A stretch of 64,000 nucleotides of DNA from Bacillota bacterium. Its GTDB lineage: Bacteria; Bacillota; SHA-98; UBA4971. The DNA lies in assembly GCA_024653485.1 (NCBI GenBank), contig JANLFY010000004.1, forward strand, positions 124,001 through 188,000, read 5' to 3'. A program made the position numbers and the translations under genes. A model generated the notes under the pieces. The model was given only the letters and a program-made list of their open reading frames with translations, made no database searches and had not been told where the DNA came from. Below, piece after piece: positions 1-64,000 of the stretch (position 1 is the stretch's first letter; each line of letters starts with the position of its first letter).

Positions 1-1
1 C

Positions 2-1126
2 GGGGTTGTGAGTCATCGGGACATGTTTAGTCCGAGGCAGCTCCTAGTTCTTCTGACTCTCATACGGAACCTACGCATCCTTTATCGGGAAATCGTTGCG
101 GAAGATGGGTTAGAGACAGCGAGAGCCGTCGTTGCTTTCCTATCTGGACTGATAGACCAACTGGTAGACTGGAATTCCTCGTTCAGTATCTGGCTGCCTA
201 CGAACGAGCAAATGGGTCGCTCCCTTGCTGGCCCTGGGATGCCTATGCAATGGACGTTTGCCGAGATAGATCCCTGTAGTCGGGGCCCCGCGAATCTATG
301 GGACAAACTGGAGCGTATCGTGCACGCCTGTGAACTCGTGCCTCATTTCGTTCATAAGCCGACTGTCCTGTCTGGTACCGCCACTAGACTCTGTCTGCCC
401 GACTCGTCTGTTGATGCCATCGTCACGGATCCGCCGTATGCTGATAATGTGTATTACTCAGTTCTCTCTGACTGTATTTACACGTGGAAACGCCTCTGTC
501 TGCATGACGTGTTTCCCGGGGAGTTCGCTCTGCTGCAAGCACCTACCGACGAGGAGATAGTCGCCTCGTCGCGTCGGCAGGGAAGTTCAGATCGGGCCAT
601 GGAGTTCTACTCCAGGGAGTTGAAGGCTGCTCTTGCCGAGGGATATCGCGTGTTGAAACCCGGAGGGGTCTTGAGCCTGATTTTCTCGCACAGCACGCTT
701 GACGGTTGGGCTGCGGCCTTCTCTGCGGTTGTTGGCGCCGGGTTCACTGTCTCTGCCTGCTGGCCGTTCTGCATAGAGAGGAGGGCGCGGCCGAGGGGGC
801 TCGCGGACGGAGCTGTGCACGCTTCTGCTGTGATCGTCGCTACTAAGGCAGGTGCCAGTGGCAGACGGCGATGGCTCGATCAGAAAGAGCAGGAGAGTAG
901 GCTTTCCGTTGTGCAGAGAGTTCTTCTAGAGGACGGTTGGTCTCCCATGGAGGTCGGCCTCGCGCTTTTTGTGCAGCGTGCAGGCTGGCAACTTTCAGAG
1001 AGCCTATCATGGAGTACCGGCGATCGGGAGGACGAGGTGAGAGTTCGCAGTATAGTTGAAACCTGCTACCACCGCACTCGAGAGCTCATCCCTGAATTTA
1101 GCCTCAAGTCGCGCCGGTCACTGTGA
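2..1126 (+). CDS. DNA adenine methyltransferase, DUF1156-like, 5' end missing
   Basis: The reading frame is open to the window edge, so this is the C-terminal part of a larger protein. It carries a DPPY catalytic motif (bases 428-439) followed by YADNVYYSVLSD, which resembles the DPPYAD(A/N)V.Y..LSD block of DUF1156-type adenine-specific methylases. A later VLKPGGVLSLIFSH stretch fits a Rossmann-fold methyltransferase strand. It should transfer a methyl group from S-adenosylmethionine to adenine in DNA. A HindIII-like endonuclease starts 16 bases after its stop, so it is probably the protecting methylase of that system. Base composition is lower than in the rest of the window (92 G+C in bases 1-180, 51 percent), which suggests acquisition. 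The family call rests on the DPPY block; the exact subfamily is less certain because the N-terminus is absent. Confidence 0.75.
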   Translation, partial: GVVSHRDMFSPRQLLVLLTLIRNLRILYREIVAEDGLETARAVVAFLSGLIDQLVDWNSSFSIWLPTNEQMGRSLAGPGMPMQWTFAEIDPCSRGPANLWDKLERIVHACELVPHFVHKPTVLSGTATRLCLPDSSVDAIVTDPPYADNVYYSVLSDCIYTWKRLCLHDVFPGEFALLQAPTDEEIVASSRRQGSSDRAMEFYSRELKAALAEGYRVLKPGGVLSLIFSHSTLDGWAAAFSAVVGAGFTVSACWPFCIERRARPRGLADGAVHASAVIVATKAGASGRRRWLDQKEQESRLSVVQRVLLEDGWSPMEVGLALFVQRAGWQLSESLSWSTGDREDEVRVRSIVETCYHRTRELIPEFSLKSRRSL

Positions 1127-1142
1127 AAGGGGACGAGACACA

Positions 1143-2003
1143 GTGTCTGGGGATGTCACTCGCTTGATCACAGAAGTCTGCGAGGCGGGCGGGAGTTTTC
1201 CTCAGAAGGTCAACAGGTTGTACGAGAGGTTGATGCCGTGGGATGTGGATACAATTACTGCCAGACTCCGCGCCGCCGGGGTAATCCCAGAGATGTACGC
1301 CCACGACTCATCAGAAGAAAAGGTCTATGCCAAGTACTGCGACATCGTTGTCTCGGAGGCGTTCAGAGCAATGGGGTTTCAGTCAGCTGTGAGCAATGTA
1401 CGCAGTAATGCCGCAGACCTCTGTATCGACGGCCCGGGGTACTCATCGATATGTGATGTGAAGTCCTTTCGATTAAGCCGAACTGCCCTCAACCCTAAGG
1501 ACTATAAGATTGAGGCCGTGGACAGGTGGCGTAGGAACCAAGAAGCGGACTATGCGTTCCTGGTGGCGCCGCACACTCAGTTTCCGGGCGGTAACAGCCG
1601 GCTATATGATGAGGCGATCCGATACAATGTGACACTCTTGTCATTTGCTCATGTGGACTTTCTGGTGAGGACAGCGAGGTCAGCAGGTCAGCGGCCATAT
1701 CTGCGGCTCATCTGGCAAGTAGGAGAGACCATTCCGGACCCCGCTGGTGTGCGGGGTCCGTCCTATTGGAAGGCTGTGGATGCTGCCGTCGTCAGGGCTT
1801 CGGGAGGCAGCGAGAGTGCTTTGGAGGAAGCGAAGCACAGCTACGAAGAGGAGTTCCAGAATCAGGCCCGCCTACAGGTGAAGTACTGGGAGGACCGTCT
1901 CCAGGAAATCCGCAATATGCCCCGAGAGCAACTAATCGACAGTCTCGTTCGCGCTGAGGGCATAGAAAGCAAAATCCAGACGATACGGCAGTACCTGAGG
2001 TAG
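1143..2003 (+). CDS. HindIII-family type II restriction endonuclease
   Basis: The protein is 286 residues from a GTG start preceded by AAAGGGG ten bases upstream; R.HindIII is 300 residues. The block DVKSFRLSRTALNPKDYKI closely resembles the DAKSFRLSRTAKNQKDFKV region I recall from R.HindIII. Further matching blocks are CDIVVSEAF, NAAD, DYAFLVAP..QFP and the C-terminal KYW....QEIRNMPREQLIDSL. Candidate PD-(D/E)xK metal-binding residues are D92, D105 and K107. It would cut double-stranded DNA; recognition of AAGCTT is inferred from the family and is not proven. An upstream in-frame ATG at 1056 lies inside the methylase gene and has no clear ribosome binding site. Its stop is only 12 bases from the convergent ackA stop. 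The gene shares the low G+C of the methylase. Confidence 0.85.
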   Translation: MSGDVTRLITEVCEAGGSFPQKVNRLYERLMPWDVDTITARLRAAGVIPEMYAHDSSEEKVYAKYCDIVVSEAFRAMGFQSAVSNVRSNAADLCIDGPGYSSICDVKSFRLSRTALNPKDYKIEAVDRWRRNQEADYAFLVAPHTQFPGGNSRLYDEAIRYNVTLLSFAHVDFLVRTARSAGQRPYLRLIWQVGETIPDPAGVRGPSYWKAVDAAVVRASGGSESALEEAKHSYEEEFQNQARLQVKYWEDRLQEIRNMPREQLIDSLVRAEGIESKIQTIRQYLR

Positions 2004-2015
2004 CCGAACGGTGGC

Positions 2016-3254
2016 CTACTGCCTGTGGCGATCTGCACGCATCCGACTATCCGCCGGCAGGGTGGAAACGATCTCCAACGTGTCTCTCGCGATCACGAGC
2101 TCCTCGTTGGTGGGAATGACCAGCACCTTGACAGCGGAGCCTTCGGCGGAGATGTCAGCCTCTTTGCCCTTGATGTCGTTCTTCAAGGCGTCGATCTTGA
2201 CTCCCAAGAAGCCCAAGCCGTCACAGACCCGCTGCCGCATTAGTGGAGAATTCTCGCCTACACCGGCCGTGAAGACGATGACGTCCACGCCGTCCATGGC
2301 GGCGGCGTATGCGCCGATGTACTTGCGGATCCGGTACTCGTACACGTCGAAAGCGTCCTTCGCCCGCGGATCGCCCTGGGCCATTCCAGCTTCGATCTCC
2401 CGCATGTCGCTGCTCAAGCCCGACAACCCCACGAGTCCACTGTGCTTGTTCAGCATGGAGTTGGCCTCTGCCGGCGTCAGCTGCTCGCGGTCCATCACGA
2501 AGAATATGACACCTGGATCCACGTCTCCGCTGCGGGTGCCCATCATGAGCCCCTCGAGCGGTGTGAATCCCATGCTCGTGTCCACAGACTTCCCGTCCTT
2601 TATCGCGGCGATGCTCGCTCCGTTGCCGAGATGGCAGCTGATGATCTTGAGGGTTTCCAACGGCCGCCCGAGGATCGCTGCGGCGCGCCAGGCCACGTAC
2701 CTGTGAGAGGTGCCGTGGAACCCGTAGCGACGGACCTTGTGGCGCTGGTACAGGACGTACGGGATGGCGTAAAGGAAGGCGTGCCTAGGCATGGTCGAGT
2801 GGAAAGCCGTATCGAACACCGCAACCTGAGGTACGCCCGGCATCAGCGCTTCCGCCGCCGCGATGCCTGTCAAATTCGGCGGATTGTGAAGCGGCGCAAG
2901 GTCGATGCAGTCGCGCAACGCCTTCTTCACTTCTTCGGTTATGAGCACAGACCCGGTGAACGATTCCCCCCCATGGACCACGCGGTGCCCAACCGCCGCG
3001 ATCTCGCTGATATCTCGTATGACGCCGTGCTCATGGTGAGTGAGCACGGCTAGGACCTTACCGATGGCGGTGGTGTGATCCAGGATGGGCGCAACTTGCT
3101 TGACCGGCTGCCGCCCTGCCGGCCTATGCGTCAGGATCGCGTCGTCGGAGCCGATCCGCTCCACCAGTCCTTTCGCCATCACCGACTCGTCATCCATGTT
3201 GAATAGCTGGTACTTGACAGATGAGCTACCGCAATTGAGTACGAATACCTTCAT
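2016..3254 (-). CDS. ackA: Acetate kinase
   Basis: This 412-residue protein has the full ASKHA acetokinase signature set: NCGSSSVKYQ at residues 7-16, VGHRVVHGG, GFHGTSHRYV, LGNGASIAAI and GVGENS near the C-terminus. It interconverts acetate plus ATP with acetyl phosphate plus ADP in the cytoplasm and would give substrate-level phosphorylation at the end of fermentation. The ATG is preceded by AGGAGG at good spacing. It lies 69 bases downstream of the hydroxyacyl-CoA dehydrogenase gene on the same strand, so the two probably form an operon. No phosphotransacetylase gene is visible here. The length is slightly above the usual 400 because of a short basic C-terminal tail. Confidence 0.95.
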   Translation of the reverse strand: MKVFVLNCGSSSVKYQLFNMDDESVMAKGLVERIGSDDAILTHRPAGRQPVKQVAPILDHTTAIGKVLAVLTHHEHGVIRDISEIAAVGHRVVHGGESFTGSVLITEEVKKALRDCIDLAPLHNPPNLTGIAAAEALMPGVPQVAVFDTAFHSTMPRHAFLYAIPYVLYQRHKVRRYGFHGTSHRYVAWRAAAILGRPLETLKIISCHLGNGASIAAIKDGKSVDTSMGFTPLEGLMMGTRSGDVDPGVIFFVMDREQLTPAEANSMLNKHSGLVGLSGLSSDMREIEAGMAQGDPRAKDAFDVYEYRIRKYIGAYAAAMDGVDVIVFTAGVGENSPLMRQRVCDGLGFLGVKIDALKNDIKGKEADISAEGSAVKVLVIPTNEELVIARDTLEIVSTLPADSRMRADRHRQ

Positions 3255-3323
3255 GGCGCTGCCTCCTGACGGATGTCGCTCTATGATGCCGCATCAAGAC
3301 GCCGAAGTGGAAAGCCGCGTACG

Positions 3324-4196
3324 TCAATCGACGAGGTTTCCGTCCGCGTCGTACTTGAAAAACCCCTGCCCGGTCTTCACGCCCAAGTGCCCGGCGCGCA
3401 CCAGCTTTCTCAGAAGCGGGCACGGTCTGAACTTGGGATCCCCCAAGTCGCGGAAGAGCCGGTCCATGAAAGCGAGTACCGTGTCCAGACCCATGCGGTC
3501 CGCAAGCTCGAGCGGCCCTTTGCCCAAGTCGAAACCTAGCTTCATCGCCGTGTCGATGCCCTTCGCCGACGCGACTCCCTCCATGAGGGTGTACATCGCC
3601 TCGTTGAGGAGCGGTGCCAGTACCCTCGTAGTGACGAAACCCGGCGACTCGTGGACCTCCACCCCTGTCTTCCTGAGGCTCGTCACGAACTTGCTCGCCG
3701 TGGCAAAAGTTTCGTCGGACGTCTTCAGGCCCCGAACTATCTCCACGAGCTTGATCTTGTTCACGGGGTTCAAGAAGTGAAGACCGATGACTCTGTCGGG
3801 CCTTCGGGTGACCTCCGCGAGCTCCGTCACGCTCAGGGTGGACGTGTTCGTCGCGAACACCACGCCTTCAGGGCAGGTATTGTCGAGCGCTCGGAAGACC
3901 TCCTTCTTGACATCGGGGTCTTCCACTACCGCCTCGATCACGAGGTCAGCGGGGGCGATGGCGGCCAGTTGCGAGCTGGGGCGGATGCGGGCGAGGGTGA
4001 CCCTCTTCTCGGCCTCCGTGATCGCCCATTTCTCCAGCTTCTTGTTGAGACTCGCCTCAATTCGGTTCCGTGCTTCTTCGATGAGATCCTCTGTGCGGTC
4101 TACGAGGATGACTTCGTATCCTCTCTCCGCAACACACTCAGCGATGCCGCATCCCATTGTGCCAGCGCCCACGATGCCGACCTTCCGAACGTCCAC
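3324..4196 (-). CDS. hbd: 3-hydroxybutyryl-CoA dehydrogenase
   Basis: The 290-residue product starts at GTG 4196, which has GGGAGG ten bases upstream; a longer reading frame to 4343 adds low-complexity Gly-rich sequence and is rejected. The N-terminal Rossmann motif GIVGAGTMGCGIAE binds NAD(P), and GLHFLNPVNKIKLVEIV carries the catalytic His of the 3-hydroxyacyl-CoA dehydrogenase family. The C-terminal half, with ESPGFVTTRVL and GLDTVLAFMD, is the dimerisation domain. It oxidises (S)-3-hydroxybutyryl-CoA to acetoacetyl-CoA or runs in reverse in butyrate formation. It is first in a two-gene minus-strand unit with ackA, consistent with an acyl-CoA fermentation route, although no thiolase or crotonase is present in the window. 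Confidence 0.92.
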   Translation of the reverse strand: MDVRKVGIVGAGTMGCGIAECVAERGYEVILVDRTEDLIEEARNRIEASLNKKLEKWAITEAEKRVTLARIRPSSQLAAIAPADLVIEAVVEDPDVKKEVFRALDNTCPEGVVFATNTSTLSVTELAEVTRRPDRVIGLHFLNPVNKIKLVEIVRGLKTSDETFATASKFVTSLRKTGVEVHESPGFVTTRVLAPLLNEAMYTLMEGVASAKGIDTAMKLGFDLGKGPLELADRMGLDTVLAFMDRLFRDLGDPKFRPCPLLRKLVRAGHLGVKTGQGFFKYDADGNLVD

Positions 4197-4852
4197 TGCC
4201 CGACGACCTCCCAGGTGTAATGTTTCGAGAATTCCTCCGGCGACTAGTCCTCCTCCAGCGACCGGTCCATCGACGACGATTCCATCCAGCAACATGCCTA
4301 CACGTCCGCCCTCGTCCATCATTGGAGCGTCCCCGGATGTCACGATGGTGCCTTTCGTTCGCTCGGCGAGAGCGTGATTGTGGTCACTTCACTGGAGTAC
4401 AAGAGCTAGACAGCGCGAAAGCACCAAGACGCTTCCTCGAACCCGTGAGTGCTTCGTCAGGGTCAGGCTCTCGCGCTGGAGCCTTCCGTGGGCTGACATG
4501 CAAGACCACGGCGGGTGTCCACGGCTCTTGATACTGGATCCACTTTCGACAAGCTGTATAGCCGTCGGCGGCATACCCGTGCCAATGTCCGGAACGAGGT
4601 GCCGTGCACCGACCGGCAGAACCAGCCACTAGCGTAACATTCTCCTGTGTCAGTCAAAACCCTCCTCCATTTTAGACCGGGGGATGTCGTGGGTCAACCT
4701 CTTCACAGGGCTTTTACGTGCAAGTCAGCTTGAACATCACCCGAGCTGGTCGCGATTGACTCACACACGGTCTTGACATATAATGCAACACAAGCAGCGT
4801 GCCGCTTCAGCGCACCATGCGGCGCCAGGTTGACGTGCCCGGAGGAGAGGCA
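4197..4852. other. Divergent intergenic region, 656 bases
   Basis: This stretch separates the divergent hbd and PEPCK-like genes. It holds a good plus-strand promoter at 4756-4784. On the minus strand a TTGACT (4658-4653) could be a -35 element but has no convincing -10. Short frames on the minus strand between 4384 and 4657 lack coding character and were not called. Confidence 0.6.
4756..4784 (+). promoter_or_regulatory. Sigma-A type promoter for PEPCK-like gene
   Basis: TTGACT at 4756-4761 and a perfect TATAAT at 4779-4784 are separated by 17 bases. The predicted start site is about 60 bases before the ATG at 4853. A second TTGACA at 4773-4778 abuts the -10 and is too close to act as the -35. 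Confidence 0.8.
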
Positions 4853-6733
4853 ATGTCCAACATGATCATCTCTTGGCTGCCGCGCCAGGTCATCATGTTT
4901 ACACGTGGCGCGGTATGCAGCACGACCAGGGAGCTCTTGTCCAGCGGCCTCTTCGGCGAGGTCGTTCACAGTTTCGTCCGCTGGCTGGAGCGCAGAGACT
5001 CGCCCCTGCTCGCCATCTTGGAGGAGCCCGACGGGGACGGGGACCGCCAGTCGACACACGCTTCACAGCTCGCACACGATTCCGAGACGCGGATTCGGCG
5101 CAGGGAGGCCGTGCTCGTTTCTCTCCTTAGAGCCCTCGCGGCCTTTCCTCTCGAACAAGCTGCCAGGAGCGTTCCCGGAGCCGAGGGGTTCGCGCGGGAT
5201 CCGCGTCTGCTCCACGAGTTCGTGGAGGCTCTCTACGACTATTGGCGTCGCTTCAACCGTTTCCTCATCTGCTACTCCGAAGCCGACGGCGGCCCGAGCG
5301 ACATGGCCGGCGCCGGCGTTGGCCTCGACCGGAGGCCGTACCGCACCTTCAACGACACCGTGGAACAGCTCACGCACGTGGTCAGGGCGGCGTACCGGGA
5401 CATCTGCGAGAACATCACGGGGGATCATCCCCGCATCTACAGGCAGGTGGCCGCTGGGGCACAAGCCGGCCTCATCGCCGTTCCGAAGGACTGGCCGTGT
5501 CCTGAGGATTACAAGGGGCTCCGGGACGTGCGCTTCGTCCGCCAGGTCCTCATCGATCCTCCGCTCATCATCGATCCCTTGATGAACAAGCGAACTGGGG
5601 AGTTCCTCAGAGTGGACGAGAATCCCCTGGAGGGGGCGATCCTCAGGCCGGAGGAGTGGCTGTGCTATCCCGCCCAGGTCGGCCCCGTGGTGGTGTTCGT
5701 GTACTTCCATCACAAGTTCATGGGCCTCGGGTGCTCGCTCGCGAACCTCTTCGAGCTGGCCACGGAGGATCAGGTCAGACGGGGGCCTGACGCCATATAC
5801 GCCTTCGGAGTCCCGTCCGAGAACATGAGAAGGTTCGGTGAGCTTCCGGCCGTCTTTCACGAGGATCGCCGCAACGACCTCTTCGTTGCGGCCGTCCCCG
5901 GAGAGGACAGGTTTGGTTACTTTGGATACCTGAAGAAGATGATCCTCACGCTCCACAACGTCCTCGTCATGAAGAAGCTCGGTCGAATGCCCTTCCACGG
6001 GGCGATGACCAGGATCGCGCTCAGGAGCGGGCCCTCGGCGGGTGTCGTGATAGTGGGAGATACCGGAACCGGGAAATCGGAGTCTCTCGAAGCTTTCAGG
6101 GTGCTTGGGCAGGATCTCATCCGCGAGCTCCGGGTCGTCGCCGATGACATGGGCTCGTTTGAGGTGGCTCCAGACGGAAGCATCCGAGGTTATGGCACGG
6201 AGGTCGGGGCCTTCGTTCGTCTGGACGATCTCCAGCCAGGGTACGCTTTCGATCAGGTGGACCGGGCCATCATAATGAGTCCACACAAGACGAACGCCCG
6301 CGCCGTGATTCCCGTGACCAACATCGAAGAGGTGCTGGCGGGATACCCCGTACAATACCTTCTTTACGCCAACAACTACGAGGAAGTGGACGAGGACCAC
6401 CCGGTCATTGAGAGGTTCTCCAACGCTGAACAGGCTCTAGAGGTGTTCCGGGAAGGCGTGGCCATGTCCAAAGGCACGACGGCCTCGGAAGGTCTCGTGC
6501 GAGCCTACTTCGCTAACATCTTCGGGCCACCGCAGTACCGCGACTTGCATGAAACCTTGGCAAGACGGGTCTTCCATGCGGCCTTCAAGGCGGGGGTGTA
6601 CGTCGGGCAAGTCCGCACCAGGCTGGGCATCCCCGGTTGGGAGCTGGCAGGACCGGAGGGTGCGGCCAAGGCCCTTTTCGACCTGATCTCAGGCTCCGGA
6701 GGCTCCTCCAAAGCGCGGCACTCTCGTATATAG
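4853..6733 (+). CDS. PEP carboxykinase-like P-loop protein
   Basis: The chosen ATG at 4853 has GGAGGAGAGG seven bases upstream and gives 626 residues. The C-terminal half carries a Walker A loop GDTGTGKSES near residue 405, a VADDMGSFE segment that could be the metal-binding loop, and LLYANNYE further on. This order resembles the nucleotide-binding core of ATP-dependent phosphoenolpyruvate carboxykinase and HPr kinase folds. I do not recognise the full catalytic set of a true PEPCK, and the N-terminal 250 residues are not familiar. It could act on oxaloacetate/PEP or be a protein kinase of the same fold. It stands alone with its own promoter. The call is to the fold, not to a proven reaction. 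Confidence 0.5.
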   Translation: MSNMIISWLPRQVIMFTRGAVCSTTRELLSSGLFGEVVHSFVRWLERRDSPLLAILEEPDGDGDRQSTHASQLAHDSETRIRRREAVLVSLLRALAAFPLEQAARSVPGAEGFARDPRLLHEFVEALYDYWRRFNRFLICYSEADGGPSDMAGAGVGLDRRPYRTFNDTVEQLTHVVRAAYRDICENITGDHPRIYRQVAAGAQAGLIAVPKDWPCPEDYKGLRDVRFVRQVLIDPPLIIDPLMNKRTGEFLRVDENPLEGAILRPEEWLCYPAQVGPVVVFVYFHHKFMGLGCSLANLFELATEDQVRRGPDAIYAFGVPSENMRRFGELPAVFHEDRRNDLFVAAVPGEDRFGYFGYLKKMILTLHNVLVMKKLGRMPFHGAMTRIALRSGPSAGVVIVGDTGTGKSESLEAFRVLGQDLIRELRVVADDMGSFEVAPDGSIRGYGTEVGAFVRLDDLQPGYAFDQVDRAIIMSPHKTNARAVIPVTNIEEVLAGYPVQYLLYANNYEEVDEDHPVIERFSNAEQALEVFREGVAMSKGTTASEGLVRAYFANIFGPPQYRDLHETLARRVFHAAFKAGVYVGQVRTRLGIPGWELAGPEGAAKALFDLISGSGGSSKARHSRI

Positions 6734-7280
6734 CCCCTCGTGTCTCTTCGCGTCTCTCTGCGTCTCTCCCGGTGCGGCTCAGGTGAACTCGTTAGCCGCC
6801 CGATGATCCTTGGGCTACCTGCTCTTCTGCCTGCCACCTGGCTCCTCGCGCCTCACCTTTCATCGCCGAGCCTCATATCATGGATTGTGCACCTGCGAAG
6901 CGCGCGCACGCAGCCTGCGACGCGCGGGATCCGCATCCCTCATGGTAGCTCAGCGCCGACGGTAGCGTTAGCCTGGGAGGCCTTTGCGTGAGTCTATCTC
7001 GGAGATTGCACGCCGACGATGCGTGCTCTGTCAGAGAGGCACAGTGACGCCCCTGAGCGCGCGAACGCGTGTCGAGGACGGGGCGGTGGATCCCTGCGAC
7101 GGACGCGGAAGCGCATGCCCCAAGGAGAGGCGGGAGGATGTTCGGGGAGGTGATGAGGCTGTGTGACACTCACTAGCACGCCGCTCTAGCTCAGACCGGT
7201 AGGTTCCGTGATACTACACCGCGCGAGGCGACCTGGCGGGTTCATCCCGTCTAGACTGGCAGCAGGGGAGGTAAGAGGAG
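6734..7280. other. Intergenic region, 547 bases
   Basis: No supported gene. It begins with three imperfect 10-base copies of a CGTGTCTCTT-like unit (about 6739-6768). Near its end lies a degenerate tRNA-like element (7180-7260, separate entry). A TPP riboswitch was looked for because an NMT1-type gene follows, but its conserved core is not present. Confidence 0.5.
7180..7260 (+). other. Degenerate tRNA-like element
   Basis: The sequence opens with GCCGCTC and TA, then GCTCAGACCGGTAG, which looks like positions 1-21 of a tRNA. It ends with GGCGGGTTCATCCCGTC, which resembles a T-arm with a shortened loop, followed by GACTGGC. The two acceptor strands pair at six of seven positions, one of them G-T. 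The D-stem and anticodon stem do not pair properly and the 3' end is not CCA. It is at best a decayed tRNA, and chance similarity is possible. Confidence 0.25.
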
Positions 7281-8324
7281 TTGAGGATACGGGCCCTTCT
7301 CGTGGTGTTCATATGCGTGCTCGTCGGCGCCGCGGTCGCGCCCTCCGAGTTCGCCATGGGTAAGACCGAGCTCGAGCCGCTCAACCCGGAGGTCAAGGTT
7401 ACCGTAGGAATGAAACGCGCCCCATCAGACTGTGGCCTCCTCATCGGCAGCTACAAAGGATACTACAAGGAGCTGGGCATCCGTCTCGAAGAGGTACAAT
7501 TCAATACGGGGCAGGACATGATCAACCTGCTCGGGTCCGGCCAACTTGACGTGGGGTGCACCGTGACCGCGGCCGGTCTGTTCAACGCGATGCTGCGCGG
7601 GCTTCCTATCAAGGTCGTGGCTGACAAGGGGACCAACGTGCCGGGCAGGGGCTACTACCGCCTTGTGATCAGAAAGGACCTGGTCGGAAAGATAAACACC
7701 GCGGCCGATCTACGAGGGCGTAGGGTGGCGATCGTGGGGACGGCTTCCCTCGACGAGATCGCTCTTGACAGATGCCTCGCCTCAGGTGGGTTGACCACGA
7801 AGGACGTGGACCTGCAGATAATAAGGTCCTTTCCCGACATCCTGGCCGCGCTCGGCAGCGGAAGCATAGACGCCGGGATGGTGATAGAGCCGTTCGTAAC
7901 GCAGGGTGTGGAAAAGGGAATCATAGACCCCTGGAAGGACCCCTCGGAGTACGATCCACACGCTCAGACAGCCATAGTCGTGTTCGGGGCGAGCATGCAG
8001 GCTAGGCCCGAAGTGGCGAAGAGGTTCATGGTGGCGTACCTGAAGTCCCTCCGCGACTACAACGACGCCTTCTTCAAGAACAAAGGCCGACAGGAGATAG
8101 TGAGAATACTGGCGGAGACCTCTGTCGTGAACGACCCGGCCGTGTACGATAAGATGTTCCCAGTCGGCCTGAACCCCAACGGATACGTGCGAATGAAAGG
8201 CATTCAGCTGGACCTTGACTGGTACCAGGCACACGGCCTCATCAAGGGCGTGCTCCGCGCGGAGGACGTGGTGGATAACCAATGGTGCGATTTCGCGGTG
8301 AAGGTTTTGGGCGAGTACAAATGA
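7281..8324 (+). CDS. ABC transporter substrate-binding protein, NMT1/SsuA-like
   Basis: A TTG start at 7281 has GGGGAGG nine bases upstream. The 347-residue product has a signal peptide (about residues 1-25, MRIRALLVVFICVLVGAAVA) and a periplasmic-binding-protein type 2 fold. SYKGYYKELGIRLEEVQFN, GQLDVG, DLRGRRVAIVG and AALGSGSIDAGMVIEPFV are typical of the nitrate/sulfonate/thiamine-precursor (NMT1, SsuA) family. It should be an extracytoplasmic receptor handing a small solute to the permease encoded next. The permease start overlaps its stop by four bases (ATGA). The ligand cannot be read from the sequence. Confidence 0.88.
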   Translation: MRIRALLVVFICVLVGAAVAPSEFAMGKTELEPLNPEVKVTVGMKRAPSDCGLLIGSYKGYYKELGIRLEEVQFNTGQDMINLLGSGQLDVGCTVTAAGLFNAMLRGLPIKVVADKGTNVPGRGYYRLVIRKDLVGKINTAADLRGRRVAIVGTASLDEIALDRCLASGGLTTKDVDLQIIRSFPDILAALGSGSIDAGMVIEPFVTQGVEKGIIDPWKDPSEYDPHAQTAIVVFGASMQARPEVAKRFMVAYLKSLRDYNDAFFKNKGRQEIVRILAETSVVNDPAVYDKMFPVGLNPNGYVRMKGIQLDLDWYQAHGLIKGVLRAEDVVDNQWCDFAVKVLGEYK

Positions 8325-9232
8325 CGGAGAGCGGGGTGGGGGAGTCGGCAGCGCGCAACACGGGCCGTGCGCGACGAGGCGACCCACGACGAAGTGAGGC
8401 GCGACCAGGCGGCGTACGGCGCAGGGTGCTCGTGCTGGAGGAAGAGCGACAGCCGTCCTTGGCACAGAGAGTGTTCGGCGTGAACGGATTCCTCGTCCGG
8501 GCGTTGTACTTCGCCTCCCCTGCGCTCATCCTGGTTGCGTGGGAGCTTCTGGCGCGGGCGGGCGCCGTGGACGTGAGGCTGTTCTCGGCGCCTTCCCTCA
8601 TTCTCAAGGCCCTCGTGCCTGTGGTGGCGTCGGGGGAGTTGTGGGTCAACACACTCGTGAGCCTGCAGCGTGTCCTACTGGGGTTTCTCATCGGAAGCGG
8701 GGCCGGGATCCTCCTCGGCATAACCATGGGCCTGGCCCCGCCTGTGCGTGCAGCGCTTGGTCCGATGGTCGCAGCGACGTTCCCCATCCCAAAGCTTGCG
8801 ATAATGCCCCTCATATTGCTGGTCTTTGGGTTGGGAGAGGCGTCGAAGGTCGTTACAGTGGCGGTGGGCGTGTTCTACTTGGTGCTGATCAACTCGATGG
8901 CTGGAGTAATGAACATCGACAAGATATATCTTGATGTGGCCAGGAGCTTCGGCGCAAGCCGAAAGGACTTCTACCTTACGGTGGCGCTGCCGGGGGCGCT
9001 ACCGATGGTATTCGCCGGTCTCAAGCTGGGCATGGGCACTGCGCTGCTCCTAATCGTGGCTGCTGAGCTTTCCGCGGCGCGAGCTGGGGTTGGGTACATG
9101 ATTTGGAGAGCGTACGACATGTTCGACATCGAGCGGATGTTCGTAGGCCTAATGACAATGTCGTTGATGGGATACGTCCTCTCCAACTTGTTGGACGCCA
9201 TCGAGCGCGTGGTCGTTCCGTGGAAGCACTGA
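8321..9232 (+). CDS. ABC transporter permease, SsuC/TauC-like
   Basis: The ATG overlaps the stop of the binding-protein gene as ATGA, showing translational coupling. The 303-residue product has a charged, Arg-rich N-terminus of about 50 residues, then six predicted membrane segments. The binding-protein-dependent transport loop appears as VARSFGASRKDFYLTVALPGALP (EAA motif), which contacts the ATPase. The N-terminal extension is longer than in most SsuC proteins. The neighbouring genes make it the membrane channel of a three-gene importer for an unknown nitrate-, sulfonate- or aromatic-type solute. Confidence 0.88.
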   Translation: MTESGVGESAARNTGRARRGDPRRSEARPGGVRRRVLVLEEERQPSLAQRVFGVNGFLVRALYFASPALILVAWELLARAGAVDVRLFSAPSLILKALVPVVASGELWVNTLVSLQRVLLGFLIGSGAGILLGITMGLAPPVRAALGPMVAATFPIPKLAIMPLILLVFGLGEASKVVTVAVGVFYLVLINSMAGVMNIDKIYLDVARSFGASRKDFYLTVALPGALPMVFAGLKLGMGTALLLIVAAELSAARAGVGYMIWRAYDMFDIERMFVGLMTMSLMGYVLSNLLDAIERVVVPWKH

Positions 9233-9263
9233 CGCTTGATTAGTAGGCAGGTCGGCGCGAACC

Positions 9264-10475
9264 GTGCCGGCGCAAACGTTCGAGGGACGGCTGACGCACC
9301 GACCTGATGAAAGTGAGTCTGGGCTCTGGACGGGCGAAGCGCGGTGGACGATTGCGGGTGGTGAGAAAGTGGTTCGCGAGACCGCGGCGGGGAGTGCCGA
9401 AGCTCCCGAAGGGATGCCTCGTCACCGCAGACCGGTGTTGCTTTCGGAGAATACGAAGATCGATGTGCGCGGCATCACTAAGGTCTTCCGGCGACGGTCC
9501 GGTGGCGTTCTCGCTCTGGACGGAGTCTCGTTCGGCGTTGCCGAGGGAGAATTCGTGTGCATGGTCGGGCCAAGCGGGTGTGGGAAGACGACCCTCCTGC
9601 GTATACTTGCGGGGCTCGACCGACAGACGTCTGGCAAGGTGTACATCTCAGTCGGAGCAAACCCCGAGTTCGCCGAGGATACCGGGGAACTAGTGAGGTA
9701 TCGCGCTCTGGTCCCCGGAGAGATCGGGCTCGGCCAAGCGGGAGCCTCGCTCGGCTGCCCCTCGAACGCGCTCGGCGGATGCGAGGGGGATCGTCCGGAC
9801 CGGTCGGGCGGCGGTCCCAATGTGGCCCGGGGGCGTCCGACTCCCGGAGAGGCGCTCTTGTACTCCGGACCGCTGCGTTCGCCGAGGCCTCTCGCCTCTG
9901 TAGTGTTTCAGGAGCAATCTCTCTTTCCCTGGATGACGGTCCGCGACAACGTGGAGTACGGCTTGAGGCTGCGCGGCGTGCCTGTGGCACACAGACGCAG
10001 AATAGCCGAACACTACATCGAGCTCATCGGTCTTTCCGGGTTCGCCCGCGCGTACCCGCATCAGCTCTCCGGGGGAATGAAACAGAGGGCCAGCGTGGCG
10101 CGAGCCTTTGCGAACGACCCGGAGATCCTGCTCATGGATGAGCCCTTCGGCTCCTTGGACGAGCAAACCAGAGTGCTCCTCCAGCAGGAGCTCCTGAGGA
10201 TATGGGAGCGGTCTCGCAAGACCGCCATCTTCATCACTCATAGCATTGACGAAGCCATCGCCTTGGGTGACAGGGTTATCGTCATGACTGCCCGTCCAGG
10301 CAGAGTCAAGGCGTCCATCGACGTGACCTTGCCCCGCCCGAGACAGGTCTCGGAGATCCGTGGGGAGCCCGGGTTCCTTCCGCTCTTCAACACCATCAGG
10401 TCCCTTCTTTCTGAGGAAGTCCTCAGGGCAAGGGAGATCGAAGCCTCCTCCAAGCGCGAACGGCTAACGCGGTAG
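9264..10475 (+). CDS. ABC transporter ATP-binding protein, SsuB/TauB-like
   Basis: All nucleotide-binding motifs are present: Walker A GPSGCGKTT (K108), Q-loop VFQEQSLFPWMTV (Q216), signature LSGGMKQRASVARAF, Walker B ILLMDEPFGSLD and switch FITHSIDEAI. It powers the importer formed with the two genes upstream. Walker A Lys to Q-loop Gln spans 108 residues instead of the 45 or so usual for this family, so about 60 residues rich in Gly, Pro and Arg are inserted between residues 127 and 208. The start is uncertain. GTG 9264 is given; ATG 9414 would remove a 50-residue N-terminal tail that has no homologous role in SsuB. Confidence 0.85.
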   Translation: MPAQTFEGRLTHRPDESESGLWTGEARWTIAGGEKVVRETAAGSAEAPEGMPRHRRPVLLSENTKIDVRGITKVFRRRSGGVLALDGVSFGVAEGEFVCMVGPSGCGKTTLLRILAGLDRQTSGKVYISVGANPEFAEDTGELVRYRALVPGEIGLGQAGASLGCPSNALGGCEGDRPDRSGGGPNVARGRPTPGEALLYSGPLRSPRPLASVVFQEQSLFPWMTVRDNVEYGLRLRGVPVAHRRRIAEHYIELIGLSGFARAYPHQLSGGMKQRASVARAFANDPEILLMDEPFGSLDEQTRVLLQQELLRIWERSRKTAIFITHSIDEAIALGDRVIVMTARPGRVKASIDVTLPRPRQVSEIRGEPGFLPLFNTIRSLLSEEVLRAREIEASSKRERLTR

Positions 10476-10670
10476 CCGGGTCGCAGTTCTTCCCTTGCGT
10501 CTTTGTCCAAACAGCCCGCGACGAGCTAGCCATGGTTCCGGAGCGCATGGGTCGGCCGAGGCGCCACGCGGGTGACGGCCTGTGCGATCGGCCTCGATAC
10601 AGCCCCGCACTTGGCCAAGAGGGCGGTTTGCGCATCCGTGTCCGCGGTGGTAAACTCTTCGCGGGAGGGG

Positions 10671-12077
10671 ATGAGCGTGTATCGCAAGGTTGATGAGCGG
10701 ATCGTGGAAATGCTTGCCCGGATCGTGGGGCCCGAGGCCGTGGTGACCAGCGAGGAAGGCCTGGAGCCGTACTCGCACGACGAGATGCCTGGTTGGCATT
10801 TCAAGCCCGATGTCGTCGTGAAGCCGGCTTCGACAGAACAGGTGGCGCACGTGGTTCGGCTTGCCGGGGCGGAGAACATCCCCCTTACCCCGCGAGGCCT
10901 GGGGACGGGCCTTTCGGGAGGAGCCCTCCCGGTGCATGGCGGCATGGTTGTATCCATGGAGAGGATGAACCGCCTCGTCGAGGTGGACGAGAGCAATCTC
11001 ATGGCTGTCGTGGAACCCGGCCTGGTAGTAGGTGAGCTACATAAGCAAGTCGAGGCACGAGGGCTTTTCTACCCACCCGACCCGGCGAGCCTTGATAGCT
11101 GCAGCATAGGCGGCAATATCGCAGAGAACGCTGGCGGGCCGAGGGCGGTGAAATACGGGATAACCCGCGACTACGTCATGGGCATCGAGGCGGTCCTTCC
11201 CGACGGGAGCGTGATGCGATACGGAGGAAAGACCGTAAAGAACGTCACCGGCTACGACCTTGCGAACGTGCTCATTGGATCCGAAGGAACGCTCGGCATC
11301 GTGACGCAGGCAGTGTTGAAACTCATCCCCCTGCCTCAATGCCGGATCGATCTCCTCGTTCCGTTCCACAGTTTTCAGGACGCCACGCGCACTGTGACCG
11401 AGATCATCAGAGCGAAACGCATCGTGCCGGTGGTGTTGGAGTTCATGGACAGGGAGAGCGTGAAGGCGTGCGAGCAGTACCTGGAGAAGGAGCTGCCGTT
11501 CAGCGACTCCGAAGCGCAGCTCATAGTGGGCCTTGATGGGAATAGGAGGGAGGACATCGACGCCCAGGCGGAGATAGTGGCGGAGATCTGCCTCGAAAGC
11601 GGGGCCGACGACGTGCTGGTGGCGGACAACGCCTTCCAAAGAGAGCAGCTGTGGCACGCAAGGCGCGTGCTCCTGGAGACGCTCAAGGCCATCAGTGAGA
11701 GGGTCGAAGTGGAGGACGTCGTGGTGCCGAGGGTGAGGATCCCGGAGCTAATCAGCGCGGTGGAGGACATATCAGAGCGGAGCGGCTTGCCCATAGTGAA
11801 CTGGGGTCATGCGGGCGACGGCAACGTGCACGTGGGAGTCCTCAAGCGTGGAGTGAGCGACGAGAAATGGAACGCCGAGCTTGACAGGGTGAACGAGGCG
11901 ATATTCGAGACAGCCCTCAGCCTCGGAGGAATGATCACCGGAGAGCATGGCATAGGCATCTTCAAGAAGAGGTTCATGCCGAAAGCCTTGGACGAGCCTA
12001 CGATGGCTGCCATGCGCGTCTTGAAGCGTGCGTTCGATCCCGCGGGCATCATGAATCCCGGGAAGATACTGCCATAG
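10671..12077 (+). CDS. glcD: FAD-linked oxidase, glycolate oxidase GlcD subunit type
   Basis: The 468-residue product has the PCMH-type FAD domain: PRGLGTGLSGGALPVHGG, GNIAENAGGPRAVKYG and VTGYDLANVLIGSEGTLGIVT. The C-terminal FAD-oxidase domain has NWGHAGDGNVHVGVL and GEHGIG. It should oxidise a 2-hydroxy acid such as glycolate or lactate. Start choice lies between ATG 10671 and GTG 10677; GGGAGG at 10663-10668 is better spaced for the GTG. The usual partners GlcE and GlcF (iron-sulfur subunit) are not adjacent, so the electron acceptor is unknown. A class II aldolase gene follows 123 bases downstream, suggesting a hydroxy-acid or sugar-acid pathway. D-lactate dehydrogenase of the same family is an alternative. 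Confidence 0.85.
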   Translation: MSVYRKVDERIVEMLARIVGPEAVVTSEEGLEPYSHDEMPGWHFKPDVVVKPASTEQVAHVVRLAGAENIPLTPRGLGTGLSGGALPVHGGMVVSMERMNRLVEVDESNLMAVVEPGLVVGELHKQVEARGLFYPPDPASLDSCSIGGNIAENAGGPRAVKYGITRDYVMGIEAVLPDGSVMRYGGKTVKNVTGYDLANVLIGSEGTLGIVTQAVLKLIPLPQCRIDLLVPFHSFQDATRTVTEIIRAKRIVPVVLEFMDRESVKACEQYLEKELPFSDSEAQLIVGLDGNRREDIDAQAEIVAEICLESGADDVLVADNAFQREQLWHARRVLLETLKAISERVEVEDVVVPRVRIPELISAVEDISERSGLPIVNWGHAGDGNVHVGVLKRGVSDEKWNAELDRVNEAIFETALSLGGMITGEHGIGIFKKRFMPKALDEPTMAAMRVLKRAFDPAGIMNPGKILP

Positions 12078-12200
12078 AAGAGCACGCTGGCCTGGATAAG
12101 GCGCTGCCACGGACGCCGAATACTCGCACACTTGCTTACTCGCACACGTACGCAGGCATCGCGCGCGTTCCGGGCATCGGCCACTGCGGAGGGATTGTGA

Positions 12201-12869
12201 ATGGCGCAAGAGGAGATCCTGGTCCTCAAGAGACGGATAGTCGATGCTGGGATTCACATGATACGGTCTGGCCTCACATACGGGACTAGCGGCAACATCA
12301 GTGCGCGAGTTCCTGGCATGGACTGCTTCTACATCACTCCGAGTGGCATGGCATACGAATCTCTCAGACCCGAAGACATCGTGGGAGTGGACCTCGACGG
12401 ACGCGTGGTAGATGGCGCAAGACGACCGTCGATCGAACACATGATGCACGCCGCCATCCTGCGCGCGAGAGCCGACGTGGCAGCGGTCGTGCACACCCAT
12501 TCCACGTACGCCACGGCGGTCGCGTCGGCGCGCCTCGCGATTCCGCCCTTTCTCGAGACGCTGATAGCCGCAACGAGGGGGCGCGAGGTCAGGGTGGCGG
12601 AGTTCGCCCCCGCGGGGTCGCGGGAGCTCGCGGAGGTTGCGGTGCGTGCCCTCGGCGGAGACAGCGCCGTGCTTCTGGCGAACCATGGGGTGATCGGGGT
12701 GGGGCGCGACCTCGACGAAGCCATGAACGTGTGTGAGATCGTGGAGAGGGCCGCTATGGTGTTCCTTCTCAGCAGGCTTGCCGGCGGACCCGCTCCGGTT
12801 CCGGAGGAAGTAGTGAATAAGCAGGTCGAATTCCTGAAGGCCAACTATGGCCAACTGGATGACCATTGA
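12201..12869 (+). CDS. Class II aldolase/adducin family protein
   Basis: The 222-residue product matches L-fuculose-phosphate aldolase length and layout. TSGNISAR and ITPSGM form the substrate-phosphate region, SIEHMMHAAILRAR includes the acidic catalytic position, HTHSTYATAVA gives two zinc-binding His, and LLANHGVIGVG gives the third. It probably cleaves or epimerises a phosphorylated sugar or 3-keto acid, releasing a two- or three-carbon fragment. GGAGGG is seven bases before the ATG. It follows the GlcD-like oxidase on the same strand. The substrate cannot be fixed from sequence. Confidence 0.85.
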   Translation: MAQEEILVLKRRIVDAGIHMIRSGLTYGTSGNISARVPGMDCFYITPSGMAYESLRPEDIVGVDLDGRVVDGARRPSIEHMMHAAILRARADVAAVVHTHSTYATAVASARLAIPPFLETLIAATRGREVRVAEFAPAGSRELAEVAVRALGGDSAVLLANHGVIGVGRDLDEAMNVCEIVERAAMVFLLSRLAGGPAPVPEEVVNKQVEFLKANYGQLDDH

Positions 12870-12993
12870 ATCAGAGACGATTGTGTCCACAGCGTGCCCG
12901 CGGCCCACTGCTCCACCGCTCGCGACCATGGCCCGTGGGTCGCGGTCTTTGGTCTCTGCGCCTGGGAAGGGTTTCAGATGCGGTCCGAAGGCG

Positions 12994-13593
12994 TCATCCT
13001 ATGGTCCGGTGGGCTTGTGACGCGCGCACCGCCCTGCGGAGCCGCGAGCCGGCTGACCCTGCTATGCAAGCTTTCAGTAGGTCGCCAGGAAGGAAAGGCA
13101 GAGCTCCCGCAAAGATGGCCTTGCCCAGCGGAAGCCGTGTAACCGTCCAAAGCTGCAGGACTCCCAGGGCATAGACAACCAGTACGCCGCCCAACACGCA
13201 CGCCGTGATCGATGAGGTCGTGCTGGGCGGCTTGCCGTGCGTCCCTCTTCGAGTCAGGAGGGCTATCACGTACGCTCCCACAACGAACCCCCAGAGATAT
13301 CCCCCGGTGGGCCCTGTCAGCACTCCCAAGCCCGAGGAGTTCCCTGCGAAAACGGGCATGCCCGCGATGCCGAGGAATATGTAGAGCACCTGGCTTGACG
13401 CGGCCTCACCGGGGTCGAGGATCAGGCCCGCGAGCATCGTTCCGAAGGATTGCGCCGTCATGGGGACTGGGCCAAACGGCAAGGGGATCGATATGAATGC
13501 CAGCACGCTCGTGAGCGCGGCGAAGACCGCCACCCTCGTCAATGAGCTTGTACCGGCTCTGCGTGAAGTCATCGCTGTCTCCATTCTCTCCAT
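12994..13593 (-). CDS. bioY: Biotin transporter BioY (ECF S component)
   Basis: This 199-residue membrane protein has the BioY pattern: IPLPFGPVPMTAQSF, GMLAGLILDP-like GTMLAGLILDP, YIFLGIAGMPVF and GPTGGYLWGFVVGAY. It binds biotin as the substrate-specific component of an energy-coupling-factor transporter; the shared EcfA/EcfT module is not in the window. It starts 88 bases after the GNAT gene on the minus strand. GGAGAG precedes its ATG. I see no BirA operator (TTGTTAAC type) upstream. The C-terminal tail after the last membrane segment is Arg-rich. Confidence 0.9.
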   Translation of the reverse strand: MERMETAMTSRRAGTSSLTRVAVFAALTSVLAFISIPLPFGPVPMTAQSFGTMLAGLILDPGEAASSQVLYIFLGIAGMPVFAGNSSGLGVLTGPTGGYLWGFVVGAYVIALLTRRGTHGKPPSTTSSITACVLGGVLVVYALGVLQLWTVTRLPLGKAIFAGALPFLPGDLLKACIAGSAGSRLRRAVRASQAHRTIG

Positions 13594-13681
13594 GATGAAT
13601 CTCTCCGCTAGACCAGCGTTCGCGCGGTCCGAAGCCCTGACCTACGTGACCGCGTCCAGGCGAAATCTTTGGAGGCGGCAC

Positions 13682-14317
13682 CTATGCTAGTGTCTTTACC
13701 ATCCGGTGCAGGCCTCTGATTCCGCACCTGCGCGCCTTCCCCCGGAGAACGTACGTGCGAATAAGATTGTAGCCCAGACGCTCGTACAGCCTTCGAGCGG
13801 CCTCGTTGTCGATGTCAACGTCCAGGGAGCACTTGCCGATTCCGGCGGCTTTGGCCCTCTTCTCAGCCGCTTCGAGGAGCTGTGTGCCGATGCCACGCCC
13901 TCGCCACGCCGGAAGCACAGCGACGCGCTCTATGTAGAACTCGCCCGGTCCTGGCCGGGGAATGGCAAAAAGGAGGGAACCCGAGGACATGGCGACGCGC
14001 AAGGCCCTCCGCAATCCGTACACGAACGGAGCTTGAAAGGCCATGTTGAGATTCAGCCGTCTCACTCTACGGCTTTCGTATCCGAGGAGCATTCCGACGA
14101 CGCGGTCTCCTTCCTCAGCCACCAAGGCGAACTCATAGCTGAACCGGTTCGCGTCCCTCATGAAAAAGGCCCTCAGCGCTCCGCGCGCGCGATCAGGATC
14201 GCCTAGTCCGAAAACGGCGTCTGCCGCGCGTTCCGACGGAAAGGACATCCTCAAGAGAGCCGCGCCTATCGGGGAGTCGTCCGGCCGCGCGTTGCGTATG
14301 CGAACGTCTGTCGCCAT
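13682..14317 (-). CDS. GNAT family N-acetyltransferase
   Basis: The 211-residue product has the GNAT fold. A beta-bulge segment IERVAVLPAWRGRGIGTQLLEAAEKRA contains the R/Q-x-x-G-x-G/A acetyl-CoA pyrophosphate loop (RGRGIG), and NEAARRLYERLGYNL is the conserved C-terminal alpha4-beta7 unit. It should acetylate a small amine or a protein N-terminus or lysine. AGGTGATG-type Shine-Dalgarno sequence precedes the ATG. It is first in a minus-strand pair with bioY. The acceptor is unknown; RimI-like function is not supported by context. Confidence 0.85.
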   Translation of the reverse strand: MATDVRIRNARPDDSPIGAALLRMSFPSERAADAVFGLGDPDRARGALRAFFMRDANRFSYEFALVAEEGDRVVGMLLGYESRRVRRLNLNMAFQAPFVYGLRRALRVAMSSGSLLFAIPRPGPGEFYIERVAVLPAWRGRGIGTQLLEAAEKRAKAAGIGKCSLDVDIDNEAARRLYERLGYNLIRTYVLRGKARRCGIRGLHRMVKTLA

Positions 14318-14923
14318 GTCACATCACCTCATAGGTTGGCAAGCCGGGCCAACAGCCATCCATCGGGTTTCCCGACCATGCTCCGAAAAGGCGCGACGGT
14401 CGAAGCTGCAGATCGCCTGGAGTGTGACCTGCTCTGCGGCGGCGCACGATCACGTGCTTGGCGGGTGTGACATGCCGGGCAGCGGCGATGGTGGTGTAAT
14501 GGTACTGCCAAATAAGAATTCCCCACGCGCCCCCTGATCTCCTTCACGAACCGCGCGGACGAAGGACCGCCACCGTTTTTCGTTTCCGAAGCAGGAGACC
14601 GGCGCTCCGTGTAGAACACATTGAGGTGGTATGGTATGACATTTGGTGTACCAAATGCGTCTACGATCCCCAGGAGCGGACGGGGGGCGGACAGCCCTCT
14701 GGAATGCTGCCGCTTGAATGCCGACGAGATAACGCCACCAGGGAAGGGGGGACCGGCTACAAGAAGCTATAGGAGGTCTAGCATTAGTAGCCGAGCGTGC
14801 GCTAGGACGAATCCCGAACAAGACATCGTAAAGAAGCTGCAGCAGCATGTCACCAAGAGGAAGCTGGAAAGCGGTTGATGAATCAGCCCCGCTTTGGCGG
14901 GCGAAAGCCGGGAGGGGATATTC
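14318..14923. other. Divergent intergenic region, 606 bases
   Basis: The region lies between the GNAT gene and the first TAXI binding protein. It contains an 18-base operator-like palindrome (14640-14657) and a small stem CCCGC-TTTG-GCGGG at about 14888-14901 just before the ribosome binding site at 14911. No gene is supported here. Confidence 0.5.
14640..14657. promoter_or_regulatory. GntR/FadR-type operator candidate
   Basis: CATTTGGTGTACCAAATG is a palindrome with perfect 8-base arms around GT. Its TTGGT-N2-ACCAA core fits FadR-subfamily GntR sites (PdhR and LldR type). Similar sites lie at 19175 and 30968. It is 267 bases before the TAXI binding protein start. Confidence 0.6.
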
Positions 14924-15934
14924 GTGCGAAGATTCACGAAGGCGATGGTCATGGTAGCGGCGCTCACACTCGTCTTGAGCATGGTGGGCATCGGCGGGGA
15001 GGCTGCCACGAAAGTATTCATCCGCATTCCCACGGCGAGCATGGGAGGCTCGTTCTATCCCGCGGGCTCGGTCATCGCGAGCCTCATCAACGACAAGCTG
15101 GGTAAGGAAGGCGTCGTTGCATCTGCCCAGGAATCAGGAGGATCTCCCGAGAACATCAACATGATGTCTAAAGGCGAGGCGGAAGCCGCGGTTCTACTTG
15201 CAAGCGTCGTGGTTGACGCTTACAACGGCAAAGGGGCATTCAAGGACAGGCCTTACAGGGACCTTCGGATGATAACGGTGCTGTGGCCCAACGTCGTCCA
15301 GATGGTCGTGACCGAGAAATCGGGCATCAAGACGTACCAGGAACTGAGAGGAAAGCGGGTCTCAGTCGGTCAACTTGGAAGCGGCACAGAGCCGAACACC
15401 ATAGCCGCCTTGGACGGCGCGGGAATGACATACAAGGATATAGTCCCGGAGTTCCTGGGATTCTCCCAGTCCGCAGACGCGATAAAGGATGGGCGAATCG
15501 TGGCCGCGCAGCTGTCCGGAGGTATCCCTCATCCGTCAGTGCTGGACCTGTTCGCCAGCAGGGTAGGGGTGCGGCTTCTGTCAATGACGCAGGACGAGGT
15601 CAAGCGCGCGTCTGAGCTGCACCCGGAGTTCTCTGAGTTCACCATAGAGCCGAACACGTACCCGGGCCAAGACTACGCGGTGCGTACAATCGCCACGACG
15701 ACGGCCTTGGGTATCAGAAAGGACATCCCGGAGGACCTCGTTTACAAGATCACCAAGACCATATTCGAGAACCTAGACTACATTCACAGGTCGTACTCCG
15801 GACTGTCATACATGTCGCTCGAGCGTGCCATACCGGGGCTCGTCGCTCCCTTGCATCCCGGGGCGATCCGGTACTTCAAGGAGCGTGGCATCAAGATCCC
15901 TGAGAAGCTGATTCCGCCCGAGTACAAAGGATGA
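14924..15934 (+). CDS. TAXI family TRAP transporter solute-binding protein
   Basis: A GTG start at 14924 has GGAGGGG six bases upstream and gives 336 residues. A signal peptide (about residues 1-26, ending GGEA) precedes the mature protein. IPTASMGGSFYPAGSVIASLIN and AQESGGSPENINMMSKGEAEAAVLL are the TAXI (TRAP-associated extracytoplasmic immunogenic) pattern, and PLHPGAIRYFKERGI is the usual C-terminal motif. It captures an organic acid outside the cell and delivers it to the fused TRAP permease encoded downstream. The two genes are separated by 220 bases that contain a strong hairpin, which could set a higher level for the binding protein. Confidence 0.92.
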   Translation: MRRFTKAMVMVAALTLVLSMVGIGGEAATKVFIRIPTASMGGSFYPAGSVIASLINDKLGKEGVVASAQESGGSPENINMMSKGEAEAAVLLASVVVDAYNGKGAFKDRPYRDLRMITVLWPNVVQMVVTEKSGIKTYQELRGKRVSVGQLGSGTEPNTIAALDGAGMTYKDIVPEFLGFSQSADAIKDGRIVAAQLSGGIPHPSVLDLFASRVGVRLLSMTQDEVKRASELHPEFSEFTIEPNTYPGQDYAVRTIATTTALGIRKDIPEDLVYKITKTIFENLDYIHRSYSGLSYMSLERAIPGLVAPLHPGAIRYFKERGIKIPEKLIPPEYKG

Positions 15935-16057
15935 CTCGGCGCCACGAGCGGCTCGAGGCAAGCGACAGGGAACTCGCCAGGCAGAGCAGCACGTTCAACC
16001 AGAGGAACCAAGTGACGCCGCACAGATGACCTTGAGCTGACTTGGGCCGGCGGCGAG

Positions 16058-16109
16058 CGGTCGGGCCCCGGATGCCCCGACGACGGAAAGCGGTTGCGGG
16101 GCCCGACCG
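16058..16109 (+). other. Hairpin between TAXI binding protein and permease
   Basis: Perfect 12-base arms CGGTCGGGCCCC (16058-16069) and GGGGCCCGACCG (16098-16109) enclose 28 bases. There is no T-tract, so it is more likely an mRNA-stabilising or partial-termination stem than a full terminator. Confidence 0.7.
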
Positions 16110-16154
16110 GCGCCAGCTTGGCTGCTCAAGGCGGCGTTGGAGGCATGATAACGC

Positions 16155-18113
16155 ATGGAAGGCACGCAAGTGACAGCGCGTTCGGAGAACACATCGAGCT
16201 CTCGATCAGGACCACGGCGTGTAGCAGGCATCGCGGCATCCATATGTTCGATAATAGCCGTAGCCTTTGCGGTTTTCGAAATATGGAGCAACAGCTTTTC
16301 GTTCCTTCCCACCCTGAAGATCAACGCGATTCACCTAGCTTTTCTGATGGCCCTATGTTTCCTTCTGTATCCGGCGCGGCGGGGGGCTAGCAGAGACAGG
16401 ATACCGGCCGTAGATTGGATCCTGGCCATAGTTGGGGCGGGGTGTGCCCTGTACTTCTGTTTTTCGTTCGATGCCTTGTACAACCGTGGCATGATCCCTC
16501 TTCCGCGGGACTACGTTGTCGCGGTCATCGGCATTCTCCTCGTCCTCGAGGCAGGGAGGAGGTCCACGGGACCCATACTCCCGGTCCTGGCAATCGTGTT
16601 CCTGTTGTACGCGAGGTTCGGCCGATACGTTCCGGGCGTTTTCGCGCATGGCGGGTTTCCGTGGTCCCGCATTGTGTCGAGGATGTTCATGACCGACGCC
16701 GGGGTTTTCGGAACGACCCTCACCATTTCCTCGACGTACCTCTTTCTCTTCGTCCTCTTCGGTGAGTTCCTGGCGAAGAGCGGGGTGGGTGAGTTCTTCA
16801 ACGACTTCGCGTTCTCATTGATCGGCCACAGAAGGGGTGGCCCCGCACAAGTCTCGGTGGTTTCGAGCGCGCTCATGGGCACTATAAGCGGGAGTTCCAT
16901 CGCAAACGTGGCGACTACGGGGAGCTTCACCATCCCGCTCATGAAACGCATCGGGTACACACCTGACTTTGCGGGAGCCGTGGAGGCCACCGCCTCCACC
17001 GGCGGGATGATCATGCCGCCGATCATGGGCGCAGCAGCGTTTTTGATGGCGGGGTTCCTTGGTGTTCCATACACCACCATCATGGTTGCGGGCATAATCC
17101 CGGCGATTCTTTACTATCTCTCTCTGTTCTTCGTGATAGACATGGAGGCGCAGCAGCTCGGACTACAAGGTCTTCCGAAGGCGGATCTGCCGAGGTTGGG
17201 CAGGGTGCTGAAGGAGAAGGGCTACCTGATCGTGCCCGTGCTCGTGATCATCTACGCCCTCATCTCCGGTCTCACCGCGATAACTTCGGCGTTCGCCGGC
17301 CTCATATCGACGGTCCTTGTAAGCTTTGTGAGCAGGAAGTCGAGGATGGGTCTGAAGAAGATAGTGGAAGCCCTTGCCCAAGGCGCACGGAGCATAGTGC
17401 CCATAGGCCTTGCCTGCGCGGTGGTGGGATTCATCGTGGGAGTGACCGGAATGACCGCCTTGGGATCCGTGGTCGCTTACAACATGATAGAGCTTGCAAG
17501 GGGCAGCTTGATTCTCGCGCTCGTTTTCGTGCTTCTGGCCTCCCTCGTTGCGAGCATGGGGCTGCCCGCTACCGCGTGTTACGTCGTGGTCGCGACCATC
17601 GCCGCTCCGGCGCTCGTGCGGATGAACGTCCCGCCACTGGCGGCACACTTCTTCGTGTTCTGGTTCGGCTGCTTGTCCGGGATAACGCCTCCGGTGGCAC
17701 TGGCTTCCTACACGGCCGCAGGGATCGCTGGCTCGAGCCCGAACAAGACGGCAATGACTGCGCTGCGTCTTGCGGCGCCTGGATTCCTTCTGCCGTTCCT
17801 GTTGGTGTATAGGCCGGAACTGCTAGGCCTACACACCACGCTTTCAAGGTTCCTCGTCTCCGTCGGCGTGGCCGCCGTGGCGTGTCTGTCGACGGCTTGT
17901 TGCACCCACGGATACTTGATGGGCAGGCTATCCACCTGGGAGAGGGCTTTGATGGGAGTCGGCAGCTTGATGCTTGTTAACCCTGACATGTGGTCGTACG
18001 TTGGGGTAACCATCATAATCGCCGTCATCGCATACCGCTGGTACCGCATGAGGACGGGGCGCAATCGATCGGCGGGTGTCAAGCTCCAGGCCGCCGCAAG
18101 GACTGGGAGCTGA
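16155..18113 (+). CDS. TRAP transporter fused permease (DctQ-DctM type, TAXI class)
   Basis: The 652-residue product has many hydrophobic segments. An N-terminal four-helix DctQ-like part (residues 22-150) is fused to a DctM-like large subunit. Conserved DctM features include ALMGTISGSSIANVATTGSFTIPLMKRIGY and EATASTGGMIMPPIMGAAAFLMA, and later GLPATACYVVVATIAAPAL and GITPPVALASY. It is an ion-driven importer of an organic acid working with the TAXI protein encoded upstream. GGAGG lies 12 bases before the ATG. A paralogue is encoded at 31254. A terminator-like stem follows the stop directly. Confidence 0.92.
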   Translation: MEGTQVTARSENTSSSRSGPRRVAGIAASICSIIAVAFAVFEIWSNSFSFLPTLKINAIHLAFLMALCFLLYPARRGASRDRIPAVDWILAIVGAGCALYFCFSFDALYNRGMIPLPRDYVVAVIGILLVLEAGRRSTGPILPVLAIVFLLYARFGRYVPGVFAHGGFPWSRIVSRMFMTDAGVFGTTLTISSTYLFLFVLFGEFLAKSGVGEFFNDFAFSLIGHRRGGPAQVSVVSSALMGTISGSSIANVATTGSFTIPLMKRIGYTPDFAGAVEATASTGGMIMPPIMGAAAFLMAGFLGVPYTTIMVAGIIPAILYYLSLFFVIDMEAQQLGLQGLPKADLPRLGRVLKEKGYLIVPVLVIIYALISGLTAITSAFAGLISTVLVSFVSRKSRMGLKKIVEALAQGARSIVPIGLACAVVGFIVGVTGMTALGSVVAYNMIELARGSLILALVFVLLASLVASMGLPATACYVVVATIAAPALVRMNVPPLAAHFFVFWFGCLSGITPPVALASYTAAGIAGSSPNKTAMTALRLAAPGFLLPFLLVYRPELLGLHTTLSRFLVSVGVAAVACLSTACCTHGYLMGRLSTWERALMGVGSLMLVNPDMWSYVGVTIIIAVIAYRWYRMRTGRNRSAGVKLQAAARTGS

Positions 18114-18118
18114 CGCAG

Positions 18119-18140
18119 GCCGGGCGAGATGCCCGGCTTT
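18119..18140 (+). terminator. Rho-independent terminator after TRAP permease
   Basis: GCCGGGC and GCCCGGC pair around GAGAT and are followed by TTT. The stem is strong but the T-tract is short. It starts six bases after the permease stop. Confidence 0.65.
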
Positions 18141-18226
18141 GCAGTGCCGTCGTCTTGTCGCGTGCGACTTGGCACGTGTTGGCGGACGGTGTGACCAAAG
18201 ATGGAAGACGTAAGACGCTCTCATCA

Positions 18227-18253
18227 GTCGCCGCAGTCGCCGCAGTCGCCGCT
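18227..18253. repeat. Tandem 9-base repeat, three copies
   Basis: GTCGCCGCA occurs twice followed by GTCGCCGCT, in the leader region about 120 bases before the GntR gene. No function is evident. Confidence 0.7.
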
Positions 18254-18375
18254 TTGCGGATGGCGACAAGCAGGAATGCCTGACCGCACACCGAAACTAA
18301 GACCGGGACTCTGAGGGTCTGCTTCGGGCTCGGTGGGTCATGACCCAAATCATCAGACAGAAGGGGAACCGGTGT

Positions 18376-19083
18376 GTGAGCAAAGAATGCGATGCTTCAA
18401 ACAGAGGTCAGCAAGCCGAGAAAGCGTACCTCGAAATCCGAGACCGCATTAAGAAGGGCATCTGGGGTCCCGGCTACCGTCTGGTGGAGCGGACCGTCGC
18501 GGAGGAGCTCGGTATGAGTCGTACCCCGGTGAGAGCGGCGTTCGAGAGGCTCTTCTCCGAGGGGTTGGTCGAGCTGGTGCCGAACAGGGGAGCCGTTGTG
18601 GTGAACCTCTCGCCAGAGGACGCCATTGAGATCCTTCAGATGAGGCAAGCGCTGGAGGTGCTGGCGTGCAGGCTTGCCGTCCCACGATTGACAGACGACG
18701 CAATGAAGCGACTGGCGGAGATTCTCGTAGAAATGGAGAAGGCCGTTGACGAGAACGACCTCTACCGATACTCCGACTTGAACGGAGTCTTCCACCGGAT
18801 CATAGTGGACGCGAGCGGGAGCAAGCGCCTGGCGGAAACGCTGGACCTCCTCAAGACCCAGACCGTTCGGCATAGGCTGACGTCGTTGCTGACACCAGGT
18901 CGGGCGCGCAACTCCGTGGCTGAACACGAGGCTATCGTTCGCGAGCTCGCCAGGTCTCGGAAGGAGGGAACGTCGATATACGCCGAAGAGGCAATGCGCC
19001 AGCACATCGACGGCCTTCTTGCCGGCCTGCTCTACGCCGCACAAAGAACCACTGAACAGGGCGGGTTTGGGATAGGCCTCTGA
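18376..19083 (+). CDS. GntR family transcriptional regulator, FCD domain
   Basis: The GTG at 18376 has AAGGGG nine bases upstream; an ATG at 18340 is possible but lacks a ribosome binding site. The 235-residue product has an N-terminal winged helix (about residues 16-75, with RLVERTVAEELGMSRTPVRAAFERL and a PNRGAVV wing). The C-terminal FCD ligand domain has metal-site-type residues DLNGVFHRII and AEHEAIV. FadR-subfamily regulators bind small organic acids and usually repress neighbouring genes. It lies between the TAXI-TRAP operon and the malic enzyme gene. Palindromes TGGT-ACCA before both are its likely targets (inference). Confidence 0.92.
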   Translation: MSKECDASNRGQQAEKAYLEIRDRIKKGIWGPGYRLVERTVAEELGMSRTPVRAAFERLFSEGLVELVPNRGAVVVNLSPEDAIEILQMRQALEVLACRLAVPRLTDDAMKRLAEILVEMEKAVDENDLYRYSDLNGVFHRIIVDASGSKRLAETLDLLKTQTVRHRLTSLLTPGRARNSVAEHEAIVRELARSRKEGTSIYAEEAMRQHIDGLLAGLLYAAQRTTEQGGFGIGL

Positions 19084-19174
19084 CTCTATGAGGTCCTTCC
19101 CGCGAATGTCGGAAAATCCGACATGTGTCGGAAGGAATTTCGTGATGGGTGGCGAACCTTCTTAGTGCGCATAG

Positions 19175-19192
19175 TGGTATACCAAATAGAAT
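19175..19192 (+). promoter_or_regulatory. GntR/FadR-type operator overlapping malic enzyme promoter
   Basis: TGGTATACCA (19175-19184) is a perfect 10-base palindrome lying two bases upstream of TAGAAT (19187-19192), a good -10 element. A repressor bound here would block the promoter of the malic enzyme gene, 114 bases downstream. The -35 is weak. Confidence 0.6.
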
Positions 19193-19305
19193 CCCGCGTG
19201 TCATACCCGACCGTCTTGGCACGTCAGCCATGGTGCGTCGCGCCGTGATCTGCGCACACCTGGCACCGGATGATTACACACGACAACAAAAGGGGGAGCG
19301 ACGAG

Positions 19306-20550
19306 GTGTCGATGAGAGAGGAGGCCTTGCGCCTTCATGAATCGAACAGGGGCAAGCTCAGAGTGGAGAGCAAGGTCCCTGTGAGGGACGCGCGAGACCT
19401 GAGCCTGGCGTACACGCCGGGAGTCGCGGAGCCTTGCAAAGAGATTCACGCGGACCCGGAGAAGATCTACAAGTACACGAGCAAGGGAAACCTTGTGGCG
19501 GTCGTCACCGATGGCACGGCCGTCCTCGGACTCGGCGATATAGGCCCTGGGGCTGGGATGCCGGTCATGGAAGGCAAAGCTGTCTTGTTCAAAGCATTCG
19601 CTGGGGTAGACGCCTTTCCAATCTGCCTTGCGACAAAAGACGCAGCAAAGATCGTTGAAGCAATCAAGCTACTGGAACCCACTTTCGGGGGGATAAACCT
19701 CGAAGACATCTCAGCCCCCACATGTTTTGAAGTGGAGTCTCGGCTCAAGAGGGAAGTCGCGATCCCGGTGTTCCACGACGACCAGCACGGAACGGCCATC
19801 GTGACCTGCGCCGCACTCATCAACGCCCTGAAGATCGTGCGCAAGAAGCCTCAGGACATCAGAGTCGCAGTGAGCGGAGCGGGGGCGGCGGGCATAGCAG
19901 TCACGAAACTCCTCCTCAAGCTGGGGGTGGGCGACGTCATCCTCTGCGATACGAAAGGTGCGATCTATGAGGGTCGAAGAGAGGGCATGAACCCGTACAA
20001 GGAAGAGATCGCTCAGGTCACCAACAGGCAACGCGTCACAGGCGGGCTGAAGGAGGTCCTGGCCGGCGCGGACGTGTTCATCGGCGTCTCCAAGGCCGGT
20101 CTAGTGGACAAGGACATGGTGAAGGCCATGGCCCGTGACGCCGTGGTGTTCGCCATGGCGAACCCCGTGCCTGAGATCATGCCTGACGAGGCGAGAGAGG
20201 GAGGAGCGAGAGTCGTCGCTACAGGCAGGTCGGACTTTCCGAACCAGATCAACAACGTCCTCGCTTTCCCGGGGGTGTTCAGAGGCGCGCTCGACGTGCG
20301 CGCGACGGACATCAACGAAGACATGAAGCTTGCGGCCGTATACGCTATCTCGGACCTGGTCTCAGACGAAGAGGTCTCGCCTGATTACATCATCCCGAGG
20401 CCATTCGATCCCCGTGTGGCGCCTGCGGTGGCTGCCGCGGTCGCGAAAGCGGCGATGGAGTCCGGCGTCGCACGGGTGAAGGTGGATCCGGAGGAAGTGA
20501 GACAACGTACGGAGAAACTCGTGAACGATGTCAGGTCTGCGTGGCGATAG
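19306..20550 (+). CDS. NAD(P)-dependent malic enzyme
   Basis: GTG 19306 has GGGGGAG at the best spacing (7 bases) and gives 414 residues, the size of short bacterial malic enzymes. The motifs YTPGVAEPCKEI, VTDGTAVLGLGDIGP, FHDDQHGTAIV (metal site) and SGAGAAGIAV (dinucleotide binding) are all present, as are FAMANPVPEI and GRSDFPNQINNVLAFPG. It decarboxylates malate to pyruvate with NAD(P) reduction. It follows a GntR regulator and an operator-like site. The context suggests it joins imported C4 or related acids to pyruvate metabolism. Cofactor preference cannot be read safely. Confidence 0.95.
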   Translation: MSMREEALRLHESNRGKLRVESKVPVRDARDLSLAYTPGVAEPCKEIHADPEKIYKYTSKGNLVAVVTDGTAVLGLGDIGPGAGMPVMEGKAVLFKAFAGVDAFPICLATKDAAKIVEAIKLLEPTFGGINLEDISAPTCFEVESRLKREVAIPVFHDDQHGTAIVTCAALINALKIVRKKPQDIRVAVSGAGAAGIAVTKLLLKLGVGDVILCDTKGAIYEGRREGMNPYKEEIAQVTNRQRVTGGLKEVLAGADVFIGVSKAGLVDKDMVKAMARDAVVFAMANPVPEIMPDEAREGGARVVATGRSDFPNQINNVLAFPGVFRGALDVRATDINEDMKLAAVYAISDLVSDEEVSPDYIIPRPFDPRVAPAVAAAVAKAAMESGVARVKVDPEEVRQRTEKLVNDVRSAWR

Positions 20551-20716
20551 CGTGTTGCGATAGCAGACGAGGGCTGCAAGGACACAGCGAGGCGCGCGGA
20601 GGTGCGCGATGTGTCGTGGGGTCGAAGAATCGCCTCGCGGGAGGTGAGTCCGGGGGTTCTGCTTGGAAGGGTCTCGCATCTCACCATCATTTTGAAGCAC
20701 GGGAGGTATGACGTCA

Positions 20717-21856
20717 ATGGAACGGATGACTGAAGAAGAAGTCAAGATTGCAGCGGACGGTATAGACACGCTAGTCACCGCAGCGGTCGGCGGGAAGTTC
20801 CACAAGTGGGAGAAGGAACCTCTGATTCGCTCTCTGTACAAAGTAGCGAGAGAGCGGACGCCGGGCCAGGTGCCGCTCACGTATTACGCGGCCAAGGGAC
20901 TCGTCGATCACGTCAAACCTGGCGATGTGGTGCTGATGGTGACGGGATGGTACCTTCCTCACTTCATGTCGGGAGAGACTGATGGACCTCCGGGGACGGC
21001 CGGTCTCGCCCGTGCGATCGACCTCGGTCTGGGCGCGACTCCCGTGATCATGACTGAGCCGAAGCTCAAGGAGATCGTGGAGGCGAGCTGCCGAGGGGCT
21101 GGGCTGCGCGTGTATGACCGCAAAGAGGCCCTCAAGATACCCAGGCGGGTCGTAGTGGAAACGCCGCTCCATCCGTACATGAGTGTGGAGGAGTCGGAGA
21201 GAGTCATCAAGCAAATCCTCGACGAACTCAAGCCTTCCGCAGTCATCGCGGTTGAGAAGGGAAGCCGCAGTAAGACGGGGATTTACCACTCCTTGTGGGG
21301 AATAGACATCACCCCGCTCACCGGAAAGTACGATCGCCTGGTCGAAGAGGCCAAGCGGCGCGGCATCTTCACGATAGGGATCGGTGACGGCGGGAACGAG
21401 ATAGGTCTGGGCGGCATCAGGGACGCCATCGAGAAGTACCTTCCCGTTGGCGCGAAGTGCCATTGCCCGTGCGGGCAAGGGGTGGCTGCCACGACCGAGA
21501 CGGACAGCATGATCGTTTCGTTCGTGTCGAACTGGGGCGCTTACGGGATCGAGGCGGCTTTGGCCATGCTGCTTGGCAGGACCGACATCATTCACTCCGC
21601 GGAGGACGAGGAAAGGATCCTGCGAGCCGCGGCGTGGGCGGGTGCGATAGCCTCGCCATACGGATATTCCGGCGTCGCGGTGGTGGACCAGATACCAGAG
21701 AAGATCAATGTAAACATCGTCGAGATGCTGCACTACATGGTCAAGGCCTACCTCGTCGACACCGAGCAGCGCAAGTGGTACCAGGAAACAGCCAAACACC
21801 AGGCGGACATGAACACGTGGATCAAAGACGAGTACGCGGCGTGGAAGGATAAATAG
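20717..21856 (+). CDS. DUF4392 / glutamate cyclase-like protein
   Basis: The ATG at 20717 is ten bases after GGGAGG; the ATG at 20708 is only one base after it. The 379-residue product has ETDGPPGTAGLARAIDLGLGATPVI, IGDGGNEIGLGGI and CHCPCGQGVAATTETDSMIV. I recognise these from the DUF4392 family, which includes the C-terminal domain of eukaryotic D-glutamate cyclase. That enzyme interconverts D-glutamate and 5-oxoproline. The bacterial substrate here is unknown; a related lactam or cyclic acid is possible. A TIM-barrel protein gene follows, separated by a strong hairpin. Confidence 0.75.
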   Translation: MERMTEEEVKIAADGIDTLVTAAVGGKFHKWEKEPLIRSLYKVARERTPGQVPLTYYAAKGLVDHVKPGDVVLMVTGWYLPHFMSGETDGPPGTAGLARAIDLGLGATPVIMTEPKLKEIVEASCRGAGLRVYDRKEALKIPRRVVVETPLHPYMSVEESERVIKQILDELKPSAVIAVEKGSRSKTGIYHSLWGIDITPLTGKYDRLVEEAKRRGIFTIGIGDGGNEIGLGGIRDAIEKYLPVGAKCHCPCGQGVAATTETDSMIVSFVSNWGAYGIEAALAMLLGRTDIIHSAEDEERILRAAAWAGAIASPYGYSGVAVVDQIPEKINVNIVEMLHYMVKAYLVDTEQRKWYQETAKHQADMNTWIKDEYAAWKDK

Positions 21857-21886
21857 GCCCCTCCTGCCGGCGACGGTCTTGCTTTT

Positions 21887-21926
21887 CGCCGGACCGGGCG
21901 CCGCCTGCGCGCGCACCGGTCCGGCG
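21887..21926 (+). other. Hairpin between DUF4392 gene and TIM-barrel gene
   Basis: CGCCGGACCGG (21887-21897) and CCGGTCCGGCG (21916-21926) are perfect 11-base arms with an 18-base loop. No T-tract follows. It may stabilise or attenuate the message. Confidence 0.65.
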
Positions 21927-22111
21927 AGGGATGGAGGATGTGGGACGGGACCTGGGTCTCGAAAAACGAGCCCTCATAGCGACACGAGACGAAGCGACTT
22001 CGGGGCTAGCCCACAGCAACTCGAGCTGACTCAAGCTGATTCGGAATCAAGCCACCCGGTTTCACGAGAGCAGGGCTCGTGGCGAGATGGCTGCTGGAAG
22101 GAGTGGACTTC

Positions 22112-23029
22112 ATGATTTTCGAGAAGACAAGGGCCTTCATGGAGAAGCTGGGCCTACCCGGCTCAGACGCGTGGGATCTCCCCACGTCGGGCAAGACCTT
22201 TCCCGACGGGGCTCACTGGCGGAGCGAGGTTCCCACGGTCAACTCGGCGGAGGCCATGAGAGTGCTGGTGGAGACGGCGAAGAAGGTGTACAATCACAAT
22301 ATAAACCGCGTGGACGACACGTACGGGATCATACGACACACGGCGCAGGAGATAAAGGAGTACGTCGCCATCGCCAAGGATTACGGCGTCGAGCTCAACT
22401 TCTCCGTGGGTCCGAGGGCTACTTACGATACCGGTGCCACAGTATTGAGCTCGCAGGGCGTGCGGGTTGGGTACAGGTTGCGTGGAATGGAGCAGCTCGT
22501 GAGGGCTATCGAAGATGTGAAGAGAGCGTGCGATCTGGGTGTCCGGGGGATCATCGTGTACGACGAGGGGATGCTCTGGGTCATGGACGAGATGAGAAAG
22601 GCCGGAGAGCTCCCCGCGAACCTTCATATCAAACTATCGGCGCACATGGGCGCCTGCAACCCCGCCTCCTTCAAGCTGTTCGAGAGGCTGGGCGCGAACA
22701 GCATCAACCCCATACGTGACCTGCAGCTCCCCATGATCGCTGCACTTAGGCAAGCCGTGGACGTGCCCATTGATCTGCACACGGACAACCCGCCCGCATC
22801 GGGTGGTTTCATCAGGACGTACGAAGCCCCTGAGATGGTAAGAGTCGCATCCCCCGTGTATCTCAAGTCAGGTAATTCGGCGGTGAGCGCTCACGGGATA
22901 ATCACCAACGCGAACGACGGAAGGAACATGGCTGCTCAGTGCGCAATCGTGAAGGAGATCATGCAGCGGTACTTCCCAGAGGCGAAGCAGTCCGAGCCTG
23001 GCCAGCCTGACATGGCGATACCTGAGTAG
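22112..23029 (+). CDS. TIM-barrel protein of unknown function, U32-peptidase-like
   Basis: The ATG at 22112 has AAGGAG eight bases upstream; the product is 305 residues. It reads as an alternating beta/alpha barrel with VELNFSVGPRATYDTG, GIIVYDEGMLWVMDEM, KLSAHMGACNPASFKLFERLGANSINP and VPIDLHTDNPPASGG. The last two have the polar loops of a barrel active site. Similar proteins are often labelled peptidase (U32-related) in databases, but I see no basis for a peptidase reaction. It sits between a glutamate-cyclase-like gene and an FrhB-like gene and may act on the same compound. Function unknown. Confidence 0.6.
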   Translation: MIFEKTRAFMEKLGLPGSDAWDLPTSGKTFPDGAHWRSEVPTVNSAEAMRVLVETAKKVYNHNINRVDDTYGIIRHTAQEIKEYVAIAKDYGVELNFSVGPRATYDTGATVLSSQGVRVGYRLRGMEQLVRAIEDVKRACDLGVRGIIVYDEGMLWVMDEMRKAGELPANLHIKLSAHMGACNPASFKLFERLGANSINPIRDLQLPMIAALRQAVDVPIDLHTDNPPASGGFIRTYEAPEMVRVASPVYLKSGNSAVSAHGIITNANDGRNMAAQCAIVKEIMQRYFPEAKQSEPGQPDMAIPE

Positions 23030-23398
23030 AACAAGCGCAGTCCGCCGTCCGCAACGCCGGCGTCCGCCATGCCAGAACGTTCCGGGCGGTCGAGGATGAA
23101 ACGCGGGCGGCGCGCCGCACTCCCGGCATTAGTGGCCCATGCTGGTTTTCGAGCCGCGGACGACGCGCGCCGCCGTGGCGCTGGGCGAGAGCTGCACAGC
23201 GACGCGGCGCGGTGGCGCGGGTGCGCGGTGCCGAAAGAGCATTGCCCGGCGGCAGGGCAAGGAGCTGACACGGCTCTGCTAGGGGGTCATCCGGGGGAGG
23301 AGGGGTAATGCAGACCGATTGTGTCATGCTGACGACAATCTGCGACAGTCCCATGGGTACGGCCAAGTGAACAGCACACTCTGCAGGGAGGGACGAGC
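23030..23398. other. Intergenic region, 369 bases
   Basis: No gene is supported. It holds an imperfect palindrome at 23317-23340 about 60 bases before the FrhB-like start. The rest is very G+C-rich sequence with no recognisable signal. Confidence 0.5.
23317..23340. promoter_or_regulatory. Imperfect palindrome before FrhB-like gene
   Basis: GATTGT (23317-23322) and ACAATC (23335-23340) are inverted repeats, and inside them GTCA-TGC-TGAC forms a second inverted repeat. It could be an operator for a regulator outside this window. Confidence 0.35.
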
Positions 23399-24601
23399 GT
23401 GAAGACCTTCGACGATCTGAAGCGCGAAGTGATCGATCAAGGGCTATGCATGGGCTGCGGGACCTGTGTCGGAGTATGCGCATCCGGCAGCATTGCCATC
23501 GACTACAGCCTGGATGAGCCTGAGCCGAAACTGGTGAAGGAATGCACGGAGTGCGGGCGCTGCGTTGAGGTGTGCCCAGGCAAGGACATTCCGTTGAGGG
23601 ACCTTGACAAGAGGTTTCTGGGCAGGGAGAGGGACCCCGAGAAGGAGCCGCTCGGCATCTACAAGGCGTGCTACAAGGGCTGGGCCGCTGATCCCTACGT
23701 AAGGACGAGCACGAGCAGCGGCGGGATGACGTCGGCGCTTCTCAATTACGCCCTGAATGAGGGGCTGATCGACGGAGTGCTCCTCGCGGGCTGGAATCCG
23801 GAACCTCCGTACTGGCGATGCCGTCCGTTCATAGCGACGACGCCGGAGGAGGTGTCGATGGGGCTCCGCACCGGCATGATGATGGTGCCCAACAACTCCC
23901 TCATCTCGGAGGCGGTATCCCGAAGGAAGCTGTCCAAAATCGCGGTTGTGGGGTGTCCGTGCCACATACACGGAGTCCGCAAGCTCCAGGCCTCAGGGCA
24001 GCCCAAGAAGTTCGCGGACGCAATCCAGTTCACGATAGGGGTGTTCTGTGCCGCCACCTACTACGGAGAAGGGACGAAGCACCTGGTCCAGGAGTTCGCG
24101 AACGTGCAGAACCTCGACGACATAATCGCCATGGACTACCGCGGGGGCAAGTGGCCGGGCTCACTCTACGTAGTGACCAAGGATCGCAAGATACACTGGG
24201 CGGGCAGCAAACACGACTACACGTGGCACTTCCTCGGATCGGCTAGCTACAAGCGGGACAGGTGCCTCATGTGCATAGACTTCTCCGCGGAGCTCGCCGA
24301 TGTGTCGTGCGGCGACATCTTCCAGGAGGTCGGCCACTCGAACCGAAGGCTCGTGGCGACGCTGCCCAGGACGAGCGTGGGCGAGGAGCTCATCGCCGGC
24401 GCGCTTGCAAAGGGGTACGTCGAGATAGAACCCCACGACCCGGCTCTCATCCCGGCAAGTGGAATGGGGTGGGAGGCTAAGAAGCACGCCGGGATGTACA
24501 GGCTGATACAGAGGAAGAGGTATGGGTGGCCCACCCCGGATTACCAGTATCCGCTGGCTGTGACCGCCCTGCCGAGGACGCTCACGTTCCCGTCGGCATG
24601 A
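23399..24601 (+). CDS. FrhB-like iron-sulfur flavoprotein (coenzyme F420 hydrogenase beta subunit family), copy 1
   Basis: GTG start with GGGAGGG upstream; 400 residues. Two ferredoxin-type [4Fe-4S] clusters are predicted from C17/C20/C23/C27 and C49/C52/C55/C59 (the last followed by PGK). The FrhB/FdhB N-terminal and C-terminal domains follow, with SSGG near residue 105, GCPCHIHGVRKLQ near 180, and a cysteine set DRCLMCIDFSAELADVSCGDIF near 290. Such proteins pass electrons between iron-sulfur clusters and a flavin, and in methanogens to F420. No F420 genes are visible. It precedes ubiX and the LpdD/TctCAB/UbiD genes. A close paralogue is at 39007. Confidence 0.85.
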   Translation: MKTFDDLKREVIDQGLCMGCGTCVGVCASGSIAIDYSLDEPEPKLVKECTECGRCVEVCPGKDIPLRDLDKRFLGRERDPEKEPLGIYKACYKGWAADPYVRTSTSSGGMTSALLNYALNEGLIDGVLLAGWNPEPPYWRCRPFIATTPEEVSMGLRTGMMMVPNNSLISEAVSRRKLSKIAVVGCPCHIHGVRKLQASGQPKKFADAIQFTIGVFCAATYYGEGTKHLVQEFANVQNLDDIIAMDYRGGKWPGSLYVVTKDRKIHWAGSKHDYTWHFLGSASYKRDRCLMCIDFSAELADVSCGDIFQEVGHSNRRLVATLPRTSVGEELIAGALAKGYVEIEPHDPALIPASGMGWEAKKHAGMYRLIQRKRYGWPTPDYQYPLAVTALPRTLTFPSA

Positions 24602-24640
24602 GCCGGCGTTGGCGTTGCGCCCATCATACCTGGTAGAGAA

Positions 24641-24670
24641 GCCCCCGCGGTGCTCGGGCATCGCGGGGGC
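24641..24670 (+). other. Hairpin after FrhB-like copy 1
   Basis: GCCCCCGCG (24641-24649) and CGCGGGGGC (24662-24670) form a 9-base perfect stem with a 12-base loop. There is no T-tract. It may be a factor-assisted terminator or a processing stem between the FrhB-like gene and ubiX. Confidence 0.6.
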
Positions 24671-24745
24671 GCGGTTCACGGCGAGGCGAGACTTGGTCCG
24701 GGCAATCCGCGGACATCTGCAAGTCGCACGGGACGGTGAAACTGA

Positions 24746-25321
24746 ATGCGCCTGGTAGTCGGGATCACGGGTGCCACGGGAGCCATATACGGGATAAGGG
24801 TGTTGGAAGCACTCAAGGCAGGCGGCATCGAGTCTCATCTCGTGATAAGCCCATGGGGGGAGAAAACGATAGAGGTCGAGACCTCGTATAGTGTTGCAAC
24901 AGTGAAGGCTCTCGCCTCCCACTGTCACGACCCTTCTGCACTCGACGCTCCGATCTCGAGCGGGTCCTACCTCACCGCAGGCATGATCATAGCCCCCTGC
25001 AGCATGAAGACTCTCGCGGCTATCGCCAACGGATACTCGGAGAACCTTCTTGAGAGAGCCGCGGACGTCACCATCAAGGAAAGCCGTCCTCTGGTTCTCG
25101 TGGTGAGGGAGACTCCGCTTAGTGCGATTCATCTGGAGAACATGTTGAAACTCGCGCGTCTGGGCGTCACGATAATGCCTCCGGTGCCCGCCTTCTATTG
25201 CCGTCCGAGGAGCATCGACGATGTAGTCAACCATCTCGTTGGGAAGATCCTTGATAGGTTCGGGTTGAGCCACGACCTCTTCCCAAGGTGGGGGTCTTGC
25301 GAACATGAGCGGAGGGAATAG
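24746..25321 (+). CDS. ubiX: Flavin prenyltransferase UbiX
   Basis: The 191-residue product has the Rossmann-like flavoprotein motif GITGATGAIYGIRVLEAL at residues 6-23. PCSMKTLAAIANGYSENLLERAADV is the canonical UbiX block, followed by RPLVLVVRETPLS and a C-terminal GKILDRFGL. It attaches a dimethylallyl group to FMN to make prenyl-FMN, the cofactor of UbiD-type decarboxylases. A UbiD gene is present at 29145 in the same gene run, so the two very probably work together. The next gene starts inside its 3' end. Confidence 0.95.
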   Translation: MRLVVGITGATGAIYGIRVLEALKAGGIESHLVISPWGEKTIEVETSYSVATVKALASHCHDPSALDAPISSGSYLTAGMIIAPCSMKTLAAIANGYSENLLERAADVTIKESRPLVLVVRETPLSAIHLENMLKLARLGVTIMPPVPAFYCRPRSIDDVVNHLVGKILDRFGLSHDLFPRWGSCEHERRE

Positions 25322-25748
25322 CGGGGCTGTGTACGAGATCTCGGCGGGCGAAGGAAGGTTCCGTCTGTCGCTCGCAGCGACGTGGGCCGGGAACGACCTC
25401 GTGGTTACCATTACCGGCGGGGACGCTCCTCACATAGGCTCGGTCGCCGTGGCGGTGCCGAGGCCGAGTCTGCGTGACCCGTCCGTGACAAGCGCGACCG
25501 CGTCAGTGATAACTCTCGTCGGACACAAGGATGATGAGCTTGCGAAGCCCATAGCGGAGTTCATGGCTGCGAGGCTCAAGGTGGCAGTAGTGGCTGTGGT
25601 CGGGATACACGTGGACGGGGCGACGCCGGACGACGTTGAGTGCCTGCGGGACATAGCGTGGGAGCTCGCCCGGAGCTGTGTAGCCGGGGCCGTGCGACAG
25701 GGTAGCGGGCACGTACGCGGAGGGGCGCTTCGCGGCGACAGCGAGTGA
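25305..25748 (+). CDS. LpdD-like prenylated-flavin chaperone domain protein
   Basis: The ATG lies 17 bases inside ubiX, showing coupling. The 147-residue product has ITGGDAPHIGSVAVAVPRPSL, SVITLVGHKDDELAKPIAEFMA and VVVGIHVDGATPDD-like segments, which I recognise from the LpdD-like family found with gallate and protocatechuate decarboxylases. The family is thought to assist cofactor maturation or activity of UbiD-type enzymes. The C-terminal 20 residues are basic and poorly conserved in type. Its position between ubiX and the TctCAB-UbiD genes supports the call. Confidence 0.75.
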   Translation: MSGGNSGAVYEISAGEGRFRLSLAATWAGNDLVVTITGGDAPHIGSVAVAVPRPSLRDPSVTSATASVITLVGHKDDELAKPIAEFMAARLKVAVVAVVGIHVDGATPDDVECLRDIAWELARSCVAGAVRQGSGHVRGGALRGDSE

Positions 25749-25908
25749 AGGTGCGTCCTATTGGAGAGACGCGGTCCAGCGTGGGGCGGCGCCGAGTCGT
25801 TGCGCCGAGCCGTCGCGAGCCTGGTGGCACGTGATGTGAAGTTACACGAGTGGGAGGAACCGACGTCACAAACCTTATCTGCAGTAAAGCCAGAGGAGGC
25901 AAACGATC

Positions 25909-26946
25909 ATGGCAAGCAAGGCGATAAGACGCATAGTTCTAGCGAGCGTAACCATGATGGTCCTCGCCAGTCTCGCGGGTGCCGGGGTTCTTGCCGCAGC
26001 CAACGGGGACCTGTCGTTCTTCAAGGGCAAGGTCATCAAGTTCATCGTGCCGTACAGCGTTGGGGGCGGGTTTGACTCGTACGCCAGGGCCATGGCGCCG
26101 TATCTGGAGGAGTACATCCCCGGTGTAACCGTCGTGGTGCAGAATGTCGCTGGCGGCGGCGGGATGATCGGAATCAATACTCTGTACGCCGCAGACCCGG
26201 ACGGCCTGACCATAGGCATTGCGCACGGGGCAGGAGCGGTGATCAATCAGGTGTTGAAGACGCCGGGGACGAGGTTCAACTTGGAGGAGATGAACTGGCT
26301 TGCCCGGGTCACGACCGAACCGCTCCTCACCGTCGTGTCCGGCAAGTCCCCGTTCAAGACGGTCAAGGACTTCGCCGGTGCCGGAAGGCCGATAGTCTTC
26401 GCCCAGACAGGGGTGGGCAGCGGAGACTACTATGGGTCACTGTTGCTGCTGAAGGCCCTGGGAATCAACTACAAGGTCGTTACCGGCTTTCCGGGTTCGC
26501 GGGAGGCGAACCTCGCGGTGGTGCGCGGCGAAGGCGTGGACGGAACCTCAGCGTTCTACGGCTCGTTGGTATCCCTCATTGAGACGGGTGACGTAAGGCC
26601 GGTGGTACAACTGGCGTTCGAGCGCCACAAGGACCTTCCGGGCGTCCCCACTGCCCTCGAGGTGGTTCCCCCTGAGAACCGCGAACTCGCACGTGCGTTG
26701 ACTAGCCTCTTCGAGATCAAGTACATAATCGCCGCTCCACCCAAGGTGCCGGCGGAGCGCGTGTCCGCCTTGCGGGCAGCGTTCGACAAGGTCTTCGCGG
26801 ATCAGGAGTTCATCGATTGGTCGGTGAAGATGAAGTGTCCCGTTGACTACCTGAACGGGGCCGCGCTCGACAAGTTGGTAAGAGAGAACGTTGACGCTTT
26901 CACGAAACTCGAGCGTGAGCTCAAAGCCATAACCGAGAAAGGTTGA
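25909..26946 (+). CDS. tctC: Tripartite tricarboxylate transporter substrate-binding protein (TctC/Bug family)
   Basis: The 345-residue product has a signal peptide (about residues 1-31, ending VLAAA). KVIKFIVPYSVGGGFDSYARAMAPYL is the Bug-family N-terminal ligand loop, VVVQNVAGGGGMIGINTLYAA the second, and APPKVPAERVSALRAAFDKVF the usual C-terminal motif. It binds a carboxylate outside the cell for TctA and TctB encoded next. The family binds many aromatic and aliphatic acids; the neighbouring UbiD decarboxylase suggests an unsaturated or aromatic carboxylate (inference). A hairpin lies between it and tctA. Confidence 0.93.
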   Translation: MASKAIRRIVLASVTMMVLASLAGAGVLAAANGDLSFFKGKVIKFIVPYSVGGGFDSYARAMAPYLEEYIPGVTVVVQNVAGGGGMIGINTLYAADPDGLTIGIAHGAGAVINQVLKTPGTRFNLEEMNWLARVTTEPLLTVVSGKSPFKTVKDFAGAGRPIVFAQTGVGSGDYYGSLLLLKALGINYKVVTGFPGSREANLAVVRGEGVDGTSAFYGSLVSLIETGDVRPVVQLAFERHKDLPGVPTALEVVPPENRELARALTSLFEIKYIIAAPPKVPAERVSALRAAFDKVFADQEFIDWSVKMKCPVDYLNGAALDKLVRENVDAFTKLERELKAITEKG

Positions 26947-27009
26947 CGTTGCGGATCGAGCAAGACTGCGAAAGAGCGAGTCAAACCGCAAAGAAGAGGG
27001 AAGAGGGCA

Positions 27010-27042
27010 GGCGGACGGGGCGGACTCGCGCCCCGTGCCGCC
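27010..27042 (+). other. Hairpin between tctC and tctA
   Basis: ACGGGGCG (27015-27022) pairs with CGCCCCGT (27029-27036), extended by GGCGG (27010-27014) with CCGCC (27038-27042) across one unpaired base. No T-tract. It is 21 bases before the tctA start. Confidence 0.6.
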
Positions 27043-27063
27043 CGTCCCTGGGAGGTAGGTTTC

Positions 27064-28551
27064 ATGTTGTCGCAAGCATTCCAGGGCGTGAGCGCCCTCC
27101 TTGCCGTACAGCCGTTCTCGTACATGCTGCTGGGAATCCTAGTGGGGCTCGCTTTCGGAGTGGCTCCGGGTCTCGGCGGAATCACAGCGATGGCCATTCT
27201 CGTTCCTCTGACCTACAAGCTGGGCCAGACGAGCGCCTTCGCGCTCCTCATCGGCGCGGCGAGCGCCGTCGCCTTCGGGGGGTCTGTCAGCGCGATCCTC
27301 ATCAACACGCCGGGCACTAACCAAAGCGTGGCGACGTGTCTCGATGGGTACCCGATGACGAGGAGTGGAGAGGGCAGGCGGGCGATAGGCATCAGTGCCA
27401 CAGCTTCGGCACTGGGAGGCGTGGTGGGCGCGATCGTCCTTCTCGCCCTGATCCCGGTCATGCACAAGGTCGTCCTGGCATTTGCGCCTCCCGAGTACTT
27501 CATGCTCTGCCTCCTCGGGCTCACCGCCATAGCCGGAGTGAGCGGCAAGACCATGCTGAAAGGGTTGGTCATGGGAGGGCTCGGAATCCTTCTCTCGTTC
27601 GTTGGCTACGACCCCGTGACGGGCACGCTCCGCTACACTTTCAACGCGTTGTACCTGTACGACGGTATCGACGTTGTGGCCGCGGTGATCGGCCTCTTCG
27701 CCATCGCCGAGATGATGTCGTTGATGGTTGAAGGGAGCACCATCGTATCGGGGAACGTCGAGGAAAAGCCTGGCGGGCTCGTAGAGGGCATGAAGGACGT
27801 GTTCAGGCACTGGTGGCTCTTCCTCCGATCCAGCGTCATCGGAACAGTGATAGGCATCATTCCAGGCATAGGAGGCGGGACCGCGAACGTCGTGGCTTAC
27901 AGCCACGCGGTTCAGACGTCCAGGTGTCCGGAGAGATTCGGGACGGGAGTGCCTGAAGGCGTGATAGCTCCCGAGTCCGCGAACAACGCCAGCTTCGGTG
28001 GAGCCCTCGTGCCGACAGTGGCCTTCGGTATCCCTGGCAGCGAGATGTGCGTGGTGCTCCTCGGCGCTTTCATGCTGCACGGGCTCGTGCCGGGACCCGA
28101 GATGCTGAAGGAACACCTTGACCTCGTGTTCCAGATGGCGTGGGGTGTGGCGTTCGCAAACATCATAGCCTCCCTGATCGGAGTTGCCTTCATGAGTTGG
28201 CTGGTCCGACTGTGCTCGGTGAGGGTGTCGCTCTTGGCCCCCTCGATCATCGCCATATCGCTGCTGGGAGCGTTCGCTACGTCTGGAAACGTGGCGGACG
28301 TGCTCGTGGCGCTAGTGTTCGGTATTTTTGGCTACTGGATGAAGAAGCTCGGATATCCGCGCGCGCCCCTGATGATAGGGCTCGTGCTAGGGGGTCTGGC
28401 CGAGGTGAACCTCCATCTTTCGCTGCAGATCTATGGCCTGGGATTCGTTCTCCGGCCGATAGCCTTGGTCATCCTAGCATTGATCCTCGTGTTTGCGTTC
28501 GGTCCGGCAGTGCAGCGCGTCGTGGCGGGAAGGAGGCGTGTTGAAGCGTGA
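27064..28551 (+). CDS. tctA: Tripartite tricarboxylate transporter large permease TctA
   Basis: The 495-residue protein has about 11-12 hydrophobic segments. GLAFGVAPGLGGITAMAILVPL near residue 28 and GTVIGIIPGIGGGTANVVAY near 260 are the twin Gly-Pro-Gly motifs of TctA, each at the pseudo-symmetric half. It forms the ion-coupled channel for the acid captured by TctC. The start has GGGAGGTAGG-type Shine-Dalgarno sequence. TctB overlaps its 3' end by four bases. Confidence 0.95.
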   Translation: MLSQAFQGVSALLAVQPFSYMLLGILVGLAFGVAPGLGGITAMAILVPLTYKLGQTSAFALLIGAASAVAFGGSVSAILINTPGTNQSVATCLDGYPMTRSGEGRRAIGISATASALGGVVGAIVLLALIPVMHKVVLAFAPPEYFMLCLLGLTAIAGVSGKTMLKGLVMGGLGILLSFVGYDPVTGTLRYTFNALYLYDGIDVVAAVIGLFAIAEMMSLMVEGSTIVSGNVEEKPGGLVEGMKDVFRHWWLFLRSSVIGTVIGIIPGIGGGTANVVAYSHAVQTSRCPERFGTGVPEGVIAPESANNASFGGALVPTVAFGIPGSEMCVVLLGAFMLHGLVPGPEMLKEHLDLVFQMAWGVAFANIIASLIGVAFMSWLVRLCSVRVSLLAPSIIAISLLGAFATSGNVADVLVALVFGIFGYWMKKLGYPRAPLMIGLVLGGLAEVNLHLSLQIYGLGFVLRPIALVILALILVFAFGPAVQRVVAGRRRVEA

Positions 28552-29063
28552 AAGCATCTGAGCAGTACATTTTCGGCCTCGTGGTGGCGGTGATGCTTGC
28601 AGGCTTTGTGGTCATGGGGATGGGGTACCTGCCCCAAGCGAGACTGGCGCCGCTTTCGATAGGACTGCCGACCCTGGGTCTCATGCTGATTCTTCTACAG
28701 CGGATGAAGAGCCAGGGCAGAGCGCGCGCGTTGAAAGATGGGCCGAGTGGCGAGGCAGGGGGGCAAGGATCGCACACCGAAGCTAGTGGGGAGGACGCCA
28801 GTGGGGAACGCGTGGGCGGCGGGGCGCGCGTCACGCTTGCGACGGAGGTGTCGATCATAGGGTGGATCGTGGGGTTCACCGCCCTCATCTGGCTCGTTGG
28901 GTTCACCGTGGCCATTCCGGTCTTCCTGTTCCTGATGGCACGGGGCAAGTTCAGGGAGGGCTTCGCGGTATCACTTGGCTTGGCGTTGACCGTGGGAGCT
29001 GGCCTTTACATCGCGTTCGACGTGCTCCTCAAGGTCCCGATGAACTGCGGCATCTGGCCGTGA
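28548..29063 (+). CDS. tctB: Tripartite tricarboxylate transporter small permease TctB
   Basis: The start GTGA overlaps the tctA stop. The 171-residue product has four hydrophobic segments in two pairs separated by a charged linker (about residues 60-98, rich in Gly, Ser and acidic residues), the TctB layout. It partners TctA. Weak sequence conservation is normal for this family, so the call rests on topology and position. Confidence 0.85.
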   Translation: MKASEQYIFGLVVAVMLAGFVVMGMGYLPQARLAPLSIGLPTLGLMLILLQRMKSQGRARALKDGPSGEAGGQGSHTEASGEDASGERVGGGARVTLATEVSIIGWIVGFTALIWLVGFTVAIPVFLFLMARGKFREGFAVSLGLALTVGAGLYIAFDVLLKVPMNCGIWP

Positions 29064-29144
29064 CTTGCGCTGACCCGGGCGCGCGTCCGAATGCAAGCTG
29101 GCTGGCACGAAGAGAGCTGACGAAAACCGAGTGGGGGTGCGAAG

Positions 29145-30575
29145 TTGAGATTCGCTGATCTGAGGGAGTATGTCCGGGCGCTCGAGGAGAACGGGCTCGT
29201 GAAACGAATCTCTGAGGAAGTCGACAAAGACTGGGAAATCGCTGCGTTGTGCCGTCTTGCCTTCACCAAGCTGCCGTCGGAGACGAGGCCGGCTCTTCTC
29301 TTCGAGAATGTCAAGGGGTTCGATTCGCCGGTAGTGGCCGGGGTGCTGGGAGCGTCGCGCCGTGTGTACGCGATGGCCTTGGGCATCGACACTTTCGGTG
29401 GCAACGTGCTCACGGAGATAGCACAGCGGTGGGCCCGAGCCATCAAGAACCCGGTCGCGCCCAGGCTCGTGACAACCGGACCTTGCAAAGAGAACATCCT
29501 CACCGGCGACGACATAGACGTGTTCAGGTTTCCGGTGCCCATGTGGACGGTAGGAGAGGATCCTGGGCTTTTTCTGACCGCGCCGTGCGTGGTGACGAAG
29601 GACCCCGAAACAGGGACGAGGAACGTTGGGACCTACCGGATTCAACTCAAGGAGCGCAACAAGACGGGTATCCACATGGGCAAGACCCGCCACATTTACA
29701 GACACATACAGAAGAATGAAGCCAAGGGCAGGCCCACGCCTGTGGCCATTGTCGTGGGGAGCGATCCCACCGTGGGTCTCGCTTCTGTGTCATCTGTGCC
29801 GTTCGGCGTCGATGAACTGGCAGTCGCGGGGGCGCTGAGGGGCGAGCCGGTGGACGTGGTCAAGTGCGAGACGGTCGACCTTGAAGTGCCTGCGACCGCG
29901 GAAATAGTCATCGAGGGGCTGATCAGGCCAGGATACAGGGAGCTCGAGGGGCCGTTCGGGGAGTATCCCGGCTACATGGGAGCGTCGGGTGACGCGCCGG
30001 TGGTGGACGTCACGTGCATTACGTTCAGAAACGACGTCGTGTTCCACGCCTTCGTAAGCCAGATGCCTCCGAGCGAGTCCAGCCTGATAAGGGGGTGCGG
30101 GCGGGAGTCCTCGATATATGCCCACCTCGTCGCCGATCACAAGCTGCCCATTCGAGACGTTCACCTGAAGGAGAGCGGCGGGAGCGCGGCATACCTTGCT
30201 ATCTCCATGCGACCGCAGTACCCCGGTCAGGTGTGGGAGACTGCCTGGGCAGCGTGGACAGTCGACCCGTCGCTTGGGAAGATCACGGTGATAGTGGACG
30301 ACGACATAGACATCAGAGATCCGTTCCAGCTCGACTGGGCCATGAGCTTTCGGGTTCAACCGGAGCGGGACCTGCACATCGTTAGTGGAACGGCGGCCGT
30401 CATGAACGACCCGTCTCAGGCCGCGAAAGGGGTCACCAAAGAGGATCCATCGCGGCACGTCTCATCCAAGGTGCTCATAGACGCGACGAAGAAGCACGAG
30501 TACCCCGCTATAGCCATGCCGCCCGCCGAGCACCTCGCCAGAGCCGCTGAGAAGTGGGAAAGGCTTCGGTTCTAG
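29145..30575 (+). CDS. UbiD family decarboxylase
   Basis: TTG start at 29145 with a GGGGGTG upstream; 476 residues. The sequence fits UbiD throughout: KTRHIYRHIQKNEAKG, PVAIVVGSDP, and ELEGPFGEYPGYMG, which holds the conserved glutamates of the prenyl-FMN site. It should reversibly decarboxylate an alpha,beta-unsaturated or aromatic acid using prenyl-FMN made by UbiX encoded 4 kb upstream. TctCAB lies between them and would supply the substrate. UbiD proper (ubiquinone pathway) is less likely because no other quinone genes are present. Substrate unknown. Confidence 0.9.
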   Translation: MRFADLREYVRALEENGLVKRISEEVDKDWEIAALCRLAFTKLPSETRPALLFENVKGFDSPVVAGVLGASRRVYAMALGIDTFGGNVLTEIAQRWARAIKNPVAPRLVTTGPCKENILTGDDIDVFRFPVPMWTVGEDPGLFLTAPCVVTKDPETGTRNVGTYRIQLKERNKTGIHMGKTRHIYRHIQKNEAKGRPTPVAIVVGSDPTVGLASVSSVPFGVDELAVAGALRGEPVDVVKCETVDLEVPATAEIVIEGLIRPGYRELEGPFGEYPGYMGASGDAPVVDVTCITFRNDVVFHAFVSQMPPSESSLIRGCGRESSIYAHLVADHKLPIRDVHLKESGGSAAYLAISMRPQYPGQVWETAWAAWTVDPSLGKITVIVDDDIDIRDPFQLDWAMSFRVQPERDLHIVSGTAAVMNDPSQAAKGVTKEDPSRHVSSKVLIDATKKHEYPAIAMPPAEHLARAAEKWERLRF

Positions 30576-30650
30576 GTGCTAATCCGGTTCCGGGTGCGAA
30601 GCAGGTCAAGGTTCAGGGACGCCATGGGCTCTGGACGAAAACCGGACGAA

Positions 30651-30709
30651 AACCGGGCCCGGCTCGGAAAACCGCGCATGGAGGCGATTTCCCGCGCCGC
30701 GGCCCGGTT
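30651..30709 (+). terminator. Possible terminator stem after ubiD-like gene
   Basis: AACCGGGCC (30651-30659) pairs with GGCCCGGTT (30701-30709), followed by CCTTCTT. The 41-base loop is long, so this is a weak terminator call. Confidence 0.4.
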
Positions 30710-30962
30710 CCTTCTTGGTCCTGGCGCCGCCACGACGTGCTTGGGGAGGCATTCTTGCGGTTGAGGAAGGAGGTTCGGGCCTGTCCCGTTCGCTACCTTA
30801 GTCCGCCAAGGGCCAAGGGGAGCGGTGGCTCATGGTATTTTCACTCTGGGCAGCAGGATTACGCGCGATCGCGGCGAAGAGGTGAATGAATCATATCCCG
30901 GGTACTGTATCCAAATTGCCTTCCAAGGTCGTCCCATTCCTGATGCAGAGGGACTTGGTCAA

Positions 30963-30990
30963 TTGGCTGGTATACCAAAAAGCATATATT
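30963..30990 (+). promoter_or_regulatory. Promoter with embedded GntR-type operator, second TRAP operon
   Basis: TTGGCT (30963-30968) and TATATT (30985-30990) are spaced 16 bases. The palindrome TGGTATACCA (30968-30977), identical to the one before the malic enzyme gene, lies in the spacer where a repressor would block RNA polymerase. Confidence 0.6.
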
Positions 30991-31253
30991 AGAGGATACC
31001 ACCCTTGCAGTGCTCTTGGCAGCCGAAAACGGAGGTGGTGCGGTCGGGATGACGGGTTCGAGTCAAGAGGCGATGAGCACGCCGATGTATGCAGCGGGAC
31101 GCCGTTCAGGGCGCCGTTTACGCCCAATCTGCTGAATCTGAAGGGTGTGCGAAGCGGACGACGTGAGACGGGTAGTGTCATGTCTCCCGCAGCGCCCATG
31201 ACCCTCATGACCTTTCTTTGCGACAGTCTGGTGCGAGAGGGGCGGTGTTTGAA

Positions 31254-33140
31254 ATGGTCAAGTACGACAAGGTTATGAGCGCTGTCCTCACAGCGGTATC
31301 AGTTGCGATGGCGCTCTTCCACACCTACACTGCGCTTTTCGGCTCTCTCACTTCGATGTGGCAACGCAGCATCCACCTTACATTCGGGTTCCTTCTCGTA
31401 TATCTCATGCATTCATCCAAGAGCAAGACGACATCGGCGAAGCTTACCGGCCTGGGACTCTCGGCCCTTGGAGCTGCCACCGGCATCTACGTCATCACCA
31501 ACTTCGACGCAATAATCATGCGCTTCGGCAGCCCAAACAGCCTCGACCTCGCGCTTGCCGCCGTCGCCCTCTTGTTGGTCCTAGATACCGCGAGGAGAAC
31601 CCTGGGATGGGCAATGCCCTTGATCGCCATTGGGTTCCTGCTATACGCGTTTCTGGGGCCGTACCTCCCGGGCATCCTCTATCACAGGGGATACGATCTT
31701 CCGAGAGTCCTCAACCAAATGTACTTGACGACGGAAGGCATCTACGGGATACCGTTGGGAGTCTCCGCGGACTACATCTTCCTTTTCATATTGTTCGGGT
31801 CGTTCCTGGTCGCGACGGGAGCTGGGCAGTTCTATATCGACCTCGCCAAGGCGCTCGTTGGGCGGGCTAGGGGAGGTCCTGCCAAGGTGGCCATCATAGC
31901 CAGCTCGCTGTTCGGGACGATCTCCGGCAGCGCCCAAGCCAACGTGGCGGGAACCGGGATGATAACGATTCCTCTCATGAAGAACGTAGGCTATCGATCT
32001 GAATTTGCCGGGGCGGTGGAGGCGGCCGCCTCTACCGGGGGGCAGATCATGCCTCCGGTCATGGGTGCGGCGGCGTTTGTGATGGCCGAGATCCTCGGAG
32101 TTCCCTACGTCCGTATCGTTCAGGCCGCGTTCATCCCTGCCTTGATCTACTATACCGCGCTCCTCTTCTCGGTCGACTTCGAGGCCGCAAGGGCGCGGAT
32201 TCCTGGGCTGACGAAAGACGAGATCCCGAACCTTCGCAAGGTACTGAGAGAAGGGTGGCTCTATCTCGTGCCCCTTGCGGCGATGATATTCCTTCTCATC
32301 GTGGTCAAGTGGACCACGACGAAATCCGCCGTGTATTCGCTGCTCGCCACCGTGATCGTCGGCTTTCTGCAGCACCAGAGGAAGTTCGGGTTGACCGAGG
32401 CGGTCGAGGCGATACGGGATGGGGCCAGGGGTGCCATCAGCGTGATCACGGCCTGCTCTTGCGCAGGCGTCGTTGTAGGAATAGTCAACCTCACCGGGCT
32501 CGGTCTGCGCTTCTCCAACATCGTGGTGAGCGCCGCCGGAGGCAACGTTGCACTGTTGCTCGTGCTCATCATGCTTGCGTCGCTGGTGCTGGGCATGGGC
32601 TTGCCGACCACGCCGGCCTACTTGGTGCTGGCGGTGCTCGGGGTTCCAGCGCTCCAGACGCTCGGCGTGCCGCTCCTCGCCGCACACATGTTCATTTTCT
32701 ACTTCGGATGTATCTCCATGATAACGCCGCCTGTAGCGCTTGCCGTGTACGTGGCTGCCGGCATCGCCAAGTCGAGCTTCTGGAAAACGGGGATTAACGC
32801 CGTCAAGCTTGGCGTGGCTGCGTTCATTGTGCCGTACTTCTTCATCTTCAACCCTCCTCTGCTTTTCGAGGGGACGTTGCCCTCAGTACTGTGGGCTGGC
32901 GCCACCGCTGCGGTCGGAGCCGCTCTCTTGAGCGGAGCGGCGATCGGGTGGTTCATGGGGGACATTGGCGTTCCGGAGAGGGTTGTGCTCTTGGCGAGCG
33001 CTCTAGGGCTTATCGACCCGGGTCAGCTGACCAACGCTATGGGACTCGTCGGTCTCGCTCTCGTTGTCGCCCTCCAGCGCTTCCGGGCGACGAGATCGAG
33101 GAGCACAAGAGGAGGTGACTTCAGCGGCGCAATTGGATGA
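31254..33140 (+). CDS. TRAP transporter fused permease, TAXI class, second copy
   Basis: ATG 31254 with GAGAGGGG upstream gives 628 residues; a TTG at 31218 is possible. The N-terminal DctQ-like helices are followed by the DctM part with SSLFGTISGSAQANVAGTGMITIPLMKNVGY, EAAASTGGQIMPPVMGAAAF, GMGLPTTPAYLVLAVLGVPAL and MITPPVALAVY. It is clearly paralogous to the permease at 16155. The gene order is reversed here: permease first, then binding protein. It imports an organic acid by ion symport. An operator-bearing promoter lies upstream. Confidence 0.92.
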   Translation: MVKYDKVMSAVLTAVSVAMALFHTYTALFGSLTSMWQRSIHLTFGFLLVYLMHSSKSKTTSAKLTGLGLSALGAATGIYVITNFDAIIMRFGSPNSLDLALAAVALLLVLDTARRTLGWAMPLIAIGFLLYAFLGPYLPGILYHRGYDLPRVLNQMYLTTEGIYGIPLGVSADYIFLFILFGSFLVATGAGQFYIDLAKALVGRARGGPAKVAIIASSLFGTISGSAQANVAGTGMITIPLMKNVGYRSEFAGAVEAAASTGGQIMPPVMGAAAFVMAEILGVPYVRIVQAAFIPALIYYTALLFSVDFEAARARIPGLTKDEIPNLRKVLREGWLYLVPLAAMIFLLIVVKWTTTKSAVYSLLATVIVGFLQHQRKFGLTEAVEAIRDGARGAISVITACSCAGVVVGIVNLTGLGLRFSNIVVSAAGGNVALLLVLIMLASLVLGMGLPTTPAYLVLAVLGVPALQTLGVPLLAAHMFIFYFGCISMITPPVALAVYVAAGIAKSSFWKTGINAVKLGVAAFIVPYFFIFNPPLLFEGTLPSVLWAGATAAVGAALLSGAAIGWFMGDIGVPERVVLLASALGLIDPGQLTNAMGLVGLALVVALQRFRATRSRSTRGGDFSGAIG

Positions 33141-33255
33141 CGCGGAGGAGCGTGGAGTGCAGTAGGTTGAGTAGTCTCGGGGCACAGAACGACCAACGGA
33201 ACGGTAACGGGTCATCTCGACGCACCAATTCGTCCAGCCGAGAGGAGTTGGCAAA

Positions 33256-34212
33256 ATGACCAAGCGAATCGTCTGGTTGGTGATTGTGGCTGTTTTATTG
33301 ATGAGTTGCGGATCTGCTGCGGTCGCAGGCACCACTCTGCCCAAACACCTGTCGCTCGGCGCGTGTGGCACCGCAGGAACCTTCTACCTCGTCGGCGCGG
33401 GTGTGAGCCAAATCATAGAGAAGTACCTCCACGTTTCGACGACAGCCGAGGTCACGGCGTGCGCTGTGGAGAACACGAAGTTGCTCCACGGAGGGAAGAT
33501 AGAGCTGGGGATACTCACCCCGGAGGTTGCGGACCAAGCATATCGGGGTATTACCCCGTTCACCTCTAAGCAAGACATTCTGGCTCTGGCACCGCTGTAC
33601 CCCAACCTCTATCAGTTGATAGTCCCGGCCAACTCTCCCATCCAGTCGATAATGGACATCAAAGGGAAAAGAGTATCCGTCGGAGCACCGGGCAGCGGCA
33701 TCCTGGAAAGCAACAAGCTGCTTCTCGACGCGCTCGGCCTGAAGTTCACCGATTTCAAGCCCGAGTACCTCTCGTTCAGCGAGACCGCCGAGGGAATGAA
33801 GAACGGCTGGGTTGACGCAGCCATCATCGTCACCGCGGCTCCGTCCTCGTGGGTGTTGGACCTGGAGTCCGTCAAGCCCATCAGGGTAGTCCCGCTCACT
33901 GAAAAGGAGCTCAACACCATAGTTGAGAAGGTACCGTACTATGTCCCAACAGTCATTCCGAAGGGACGGTACAAATCCCAGGACTACGAGGTTCGCAGCT
34001 TCGCTGCGTGGAACGTCCTTGCAGTTCGGAAGGACGTGCCGGACGACGTCGTGTACGAGTTGACGAAAGCGATCATGGAGCACAACGATGAGCTCGCGAA
34101 GGTCCACAAGGAGGCGGCCAACATCCGTCCAGAGAACGCCAGTACCGTCAAGATCCCGTACCATCCCGGCGCGGCGAAGTACTACAAGGAGATAGGGATC
34201 ACGGTTCACTGA
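33256..34212 (+). CDS. TAXI family TRAP solute-binding lipoprotein
   Basis: The 318-residue product starts with a signal peptide MTKRIVWLVIVAVLLMSCGS; LMSC is a lipobox, so the protein is probably a lipoprotein anchored outside the membrane. LSLGACGTAGTFYLVGAGVSQIIEKYL, DIKGKRVSVGAPGSG and IPYHPGAAKYYKEIGI match TAXI proteins. It serves the permease gene 115 bases upstream. The other TAXI protein in the window (14924) has no lipobox, so the two systems differ in anchoring. A long structured intergenic stretch follows. Confidence 0.92.
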   Translation: MTKRIVWLVIVAVLLMSCGSAAVAGTTLPKHLSLGACGTAGTFYLVGAGVSQIIEKYLHVSTTAEVTACAVENTKLLHGGKIELGILTPEVADQAYRGITPFTSKQDILALAPLYPNLYQLIVPANSPIQSIMDIKGKRVSVGAPGSGILESNKLLLDALGLKFTDFKPEYLSFSETAEGMKNGWVDAAIIVTAAPSSWVLDLESVKPIRVVPLTEKELNTIVEKVPYYVPTVIPKGRYKSQDYEVRSFAAWNVLAVRKDVPDDVVYELTKAIMEHNDELAKVHKEAANIRPENASTVKIPYHPGAAKYYKEIGITVH

Positions 34213-34655
34213 GGGACGGGGTGGAGCTTGGCAGGGAGTAGCACGAAGGAGCCGGCTCAAGTGTCGATCTGAACTGCATGAACCCCTCCAGCTAGTTGAG
34301 AGGTCGCAGGTTACGGAGGTGAAAGGAGCAAGCCGGACCAGCTGGCCACGGGCAATTGCTCCTGTCCGACCGACCCTCCGCCCTCATGTGGACGTGGTTC
34401 TCGTATGATGGCGATGTCACACGCCGGGTGCCGTCCGGTCAGCAGGGCGCAGGAGTCCCGCGTGGCTGCGGATGCGTGACGGCACCCGGGCACGGCCGAA
34501 CCGCCGAAACGGGCCGTACCATTGGTTCGCGTGAAGCCGGCTAGGTACGGCGGCCTCGGCCGCGCCCGGGCGGCCAGGGAGGCCGGCTCCGAAGATACCG
34601 TGGTATCTTCGACGGTGACAGGCGGTGACATCCAGGTGGGTCGAGGTGGAACACG
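34213..34655. other. Intergenic region, 443 bases, mostly structured
   Basis: This region between the TAXI protein and the DUF1850 gene contains no gene. Most of it is occupied by successive inverted repeats described in the next entry. Confidence 0.6.
34314..34611 (+). ncRNA. Candidate structured RNA region upstream of DUF1850 and molybdenum hydroxylase genes
   Basis: Five perfect pairings occur in about 300 bases: CGGAGG 34314-34319 with 34375-34380; AGGAGCAA 34324-34331 with 34356-34363, nested in the first; 12-base CCGGGTGCCGTC 34424-34435 with 34478-34489; GCCGTACC 34513-34520 with 34544-34551; and 10-base CGAAGATACC 34590-34599 with 34602-34611. No known riboswitch core was recognised. 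A molybdenum-cofactor element was considered because a molybdenum hydroxylase operon follows, but I cannot confirm it. It may be a leader, a terminator cluster, or both. Confidence 0.45.
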
Positions 34656-35195
34656 ATGCACGGAGGCTGTGAACCTCGCACGGAGAGCTCGAGCTCGAAG
34701 AATAGGATAAGGACCACGCGGGCAGCCGCTCTGTCCGTGCTGTGTGTCATCCTTGCGGTCTGTGGCGTCGCGGCGTGGTGCCTTTGGCATCGGGACCGCA
34801 GTCGCAGTCTGGTCGTCATCGCCGAAAATCGCGCTCGGCCTGTGCTCCAGATTCCGGCGGCTCCCGGGCTGGAGTTCGTTCTGCGGTACACTCACAGTCA
34901 GACGGGCGGGCCAATGGAGATGAGGTTTGCGCTGGGTCCCGACTGCAGAATCGTCCTCAGAGAGGTCCGGGCGGAGATCCTGAGGCCCGAGATAGAAGAG
35001 CTTGCACGTTACGCCCTGGAGGTCGTCCGGGAGGGCGCTTGGACCGTGTACCGCGGGATGAACCAGAGAATCGACCCGCTTTTCGTCAGGGTCAGGGTGT
35101 CCGATGGAGAACAAGATCTTGTCATCAACGGTACCGCGATCCCCCTGAGGTCGCTCGCCGCATCTGGCGCACGGTTGGAATTAAGGGTCAGGTAA
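34656..35195 (+). CDS. DUF1850 domain-containing protein
   Basis: The ATG has GAGGTGG upstream. The 179-residue product has one N-terminal membrane segment (about residues 24-46) and then an extracytoplasmic domain with FVLRYTHSQTGGPMEMRF, the DUF1850 hallmark (F.l.y.HS...P..E.f). DUF1850 genes are commonly found next to TAXI-TRAP genes, and the permease and binding protein genes lie just upstream. A role in TAXI transport assembly or activity is likely but unproven. Compared with usual members the N-terminus carries a Ser-rich cytoplasmic tail. Confidence 0.75.
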   Translation: MHGGCEPRTESSSSKNRIRTTRAAALSVLCVILAVCGVAAWCLWHRDRSRSLVVIAENRARPVLQIPAAPGLEFVLRYTHSQTGGPMEMRFALGPDCRIVLREVRAEILRPEIEELARYALEVVREGAWTVYRGMNQRIDPLFVRVRVSDGEQDLVINGTAIPLRSLAASGARLELRVR

Positions 35196-35276
35196 ATCGC
35201 AGCGGCGTCCGAAGTGCGGACGTGGCGCTGTGGGCGCTATTGGGGTGCAGCCCGACTCGAGAGGTGATTGCCGCTC

Positions 35277-36167
35277 ATGCGTGAGAGATTGCCCAGATTC
35301 AGATACATGGAGGCCCGCTCGGTAGAGGAGGCTCTGTCTCTCCTGAAAGAATTGGGACCCGGCGCGAAGCTGCTCGCCGGGGGAACGGACCTCCTCGTGG
35401 CCATGAGAATGAAGGGAGCGAGGCCTGACGCCCTGGTCAACCTGAAGACCGTTCCCGGTCTCGATACGATCGAAGCTCGCGCCGACGGGCTCTTTATCGG
35501 AGCTCTCGCCACTATGCAGGCCGTGGCGGACAGCCCGGAAGTGGCGCGTGGGTTTGGCTGCCTTGCTCGGGCCGCTGGCGTCGTGGGCTCGTGGCAGGTA
35601 CGCAACAGGGCCACGGTGGGAGGCAACCTTTGCAACGGGGCGCCGTCGGCTGAGACCGCCCCGCCACTGCTGGTGCTGGGTGCCAAGGCGCACGTGGCGG
35701 AGCCCGGAGGCGGGGCGAAGGTCGTCGACCTCGATGACTTCTTCCTGGGTCCAGGGGTCACTTTGTGCTCGTCGGGCAGGCTCCTCCTTGGGATAGCCGT
35801 GCCGGAGCCTCCTCAAGACATGTGGACAACTTACATCAAACACAGCCCGCGCAGGGCCATGGACATCGCGGTCGTGGGAGTGGCTGTCGGGCTTGCGCTC
35901 AAGGACGGAGGCCGCGTGAGGGAAGCCAGGATCGCCCTAGGGGCTGTCGCACCCACGCCCTTCAGGGCGCGAGAGGCTGAAGCCTACCTGGAGGACAGGA
36001 TCCTCACCTCGGAGGCGGCGAGGGAAGCGGGTAGACTTGCGGCGCGTGCCGCAAGGCCCATCTCCGACGTCCGCGCCTCAGCTGGGTACAGACTTGAGAT
36101 GTGCGAGACACTGGTCGCAAGGGCCCTCACGGCTCTCGCCTCCTGTGGGAGGGATGGTCGGGGATGA
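35277..36167 (+). CDS. Molybdenum hydroxylase FAD-binding subunit (CoxM/XdhB type)
   Basis: ATG 35277 with GAGAGGTGA upstream gives 296 residues; a TTG at 35268 is possible. LLAGGTDLLVAMRMK near residue 33 and RNRATVGGNLCNGAPSAETAPPLLVLGA near 111 are the two FAD-binding motifs of this subunit. The C-terminal CO-dehydrogenase flavoprotein domain (SDVRASAGYRLEMCETLV) is intact. It passes electrons from the 2Fe-2S subunit to an acceptor. The stop overlaps the next start (ATGA). Confidence 0.93.
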   Translation: MRERLPRFRYMEARSVEEALSLLKELGPGAKLLAGGTDLLVAMRMKGARPDALVNLKTVPGLDTIEARADGLFIGALATMQAVADSPEVARGFGCLARAAGVVGSWQVRNRATVGGNLCNGAPSAETAPPLLVLGAKAHVAEPGGGAKVVDLDDFFLGPGVTLCSSGRLLLGIAVPEPPQDMWTTYIKHSPRRAMDIAVVGVAVGLALKDGGRVREARIALGAVAPTPFRAREAEAYLEDRILTSEAAREAGRLAARAARPISDVRASAGYRLEMCETLVARALTALASCGRDGRG

Positions 36168-36679
36168 ATGGGGTTGGACATGCGGGCGATGACATGGTGA
36201 CTATCAGGCTCCGGGTGAATGGAAAGGCTCGGGAGGTGTCTGTGAGACCCAACGAGACGCTGCTCGATGTGCTCAGAGAGAGGCTTGGGCTCACCGGCAC
36301 CAAGAAAGGATGCGTCCTTGGAGACTGCGGCGCGTGCACGGTGCTCCTGGACGGAAAGCCCGTGAACTCGTGCCTCGTACTCGCTGTGGACGCCGCTCAC
36401 GGCGAGGTTCTCACTGTCGAGGGCTTGGCGGAGAACGGCGGACTGCATCCTCTTCAGGAGGCTTTCATCAGGTACGGCGCGATTCAGTGTGGATACTGCT
36501 CCCCGGGCATGCTCCTGTCTCTCAAAGCATTGCTCGACCGCGAGCCTTACCCGACTCGCGAACAAGTCATGAGCGCCATCTCTGGCAATCTTTGCCGGTG
36601 CGGCGGATACCACAAGATCGCCGACGCGGCCCAGGCGGCCTCGAGTGCGGGAGAGCGCGGGGGTGACGATAGATCATGA
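36164..36679 (+). CDS. Molybdenum hydroxylase [2Fe-2S] subunit (CoxS/XdhC type)
   Basis: The 171-residue product has a plant-type [2Fe-2S] site (GCVLGDCGACTVLLDG and NSC) and a second helical [2Fe-2S] site (CGYCSPGM and NLCRCGGY). It wires the molybdenum centre to the FAD subunit. The start overlaps the FAD subunit stop and its stop overlaps the large subunit start, so all three subunits are co-translated. A start at 36194 is also possible. The usual length is about 160. Confidence 0.93.
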   Translation: MNGVGHAGDDMVTIRLRVNGKAREVSVRPNETLLDVLRERLGLTGTKKGCVLGDCGACTVLLDGKPVNSCLVLAVDAAHGEVLTVEGLAENGGLHPLQEAFIRYGAIQCGYCSPGMLLSLKALLDREPYPTREQVMSAISGNLCRCGGYHKIADAAQAASSAGERGGDDRS

Positions 36680-38985
36680 GCAATACTAGCGTGGTTGGGA
36701 CAAGTGTGCCGAGGATCGATTCGGCAGGAAAAGCGACGGGCGAAACCAAGTACGTAACAGACATCAGCGTACCTGGGATGGTGCACGGGAAGGTCTTTCG
36801 GAGCACTGAAGCCCACGCACGGATAGTCCGGCTGGATGTTTCGGATGCAGAGCGACTGCCCGGTGTCGTAGCGGTCGTCACTGGAGCGGACGCCCCCTAC
36901 TCATACGGCCGCATGGTGGAGGACGAGCCCTTCCTTGCCCGCGAGGTCGTTCGGTACATAGGCGAGCCTGTGGCGGCAGTCGCAGCTGTGGACGAAGAGA
37001 CGGCGGAGGCAGCTCTGGATCACATCTACGTGGAGTATGAGCCGCTTCCAGCGGTGTTCGATGTCGAGGAGGCGCTCAGTCCTACGGCCCCGCTCGTCCA
37101 TCCTCAACTGGAATCCTATCGCAAGGGGCCCATTCCGACGCCCGTCCCCGGCACCAACATGTGCAGCAGCTTCAGGATCAGGAAAGGCGACGTCGATGCT
37201 GGCTTCGCCAGGTCTGATTTCGTGTTCGAGCACAGGTTCGCGACGCCGCCCATACAGCACTGCTACATCGAGCCGTGTTGCGCCATAGCGGAGTATGACT
37301 GCACCGGCGCGCTGACCGTGTGGAGCGGCACGCAAGGCGCCCACCTTCTCCAGCAGTTGTTGAGCGCGTCTCTCGGGATCCCCCTCTACAAAGTGCGGGT
37401 GATCCAGCCGCCGTATGGTGGCGGGTTCGGTGGCAAGGTGCCTATGCACGTAGAGCCGGTTGCGGTGGCGCTGGCTCTCAAGTGCCGACGGCCTGTGCGT
37501 GTCGTGCTGAACCGCGAGGAGGAGTTCGCGGCCTCTACGACCCGGCACGCAAGTGTCGTGACGATAAAGTCCGGTGTGAATCGCGACGGACGCATCATCG
37601 CCCGAAAAGTCGACGCCGTGCTGGACACGGGGGCGTACGCCCGCATCGGTCCCCTGGTGCTGCGGAATGGGAGCATCGCCGCGAGCGGCCCCTATGACAT
37701 CCCCAATGTGTGGATCGACGGAGCTTGCGTTTACACGAACAAGGTGCCGGCCGGCGCTCTGCGCGGGTTCGGCACGCCTCAGATGACGTGGGCGTACGAG
37801 TCTCATACCGACATGATCTGTCGGGAGCTGGGTTTGGACCCGGTTGAGTTCAGGCTGAAGAACGTCCTCCGAGATGGCGGCGAAAACGCCAACGGCGAGA
37901 AGGTCAGGCACGTGGCGGTCGACCGGTGTATCGAGGCTGCTGCAAAGGGAATCGGATGGGGAGAGCCCAAAGTGACGACATCTCCAGGCAAGGCGCGGGG
38001 CAGGGGAATCGCCGCTACGGTGAAGGCTTGCGCCGGTCCCGCCGAGTCCCTTGTCGTGCTGCGGTTCAACAGGAACGGGCGCGTGCGGGCTCTCGTGAGC
38101 GCGAGCGAGATGGGCCAAGGCCTTCACACGGTCGTCGCGCAGATCGTCGCGGAGGAACTTGGGATTCATGTCGACGACGTGCGCGTGACGCAGCCCGACA
38201 CGGACTTCACTCCGTTCGACGAGCTTACCACGGCAAGCAAAGCGACTTTCCATACCGGTAACGCTACGCGCGCGGCGGCTCGCGATCTCCGTCATCAGAT
38301 CGCGTCGATAGTTGCCGAGCGGCTCGGCGTGCCTCAAGAGACGCTGAGGTTCGAAGGGGGCAGGGTAATCGCTGAGGGCCTGGGAGAGTCGGTGGCCATC
38401 ACGGACGTGCTCGGGAAAGGCAAGCACCGCGCCACGAACGAGCTCGTTGGCAGAGGGATGTTCGCCTCCGATTACGTCATACCCCTTGATAGGGAGACGG
38501 GGCAGTCGGAAGCGCCAGTCGCTTTCTGGATGTACGCGGCGCAGTCAGCAGAGGTGGAGGTTGACCTCGAGACGGGCGACGTGAGAGTATTGAGAGTGGT
38601 GGCCGCGCACGATGTGGGCCAAGCCATCAGCCGCTTAGGTTGCGAGCAGCAGATCCAGGGAGGGGTGGTTTTCGCTCTCGGACAGTCTCTCTGGGAGCAG
38701 ACCATCGTTCGTGAGGGCAGGGTCGTCAACCCGACTCTCTTGGATTACAAGGTGTTCACGTCCGCGGACACTCCGGAGATCGTGCCGGTCATCGTTGAAG
38801 ATGCCCCACACTCTCTCGGCCCATACGGAGCGAAGGGGCTGGGCGAGATCGTGACCACGCCCACGGCGGCCGCTGTGGCAAACGCCGTTTTCGACGCGAC
38901 GGGCGTCAGAATCACGGACCTGCCGCTTACTCCGGAGAAAGTGAGAGCCGCGCTCAAGGCGGCGGGCACGAAAACGACGCTGTAG
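36676..38985 (+). CDS. Molybdenum hydroxylase large subunit (xanthine dehydrogenase/CoxL family)
   Basis: The 769-residue product has the N-terminal a/b hammerhead domain (PRIDSAGKATGETKYVTDI) and the molybdopterin-binding domains. GGGFGGK, AGALRGFG and the C-terminal GAKGLGEIVTTP, whose Glu is the catalytic base, are present. It hydroxylates a carbon centre of a heterocycle, aldehyde or acid at a Mo-cytosine or Mo-pterin dinucleotide cofactor. No xdh-type purine genes or cox maturation genes are adjacent, so the substrate is open. Context with TAXI-TRAP upstream suggests an imported acid. An FrhB-like protein encoded next may accept the electrons. Confidence 0.93.
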   Translation: MSNTSVVGTSVPRIDSAGKATGETKYVTDISVPGMVHGKVFRSTEAHARIVRLDVSDAERLPGVVAVVTGADAPYSYGRMVEDEPFLAREVVRYIGEPVAAVAAVDEETAEAALDHIYVEYEPLPAVFDVEEALSPTAPLVHPQLESYRKGPIPTPVPGTNMCSSFRIRKGDVDAGFARSDFVFEHRFATPPIQHCYIEPCCAIAEYDCTGALTVWSGTQGAHLLQQLLSASLGIPLYKVRVIQPPYGGGFGGKVPMHVEPVAVALALKCRRPVRVVLNREEEFAASTTRHASVVTIKSGVNRDGRIIARKVDAVLDTGAYARIGPLVLRNGSIAASGPYDIPNVWIDGACVYTNKVPAGALRGFGTPQMTWAYESHTDMICRELGLDPVEFRLKNVLRDGGENANGEKVRHVAVDRCIEAAAKGIGWGEPKVTTSPGKARGRGIAATVKACAGPAESLVVLRFNRNGRVRALVSASEMGQGLHTVVAQIVAEELGIHVDDVRVTQPDTDFTPFDELTTASKATFHTGNATRAAARDLRHQIASIVAERLGVPQETLRFEGGRVIAEGLGESVAITDVLGKGKHRATNELVGRGMFASDYVIPLDRETGQSEAPVAFWMYAAQSAEVEVDLETGDVRVLRVVAAHDVGQAISRLGCEQQIQGGVVFALGQSLWEQTIVREGRVVNPTLLDYKVFTSADTPEIVPVIVEDAPHSLGPYGAKGLGEIVTTPTAAAVANAVFDATGVRITDLPLTPEKVRAALKAAGTKTTL

Positions 38986-39006
38986 AGCAGGGGAAGAGGA
39001 AGGGAT

Positions 39007-40227
39007 ATGGCGGTGAACGCAGAACGTGTCAGACGGAGCTTCCAGGACCTACACGAGGACGTAGTCAGGGTGGGGCTTTGCACTTCATGCGGAACGTGCG
39101 TCGGCGTCTGTGCGACGAAAGCCATTGAAATGGATTACGCACTGGACGAGCCTCTGCCAAGACTCGTGGGGAGGTGCACTTCGTGCGGGGCTTGCGTTGA
39201 TGCCTGTCCGGGCAAGGACGTGCCGCTGAGGGATATGGACAGGTTCCTCTTCGGACGCGAGCGAGACGAGGAGAAGGAGCCTGTCGGGGTTTTCAGATCG
39301 TGCTATCGAGGGTGGTCCACGGACCCGTACGTAAAGGCCACGTCCAGCAGCGGAGGTGTCGTCACCGGGCTGTGCAATTACGCCCTAGAGAACGGCATCG
39401 TGGATGCGGTCATCATGGCCGGCTGGAGCAAGGACGAGCCCGCGCGCTGCAGACCGATCATTTGCACGAGCCCCCGGGAGGTCGCCGAGGCCGCCCGGTC
39501 GGCTATGGTGATAGTGCCCAACAACGCGCTCCTGGCCGAGGCGGTGCTCGGGGACAAACACGAGAGAGTGGGGGTCGTCGGCCTTCCTTGCCACGTTCAC
39601 GGACTGAGGAAGCTTCAGATGAAAGGCCGGCCGAAGAAGCTGGCAGCGTCCATCAAGTTCGTCATAGGCCTCTTCTGCGCCTCGACGTACTACTGGGAGG
39701 GAGTGAGGCATCTAGTCCGTGAGTTCAGCGACATCAAGGACATGGGTGAGGTCCAGAGGCTTGATTACCGCGGTGGACAGTGGCCTGGAGGCATGTACGC
39801 AGTGACGAGGGACGCCAAGATCCATTTCGTAGCGAGCAAGCACGATTATACTTGGCACTTCCTGGGGGCAGGTACGTTCAAGCGGGATAGATGCTTGATG
39901 TGTACCGACTTCTCGGCAGAGCTCGCGGATGTTTCGTGCGGCGACATCTTCCAGCCCGTGAGACCCGGTGACAGGCGGATAGTGGCCACGGTCACCAGAA
40001 CCGATGTGGGCGAGGATCTCGTGCGAAAGGCGCAGGACGCAGGGTACATCCAGGTCGAGCCGCACGACCCGTCGCTGATACCGGCGAGCGGTCTTGGATG
40101 GGAATCGAAGAAACACGCAGGCATGTACAGGCTCAACCAAAGGCGCGAGTTCGGATGGCCCACTCCCGACTATCAGTACGAGCCGAGAGTGGTGCCCCTC
40201 GACAGGCGGCTGACTTTTCCGTCGTGA
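39007..40227 (+). CDS. FrhB-like iron-sulfur flavoprotein, copy 2
   Basis: The 406-residue product is collinear with the one at 23399. Predicted [4Fe-4S] ligands are C25/C28/C31/C35 and C57/C60/C63/C67. The block GLPCHVHGLRKLQ here corresponds to GCPCHIHGVRKLQ in copy 1; the DRCLMCTDFSAELADVSCGDIF set is shared. It starts 21 bases after the large hydroxylase subunit, so it is almost surely in the same transcript. It probably takes electrons from the molybdenum hydroxylase to a ferredoxin or nicotinamide pool (inference). Both copies end with the same PTPDYQY and LTFPS tail. Confidence 0.85.
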   Translation: MAVNAERVRRSFQDLHEDVVRVGLCTSCGTCVGVCATKAIEMDYALDEPLPRLVGRCTSCGACVDACPGKDVPLRDMDRFLFGRERDEEKEPVGVFRSCYRGWSTDPYVKATSSSGGVVTGLCNYALENGIVDAVIMAGWSKDEPARCRPIICTSPREVAEAARSAMVIVPNNALLAEAVLGDKHERVGVVGLPCHVHGLRKLQMKGRPKKLAASIKFVIGLFCASTYYWEGVRHLVREFSDIKDMGEVQRLDYRGGQWPGGMYAVTRDAKIHFVASKHDYTWHFLGAGTFKRDRCLMCTDFSAELADVSCGDIFQPVRPGDRRIVATVTRTDVGEDLVRKAQDAGYIQVEPHDPSLIPASGLGWESKKHAGMYRLNQRREFGWPTPDYQYEPRVVPLDRRLTFPS

Positions 40228-41669
40228 CACGCGACAAGTCGCGGGAGTATCAAAGTGCAGCGAAGGTGCACGATCATATCTTACGGGTGAGGGTTTTGAC
40301 GAAGAAGGCTGGTTGCGGGGAGACCTTGTTCACCCGCAACTTCATACTCACGTGCTTCTCGACGCTCCTCTTCTACATGAGCTTTCACGTTCTCCTTCCG
40401 ACGCTGCCCATGTACGTGCTCGGACTCGGCGGGACAGAGGGCGACGTCGGTCTGGTGATGAGCGCGTTTGCCATGACCTCGGTGTTCATGAGGCCTGTCG
40501 CCGGGCGCTGGGTCGACCGCGGTGCCAAGAAGGGCCTCATGCTAGCCGGGGCCGTGGTGTACGTCACGTCTGGGATCCTGTACGGGGTCGTGTCGCACGT
40601 CACAGGGCTTGTCGCAGTGAGGCTGCTTCACGGTCTCGGCATGGGCATGTACTCGACGGCGGCGTCTAGCCTCGTCTCAGAGTCGGTGCCGCGTCATCGG
40701 CGCGGCGAGGGTCTCGGTTATTTCCTCCTCGCAACGAGCCTTGCGATGGCAGTGGGACCTGTCGTGGGGGTGGCGATAACCGAGGCGATGTCGTACAGCG
40801 CCCTGTTTGGGGCGTCGGCCCTCTTGGCAGGGATCGTCGTCATCTGCGTGCTTTTCATCGCGGCGCCTCCCGCACAGAGTCTGGGGTCCCCGACAACCTC
40901 CGCATTCACCACGCGTCGGCAAGACAGGAGGCCGGGGCCGACCGAAGGCGGCGCCTTCTCCGAGGGGAACGGCGCGAGACGGATGTCTCCGAGGCCACCC
41001 TGGTGGCGTAAGGCTTTGGCTGGTCTAGTGTCGTTCTTCGGTCTCGAGGCGCTGTTCCCGTCCATCACGCTCTGCTTCGGCTCGGCCACGTACGGGTCAA
41101 TTGCGTCGTTTGTGGCCGTGTACGCCGGCTGGAGGGGCGTGCGCAACTCAGGCGTATTCTTCACGGTCTTCGCGTTGTCGATGTTCGTGACGCGCACGTT
41201 TGCGGGGAAGATCTCCGACAGACACGGTAGGGCGTCCGTGATAGCCCCGGGCCTTGCAGCGATATCCTTGGGCATGGCGACCCTGGCTTCGTCGAGATCC
41301 CTGTCCTCTTTCGCGCTTGCGGCCGTGATATACGGAATGGGTTTCTCAGTGATGCAGCCTACGGTCACCGCCCTCACGGTAGACCACGTTCCCGCCGGGC
41401 GCCGGGGCGCGGCGCTCGGGACGTTGATGGGCATGTACGACGTGGGAATAGCGCTGGGTGGTGTGGCAGCGGGACGGATTGCCGAGAGGCTCCCTCTTGA
41501 CGCCGTATACTGGTGCATGTCTGGGGTAGGCGCGTGTGGGCTCATCTTCTTCGTGTGCGGCTACAGGCGCTACTGTGCGGTGAGACAGAGGGCGATGGCC
41601 ATCGGGCGCGTTCTCGCAGGCGGAGCAGGTTCTCCTGTTCGATCGGGCGTCGAGGCGCCGCTAGAGTGA
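40224..41669 (+). CDS. MFS transporter
   Basis: A GTG at 40224 overlaps the previous stop; GTG 40287 or TTG 40296 near GGGTGAGGG are alternatives. From 40224 the product is 481 residues with about 12 hydrophobic segments. The signature loop GRWVDRGAKKGLMLAG lies between helices 2 and 3, with the equivalent GKISDRHGRASVIAPG in the second half. The central loop (about residues 220-265) is long, polar and Pro/Arg-rich. It may export a product of the upstream hydroxylase or import a related acid. No substrate can be assigned. Confidence 0.85.
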   Translation: MTRDKSREYQSAAKVHDHILRVRVLTKKAGCGETLFTRNFILTCFSTLLFYMSFHVLLPTLPMYVLGLGGTEGDVGLVMSAFAMTSVFMRPVAGRWVDRGAKKGLMLAGAVVYVTSGILYGVVSHVTGLVAVRLLHGLGMGMYSTAASSLVSESVPRHRRGEGLGYFLLATSLAMAVGPVVGVAITEAMSYSALFGASALLAGIVVICVLFIAAPPAQSLGSPTTSAFTTRRQDRRPGPTEGGAFSEGNGARRMSPRPPWWRKALAGLVSFFGLEALFPSITLCFGSATYGSIASFVAVYAGWRGVRNSGVFFTVFALSMFVTRTFAGKISDRHGRASVIAPGLAAISLGMATLASSRSLSSFALAAVIYGMGFSVMQPTVTALTVDHVPAGRRGAALGTLMGMYDVGIALGGVAAGRIAERLPLDAVYWCMSGVGACGLIFFVCGYRRYCAVRQRAMAIGRVLAGGAGSPVRSGVEAPLE

Positions 41670-41679
41670 CATTGAGACG

Positions 41680-41719
41680 TATCTGTCTATCTATCTACCT
41701 ATCTGTCTGTCGGTGTGTC
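41680..41719. repeat. Tetranucleotide repeat tract (TATC/TGTC)
   Basis: Eight consecutive tetranucleotides of the form TNYC run from 41680 to 41711 (TATC, TGTC, TATC, TATC, TACC, TATC, TGTC, TGTC), then GGTGTGTC. It lies in the short gap between the MFS gene and a GntR regulator, 62 bases before its ATG. Confidence 0.85.
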
Positions 41720-41773
41720 TGCTGACAGGGGGGACACAACATCAAACGACCTCGGAGGTGACGGACGCACGCG

Positions 41774-42529
41774 ATGGCCGAACGTCAAAGAAGAGAGCTG
41801 GGGGAGGACGCTGCACCCGACTTCTTCGTGTTGGACAGCCGCGAGATTCGGGAGACCATAAGGGAGAAAGTGTACGCCCGCCTGCGCAGGGCAATCGTCG
41901 AAGGACACTTCGCCCCCGGCGAGCGCCTGATACAGGACAGACTCGCACAGCAACTGGGGGTGAGCAGGAGCCCGGTCAGGGATGCCATTCGAAGGCTGGA
42001 GTCGGAGGGCCTGGTCGAGGTCGCTCCGGTCAGAGGGGTCACCGTGATCAATATGCCTCCCGACGAGGCGGTGGGGCTTTATGACTTGAGAGAGGTGCTC
42101 GAAGGTCTAGCGGCCCGCTTGGCCGCCCGGAACATCTCTTCGGAGAAGCTGTCCGAGCTGCGTAGCTGCGTGAAGCGCATGGGGGATCTCCTGCCTCCCA
42201 AGACCAAGCCGCACAAGTGGGTTGAGGAAAACTCAAGGTTCCATGAGATCATAGTGGAAGCTAGCGGCAATCGGAAGCTCATGGAGCTGCTCCCGGTGTT
42301 GAGGGAATCGATAGGGGTTCTGTGCAGAACCATCGAATCGAACCCGGGCAGAGTAGCCGAGGCCATGCGCGAGCATGAAGACATTCTAGCCGCGATAGCG
42401 TGCGGGGACGCGGAGGAATCCGAAAGGCTCGGACGCCTTCACATAGTCCGTTCCAAGAACGCCGTCCTTGCCAGACTCACAGGAGAGGCTCGCGCTGGAG
42501 CGGTCGGCCGCCCAAACCTTCGGGCGTGA
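41774..42529 (+). CDS. GntR family transcriptional regulator, FCD domain, second
   Basis: The 251-residue product has a winged helix (about residues 27-93, with RLIQDRLAQQLGVSRSPVRDAIRRLESEGLV) followed by an FCD domain with EENSRFHEIIV and AMREHEDIL carrying potential metal or ligand residues. It starts after GGAGGTGA. A tetranucleotide repeat lies in its leader. It precedes the aminotransferase gene and could govern that unit or the FadR-like sites elsewhere. Compared with the first GntR protein (18376), its N-terminus is longer and acidic. Confidence 0.92.
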   Translation: MAERQRRELGEDAAPDFFVLDSREIRETIREKVYARLRRAIVEGHFAPGERLIQDRLAQQLGVSRSPVRDAIRRLESEGLVEVAPVRGVTVINMPPDEAVGLYDLREVLEGLAARLAARNISSEKLSELRSCVKRMGDLLPPKTKPHKWVEENSRFHEIIVEASGNRKLMELLPVLRESIGVLCRTIESNPGRVAEAMREHEDILAAIACGDAEESERLGRLHIVRSKNAVLARLTGEARAGAVGRPNLRA

Positions 42530-42689
42530 CCGCGCAAGGCATCCGGTCTGACCGCGTCAGCATGAGTTCGAGTTTGCGGGAGACAACTGAAACGAACAGC
42601 GTGAAGGAAATGGCCTCCAGGCGCAGAATCGTGATTGTGGTGCGGCGAGTTCCGCGACTCGAGCTTCGTGCTGCATGGAGGTGGTTACC

Positions 42690-43889
42690 GTGCGCGATTA
42701 CCCCGGAGTCACGGTCGAGGGCAGGACGCTCATGGGACCGGGACCGAGCAACGTTCATCCCAGAGTGCTCAGGGCTCTCGCCGTGCCCACGCTTGGTCAC
42801 CTTGATCCGGAGTTCCTCGGGATAATGAACCTCTCCAAGGAGCTCCTCGCGAAGACGTTCGAGACAGAAAGCGAGTTCACCATCCCGGTATCTGGCACCG
42901 GAAGCGCCGGAATGGAGACCGCGCTCGTGAACTTCATCGAGCCAGGGGATAAGGTTCTGGTGTGCGAAAGCGGTCTCTTCGGTCAGCGAATGGCCGATAT
43001 CGTCACACGGTGCGGGGGCGATCTCGCCGTCGTTCAAGCGGAGTGGGGGCGGATAATCGAGCCCGAGGACGTAGTGCGGGCGCTTGAGTCTTCCCGCGCG
43101 GACATAGTGGCGATCGTTCATGCGGAAACGTCCACCGGAGTGCTGCAGCCTCTGAAAGAGGTGGCGGAGGCAGCGCGCGAGCACGGAGCGCTGCTGATAG
43201 TGGACGCGGTGACGTCCCTCGGCGGGGCTCCAGTGCGCGTAGACGCGACGGGCATCGACGTCTGCTATAGCGGCACACAGAAGTGCCTTTCCTGTCCCCC
43301 GGGACTTGCTCCCATCACGATCGGGAACCGTGCCAGGGCGAAGCTGGATGCGCGCAGGACCAAGGTGCAGAGCTGGTATCTGGATCTCACCATGCTGCGC
43401 AGCTACTGGGGCAAGGACCGATTCTATCATCACACAGCCCCGGTGAACATGATATACGCGCTCTACGAGAGCCTCCGCATAATCCACGAAGAGGGGCTCG
43501 AGGCGCGATTCGCAAGGCACGTCCTTCACAGCGACGCACTCAAGGCAGGGTTGTCAGCCATGGGCCTGCGGCTCTTCGCTCAAGAGGGGTACAGAGCTCC
43601 GATGCTCACCTCTGTCGAGGTGCCTGCCGGAGTTGACGACGCCCGCGTCAGGCAATACCTGCTCACCAAGTACCGCTTGGAGATAGGTGGCGGTCTAGGC
43701 CCACTCAAAGGGCGCATATGGCGCGTGGGATTGATGGGACACTCTTGCACTCGGGCCAACGTGATGCTGTTCCTCAGCGCGTTGGAGGACGCTTTGGCGT
43801 TCGCAGGCCACCGCGTGGAGCCGGGTGCGGGCATATCCGCGGCAGCTCGACATTATGAGGAAGAGGCCGAAGACGAGGTCGACGAGTGA
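42690..43889 (+). CDS. PLP-dependent aminotransferase, alanine-glyoxylate/serine-pyruvate type
   Basis: GTG 42690 has GGAGG eight bases upstream and gives 399 residues; an ATG at 42675 is also in frame but contains that ribosome binding site. The class V fold shows GPGPSNVHPRVL at the N-terminus, SGTGSAGMETALVNF, and the PLP lysine K198 in YSGTQKCLSCPPGLAP. It probably transfers amino groups between alanine, serine or a ureide-type donor and glyoxylate. The C-terminal 25 residues are acidic. The adjacent aldo/keto reductase suggests interconversion of a keto or hydroxy acid. Confidence 0.9.
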   Translation: MRDYPGVTVEGRTLMGPGPSNVHPRVLRALAVPTLGHLDPEFLGIMNLSKELLAKTFETESEFTIPVSGTGSAGMETALVNFIEPGDKVLVCESGLFGQRMADIVTRCGGDLAVVQAEWGRIIEPEDVVRALESSRADIVAIVHAETSTGVLQPLKEVAEAAREHGALLIVDAVTSLGGAPVRVDATGIDVCYSGTQKCLSCPPGLAPITIGNRARAKLDARRTKVQSWYLDLTMLRSYWGKDRFYHHTAPVNMIYALYESLRIIHEEGLEARFARHVLHSDALKAGLSAMGLRLFAQEGYRAPMLTSVEVPAGVDDARVRQYLLTKYRLEIGGGLGPLKGRIWRVGLMGHSCTRANVMLFLSALEDALAFAGHRVEPGAGISAAARHYEEEAEDEVDE

Positions 43890-44021
43890 TGCAGGAGCGG
43901 GTCACACCCACGGTCCGGGCGACGAACCCGTTCCTCCGCACGTGGTGCGCAGGGAAGTATGGCGCGGGAGAGGCGGATGAAGTCACGACATGCGGCGGCA
44001 CTCGCAGGGGAGGGTTGATCA

Positions 44022-44975
44022 TTGCTACCAAGAGCCACGCTCGGCAGAACCGGCATCGAGGTAACGAGGTTGGGCTTCGGCGCGCTGCCGATAGGACCCG
44101 TGCAGGCGGACCTGCCGGTCGAGAAGGCGGCGCAAGTCATACGGCGCGCCCTGGAGCGGGGCGTCACGTTCATCGACACGGCCCACGGGTACAAGACGTA
44201 CGAGCATATTCGAAGGGCAAAGGAGGGATGGACCGGGCCGCTCGTCGTGGCCACGAAGACTCCGGCATCGTCATACGAGGAGGCCGAGGCACACGTCAGC
44301 TTTGCCCTGAGTGAACTGGATGTCGAGGCGCTGGACATAGTCCTGCTGCACGCGCATCGGCTGGGGGAGAGCGTTTTCCAAGAGCGAGCCGGCGCACACG
44401 CCTGCCTCCGCGAATACAAGGCGAAGGGCCTCGTGAGAGCGGTGGGCATCTCGACGCACAGGGTCGGCGTGGTGAGGGCGGCAGCCGAGAGAGACGACGT
44501 AGACGTCATCCACCCGCTCATCAACGTCGCGGGCTTGGGCATCCTCGGCGGCACTGCCGACGAGATGGCGGCGGCCATACGCCTTGCGGCTGAACGCGGC
44601 AAAGGCGTGTACGCGATGAAAGCCTTGGGTGGCGGGCATCTGGTCGCCAGGCGCGAGGAAGCGTTCAGGTACGTGCTTGGGCTTCCCGGGGTGGGTGCCG
44701 TTGCGGTCGGGATGGTGTCCGAAGCGGAAGTCGAAATGAACTGCCGCATTTTCTCTGGGGAGTCCATTCCTGATAGCGAACGAGAAGCCACGCTCAGGAC
44801 GAAACGGCTCAAGGTGGTCTCTCAGTACTGCAAGGGGTGTGGGGCCTGCGTGGAGGCGTGCCCAAACGGCGCGCTCTCACTCGTGGACGGGAAGTCGACC
44901 GTGGACGTGGACGCGTGCATCTTGTGCGGCTACTGTAGCCCCGTGTGTCCTGAGTTCGCCATACGAGTCATTTGA
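44022..44975 (+). CDS. Aldo/keto reductase with C-terminal 2x[4Fe-4S] ferredoxin domain
   Basis: A TTG start at 44022 has GGGAGG eight bases upstream. The 317-residue product is an aldo/keto reductase barrel with the tetrad visible as D in FIDTAHGY, Y in that block or in YKTYEHI, K in VATKT and H in VLLHAHRL. The last 55 residues form a ferredoxin: CKGCGACVEACPNGA and CILCGYCSPVCPEFA. Such fusions reduce or oxidise using iron-sulfur electrons rather than only NADPH. It sits between the aminotransferase and the DUF401 permease genes. Substrate unknown. Confidence 0.88.
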   Translation: MLPRATLGRTGIEVTRLGFGALPIGPVQADLPVEKAAQVIRRALERGVTFIDTAHGYKTYEHIRRAKEGWTGPLVVATKTPASSYEEAEAHVSFALSELDVEALDIVLLHAHRLGESVFQERAGAHACLREYKAKGLVRAVGISTHRVGVVRAAAERDDVDVIHPLINVAGLGILGGTADEMAAAIRLAAERGKGVYAMKALGGGHLVARREEAFRYVLGLPGVGAVAVGMVSEAEVEMNCRIFSGESIPDSEREATLRTKRLKVVSQYCKGCGACVEACPNGALSLVDGKSTVDVDACILCGYCSPVCPEFAIRVI

Positions 44976-45074
44976 GGCGGCAGGAGTCACGTAGTGTGCG
45001 GCGGCTCGCAGTGACCGAAGCTGTGGCTGGTCGCGAGCTCGCAGACCGGAGAGGCCGGGGGAGAGGTGGTGTCC

Positions 45075-45090
45075 CCGGACTCGAGTCCGG
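45075..45090. promoter_or_regulatory. Perfect 16-base palindrome before DUF401 gene
   Basis: CCGGACTCGAGTCCGG is fully self-complementary and lies about 80 bases before the DUF401 start. It could be an operator; no promoter elements are clear beside it. Confidence 0.4.
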
Positions 45091-45172
45091 TCCGCACCCG
45101 AGTTCGATCCGCATCCACAAAGAACGACCATGGGCGAAGACAGGGACAAGGAGACGGAGGTAAGGGCTGAAA

Positions 45173-46423
45173 GTGGCTGCGCTTGCTAAACTAGTCTTTG
45201 TGTGCGTGTTCATTGTGGTGGCGCTTCGGCGTCAGATCAACCTAGGCGTCGCCATGTTCGTGGCCGCCGTAGGCCTTGGGTTGATGTTCGGGATGAAGCC
45301 CGCAGCGCTTGCGCAAGGGATCGTCGCGTCGGTGTTCGCATTGGACTCTCTGAGACTGGTGTTGGCGTTGCTACTAGTGATGGTGCTCGAGAACGTGATG
45401 CGTCAAGCCGGGTTTCTGGGCGGGATGACAAGCGCGCTCGGCAGGCTGGTGCGAGACAGGAGGGTTGTGGCGGCGTCGCTTCCCCTCTTGGTGGGCTTCC
45501 TGCCCTCGGCTGGCGGCGCACTCTTCTCCGCGCCCATGGTGGGCGAAGCCACGCGTGGGATGCCCGTGTCGCCGGAGAGACGGAGCTTCATCAACTTCTG
45601 GTTTAGACACCCCATGGAGTTCGTTATGCCGTTGTACCCAGGGGTCATGATCTCTTCGAAGCTGTTGGGACTGGGCATCTCCGCGTACGTGGCGTTGACA
45701 GCCCCCTTCTTCGTGATCGCCATAATCTCAGGTGCGCTAGTCGGTTTTCACGGGCTTCCTCGCTCGGTGTGGGCTGATCGCGACGCGGGACGGGCTACTC
45801 GCGCTGACTGGGTGGCGCTCGCCAACGGCCTTGTCCCGATCATGGCTGTCGTCATTGGGGCGGTGCTGCTCAAGCTGGACATCGCTCTCGTGCTTGGCGC
45901 GGTTGCTCTGCTCACCGCCGCCTACGCGCGCATTTCCGCGCGAATGGTGATCGAGTTCGCGAGGGAGGCAGTGGCGAGCAACGTCATCTTTCTGGTGGCG
46001 GGTGTCATGGGTTTCAAAGGCGTTCTCGAGTCTTCGGGAGCGCTCAATGAGTTGCCGGCCTTCTTTGAGGCAGCGGGGGTGCCGATGGTGCTGGTAGCGT
46101 TCCTAATGCCGTTCCTAGTGGGGTTCCTCACGGGCTACGCTCCGGCGTACGCCGGCCTTGCTTTGCCTGTGGTAGCAGGCCTCGGGGCCTCGGCGGCGGG
46201 CGTCGGTGCGATGGTTGGCGCTGCCGGCATCGAGCCTTCCATCGGTTACGCCCTCCTCGGCGTGGTGAGCGGCCAGGCAGGGGTCATGTTGTCCCCGGCG
46301 CATCTGTGTCTCACCCTAACCGTCGCGCATTTCAAGGCGGATTTCGGGAGGGTTTGCAAGCTTATAGCGGTGCCGGAAGCGGTCCTCGTGGGTGCCGCGG
46401 TTGTGCGGGCTATCGTGAGATAG
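45173..46423 (+). CDS. DUF401 family membrane protein, probable permease
   Basis: GTG start with GGAGG upstream; 416 residues with about 10-12 hydrophobic segments. LVGFLPSAGGALFSAPMVGEA and MPLYPGVMISSKLLGLGISAY are DUF401 motifs, and GFLTGYAPAYAGLALPVV and GYALLGVVSGQAGVMLSPAHLCLTL near the C-terminus resemble the re-entrant loops of anion transporters. The family is related to Gnt/DctM-like ion transporters. It may import the acid handled by the neighbouring aminotransferase and reductase. Function inferred from topology. Confidence 0.75.
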   Translation: MAALAKLVFVCVFIVVALRRQINLGVAMFVAAVGLGLMFGMKPAALAQGIVASVFALDSLRLVLALLLVMVLENVMRQAGFLGGMTSALGRLVRDRRVVAASLPLLVGFLPSAGGALFSAPMVGEATRGMPVSPERRSFINFWFRHPMEFVMPLYPGVMISSKLLGLGISAYVALTAPFFVIAIISGALVGFHGLPRSVWADRDAGRATRADWVALANGLVPIMAVVIGAVLLKLDIALVLGAVALLTAAYARISARMVIEFAREAVASNVIFLVAGVMGFKGVLESSGALNELPAFFEAAGVPMVLVAFLMPFLVGFLTGYAPAYAGLALPVVAGLGASAAGVGAMVGAAGIEPSIGYALLGVVSGQAGVMLSPAHLCLTLTVAHFKADFGRVCKLIAVPEAVLVGAAVVRAIVR

Positions 46424-46575
46424 CGCCGTGCCCAGGTCTCTCCGTGCGCTGAGCCGGCACGTTTGCGCCTTCCTGCGTTCGGGGCTGGTCGCGGGGCGCG
46501 GGGCGGTCTCGGGGACGCGGGAGCGGACTTGGAGCGGACTTTCGGAGCAAGCGGAACGTGTGTTGACCAACTGTA

Positions 46576-46605
46576 TTGCGAACGTTGTGGTTGGACGGGT
46601 ATAAT
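46576..46605 (+). promoter_or_regulatory. Promoter of riboswitch-ATPase transcript
   Basis: TTGCGA (46576-46581) and TATAAT (46600-46605) are separated by 18 bases. The transcript would start just before the riboswitch. Confidence 0.75.
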
Positions 46606-46614
46606 GACATACGA

Positions 46615-46765
46615 GAAGCCCCGAAACCGGTGTTGAGCGAAGGGGAGTAGCTGGTTCGGGTAAAGTCAACAATCGGCCCTTTGGCCTGGCTTTACCAGCC
46701 TCCTGTAGGCTTGGCAAGACCTTCGCACCACTGCGATGGTGTGAGGGTCTTCTTGTCCAAGTAGG
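46615..46765 (+). ncRNA. yybP-ykoY manganese riboswitch
   Basis: GGGGAGTAG at 46642-46650 is the conserved first metal-binding loop. GGTAAAG (46659-46665) can pair with CTTTACC (46690-46696). AAGACC (46716-46721) pairs with GGTCTT (46746-46751) around the hairpin CACCACTGCGATGGTG. These match the yybP-ykoY class, which senses Mn2+ and often controls cation exporters and P-type ATPases. The ATPase start lies about 70 bases downstream. Exact ends are approximate. Confidence 0.85.
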
Positions 46766-46832
46766 AAGGATCACGCGGTGAATCGGACGAAAGCGTGACA
46801 CAAACCTATACCAGGTCGAAAGGAAATGAAGT

Positions 46833-49800
46833 ATGACAGGAAGAGCAGCTGCTACACCCGTTGACAACGCGAACTCGCGACCGGCAACGAACGCCACGGA
46901 GGCGGCGTTGGCCTACCATGCCATGTCGGCCTCGGACGTCGCCGGCCTTCTCGGAACGGACCTCGCGACCGGACTTGCGCCAGATGAGGCGAAGACGCGC
47001 CTGGAGCGCTTCGGCCCAAACGAGCTCCGCGAGAAGCCCGGGCCGAGCGTGCTGGAGATGTTCCTCGCCCAGTTCAAAGAGCCACTCGTCTTGGTCCTCA
47101 TCGCTGCCGCTGCCGTATCCATGGCGCTTCGCGAGGTCACCGAGGGCGTCGTCATCATGGCGATAGTCGTGCTCAACGCGGTCCTGGGGGTGACGCAGGA
47201 AAGCCGAGCCGAGAAGGCTCTCGCGGCTCTCAAGAAACTGGCGGCGCCTAACGCGAGGGTGCGCAGGGGAGGAGCCACCGTAAGCATACCCGCGCGAGAA
47301 CTCGTGCCGGGGGATGTGGTCCTGATAGAGGCGGGGGACCACATCCCGGCTGACATGCGCGTCGTCGAGGCGGTTACCCTGAAGGTGGAAGAGGCGGCGC
47401 TCACAGGCGAGTCCGTGCCCGTGGAAAAGGTCGCCCATGCAGTGCTTCCGAGAAACGCATCCATCGGCGACCGTGTCAACATGCTTCACATGGCGACGAT
47501 CTGCGTGTACGGCCGCGGCCGCGCGGTAGTGGTCGCAACCGGCATGAACACGCAGGTGGGACGCATCGCCGGCCTCATGGAGACGTCCATCGAGAAGAAG
47601 ACCCCGCTACAGGAGCGTCTTGAAGAGCTGGGCAAGTGGCTGGGTGGAGCGGCCCTGGGCTTGTGCGCCGTCATGTTCATCGCCGGGCTCTTGCGGGGCA
47701 TCCCTGCGTTTGAGATGTTCCTCACTGCCATCAGCCTTGCCGTTGCCGCTATTCCAGAGGGGCTACCCGCCATCGTCACCGTGGTGCTCGCCATTGGAGT
47801 GCAGCGAATGGCGCGCCACCGCGCCATCGTCCGCAAACTTCCCGCCGTGGAGACGTTGGGAAGCGCCACGGCCATATGCTCCGACAAGACCGGGACTCTC
47901 ACGGAGAACCAGATGACGGTGGTGAGAGCGTACGTCGACGGACGGCTCCTGAACGTTACAGGCCAAGGCTACTCGCCGAAGGGCGAGTTCCAGGTGGCAG
48001 GCGGTCCGGCGCTCGGCGGGTCGGCGGTTTGCGACTCCATCGCGGCGTCTGACGAAGTCGCCGCTGGTACCGGTACTGCCGTGGGCGATGCGGGCGTCGG
48101 CCTGGAGGACCCGCACCTTGACATGCTGGTGCGAATCGCTTCGCTCTGCAACAACTCTGAGCTTCGCCGGGACTCTGAGTCCAGCGAGTGGTTCGTGACA
48201 GGCGACCCGACGGAAGGGGCTCTCGTTGTGGCGGCAAGGAAGGCCGGGTTCGGAGATGTCGAGGCGGAGCGGGCGCCAAGGGTGGCAGAGATTCCCTTTG
48301 ATTCCGTCCGGAAGCGCATGACCACCGTGCATCGTGTCTCGTGGCCGCTTCCCCCCGCTTATGAGGAGTTGCGGGAAGGGAGCGAGGCCGAGCCCGATCC
48401 CGCGGGATCCACCAGTCTCCAGCTGAGCGAAGATGGCGCGTACGTTGCCCTGGTGAAGGGCGCCCCTGACTCGATTCTCGCGCGGTGTTCGTTCGTCTTC
48501 GAACGGGGAAGCGTGCGCCCGCTGGATGAAGGTGTGAGCCGTCGGATAATGAGCGTGAACAGCAGTATGGCCGCGGAAGCCCTCCGAGTGCTCGCGTTCG
48601 CGTACCGGGCCATGCCATTACTGCCGTCGCGCCTCGAGGCAGACGAAGTAGAGCGGGACCTGGTGTTCGTGGGTCTCATGGGAATGATGGACCCACCGAG
48701 GGCGGAGGTCCCCGCCGCGGTGAAAACGTGCCGTGAAGCTGGCATCGTGCCGATCATGATAACGGGCGACCACCGGGACACAGCGGTGGCGGTGGCGAAG
48801 GCCATCGGGCTGAGCCTGGGCTCGCGCCGGGACGCGGCGGGATACGAGGGCGCAGCGAGTGTCGGCCCGAGCGCTGGCGCGATCGGCGGAGACGACCATC
48901 GCAGTCTGCCGAAGATGGGCGATACGGCTGCGAACATCCTGGCTCGCCGCGGGGCAGAATCCAGATTCCCCGCAGCGCTCTCCGGAAGCGACCTAGACGC
49001 CATGAGCGACGAGGAGCTCGATGAAGCGGTCCGGAGCGTGTCCGTATATGCGCGGGTCTCCCCGGAGCACAAAGTCCGCATAGTTGAGGCGCTTCAGCGC
49101 CAGGGGCACGTCGCGGCCATGACGGGCGACGGGGTCAACGACGCCCCCGCGCTCAAGCGCGCAGACATAGGATGCGCCATGGGAATCACCGGCACCGACG
49201 TGGCGAAGGAAGCGGCGGACATGGTGCTCGCGGACGACAATTTCGCCACGATAGTGGAGGCGGTCCGCCAGGGAAGGACCATCTTCGATAACATAAGGCG
49301 GTCCATCGCCTACCTGGTCTCATGCAACATCGGAGAGATCGTGGCGGTGTTCACTGCCATAGTGTCCGGCAGTTTCCGACCGCTCACGCCCATTCAGATC
49401 TTGTGGGTGAACCTCGTGACCGACAGCCTCCCGGCGCTCGCGCTGGGTGTTGAACCGCCGGATCCCCATGTAATGAAGCGTCCCCCTCGCAAGAGGGCGG
49501 AATCTGTTTTCGGCAGAGGAGGTGTCCTGCGTATAGGACTGTATGGCGCGTTCATCGGCGGCATCACTCTCCTAGCGTTCTGGCTGGGAATTCGCGAAGA
49601 CACGGGCACTGGCCGTGACCCGATTCTCGCCGCGCGGACCATGGCCTTCGCCACGATGTCGCTCAGCCAGCTCTTCCATGCGTTCAACCTCCGCTCGACG
49701 CTTCAGTCCCTGTTCCGCCTTGGTCCGTTGGGCAACACGTACCTAGTGGGAGCCTGGATAGCGTCGGCAGCCTTGCAGTTAGCAGCGCTGATGGTGCCGG

Positions 49801-49943
49801 TCATGCGTCCCGTCTTCGATACGGTCGTGCTCACGCCGGGAGAGTGGGCGACTGTCTGGGCGCTTTCGATGTCGACGATCGCATTTGGGGAGACGCTGAA
49901 GGCGGTGGACAGGCTGAGGGCGAGGTCGCGCGCGCGGCGGTGA
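46833..49943 (+). CDS. Calcium/manganese-type P-type ATPase (P2A)
   Basis: The 1036-residue product has an N-terminal cation-ATPase domain, the TGESVPVEK actuator loop, phosphorylation motif DKTGTLT at D351, KGAPD of the nucleotide domain and MTGDGVNDAPALK. Ion-site helices show VAAIPEGLPA, NIGEIVAV and NLVTDSLPALALG, the P2A (SERCA-like) pattern. It is longer than the usual 900 residues, with inserts around residues 395-425, 510-530 and 675-720 rich in Gly, Ala and acidic residues. The manganese riboswitch upstream suggests it exports Mn2+ (or Ca2+), as for Lactococcus YoaB-type pumps. Confidence 0.93.
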   Translation: MTGRAAATPVDNANSRPATNATEAALAYHAMSASDVAGLLGTDLATGLAPDEAKTRLERFGPNELREKPGPSVLEMFLAQFKEPLVLVLIAAAAVSMALREVTEGVVIMAIVVLNAVLGVTQESRAEKALAALKKLAAPNARVRRGGATVSIPARELVPGDVVLIEAGDHIPADMRVVEAVTLKVEEAALTGESVPVEKVAHAVLPRNASIGDRVNMLHMATICVYGRGRAVVVATGMNTQVGRIAGLMETSIEKKTPLQERLEELGKWLGGAALGLCAVMFIAGLLRGIPAFEMFLTAISLAVAAIPEGLPAIVTVVLAIGVQRMARHRAIVRKLPAVETLGSATAICSDKTGTLTENQMTVVRAYVDGRLLNVTGQGYSPKGEFQVAGGPALGGSAVCDSIAASDEVAAGTGTAVGDAGVGLEDPHLDMLVRIASLCNNSELRRDSESSEWFVTGDPTEGALVVAARKAGFGDVEAERAPRVAEIPFDSVRKRMTTVHRVSWPLPPAYEELREGSEAEPDPAGSTSLQLSEDGAYVALVKGAPDSILARCSFVFERGSVRPLDEGVSRRIMSVNSSMAAEALRVLAFAYRAMPLLPSRLEADEVERDLVFVGLMGMMDPPRAEVPAAVKTCREAGIVPIMITGDHRDTAVAVAKAIGLSLGSRRDAAGYEGAASVGPSAGAIGGDDHRSLPKMGDTAANILARRGAESRFPAALSGSDLDAMSDEELDEAVRSVSVYARVSPEHKVRIVEALQRQGHVAAMTGDGVNDAPALKRADIGCAMGITGTDVAKEAADMVLADDNFATIVEAVRQGRTIFDNIRRSIAYLVSCNIGEIVAVFTAIVSGSFRPLTPIQILWVNLVTDSLPALALGVEPPDPHVMKRPPRKRAESVFGRGGVLRIGLYGAFIGGITLLAFWLGIREDTGTGRDPILAARTMAFATMSLSQLFHAFNLRSTLQSLFRLGPLGNTYLVGAWIASAALQLAALMVPVMRPVFDTVVLTPGEWATVWALSMSTIAFGETLKAVDRLRARSRARR

Positions 49944-50326
49944 GAGAGGCACGCAGGAGGCAGGCGACGCGACTTCGTGAGCCGGGCGGGAGCGCTGGCT
50001 GCGGCCGCATCGGCATTCACTGCGGTGCGGGCGGAGTTGAGGTGGCCGGGTCCGGCTGCGGTGCGAGCCGCCGGGTGCGGGAGCCTGCGGTGGCGGTTGC
50101 CCGAGTGCAGGCGTGCTCTGGCGGACAGAAAGGAAATTGCAAATTTACTTGCATTTACTTTGGGGGCCGGATAGAATAGACTCAAGCCCAACTTGTTCAG
50201 GTTCTTCCGGTATACTCGAGGCCGGCCGCGGGCCAAGGGCGCAACCAGACCAGAGAAGAGCGCCGGGGTACAACGGGTCATCTGAGCAGGGGTGTCATTA
50301 CCACAAAGCGAGGGGATTCATCCAGC
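49944..50326. other. Intergenic region, 383 bases
   Basis: The first 180 bases are G+C-rich and featureless. A promoter for the zinc-ribbon gene lies at 50149-50177, followed by a 150-base leader without recognisable structure. Confidence 0.5.
50149..50177 (+). promoter_or_regulatory. Promoter of zinc-ribbon gene
   Basis: TTGCAT (50149-50154) and TAGAAT (50172-50177) are spaced 17 bases in an A+T-rich pocket that contrasts with the surrounding sequence. Confidence 0.7.
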
Positions 50327-50617
50327 ATGGAATTCAAGGACAAGGTGTTGACGTGTCGCGACTGTGGCGCGGAGTTCATCTTTACCGCAGGTGAGCAAGA
50401 GTTCTACGCAGAGAAGGGGTTCGAGCACGAACCCGTGCGCTGCAAGGACTGCCGTGCGGCCCGGAAACGTCAGCGCAACGATGGCCCAAGGGAGATGTAC
50501 ACGGTCATATGTTCGTCCTGCGGCAAGGAAGCTCAGGTCCCGTTCAAACCTCGTGAAGACAGGCCGGTCTATTGCCGGGAGTGCTTCGAGGCGAACAAGG
50601 CTTACAGGGGTGCCTAG
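50327..50617 (+). CDS. Double zinc-ribbon protein
   Basis: The 96-residue product has two CxxC...CxxC ribbons: C10/C13 with C39/C42, and C62/C65 with C83/C86. The intervals and residues (LTCRDCGAEFIFTAGEQEFY and RCKDC) match the zinc-ribbon family common in Bacillota and Chloroflexi, with no known biochemical function. Each ribbon should bind one zinc ion. A strong promoter and a terminator flank it, so it is a single-gene unit. GAGGGG is about 13 bases before the ATG. Confidence 0.85.
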   Translation: MEFKDKVLTCRDCGAEFIFTAGEQEFYAEKGFEHEPVRCKDCRAARKRQRNDGPREMYTVICSSCGKEAQVPFKPREDRPVYCRECFEANKAYRGA

Positions 50618-50674
50618 TTCGTGGTGACACGGACGGAACACTGGCGGGCGGAACACTGACGAAATAGAGGAGCC

Positions 50675-50711
50675 GGACGGCGTCGTCCGCGGCGTCCAAG
50701 TGACGCCGTCC
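50675..50711 (+). other. Inverted repeat upstream of terminator
   Basis: GGACGGCGTC (50675-50684) and GACGCCGTCC (50702-50711) are perfect 10-base arms with a 17-base loop. Together with the next stem it forms a double hairpin at the end of the zinc-ribbon transcript. Confidence 0.6.
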
Positions 50712-50728
50712 GAAGAAGCTGGCGAGAG

Positions 50729-50752
50729 GCGCGGCCGTAAGGCCGCGCTTTT
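50729..50752 (+). terminator. Rho-independent terminator after zinc-ribbon gene
   Basis: GCGCGGCC and GGCCGCGC pair around GTAA and are followed by TTTT. The stem is perfect and stable. Confidence 0.85.
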
Positions 50753-50972
50753 CCTGTGCAATGCCCGGTGCCACTGACCTAGTCCCGTGATCTCGATGAG
50801 GTCCCAGAGTAGGTCCCATGGGCAGGGGTTACCCCTGAGGCCGTGGACGCCGGTCGGTTAAGCCGCAATGCTCGGCCGGCAGGCGTCGTGACGTGTCGCG
50901 ACCTCTTTGAGGACAAGGCTAGATCAGCCGAGAGCGGGACTCGTGCCGTGATGGAAGGGCGAAAACCTGTAC

Positions 50973-51001
50973 TTGCTACGGGTAGTCGAGTGCAATATAA
51001 T
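50973..51001 (+). promoter_or_regulatory. Promoter of amino-acid ABC operon
   Basis: TTGCTA (50973-50978) and TATAAT (50996-51001) are spaced 17 bases. The start codon follows 43 bases later, with a GGAGG-type ribosome binding site between. Confidence 0.8.
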
Positions 51002-51044
51002 CGGACTAGAAACCAGGAGCCTTTAAGGAGGGTGCAGAGTAGAC

Positions 51045-51836
51045 ATGAAGAAGTCCGGCCTCTTACTCGTCATCGGCGTCGCCGTCATCGTGCTACTGGC
51101 CGTGGTCCTCGCCGTGAAGAAAGCACCGGAGCAATCGACGGTTACTGGGCCCGGGGCCCAGGCGGAACTCCCGGTACTCAAGGTAGGCTCTGACGTTGCG
51201 TTTCCACCCTTCGAGTGGCAGGATGAACAAACCGGGGAGTTCAAAGGCTTCGACATAGAGCTCATCCAGGCCATAGCGGAGCAGATGGGCATGAAGGCCG
51301 AAATCATCAATACAGCGTGGGACGGCATATTGCCGGGCCTCCTCAACGGCAACTACGACGTCGTCGTCTCGGCCATGACCATCACCGACGAGCGCGCCCA
51401 GAGCGTCAACTTCTCGGATCCATACTTCACGGCTGGCCAGGTCATAGTGGTGAGGAAAGACACGGAGGGGATCGATGAACCCTCCGACCTGAAGGGCAAG
51501 AAGGTTTCCGTCCAGATCAACACCACGGGCGATTTCGCCGCCTCGAAGATCGAGGGCGTTGCCGAAGTGAAGAGGTTCAACCTCGCACCCGACGCGTTCC
51601 TGGAGCTCAAGAACGGCGCGGTGGACGCATGCGTGATGGACATCGCGGTCGCGGCCGACGCCGTCAAGAACGACGATTCTCTGAGGATAGTGGGCGCTCC
51701 GTTCACGGTGGAGTACTACGGGATCGCCATGCGTAAAGACAGGGAAGACCTCCTCAAGAATATCAACAAGGCTCTGGCCACACTCAAGAGCACGGGGAAG
51801 TACGACGAGATCTACGCGAAGTATTTCGGTGAGTAA
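51045..51836 (+). CDS. Amino-acid ABC transporter substrate-binding protein
   Basis: The 263-residue product has an N-terminal signal or anchor segment (about residues 5-24). LKVGSDVAFPPFEWQDEQTG, GFDIELIQAIAEQMG and WDGILPGLLNGNYDVVVSAMTITDERA are the classic family-3 (polar or basic amino acid) binding motifs. EYYGIAMRKDREDLLKNINKAL is the usual end. No lipobox cysteine is seen, so it may be held by the uncleaved N-terminal helix. The permease gene follows after 475 bases with a hairpin between. Ligand: probably a basic or polar amino acid. Confidence 0.93.
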   Translation: MKKSGLLLVIGVAVIVLLAVVLAVKKAPEQSTVTGPGAQAELPVLKVGSDVAFPPFEWQDEQTGEFKGFDIELIQAIAEQMGMKAEIINTAWDGILPGLLNGNYDVVVSAMTITDERAQSVNFSDPYFTAGQVIVVRKDTEGIDEPSDLKGKKVSVQINTTGDFAASKIEGVAEVKRFNLAPDAFLELKNGAVDACVMDIAVAADAVKNDDSLRIVGAPFTVEYYGIAMRKDREDLLKNINKALATLKSTGKYDEIYAKYFGE

Positions 51837-52311
51837 TCAAGTATGGACAAGCCGGCTACGCCATCGAAAGACCGAAAGAAGGTAGCCGGCTGCCCGACGC
51901 GGGTCCGATGTGGGACCGAAATGAAGAGTACGCAAGAGGACCGATCGAAAGACGAAGGGTGATAAGGGATCACGGCGTGACACAGCTGCACGGCACCGTC
52001 CGGGTGAAGCAGCGGCTGCGTTACGCCTTGCTTTTTGTGGGCGCTGTGCTGTCAATGACCCGTTGCAACCGCCCATGCCCAGCCGGAAGGCGGCAGGCGC
52101 TCCCGACGCCACACAGGTGCGGCAGCGAAAATCGGGAGCAGAAGAGGCATCTGCTGGCTCCTCTAAAGAACCATGTTTGACCGGGCTGACGGTAGAGTAT
52201 CCCCGGGATGTACAAGTCCGGGACGGGGCACTACTGAAACATTGGGCACCGGCACGCGAGGTCGCCCGAGAGGCAACGCAAGGCACAACAAGCGAGTGGG
52301 AGTGGAGAGAG
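51837..52311. other. Spacer between amino-acid binding protein and permease, 475 bases
   Basis: It begins with a hairpin (51850-51891). The rest includes an in-frame upstream extension of the permease (from 52063) that is low in coding quality and is not accepted. No other gene is supported. Confidence 0.5.
51850..51891 (+). other. Hairpin after amino-acid binding protein gene
   Basis: AGCCGGCTAC (51850-51859) and GTAGCCGGCT (51882-51891) are perfect 10-base arms with a 22-base loop. No T-tract follows. Confidence 0.65.
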
Positions 52312-53007
52312 TTGAACGCTGCCTTTTCATTTCTTTCAGGCATACTGCCCGGGTTCAGATGGGACGTGATCGAGAGGTCGCTTCCCTTTCTCCTGCTGGG
52401 GGCGTGGATGACCCTGCGCCTCACGACGATCTCCATTGCGATCGGAATCATCATTGGAACCTTCGTAGGCATAGCCAGGATATCCAAGACCAAGCTGGTT
52501 TCGTACCTCGCAGCAGTCTACGTGGACTTTCTGCGCGGAACCCCTCTTCTCGTACAGATCTTCATCATTTACATGGGGCTTCCGCAGGTGCTGGGGTTCC
52601 CTGTGCCGCCATACGTTGCCGCCGTCTCCGCAATGAGCATCAACAGCGGAGCCTATGTCGCTGAGATAGTGCGCGCGGGGATTCAGTCGATCCACCGCGG
52701 GCAGATGGAGGCCGCGAGGGCGCTCGGTATGACCTACGTGCAAGCCATGAGGCACGTGATTCTGCCTCAGGCGTTCAGGCGCATAGTCCCCCCGCTCGGG
52801 AACGAGTTCATTGCGCTTCTCAAGGACTCGTCTCTGGTATCCGTGATAGCCATGGAAGAACTTGTAAGAAAAGGCCAGATAGTCATAGGCCGAACTTTCC
52901 GGCCGTTCGAGATTTGGATGATGGTGGCGCTCATGTACCTAATGATGACCTTGACCATCTCACGGCTGGTGGCAGTCACTGAAAGGAAGCTCCACGTGCC
53001 GGGGTAA
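52312..53007 (+). CDS. Amino-acid ABC transporter permease
   Basis: A TTG at 52312 with GGGAG nine bases upstream gives 231 residues, the standard size for this family; a longer frame from 52063 adds 83 residues of poor quality. Five to six membrane segments are visible. FLRGTPLLVQIFIIYMG and EIVRAGIQSIHRGQMEAARALGMT (EAA loop) are diagnostic of His/Glu/Gln-type permeases. It pairs with the binding protein upstream. No ATPase gene follows; the next gene is hpf, so the ATP-binding subunit must be encoded elsewhere or shared. Confidence 0.9.
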   Translation: MNAAFSFLSGILPGFRWDVIERSLPFLLLGAWMTLRLTTISIAIGIIIGTFVGIARISKTKLVSYLAAVYVDFLRGTPLLVQIFIIYMGLPQVLGFPVPPYVAAVSAMSINSGAYVAEIVRAGIQSIHRGQMEAARALGMTYVQAMRHVILPQAFRRIVPPLGNEFIALLKDSSLVSVIAMEELVRKGQIVIGRTFRPFEIWMMVALMYLMMTLTISRLVAVTERKLHVPG

Positions 53008-53228
53008 CTCGTCGCAAGACGAGCCAGCCAGCTAGGGCTTGCGCGCGACGACCGAGGGCGCGGCGGGCTTGTCAGGCGCTGAGCGCTGAGGAGGAGCAAG
53101 GCCGGACGGGCTCGGCCGCAGACTCGAGGGACGTGACGCGAAAGGCTACAGAGCAGGATTTCCCTACGCAGGAGGGAATACTATACATGGAAGCCTTACG
53201 CTCACGAGCCGGAAAGGAGCTGGTCGAG

Positions 53229-53777
53229 ATGGAGATCACCATCAAAGGCAAGAACATGGAAGTCACAAGAGCTCTCCGGGAGTACGCCGAGAAGAAGGTC
53301 GGCAAGATTCAGCGGTTCTTCGAAGGCGATATGGTGGATGCCCAGGTGACCATGGGCATTGAGAAAGGGCTTCACATCGTGGAGGTCACAATGCAGATAA
53401 ACGGTCTGCTCCTCCGGGGCGAGGAGAAGACAGGTGACATGTACGCGTCAGTGGATGGGGCCGTTGACAAGATCGAAAGGCAGATCCGCAAGTACAAGAC
53501 CCGCATCAACCGCCGCCTCCGTCAGATAGGGACGCACCTCGTGGAAGAAGCCTTCGTACCCGAAGGGCCTGGGACGGTGGAGGAAGCCGAGGACGAGGCT
53601 CGAATCGTCAGGACGAAGCGATTCGCGGTGAAACCCATGTCTGTCCAGGAAGCGGTGATGCAGATGGAGCTTCTAGGGCACGACTTCTACGTGTTCTCCA
53701 ACGCCGAGACGGAGGAGGTAAACGTGGTCTACAGGCGCAAGGACGGGAACTACGGCCTGATAGAGCCGGAGTTTTGA
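53229..53777 (+). CDS. hpf: Ribosome hibernation promoting factor, long form
   Basis: ATG 53229 has AAAGGAG ten bases upstream; the 182-residue product is the long-form HPF size. The N-terminal YfiA-type domain (about residues 1-105, MEITIKGKNMEVTRALREYAEKK) binds the 30S subunit, and the C-terminal domain (about 125-182, RTKRFAVKPMSVQEAVMQMELLGHDFYVF) mediates 100S dimer formation. It silences ribosomes in stationary phase. In Bacillota hpf usually precedes secA and prfB; here five or more genes are inserted between. Confidence 0.95.
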   Translation: MEITIKGKNMEVTRALREYAEKKVGKIQRFFEGDMVDAQVTMGIEKGLHIVEVTMQINGLLLRGEEKTGDMYASVDGAVDKIERQIRKYKTRINRRLRQIGTHLVEEAFVPEGPGTVEEAEDEARIVRTKRFAVKPMSVQEAVMQMELLGHDFYVFSNAETEEVNVVYRRKDGNYGLIEPEF

Positions 53778-55069
53778 GTCAGCGTCTCGCCTTCGAGCAT
53801 GAGTGTTCAACTGGCGCGGCTTTCGCGGGCTTCGCGGGAGCCGCGTGTCACATAGCAATCTTCGGGAGTCGCTTGGAACGCCGCACGTCGGGGAGTGATG
53901 CGGTGGGCGCGGTCACGCTGGTCGTGTTCGAGGGAGGAGAACCGAGAAGCGAGGTGGAGGAGCTCGTTGTCGCCGTCAGGAAGGCCGTGGTCCTTGACAA
54001 CCTCGCGAGGTTCGCGTGCCTGCCAGACCTCTCTGGAATCCTGCTATGCACTACCTATGAAGACCTTGCTTCCGCAGCAGCGCGCACGGGAGACAACATC
54101 AAAGTTGAGCTGGTGCCTTCGCGCGGCCGGTTTCATTTCGGGGAGCAGCTGGCCGCGGTCATCAGCAAGCATCGGCTGAAGGCCGTGCTCTATATGGGCG
54201 GCGCGTCGGGTTCCCTCCTCCAAGCTGAAGAGGTATCGGAAGTCGTAGGCGCTCTTGCGCGCGCTGAGACGCTAGTTGTGGCCAACAACGTTTTCTCCAG
54301 CGACATAGTGGGCTTCACGCCAGCGCACGCTGCGGTGCGCCTCGCCGCTGCGCTGCCGCCCTCCGACAACGCTCTTGCCATGGTGTTGTCGAGCGTGCTG
54401 CCGATCACGCGCATGAGTGAGACGGTGGGGACGACGTTTGACGTGGACACGCCGGCAGACGTGGCTGTGCTGAGCTTGCATCCGGCTGCGGGCTCGCACG
54501 TCAGGTCGGTCACAGGCGCGCTTGACCTGGAGCCTGCGCGAGGGCGCCTTCTATCGGCGCTTGATGCCCTTGCGACCCCTCTCGCGGAGATCGCCATCAT
54601 GGGCCGGGTGAACCCCGATGCGGTTTCGTACGTCAATCGCCATCTCCAGTGCAGGACACGGGTGTTCTCGGAAGAACGGGGCATGAAGGCTCTCGGGAGA
54701 CAACACAGCGGGCAGGTTGTGTCCCTGATCGGGTGCTTGGTCGAGCAGGTAGGGTTCGCCGCTCTCACGAAGGCGCTCGAGAGGGTAGCGACCGCGGCCT
54801 TCGTGGATTCCAGGGTCCTTTTCCATCACTTCGGCCTGAGACTCTCGGCGAACGACAGATTCAACTCCGACTTGCTGCGTCCTGGAGATATCGTAAACCA
54901 TGTGGCACGAGAGTTTACAGGATGTGTTCTCGGCGCAAGGGTTCCGGTGGTGCTGGGAGGCCATTGCCTGGTGTCGGGCGGGTTGCGGGCGCTCGTGGAC
55001 GCTGCTGTCCGGCGAGGAAGACAAAAAAGTGACCACTCCCCGGGGTCCAGGCAGGATTCCCATCTATGA
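53774..55069 (+). CDS. Nucleotidyltransferase-like (GT-A/MobA-type) protein of unknown function
   Basis: A TTG start overlaps the hpf stop (TTGA), so the two are coupled. The 431-residue product has GRFHFGEQLAAVISKHRLKAVLYMGGAS near residue 115 and TTFDVDTPADVAVL near residue 220. The second is the (D/N)-x-D-T-P-x-D motif typical of MobA, CofC and IspD-like nucleotidyltransferases. I do not see the N-terminal LAGG-type loop in canonical form. The C-terminal half (after residue 260) is not recognised. It may be a degenerate or specialised member. Function unknown. Confidence 0.5.
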   Translation: MSQRLAFEHECSTGAAFAGFAGAACHIAIFGSRLERRTSGSDAVGAVTLVVFEGGEPRSEVEELVVAVRKAVVLDNLARFACLPDLSGILLCTTYEDLASAAARTGDNIKVELVPSRGRFHFGEQLAAVISKHRLKAVLYMGGASGSLLQAEEVSEVVGALARAETLVVANNVFSSDIVGFTPAHAAVRLAAALPPSDNALAMVLSSVLPITRMSETVGTTFDVDTPADVAVLSLHPAAGSHVRSVTGALDLEPARGRLLSALDALATPLAEIAIMGRVNPDAVSYVNRHLQCRTRVFSEERGMKALGRQHSGQVVSLIGCLVEQVGFAALTKALERVATAAFVDSRVLFHHFGLRLSANDRFNSDLLRPGDIVNHVAREFTGCVLGARVPVVLGGHCLVSGGLRALVDAAVRRGRQKSDHSPGSRQDSHL

Positions 55070-55121
55070 GGTAGAATAGGTTAGGCGTTGGCATAAAGTT
55101 GAAAGCAAGGGAGCCTGTTCT

Positions 55122-56120
55122 ATGGCACCCCAACGAGGGACGCGTCACGAACGCGGCGCTGAAGGCGTTCCGGAGCAGGCGGCCGCTCTCAAGGCGGCTA
55201 TAAGTCAGATATCGGGTGTGGCATCAGTCAGCGTCAGCAGCGATCCTGAGGGCCGCGTGAGTGCCATCGACGTGCTTGTTGAGAAAGGAGTCCAGTCCCG
55301 GCGGATCGTTCGAGACGTGGAGTCTGCATGCGCAGCGCACCTAGGCCGCAGGTTGCCGTCAGAAGCTATCACCATTACCAGGGAGCGCGCCGGGGCCATG
55401 TATGGAAGACGTGCGGGCCTCAGACCAGGGCCTGCGGTCGGCCTGGCCTTGGGCGGAGCGGAGACGGGTGTCTGCAGCGCACCCGCGGGACACGGAGACG
55501 GCGTCCGGGATGACCGGGTGCCTGGGGCAGACGGTGCAGCTTACGCGGTCGTCGGAGGCGAACTCCCGACAAGCCCGGGCACTGAGGTGTCTGCGGTGAA
55601 GAAGTACAGGGTGGTGTCACGGTCCAGTACAGCTGCCGGACGCGCCGAAAGGCCGCCGCGTGGGGGCGGCGAGCGTGAGGGCGGTGAAGATGACGTCCGG
55701 CCTGACCCACGCATAGGCGTGAAACGGTTGGGGGTGAACGTGTACCCTGACCGGATACATGCCATGGTCGAGCTGTCATGCGGCTCCAAGACCTTCGTCG
55801 GTGAGGAGGACGACCTTCCGAACGAACAGAACAGGTTCAGAGTGCCCGCTGCTGCGGCGCTCAAGGCCCTCGACAAGGCGTTCGGAGGGCTCGTGAGCGT
55901 CTCGGTGGACGACATACAGGTATGTCGGCTGTCGGGAAGGAAGACCGCCGTGGTGCTTGCCACCATCGGCTCGCCATGGGGCGATGTGCCTTCTAGCGGT
56001 GCGTCTTACGTAACACGAAGTGAAGAGGAGGCGGTCATAAGGGCTCTCCTTCACGCCGTAAACAGGTGCGTGACTCTCACATACGGAGGAGAGGACTCCT
56101 ACGAGGAAGACGCCGGGTAG
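55122..56120 (+). CDS. Conserved protein of unknown function
   Basis: AGGGAG precedes the ATG; 332 residues. The N-terminal part (about residues 22-85, with ISQISGVASVSVSSDPEGRVSAIDVLVE and RRIVRDVESACAAHLG) resembles an ACT- or BON-like alpha/beta domain found in unnamed Bacillota proteins. The C-terminal part (about 195-325, RIGVKRLGVNVYPDRIHAMVELSCGSKTF) is a second alpha/beta unit with repeated beta-strand pattern. The residues between (85-195) are Gly/Arg/Glu-rich and probably flexible. It precedes the HD-GYP gene, a frequent neighbour in my recollection. No function can be given. Confidence 0.5.
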   Translation: MAPQRGTRHERGAEGVPEQAAALKAAISQISGVASVSVSSDPEGRVSAIDVLVEKGVQSRRIVRDVESACAAHLGRRLPSEAITITRERAGAMYGRRAGLRPGPAVGLALGGAETGVCSAPAGHGDGVRDDRVPGADGAAYAVVGGELPTSPGTEVSAVKKYRVVSRSSTAAGRAERPPRGGGEREGGEDDVRPDPRIGVKRLGVNVYPDRIHAMVELSCGSKTFVGEEDDLPNEQNRFRVPAAAALKALDKAFGGLVSVSVDDIQVCRLSGRKTAVVLATIGSPWGDVPSSGASYVTRSEEEAVIRALLHAVNRCVTLTYGGEDSYEEDAG

Positions 56121-56307
56121 CCCCCAATAGTGTCTCCTCGGGACAACGCACACGCGGCGAGAGAACTGAACATCGTCATCAGCCTTGGAACCCCCCGCCG
56201 GAGAACCGCCAACAGGCCGCTATCGTGGGTTACCGTAGTAACTCTAGGAGCGGCAAAGCGGCCTGGAACAACGCCTTGAGCGGAGAATAGGTCCCGATCC
56301 GAGTTCT

Positions 56308-56327
56308 CCGGGCCAGATCTAGCCCGG
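56308..56327. promoter_or_regulatory. Near-perfect 20-base palindrome
   Basis: CCGGGC (56308-56313) and GCCCGG (56322-56327) flank AGATCT (56315-56320), with a single mismatched pair (C56314/A56321). It lies 35 bases upstream of the small ORF and may be an operator or stem. Confidence 0.4.
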
Positions 56328-56361
56328 CATTTCACAAATGCGAATGGAGGCTGGAAGGCAG

Positions 56362-56436
56362 ATGAAGAACATCGTGAAGGCGATCCTTGCACTTGTGGCG
56401 TTGGTTTTGGCGGGCGGCGGCACGTTCTGGTGGTAA
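56362..56436 (+). CDS. Small hydrophobic peptide, 24 residues
   Basis: ATG with GGAAGG and GGAGG upstream encodes MKNIVKAILALVALVLAGGG followed by TFWW. This is a short basic start, one membrane-spanning stretch and an aromatic end, the layout of small membrane proteins. It is the only such frame in a 420-base gap before the HD-GYP gene. There is no homology I recognise; translation is unproven. Confidence 0.4.
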   Translation: MKNIVKAILALVALVLAGGGTFWW

Positions 56437-56540
56437 GACGTACCAATTCACCGTGTGGGAGACGGGACTCGCGTCACGTGGGACGTCTGCTCATAGGGCG
56501 AAAGCAAGCGTGTATCAGGGGTGGTCATTCCAACTGCTAG

Positions 56541-57941
56541 ATGCTCTGCTTTTCCGTGTTTGCAGTAGCAGATGGAGAAGGTGACCTCCTTTCTGGTACA
56601 ACCACGACGGAGCTGCCCCCGGTGGGGGTTCCCAATAGGATGTTCTTCGAGGTGGGACACATTTTGCGTCAGGGCGTAGACCGCGCGACCGGTCAGCGGG
56701 GTCGCAGCAGCTTGCTCACCATATACATACTCGCTCTTGCAGGTATTGCTGTGATCGTGCTCCTGCTTGTGAGTTCATTCCTGCAAACCCCTTGGTGGCG
56801 TACCTTAGTGTTCTTTGGTGCCTTGTCCGTGGTTGCAGAGTGTTTTCCCGTGCCGCTTCCCCGAGGTGGCGCTGTATCAGTGAGCTTTGCGACCAACTTC
56901 GCCGCCATCCTCCTGTGCGGACCCGGAGCGGCATGGGTCGCGTCTCTCGACGGTCTGGCGAATGTTGTGCGACGACGAGCCAGCCCGGAGAGAGCCACGT
57001 TCAATGTTGCTCAGGTCATAGTGACTGTAGGTGCATCGGGGTTTGCCTACCAGTTTTCAGGCGGTCACATTGGCTTCCCTCAGCTGCCAGACGATGCTAT
57101 GCCGATGCTGTTCAGTGCACTCACGTACTTCCTAGTGAACGCTTCGCTCGTCACCGGGGTTATCTCGGTTTCAGAAGGGACTCCCTTTCGCGTGACCTGG
57201 TCCGGCAACATATCTGGAGTACTAAGGAATTACCTTGCTCTTGCTCCGTTAGGTTTTCTTATCGGTGCAGCGTACCCATACATAGGTATGTTGGGCACGA
57301 CGCTATTCTTCATCCCTCTTGTTCTCGCCCGCTACTCATTCCAAGAGTACATGAAGATGAAGGAGCTGTACGCCGGCACTGTTCGCGGGCTGGCGGCTGC
57401 TCTAGAGGCGAAAGACAAGTACACCCGCGGGCATTCAGACAGGGTGGCCGTTTACTCTGCCGCTATCGCTCGCCAGCTCCACATGGGCGAGAGCGAAGTC
57501 GAGAAGGTTGAGTACACAGGGCTGCTGCATGACATAGGAAAGATCGGCGTTCCCGACGAGCTCCTTTCCAAGTCAGGCCAGCTAAGGACGGACGAGTTCC
57601 AGACGATACAGCAACATCCGGTCACGGGCGCCAGGATCCTCTCCGAGATCAGCTTCCTGAGGGACGTGGCAGCAACGATACGTTGCCATCACGAGCGTCT
57701 CGACGGGCATGGTTACCCGAACGGCCTCACCGAGCGAGACATCCCTTTCCACGCCCGGATTCTTGCTGTGGCCGACGCCTACGACGCCATGACGTCGGAC
57801 AGACCATACCGCCGCGGGTACCCTCCGGAGGAAGCCGTGAGGCGCCTGCTGGCGGGGTCAGGCAAGCAGTTCGATCCGGAGGTGGTCAGGGCCTTTGTCG
57901 AGCACCTCAAGAAGCAGAAGGTGGTAGACGATGCTGGTTGA
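56541..57941 (+). CDS. Membrane-anchored HD-GYP domain phosphodiesterase
   Basis: The 466-residue product has an N-terminal membrane module of about 6-7 helices (residues 58-270) and a C-terminal HD-GYP domain. HDIGKIGVPDELLSK (HD at 330-331) and HHERLDGHGYPNGL (HHE...GYP) are intact, with DAYDAMTSDRPYR following. It should degrade cyclic di-GMP to pGpG or GMP in response to a membrane signal. The start is uncertain: ATG 56640 would drop 33 residues that look non-native. The base composition of the membrane half is lower than that of the HD half. It overlaps the DUF5317 gene by 11 bases. Confidence 0.88.
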   Translation: MLCFSVFAVADGEGDLLSGTTTTELPPVGVPNRMFFEVGHILRQGVDRATGQRGRSSLLTIYILALAGIAVIVLLLVSSFLQTPWWRTLVFFGALSVVAECFPVPLPRGGAVSVSFATNFAAILLCGPGAAWVASLDGLANVVRRRASPERATFNVAQVIVTVGASGFAYQFSGGHIGFPQLPDDAMPMLFSALTYFLVNASLVTGVISVSEGTPFRVTWSGNISGVLRNYLALAPLGFLIGAAYPYIGMLGTTLFFIPLVLARYSFQEYMKMKELYAGTVRGLAAALEAKDKYTRGHSDRVAVYSAAIARQLHMGESEVEKVEYTGLLHDIGKIGVPDELLSKSGQLRTDEFQTIQQHPVTGARILSEISFLRDVAATIRCHHERLDGHGYPNGLTERDIPFHARILAVADAYDAMTSDRPYRRGYPPEEAVRRLLAGSGKQFDPEVVRAFVEHLKKQKVVDDAG

Positions 57942-58539
57942 CACGGCTGTAGCTTCTTTGGTCGTCGGCAAGCTCCGGGGCGGGACGTTATCGAGTCTCG
58001 GGGGAGTTCCGTTCAAGAGAGTTGAGTGCATAGTAGCGTCGCTCGTCATCGAAACCGCCATCGTTGGTTTTGGGCTCCGTGGCACTTCCGTCGTGCGCGC
58101 CGTGGCGCCTTACGCGTTCTTTCTCGGCTACGTTCTGCTCCTTTACGCCATCTGGGAGAACCGCCGTATTCGCTGGATGCCGCTCATTGGGATAGGCGTG
58201 GCGTTGAACTTCCTGGTCATCCTTTGCAACGGTATGCGAATGCCCGTGTCCGCAGATATGTTGGACGCGGTGGGCATGGCGCGGCAGGTTGCCTCGATAG
58301 AGGCGGGGAACGTCCTTACGTACAGACTCATAGACTCAGGCACCCGCTTGTGGCAGCTCGGAGACGTCATCCCCATCGGCTGGCCGTATCCTATCCACCG
58401 AGTCATTAGCGTCGGCGACGTCCTCATGGCCGTCGGCGTATTCCTCCTCATTCAACATGCGATGCTGGCGAATGGAAGCCCGCGGACCCGGCTCGGCCGT
58501 CGAGCCGGCACACTGGGGCGAACCTGGCGCCGCAGCTGA
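57931..58539 (+). CDS. DUF5317 family membrane protein
   Basis: The start lies 11 bases inside the HD-GYP gene, so the two are coupled. The 202-residue product has five to six hydrophobic segments and the block NGMRMPVSADML, then GDVIPIGWPYPIHRVISVGDVLMAVGVFLLIQ, which is the DUF5317 signature. The family is common in Bacillota next to HD-GYP genes; its role is unknown. The C-terminus is Arg-rich. Confidence 0.8.
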   Translation: MLVDTAVASLVVGKLRGGTLSSLGGVPFKRVECIVASLVIETAIVGFGLRGTSVVRAVAPYAFFLGYVLLLYAIWENRRIRWMPLIGIGVALNFLVILCNGMRMPVSADMLDAVGMARQVASIEAGNVLTYRLIDSGTRLWQLGDVIPIGWPYPIHRVISVGDVLMAVGVFLLIQHAMLANGSPRTRLGRRAGTLGRTWRRS

Positions 58540-59055
58540 ATCCCATCATTGGCAGATCCCATCATTGGCAGAAAGTGCGTCTCCAGATCACCCGACTCTC
58601 GCCCATGGACTTCGTGGCCGCTTGTGGACGCTTGTGGCGGGACCGCCCGCCTGGCGTGAGGTTGCTGCACCGGCGCGTGGATGGTATAATTATCTCGCGC
58701 TCAGGGGACCTCGCTGCGCGAGCGGCGACGCCTCTGGCGTTAGCTTGTGCGGGTGCGAATGCCGTCAAGCGGGCGCCTCGCGGCAGCAAGGCGCCGGATG
58801 GACACTACACGCCTGCCGGGGGCGAAGATAGCGGCCTGCCGCTCTGACGAGCCGTTCCAAAGGACGCCGCCGCTTCGCGCGACGGTGGGGTTCCGAGAAG
58901 CCGCCTCCAAGAGGGCGGCCCACGAATGCACCCACGAACGCGTTGGACAGGACCGGCTAAGCGTTGAGGCACCGGACCCTGAGGCGTTGCAGCGCATTTC
59001 GCTGGACATTACGACTTGACGGGTATGTGGGCTGGATTGAAAGAAGGGAAGACTG
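58540..59055. other. Intergenic region before secA, 516 bases
   Basis: A promoter lies at 58662-58690. A 90-codon frame (58747-59019) after it is not accepted as a gene. No riboswitch or secretion-arrest leader was recognised. Confidence 0.5.
58662..58690 (+). promoter_or_regulatory. Promoter upstream of secA
   Basis: TTGCTG (58662-58667) and TATAAT (58685-58690) are spaced 17 bases. It would give secA a leader of about 360 bases. Confidence 0.75.
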
Positions 59056-61749
59056 GTGCTCGGCTTCCTCAAGAAGGCACTTGATTTCAACGAGAGAGAG
59101 CTTCGCAGGCTGCGGGACATGGCCGCGGCGGTGACCGCTCTCGGCCCAGAGATCTCGAGGCTGTCCGACGAGGAATTGGCCTCGAAGACGGTGGAGTTTA
59201 GATCGCGGCTCGCGAACGGGGAGTCTCTGGACGAAATCCTCCAGGAAGCGTTCGCCGTTGTCCGTGAAGCGTCGGTGAGAGTCCTCGGGCAGCGCCATTT
59301 CGACGAGCAGGTCATGGGCGGGATCGTGCTCCATGAGGGCAGGATCGCCGAAATGAAGACCGGCGAGGGCAAGACCCTGGCGGCGACGCTGCCCGCTTAT
59401 CTCAACGCCCTCTCTGGGGAGGGCGTTCATGTCGTGACCGTCAACGACTACCTCGCGCGCCGCGACGCGGAGTGGATGGGGACTATCCACAAGTTCCTCG
59501 GGCTCACCGTGGGTGTCATCGTCCACGGGTTGGACTACGCACAGAGGAAGGCCGCGTACGCGGCTGACATCACTTACGGGACGAACAACGAGTTCGGGTT
59601 CGACTATCTAAGGGACAACATGGTCGCTTCAGAGGACGAGATGGTCCAGCGAGAGCTGAACTACGCCATCGTCGACGAGGTCGACAGCATCCTCATAGAC
59701 GAGGCGAGAACGCCCCTCATCATCTCAGGCCAGGCTGAGGAGTCCACGGACCTTTACTATCAGTTCGCGAGGCTTGTGCCGAGGCTGAGACGAGAAGAGG
59801 ACTACACCGTGGACGAGAAGGCCCGCACCGTGGCGCTAACCGAAGAAGGTGTGGCGAGGGTCGAGAGGATGCTCGGCATAGACAATCTGTACGACGACTC
59901 CAACATGGAGCTCGCGCATCATCTGAACCAGGCGCTGCGTGCCCATGCCCTGATGCACAGGGACAGGGACTACGTGGTAAAGGACGGCCAAGTCATCATA
60001 GTCGATGAGTTCACCGGACGCCTCATGTTCGGGAGGCGGTACAGCGACGGCCTGCATCAGGCCATAGAGGCAAAGGAAGGTGTGAAGGTCGAGCGGGAGA
60101 GCCAGACTCTGGCGACAATCACGTTCCAGAACTACTTCCGTATGTACCGGAAGCTAGCAGGCATGACGGGCACCGCGGCGACGGAGGAAGAGGAGTTCCG
60201 GAAGATATACGGGCTTGACGTGGTGGTGGTCCCGACGCACCTCCCGATGATTCGGGTCGACCATCCCGACGTGGTCTACAAGACTGAGCGCGCGAAGTTC
60301 AACGCGGTCGTCGAGGAGATCGAAAGGCTCCACGAAAAGGGGCAGCCCGTGTTGGTGGGCACCATCTCCATCGAGAAGTCGGAGAGACTCAGCGAGATGC
60401 TCAGACGACGCGGCATTCCGCACCAGGTGCTGAACGCGAAACACCACGAGCGTGAGGCGGAGATCGTGGCGCAGGCCGGGCGCTTGGGGACGGTTACCAT
60501 AGCCACTAACATGGCCGGGCGTGGAACAGACATCGTGCTGGGCGGCAACCCAGAGTATATCGCCAAGCAGAAGCTGCGTGCCCGTGGTTACGCCAGCGAG
60601 GTGGTGGCTGAGGCGGCGGAGAGGTTTCCCACGAAGGATCCCGAGGTTCTCAAGGCCCGGGAGGAGTTCAGCGAGTACCTCGAGGAGGCGAGGGCAGCTT
60701 GCGCAGGGGAGCATGAAAAAGTAGTCGAACTGGGCGGGCTGTTCATCATCGGAACGGAGCGCCACGAGAGTAGACGCATAGACAACCAGCTCCGCGGTCG
60801 TTCCGGGCGCCAGGGTGACCCGGGAGCGTCCCGGTTCTATGTGTCGCTCGAGGATGACCTCATGAGGCTCTTCGGCGGGGAGTTCATAACGAACATCATG
60901 AACAGGCTCGGGTGGGATGAAAACACCCCGATCGAACACCCGCGCCTGTCGAAGGCGATCGAGACCGCTCAGAAGCGTGTGGAGGCGCGCAACTTCGACA
61001 TCCGTAAGCAGGTCCTCGAGTACGATGACGTCATGAACAAGCAGCGTGAGGTCATCTACCGCGACAGGCGCATGATCTTGCGCGGCGAGGATCTAAGGGG
61101 CAGAATCATGCAGATGATCTCCCAGGTTGCCAAGGGCATTCTTGACACGTACGCGAACGAGAAGGTGTTCCAGGAGGAATGGGATCTCGACGGGCTCGCG
61201 GACCGTGTGAACAGGACCTTCGCACCGGGGGCGTCGCTCGTCACGAGAGCGGAACTGGCCGGTTTGCGCCGTCCGGAGCTAGAGGAGCGCATCGTGGGGG
61301 CTGCCCGAAAAGCATACGAGGAGCGGGAGACCCTCATCGGGCCGGAGCGCATGAGGGCTCTCGAAAAGCTCGTTATGCTGAGGATAATTGATTCGAAGTG
61401 GATGGATCACCTGCAGGCTATGGACGACCTGCGGGAAGGAATAGGACTTCGGGCGTACGGTCAGCACAACCCGTTGCAAGAATACCAGATCGAGGGCTGG
61501 CAGATGTTCGAGGCGCTCAAGGAGAGCATTCAAGAGGACATCGTGACGTGGATGTTCCGCGTGGGCGTCGAGAGCGGCGACAAGCAGCCCAAGGCGCGTC
61601 GGTACCACATTTCGATGAGCGGTGGCGGCCAGCAGGACGAGGAACGACCGCGGGTGGAGCAGCGGCGCGTGAAGAAGGTCGGGAGGAACGACCCATGCCC
61701 GTGCGGAAGTGGAAAGAAGTACAAGAAATGCTGCGGAAGGAGTGCCTGA
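59056..61749 (+). CDS. secA: Preprotein translocase ATPase SecA
   Basis: GTG start; 897 residues. Domains run in order: NBD1 with [17 protein letters not shown] (Walker A) and [17 protein letters not shown] (DEAD-like Walker B), the preprotein-crosslinking insert, NBD2 with [14 protein letters not shown] and [11 protein letters not shown], the helical scaffold and wing domains, and a C-terminal zinc motif [13 protein letters not shown] near residue 885. It drives export of unfolded precursors through SecYEG. It immediately precedes prfB (four bases between), the conserved Bacillota order. Confidence 0.98.
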
Positions 61750-61753
61750 TGAC

Positions 61754-62861
61754 ATGCTGAGTGAGTTGAAACCCGCTCTGGAAGATCTCGTTTCCAGGGT
61801 CGAAGAGATGAGGGTGTATCTTTGACGTCGAAGCGAAGAAGGCCAAGCTCGCTGAGCTTGAACAGCGAGTGAGCAGCCCGGGCTTCTGGGACGACAGGGA
61901 GGCCGCGCAGAGAGTCCTTCAACAGGTGAGCCAGATCAAGGGCGACGTCGAGCGTTGGGAGAAGGCCCGCGCCGACTCTGAGGACCTCATGGTCCTCCTT
62001 GAGCTGGGGTTGGAGGAAGGCGATGAGTCGGTCGAGAAAGAGGTTCGCCAGGGTATGAAAGCTCTTGCGAAGGCTGTGACTGGCCTTGAGCTTTCGCATC
62101 TGCTCGGCGGGGAGTACGACCGGGCCAACGCCATCGTGTCCATTCATCCCGGAGCGGGAGGCACGGAATCCCAGGACTGGGCGGAGATGCTCCTAAGGAT
62201 GTACCTGAGGTGGGCGGAACGGCGGGGATACAAGGCAGAGATCACCGACGTCCTGCCGGGCGAGGAAGCGGGCCTCAAGAGCGCCACTGTCCTCGTGAGC
62301 GGCGAGCACGCGTACGGATACCTCAAGGCTGAAAAGGGAATCCACCGCCTCGTTAGGATATCGCCGTTTGACGCCAACGCCAGGCGCCACACGTCGTTCG
62401 CGTCGGTTGATGTGATCCCTGAAGTACCGGAGGACGTGGACGTTGAGATAAGGCCGGAGGATCTCAAGATCGACACGTACCGGTCTGGAGGGGCCGGCGG
62501 CCAGTATGTCAACAAGACCGAGTCCGCCGTGAGGATAACCCACATCCCCACCGGCATCATAGTGGCCTGTCAGAATGAACGTTCCCAGTATCAGAACCGG
62601 GAAGTCGCCATGAGGATCCTGAAGGCTCGTCTGTTCGAGCACTACAAGGCGGAACAGGAGAAGAAGATAGGCGAGCTCCGTGGTGAGCAGAAAGAAATAG
62701 CTTGGGGCAATCAGATCAGATCATACGTGTTCCAACCTTACACGATGGTGAAGGACCATCGGACCGGCCTCGAGACCGGTAACGTCCAGGCGGTGATGGA
62801 CGGCGAGATAGACGAGTTCATCGAGGCCTACCTCAGGGCAAGCGCCAGAGCGTCGGCCTAG
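61754..62861 (+). CDS. prfB: Peptide chain release factor 2, with programmed +1 frameshift
   Basis: The gene is read as 61754-61822 joined to 61824-62861, giving 368 residues; RF2 is usually 365. Frame zero ends at a TGA (61823-61825) inside CTTTGAC, preceded by AGGGTG (61811-61816), the Shine-Dalgarno-like stimulator. The second frame carries SPF (residues 203-205, stop-codon recognition) and GGQ (248-250, peptidyl hydrolysis). When RF2 is scarce the ribosome slips +1 at CUU and makes more RF2, an autoregulatory circuit. It is coupled to secA. Confidence 0.97.
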
Positions 62862-62926
62862 TCCTGCCTACGTACCCGAGTGGGGCGCGCGTCGGGTGAT
62901 GCGCGTAGGGTGAATAGAGGGATGCC

Positions 62927-63631
62927 ATGAAGTACGCTGCGGCGCTGGCTGGCCTTGTGATAATCTGCCTTTTCCTGGTCGGCGAGGTGACGATCCCAGG
63001 GGTCGTGAGCACTAGGCTGGAGAGAGCGATAGCGGCGAGCGTGGACGGGATCGAGTCCGTCCACGTTCACGTGAGGACCTTTCCCGCCCTTGCGCTCGCC
63101 GCCGGTAAGATACACTCGCTCCGGCTTGACGCGAGAAACATGGTCGTGGACGGGCTGCGGGTGCGGCGCTTGTTCATCGACGCGCGCAATGCGGAGGTAG
63201 ACGTGAGCTCCGTGCTAGGTGGTGGCAAGCTCGTCGTACGACGCGTTGGCCGTAGTGACGTAACGGTCGTGCTGGCTGAAGACGACCTCAACTCGTACTT
63301 TCACTCGCGCGACGGGATCTTGAGATTCCTCACGGTGAGGCTCCGACGGGACTTCGCCACAGTCTCGGGCAGCGCAAGCGTCTTAGGTGCAAAGGTGGAG
63401 TTCGCGCTGGAGGGTAGGTTCGTAGTGAGCGGCGACACACGCCTCGCGTACGTCGTCGACCGCGTCACGGTCGGACGAACGGTGGTTCCAGATGTCATCA
63501 AGGACGGGTTATTGAGGAGTGTGGACTTGTCAGTGGACGTGTCCGGCCTGCCCGTCCCCGTTGCGCTGAAGGACGTGAACGTTCAAGATGGAGTCGCCTA
63601 CATCTTCGGAAGCGCGTGTTCGGGCGAGTGA
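62927..63631 (+). CDS. DUF2993 (LmeA-like) protein
   Basis: The 234-residue product has one N-terminal signal or anchor helix (residues 4-22) followed by a beta-rich lipid-binding-like domain. GIESVHVHVRTFPALALAAGKIHSLRLDARN and GARVEFALEGRF-type strands match DUF2993/LmeA proteins, which bind phospholipid and act in envelope maturation in actinobacteria. In Bacillota the role is unknown. It stands between prfB and the DUF5693 gene. Confidence 0.75.
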   Translation: MKYAAALAGLVIICLFLVGEVTIPGVVSTRLERAIAASVDGIESVHVHVRTFPALALAAGKIHSLRLDARNMVVDGLRVRRLFIDARNAEVDVSSVLGGGKLVVRRVGRSDVTVVLAEDDLNSYFHSRDGILRFLTVRLRRDFATVSGSASVLGAKVEFALEGRFVVSGDTRLAYVVDRVTVGRTVVPDVIKDGLLRSVDLSVDVSGLPVPVALKDVNVQDGVAYIFGSACSGE

Positions 63632-63821
63632 CAGGAAGGCGCACTGATCGAGAGCCGACCCCTTTGGCACGTCCGGCCGCGCGGAGAAGGGGATGAGGTA
63701 CCCGTCGGGGATGCCGGACTTCACCGGACAGAGGGTTGGGTTGGGTCGGGTGGGGCTGAGCTTCGGAGTGGGGCTCGGGAGAGCGGCCGCCGGTTGATCG
63801 GGAATGTGGGGTGGAGGTTCG

Positions 63822-64000
63822 ATGGCAGGATCATGGAGAGCGAGGAAGCTTTGGGTGTGGACGCTGATAGCCGCTGCGCTGGCGTCAGCGTACATCGCGG
63901 CCGGGCGGGTTTCCCTGGAACGCTCCAACCGCCAGGTGGACTTGGTGTTGGACTATGATGCTGCCATTGAGCTCTGCCGCATGGCCGGGTACCCCTTGGA
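63822..64000 (+). CDS. DUF5693 family protein, 3' end missing
   Basis: Only the first 59 residues lie in the window. An N-terminal membrane segment is followed by RVSLERSNRQVDLVLDYDAAIELCR, which fits the R..E..N..V.lvlDy start of DUF5693 proteins of Bacillota (large polysaccharide or cell-wall related membrane proteins). GGAGG precedes the ATG with short spacing. The call is limited by the short visible part. Confidence 0.6.
   Translation, partial: MAGSWRARKLWVWTLIAAALASAYIAAGRVSLERSNRQVDLVLDYDAAIELCRMAGYPL

Follow-up and report, generated by a model that had tools for sequence, protein, structure and literature searches.

The locus lies on the genome of a Bacillota species (3.0 Mb, 98.9% complete) and was analysed as part of a stretch of 64,000 nucleotides, hereafter called the window. 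Seven genes follow one another on the + strand, each an open frame with Pfam matches above the curated cut-off. The first encodes the 400-residue FrhB-like protein FrhB1 (23399-24601). It is followed by genes for UbiX, a flavin prenyltransferase (prFMN synthase; 24746-25321; Pfam Flavoprotein, and 257 bits against TIGR00421 with a cut-off of 109), and for an LpdD-like protein, the putative prFMNH2-binding chaperone of UbiD (25305-25748; PAC_bac/LpdD, PF21758, 118.7 bits). The components of a tripartite tricarboxylate transporter come next, namely the periplasmic solute-binding protein TctC (25909-26946; PF03401), the large membrane subunit TctA (27064-28551; PF01970, 464 bits) and the small membrane subunit TctB (28548-29063; PF07331), all above the Pfam cut-off in one run. 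The last gene encodes a UbiD-family prFMN decarboxylase (29145-30575; UbiD_N, UbiD, UbiD_C and TIGR00148 above cut-off). The original prediction had described these genes as adjacent, and coordinates, strand and Pfam matches bear this out. UbiX and LpdD overlap by a few bases, as do TctA and TctB. FrhB1 is separated by about 370 bp from the gene upstream and by 144 bp from UbiX, with a GC-rich hairpin in the latter gap (24641-24670, + strand; 13-bp stem, 4-nt loop, no T-run), so that order and strand agree with the description as one gene run, which may or may not apply to transcription.

Two further groups of genes on the + strand bear on the interpretation. Upstream of FrhB1 lies a block (14894-23029; assigned by Pfam) that encodes a TAXI solute-binding protein, a TRAP permease, a GntR regulator, malic enzyme, a D-glutamate-cyclase-like protein (PF14336, DUF4392) and a U32-like protein, in an order that is the same in two other species of the genus, G002 and G004. 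Downstream, 4.7 kb behind UbiD, a xanthine-dehydrogenase-family molybdenum hydroxylase is encoded (35268-38985). The gene of a second FrhB-like protein (FrhB2, 39007-40227; 60% identical to FrhB1 and its only strong paralogue in the genome) starts 22 bp 3' of the large subunit of this enzyme, and G002 and G004 share this layout.

The decarboxylase is the sole UbiD of the genome. Its catalytic residues R165, E268 and E273 are conserved in 75, 75 and 74 of 75 subfamily homologues, respectively, and the subfamily motif QxPPSESS occupies residues 306-313. By its domains and the catalytic Arg-Glu-Glu, it is a UbiD-family prFMN decarboxylase, with predicted activity. Against the curated hydroxyarylic (vanillate/gallate) model VdcC it scored 295 bits, below the cut-off of 650.

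LpdD has been described as a prFMNH2-binding chaperone that helps the activation of UbiD, with a metal site formed by H35, H61 and D63 (PMC10865409). Residues H43, H74 and D76 of the window protein, as read from the sequence, fit this pattern, and the metal site thus appears to be conserved. The locus resembles the gallate decarboxylase system of Lactobacillus plantarum, LpdB (UbiX)-LpdD-LpdC (UbiD), in having UbiX, an LpdD-type chaperone beside it and a UbiD-family decarboxylase (PMC10865409). It differs in that the decarboxylase falls outside the curated hydroxyarylic type, that a Tct transporter is present, and that UbiD stands in one run with UbiX and LpdD. Across the phylum, PF21758 was found in 45 of 200 genomes; UbiX was detected near LpdD in 10 of 30 loci, and UbiD-like genes in several more. 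A second UbiX-LpdD pair, with identities of 58% and 52%, was seen on contig 55 of G002 (L239, 4.3 kb), a genome in which a protein search found no UbiD.

When 84,980 named genomes were scanned, 79 loci of this UbiD subfamily were obtained. Eight of them (L075-L077, L079, L082, L090, L093 and L096) form a clade with 97% support, in which every UbiD stands beside Tct-type genes and/or UbiX: TctABC in L075 and L093, UbiX and TctABC in L076, UbiX in L077 and L079, and a TctC-like gene in L082, L090 and L096. The members include Paradesulfitobacterium, a Desulfovibrio MAG, Halalkalibacterium and Alicyclobacillus, and UbiX and/or Tct recur across several phyla. Judged by path length, the UbiD of the window is close to this clade, its exact position having no strong support. 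In Paradesulfitobacterium ferrireducens (L093), the Desulfovibrio MAG (L075) and Halalkalibacterium ligniniphilum (L076), a UbiD of the same subfamily (57-61%) adjoins TctABC as in the window, but these clusters contain no FrhB, LpdD was not detected in them by BLAST, and xanthine-dehydrogenase-type, AOR-like and second UbiD genes are among their neighbours. The closest named relative with the full set was MAG-64 Firmicutes_O3_bin27 (L074), which belongs to the same genus; G004 also retains everything from FrhB1 through UbiD.

The neighbours of the UbiD relatives, labelled from sequence with Pfam applied to part of them, further comprised xanthine-dehydrogenase-type genes (about 20 loci, within 7 kb), a second UbiD (21), amidohydrolase (10), dihydroorotate-dehydrogenase-like (8) and AOR-like genes (4). 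In the two Alicyclobacillus loci, the gene after the UbiD-UbiX pair reads as an AGZA-type (xanthine/uracil) permease (L077 11146-12708; L079 11627-13201), a possible hint to the substrate. A 52% UbiD relative from a Bacillota groundwater MAG (L007; L111 2401-3819) adjoins a hydantoinase-like gene, and about a dozen UbiD matches were found in that genome.

Since genes for taking up a substrate, for making and delivering the cofactor and for decarboxylation stand together, UbiX-LpdD-TctCAB-UbiD plausibly forms one coherent uptake-and-decarboxylation unit of an already known kind. By analogy with characterised relatives of the families found here, TctC would bind an extracellular carboxylate, which would be imported through TctAB. 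UbiX would produce prFMNH2, LpdD would hand it to apo-UbiD, and UbiD would then decarboxylate an unsaturated or (hetero)aromatic acid. The window thus offers a compact and complete example (UbiX, LpdD, transporter and decarboxylase) of a widespread UbiD subfamily and a good candidate for reconstitution.

FrhB1 has both the N- and the C-terminal FrhB_FdhB domains above cut-off (PF04422, PF04432), preceded by an N-terminal ferredoxin domain (Fer4) for two [4Fe-4S] clusters. Its cysteines 17, 20, 23, 27, 49, 52, 55 and 59 as well as 188, 217, 289 and 292 are invariant in 12 homologues. An AlphaFold model for which 12 sequences were supplied was of low quality (mean pLDDT 59). The nearest solved relatives are 8RIU and 8RJA, the FrhB-type F420-reductase modules of CO dehydrogenase and formylmethanofuran dehydrogenase from ethane-oxidising archaea, in which the FrhB domain holds FAD and one [4Fe-4S] cluster (PMC11493965). 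FrhB1 shares their architecture, a two-[4Fe-4S] ferredoxin domain joined to an FrhB domain, but no CODH or Fwd partner adjoins it. It scored 138.6 bits against the equivalog of the F420 hydrogenase beta subunit (TIGR03289), well below the cut-off of 331.5, and the best match to CofD of F420 synthesis (TIGR01819) in the genome had 23 bits with a cut-off of 257. As no CofD reached the cut-off, F420 is an unlikely carrier for FrhB1.

The original prediction had also suggested that FrhB, as part of the same pathway, may couple decarboxylation or ring reduction to electron transfer. The neighbourhoods supported the proposed pathway in part: UbiX and/or Tct recur beside UbiD, as described above, but FrhB is not conserved with it, an outcome that the original prediction itself had named as speaking against its reading. 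FrhB was present in one of 87 contexts of related UbiDs, the single case being L074 from the same genus; 36 of these contexts span at least 15 kb, so some of the absences are weak. Conversely, the FrhB clade, found in 15 of 399 genomes of the phylum, occurs elsewhere without UbiD. No UbiD-like sequence was found around FrhB copies other than that of G004 in 14 fetched loci (three of them from G002 and G001 of the same genus, with FrhB homologues from eight other genera also covered), while G004 as a positive control gave 75 matches. In seven of these eight genera, the neighbours were mostly genes for C4-dicarboxylates or related carboxylates. DctPQM, fumarase, succinate dehydrogenase, malic enzyme, MmgE/PrpD, CoA-transferase, mesaconyl-CoA-hydratase-like and CitE-like genes were found next to members of the clade. 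In the eighth genus (G111), a 35% homologue lies among genes for cell-surface polysaccharides. A DUF1847 protein adjoins the FrhB homologue in several genera (L058, L061, L062, L194).

G002 provides a natural deletion. In this species the order TAXI, TRAP, GntR, malic enzyme, DUF4392, U32-like and FrhB1 is kept, and 3' of FrhB1 only a UbiX pseudogene was found (42% identity, two stops; L052, about 13672-14112), with no LpdD, Tct or UbiD between FrhB1 and the next TRAP gene and no UbiD elsewhere by protein search. FrhB1 itself is open, free of stops and 91% identical to the window protein. With a dN of 0.054 and a dS of 1.37, the dN/dS of about 0.04 points to strong purifying selection; these values come from a simple Nei-Gojobori calculation with dS near saturation. 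In G002, therefore, FrhB1 has remained under selection despite the decay of the UbiX-to-UbiD block. The UbiX remnant also indicates that FrhB1 and UbiX, which are adjacent in the window genome (G000) and in G004, were already neighbours in the common ancestor of these species and G002.

In G000, G004 and G002 alike, a strong hairpin follows FrhB1 at the same site, and the sequence of its stem differs between them. Judged from the sequence, it is likely a 3' boundary or an mRNA-stabilising element of the FrhB1 transcript. The number of hairpins in the window (5) does not exceed that in mononucleotide shuffles (2-5), and a scan for promoter and terminator consensus sequences gave nothing above shuffles. 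Because the hairpin has no T-run and hairpins of this kind are about equally common in shuffles, it supports a transcript end rather than proving it, and the argument for a boundary draws on its recurrence in three species, not on the count.

Taken together, we consider it probable that two units lie end to end: UbiX-LpdD-TctCAB-UbiD, and a separate FrhB1 that is kept with the upstream block and is independent of UbiD. FrhB1 would then probably be an electron-wiring iron-sulfur flavoprotein retained with the TAXI/TRAP/malic-enzyme/DUF4392/U32 block and tied to (di)carboxylate metabolism via ferredoxin or another non-F420 carrier. Going by gene neighbourhood alone, a link of FrhB to dicarboxylates is probable; the link to the upstream block is based on three species of one genus.

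It is also possible, if somewhat unlikely, that FrhB1 belongs to neither unit and, as an electron-transfer protein whose gene stands on its own, came to lie between them by chance. The gap of about 370 bp to the upstream block means that it may be a single-gene unit, and the 144-bp gap with its hairpin sets it off on the other side. Moreover, in G001 of the same genus the malic-enzyme/DUF4392/U32 genes are kept, and the FrhB that accompanies them is more distant (59%) and in a different position. However, the order of FrhB1 and the upstream block is the same in three species, and most homologues in other genera flank genes of (di)carboxylate transport or metabolism. After the U32-like gene of G001 (L056 4095-6901), two genes that by eye resemble maleate isomerase or arylmalonate decarboxylase and a second DUF4392 gene were noted.

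An improbable alternative for the decarboxylase side is a furan-type pathway, as for HmfF, in which the nearby xanthine-dehydrogenase-family enzyme would catalyse a later step. The best PDB match of UbiD was 6H6V (1.6e-79), which together with 6H6X we take to be HmfF, the 2,5-furandicarboxylate decarboxylase; both proteins have the same domain order and catalytic Arg and Glu residues. Xanthine-dehydrogenase-type genes also occur near related UbiDs and lie downstream here. However, H296 of HmfF, presumably a substrate-binding residue, aligns with S312 of the window protein within QxPPSESS, so that a Ser replaces the substrate-facing His. In addition, the molybdoenzyme cluster with FrhB2 is kept in G002 despite the absence of UbiD, and no furoyl-CoA ligase was found among the window genes read.

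A coupling of FrhB1 to UbiD, in which FrhB1 would use ferredoxin either to reduce the ring or C=C product left by decarboxylation or to oxidise prFMNH2 in UbiD maturation, would fit the ancestral adjacency of FrhB1 and UbiX, the possibility that anaerobes need an oxidant other than oxygen for prFMN maturation (raised in PMC10865409) and the electron wiring by FrhB-family modules in other enzymes (PMC11493965), but it is very unlikely, given the selection on FrhB1 in G002 without UbiD, the lack of FrhB in 86 of 87 UbiD contexts, the lack of UbiD near other FrhB homologues and the strong hairpin between FrhB1 and UbiX. We thus rejected FrhB as a UbiD partner on the neighbourhoods and the natural deletion in G002, and FrhB1 most likely has no function within the UbiD unit; of the single pathway originally proposed, transporter, prFMN synthase, chaperone and decarboxylase are retained. 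In view of the ancestral adjacency to UbiX, FrhB1 may still cooperate with UbiD in a conditional or dispensable manner. Literature searches for FrhB with UbiD or with chlorophyll reductases gave nothing relevant, and those for FrhB as a 6-hydroxynicotinate-reductase-like protein, an idea taken from the xanthine-dehydrogenase-type neighbours, gave nothing usable.

Gene order alone was misleading here: FrhB persists where the decarboxylase unit has been lost, and it draws attention to a clade of FrhB proteins from bacteria that apparently lack F420. From its position behind the large subunit, FrhB2 is a possible electron-wiring subunit of the molybdenum hydroxylase. We tentatively suggest that F420-independent FrhB-type flavoproteins form a clade in Bacillota that carries electrons into or out of carboxylate metabolism, with FrhB2 as a dedicated wiring subunit of the molybdenum hydroxylase.
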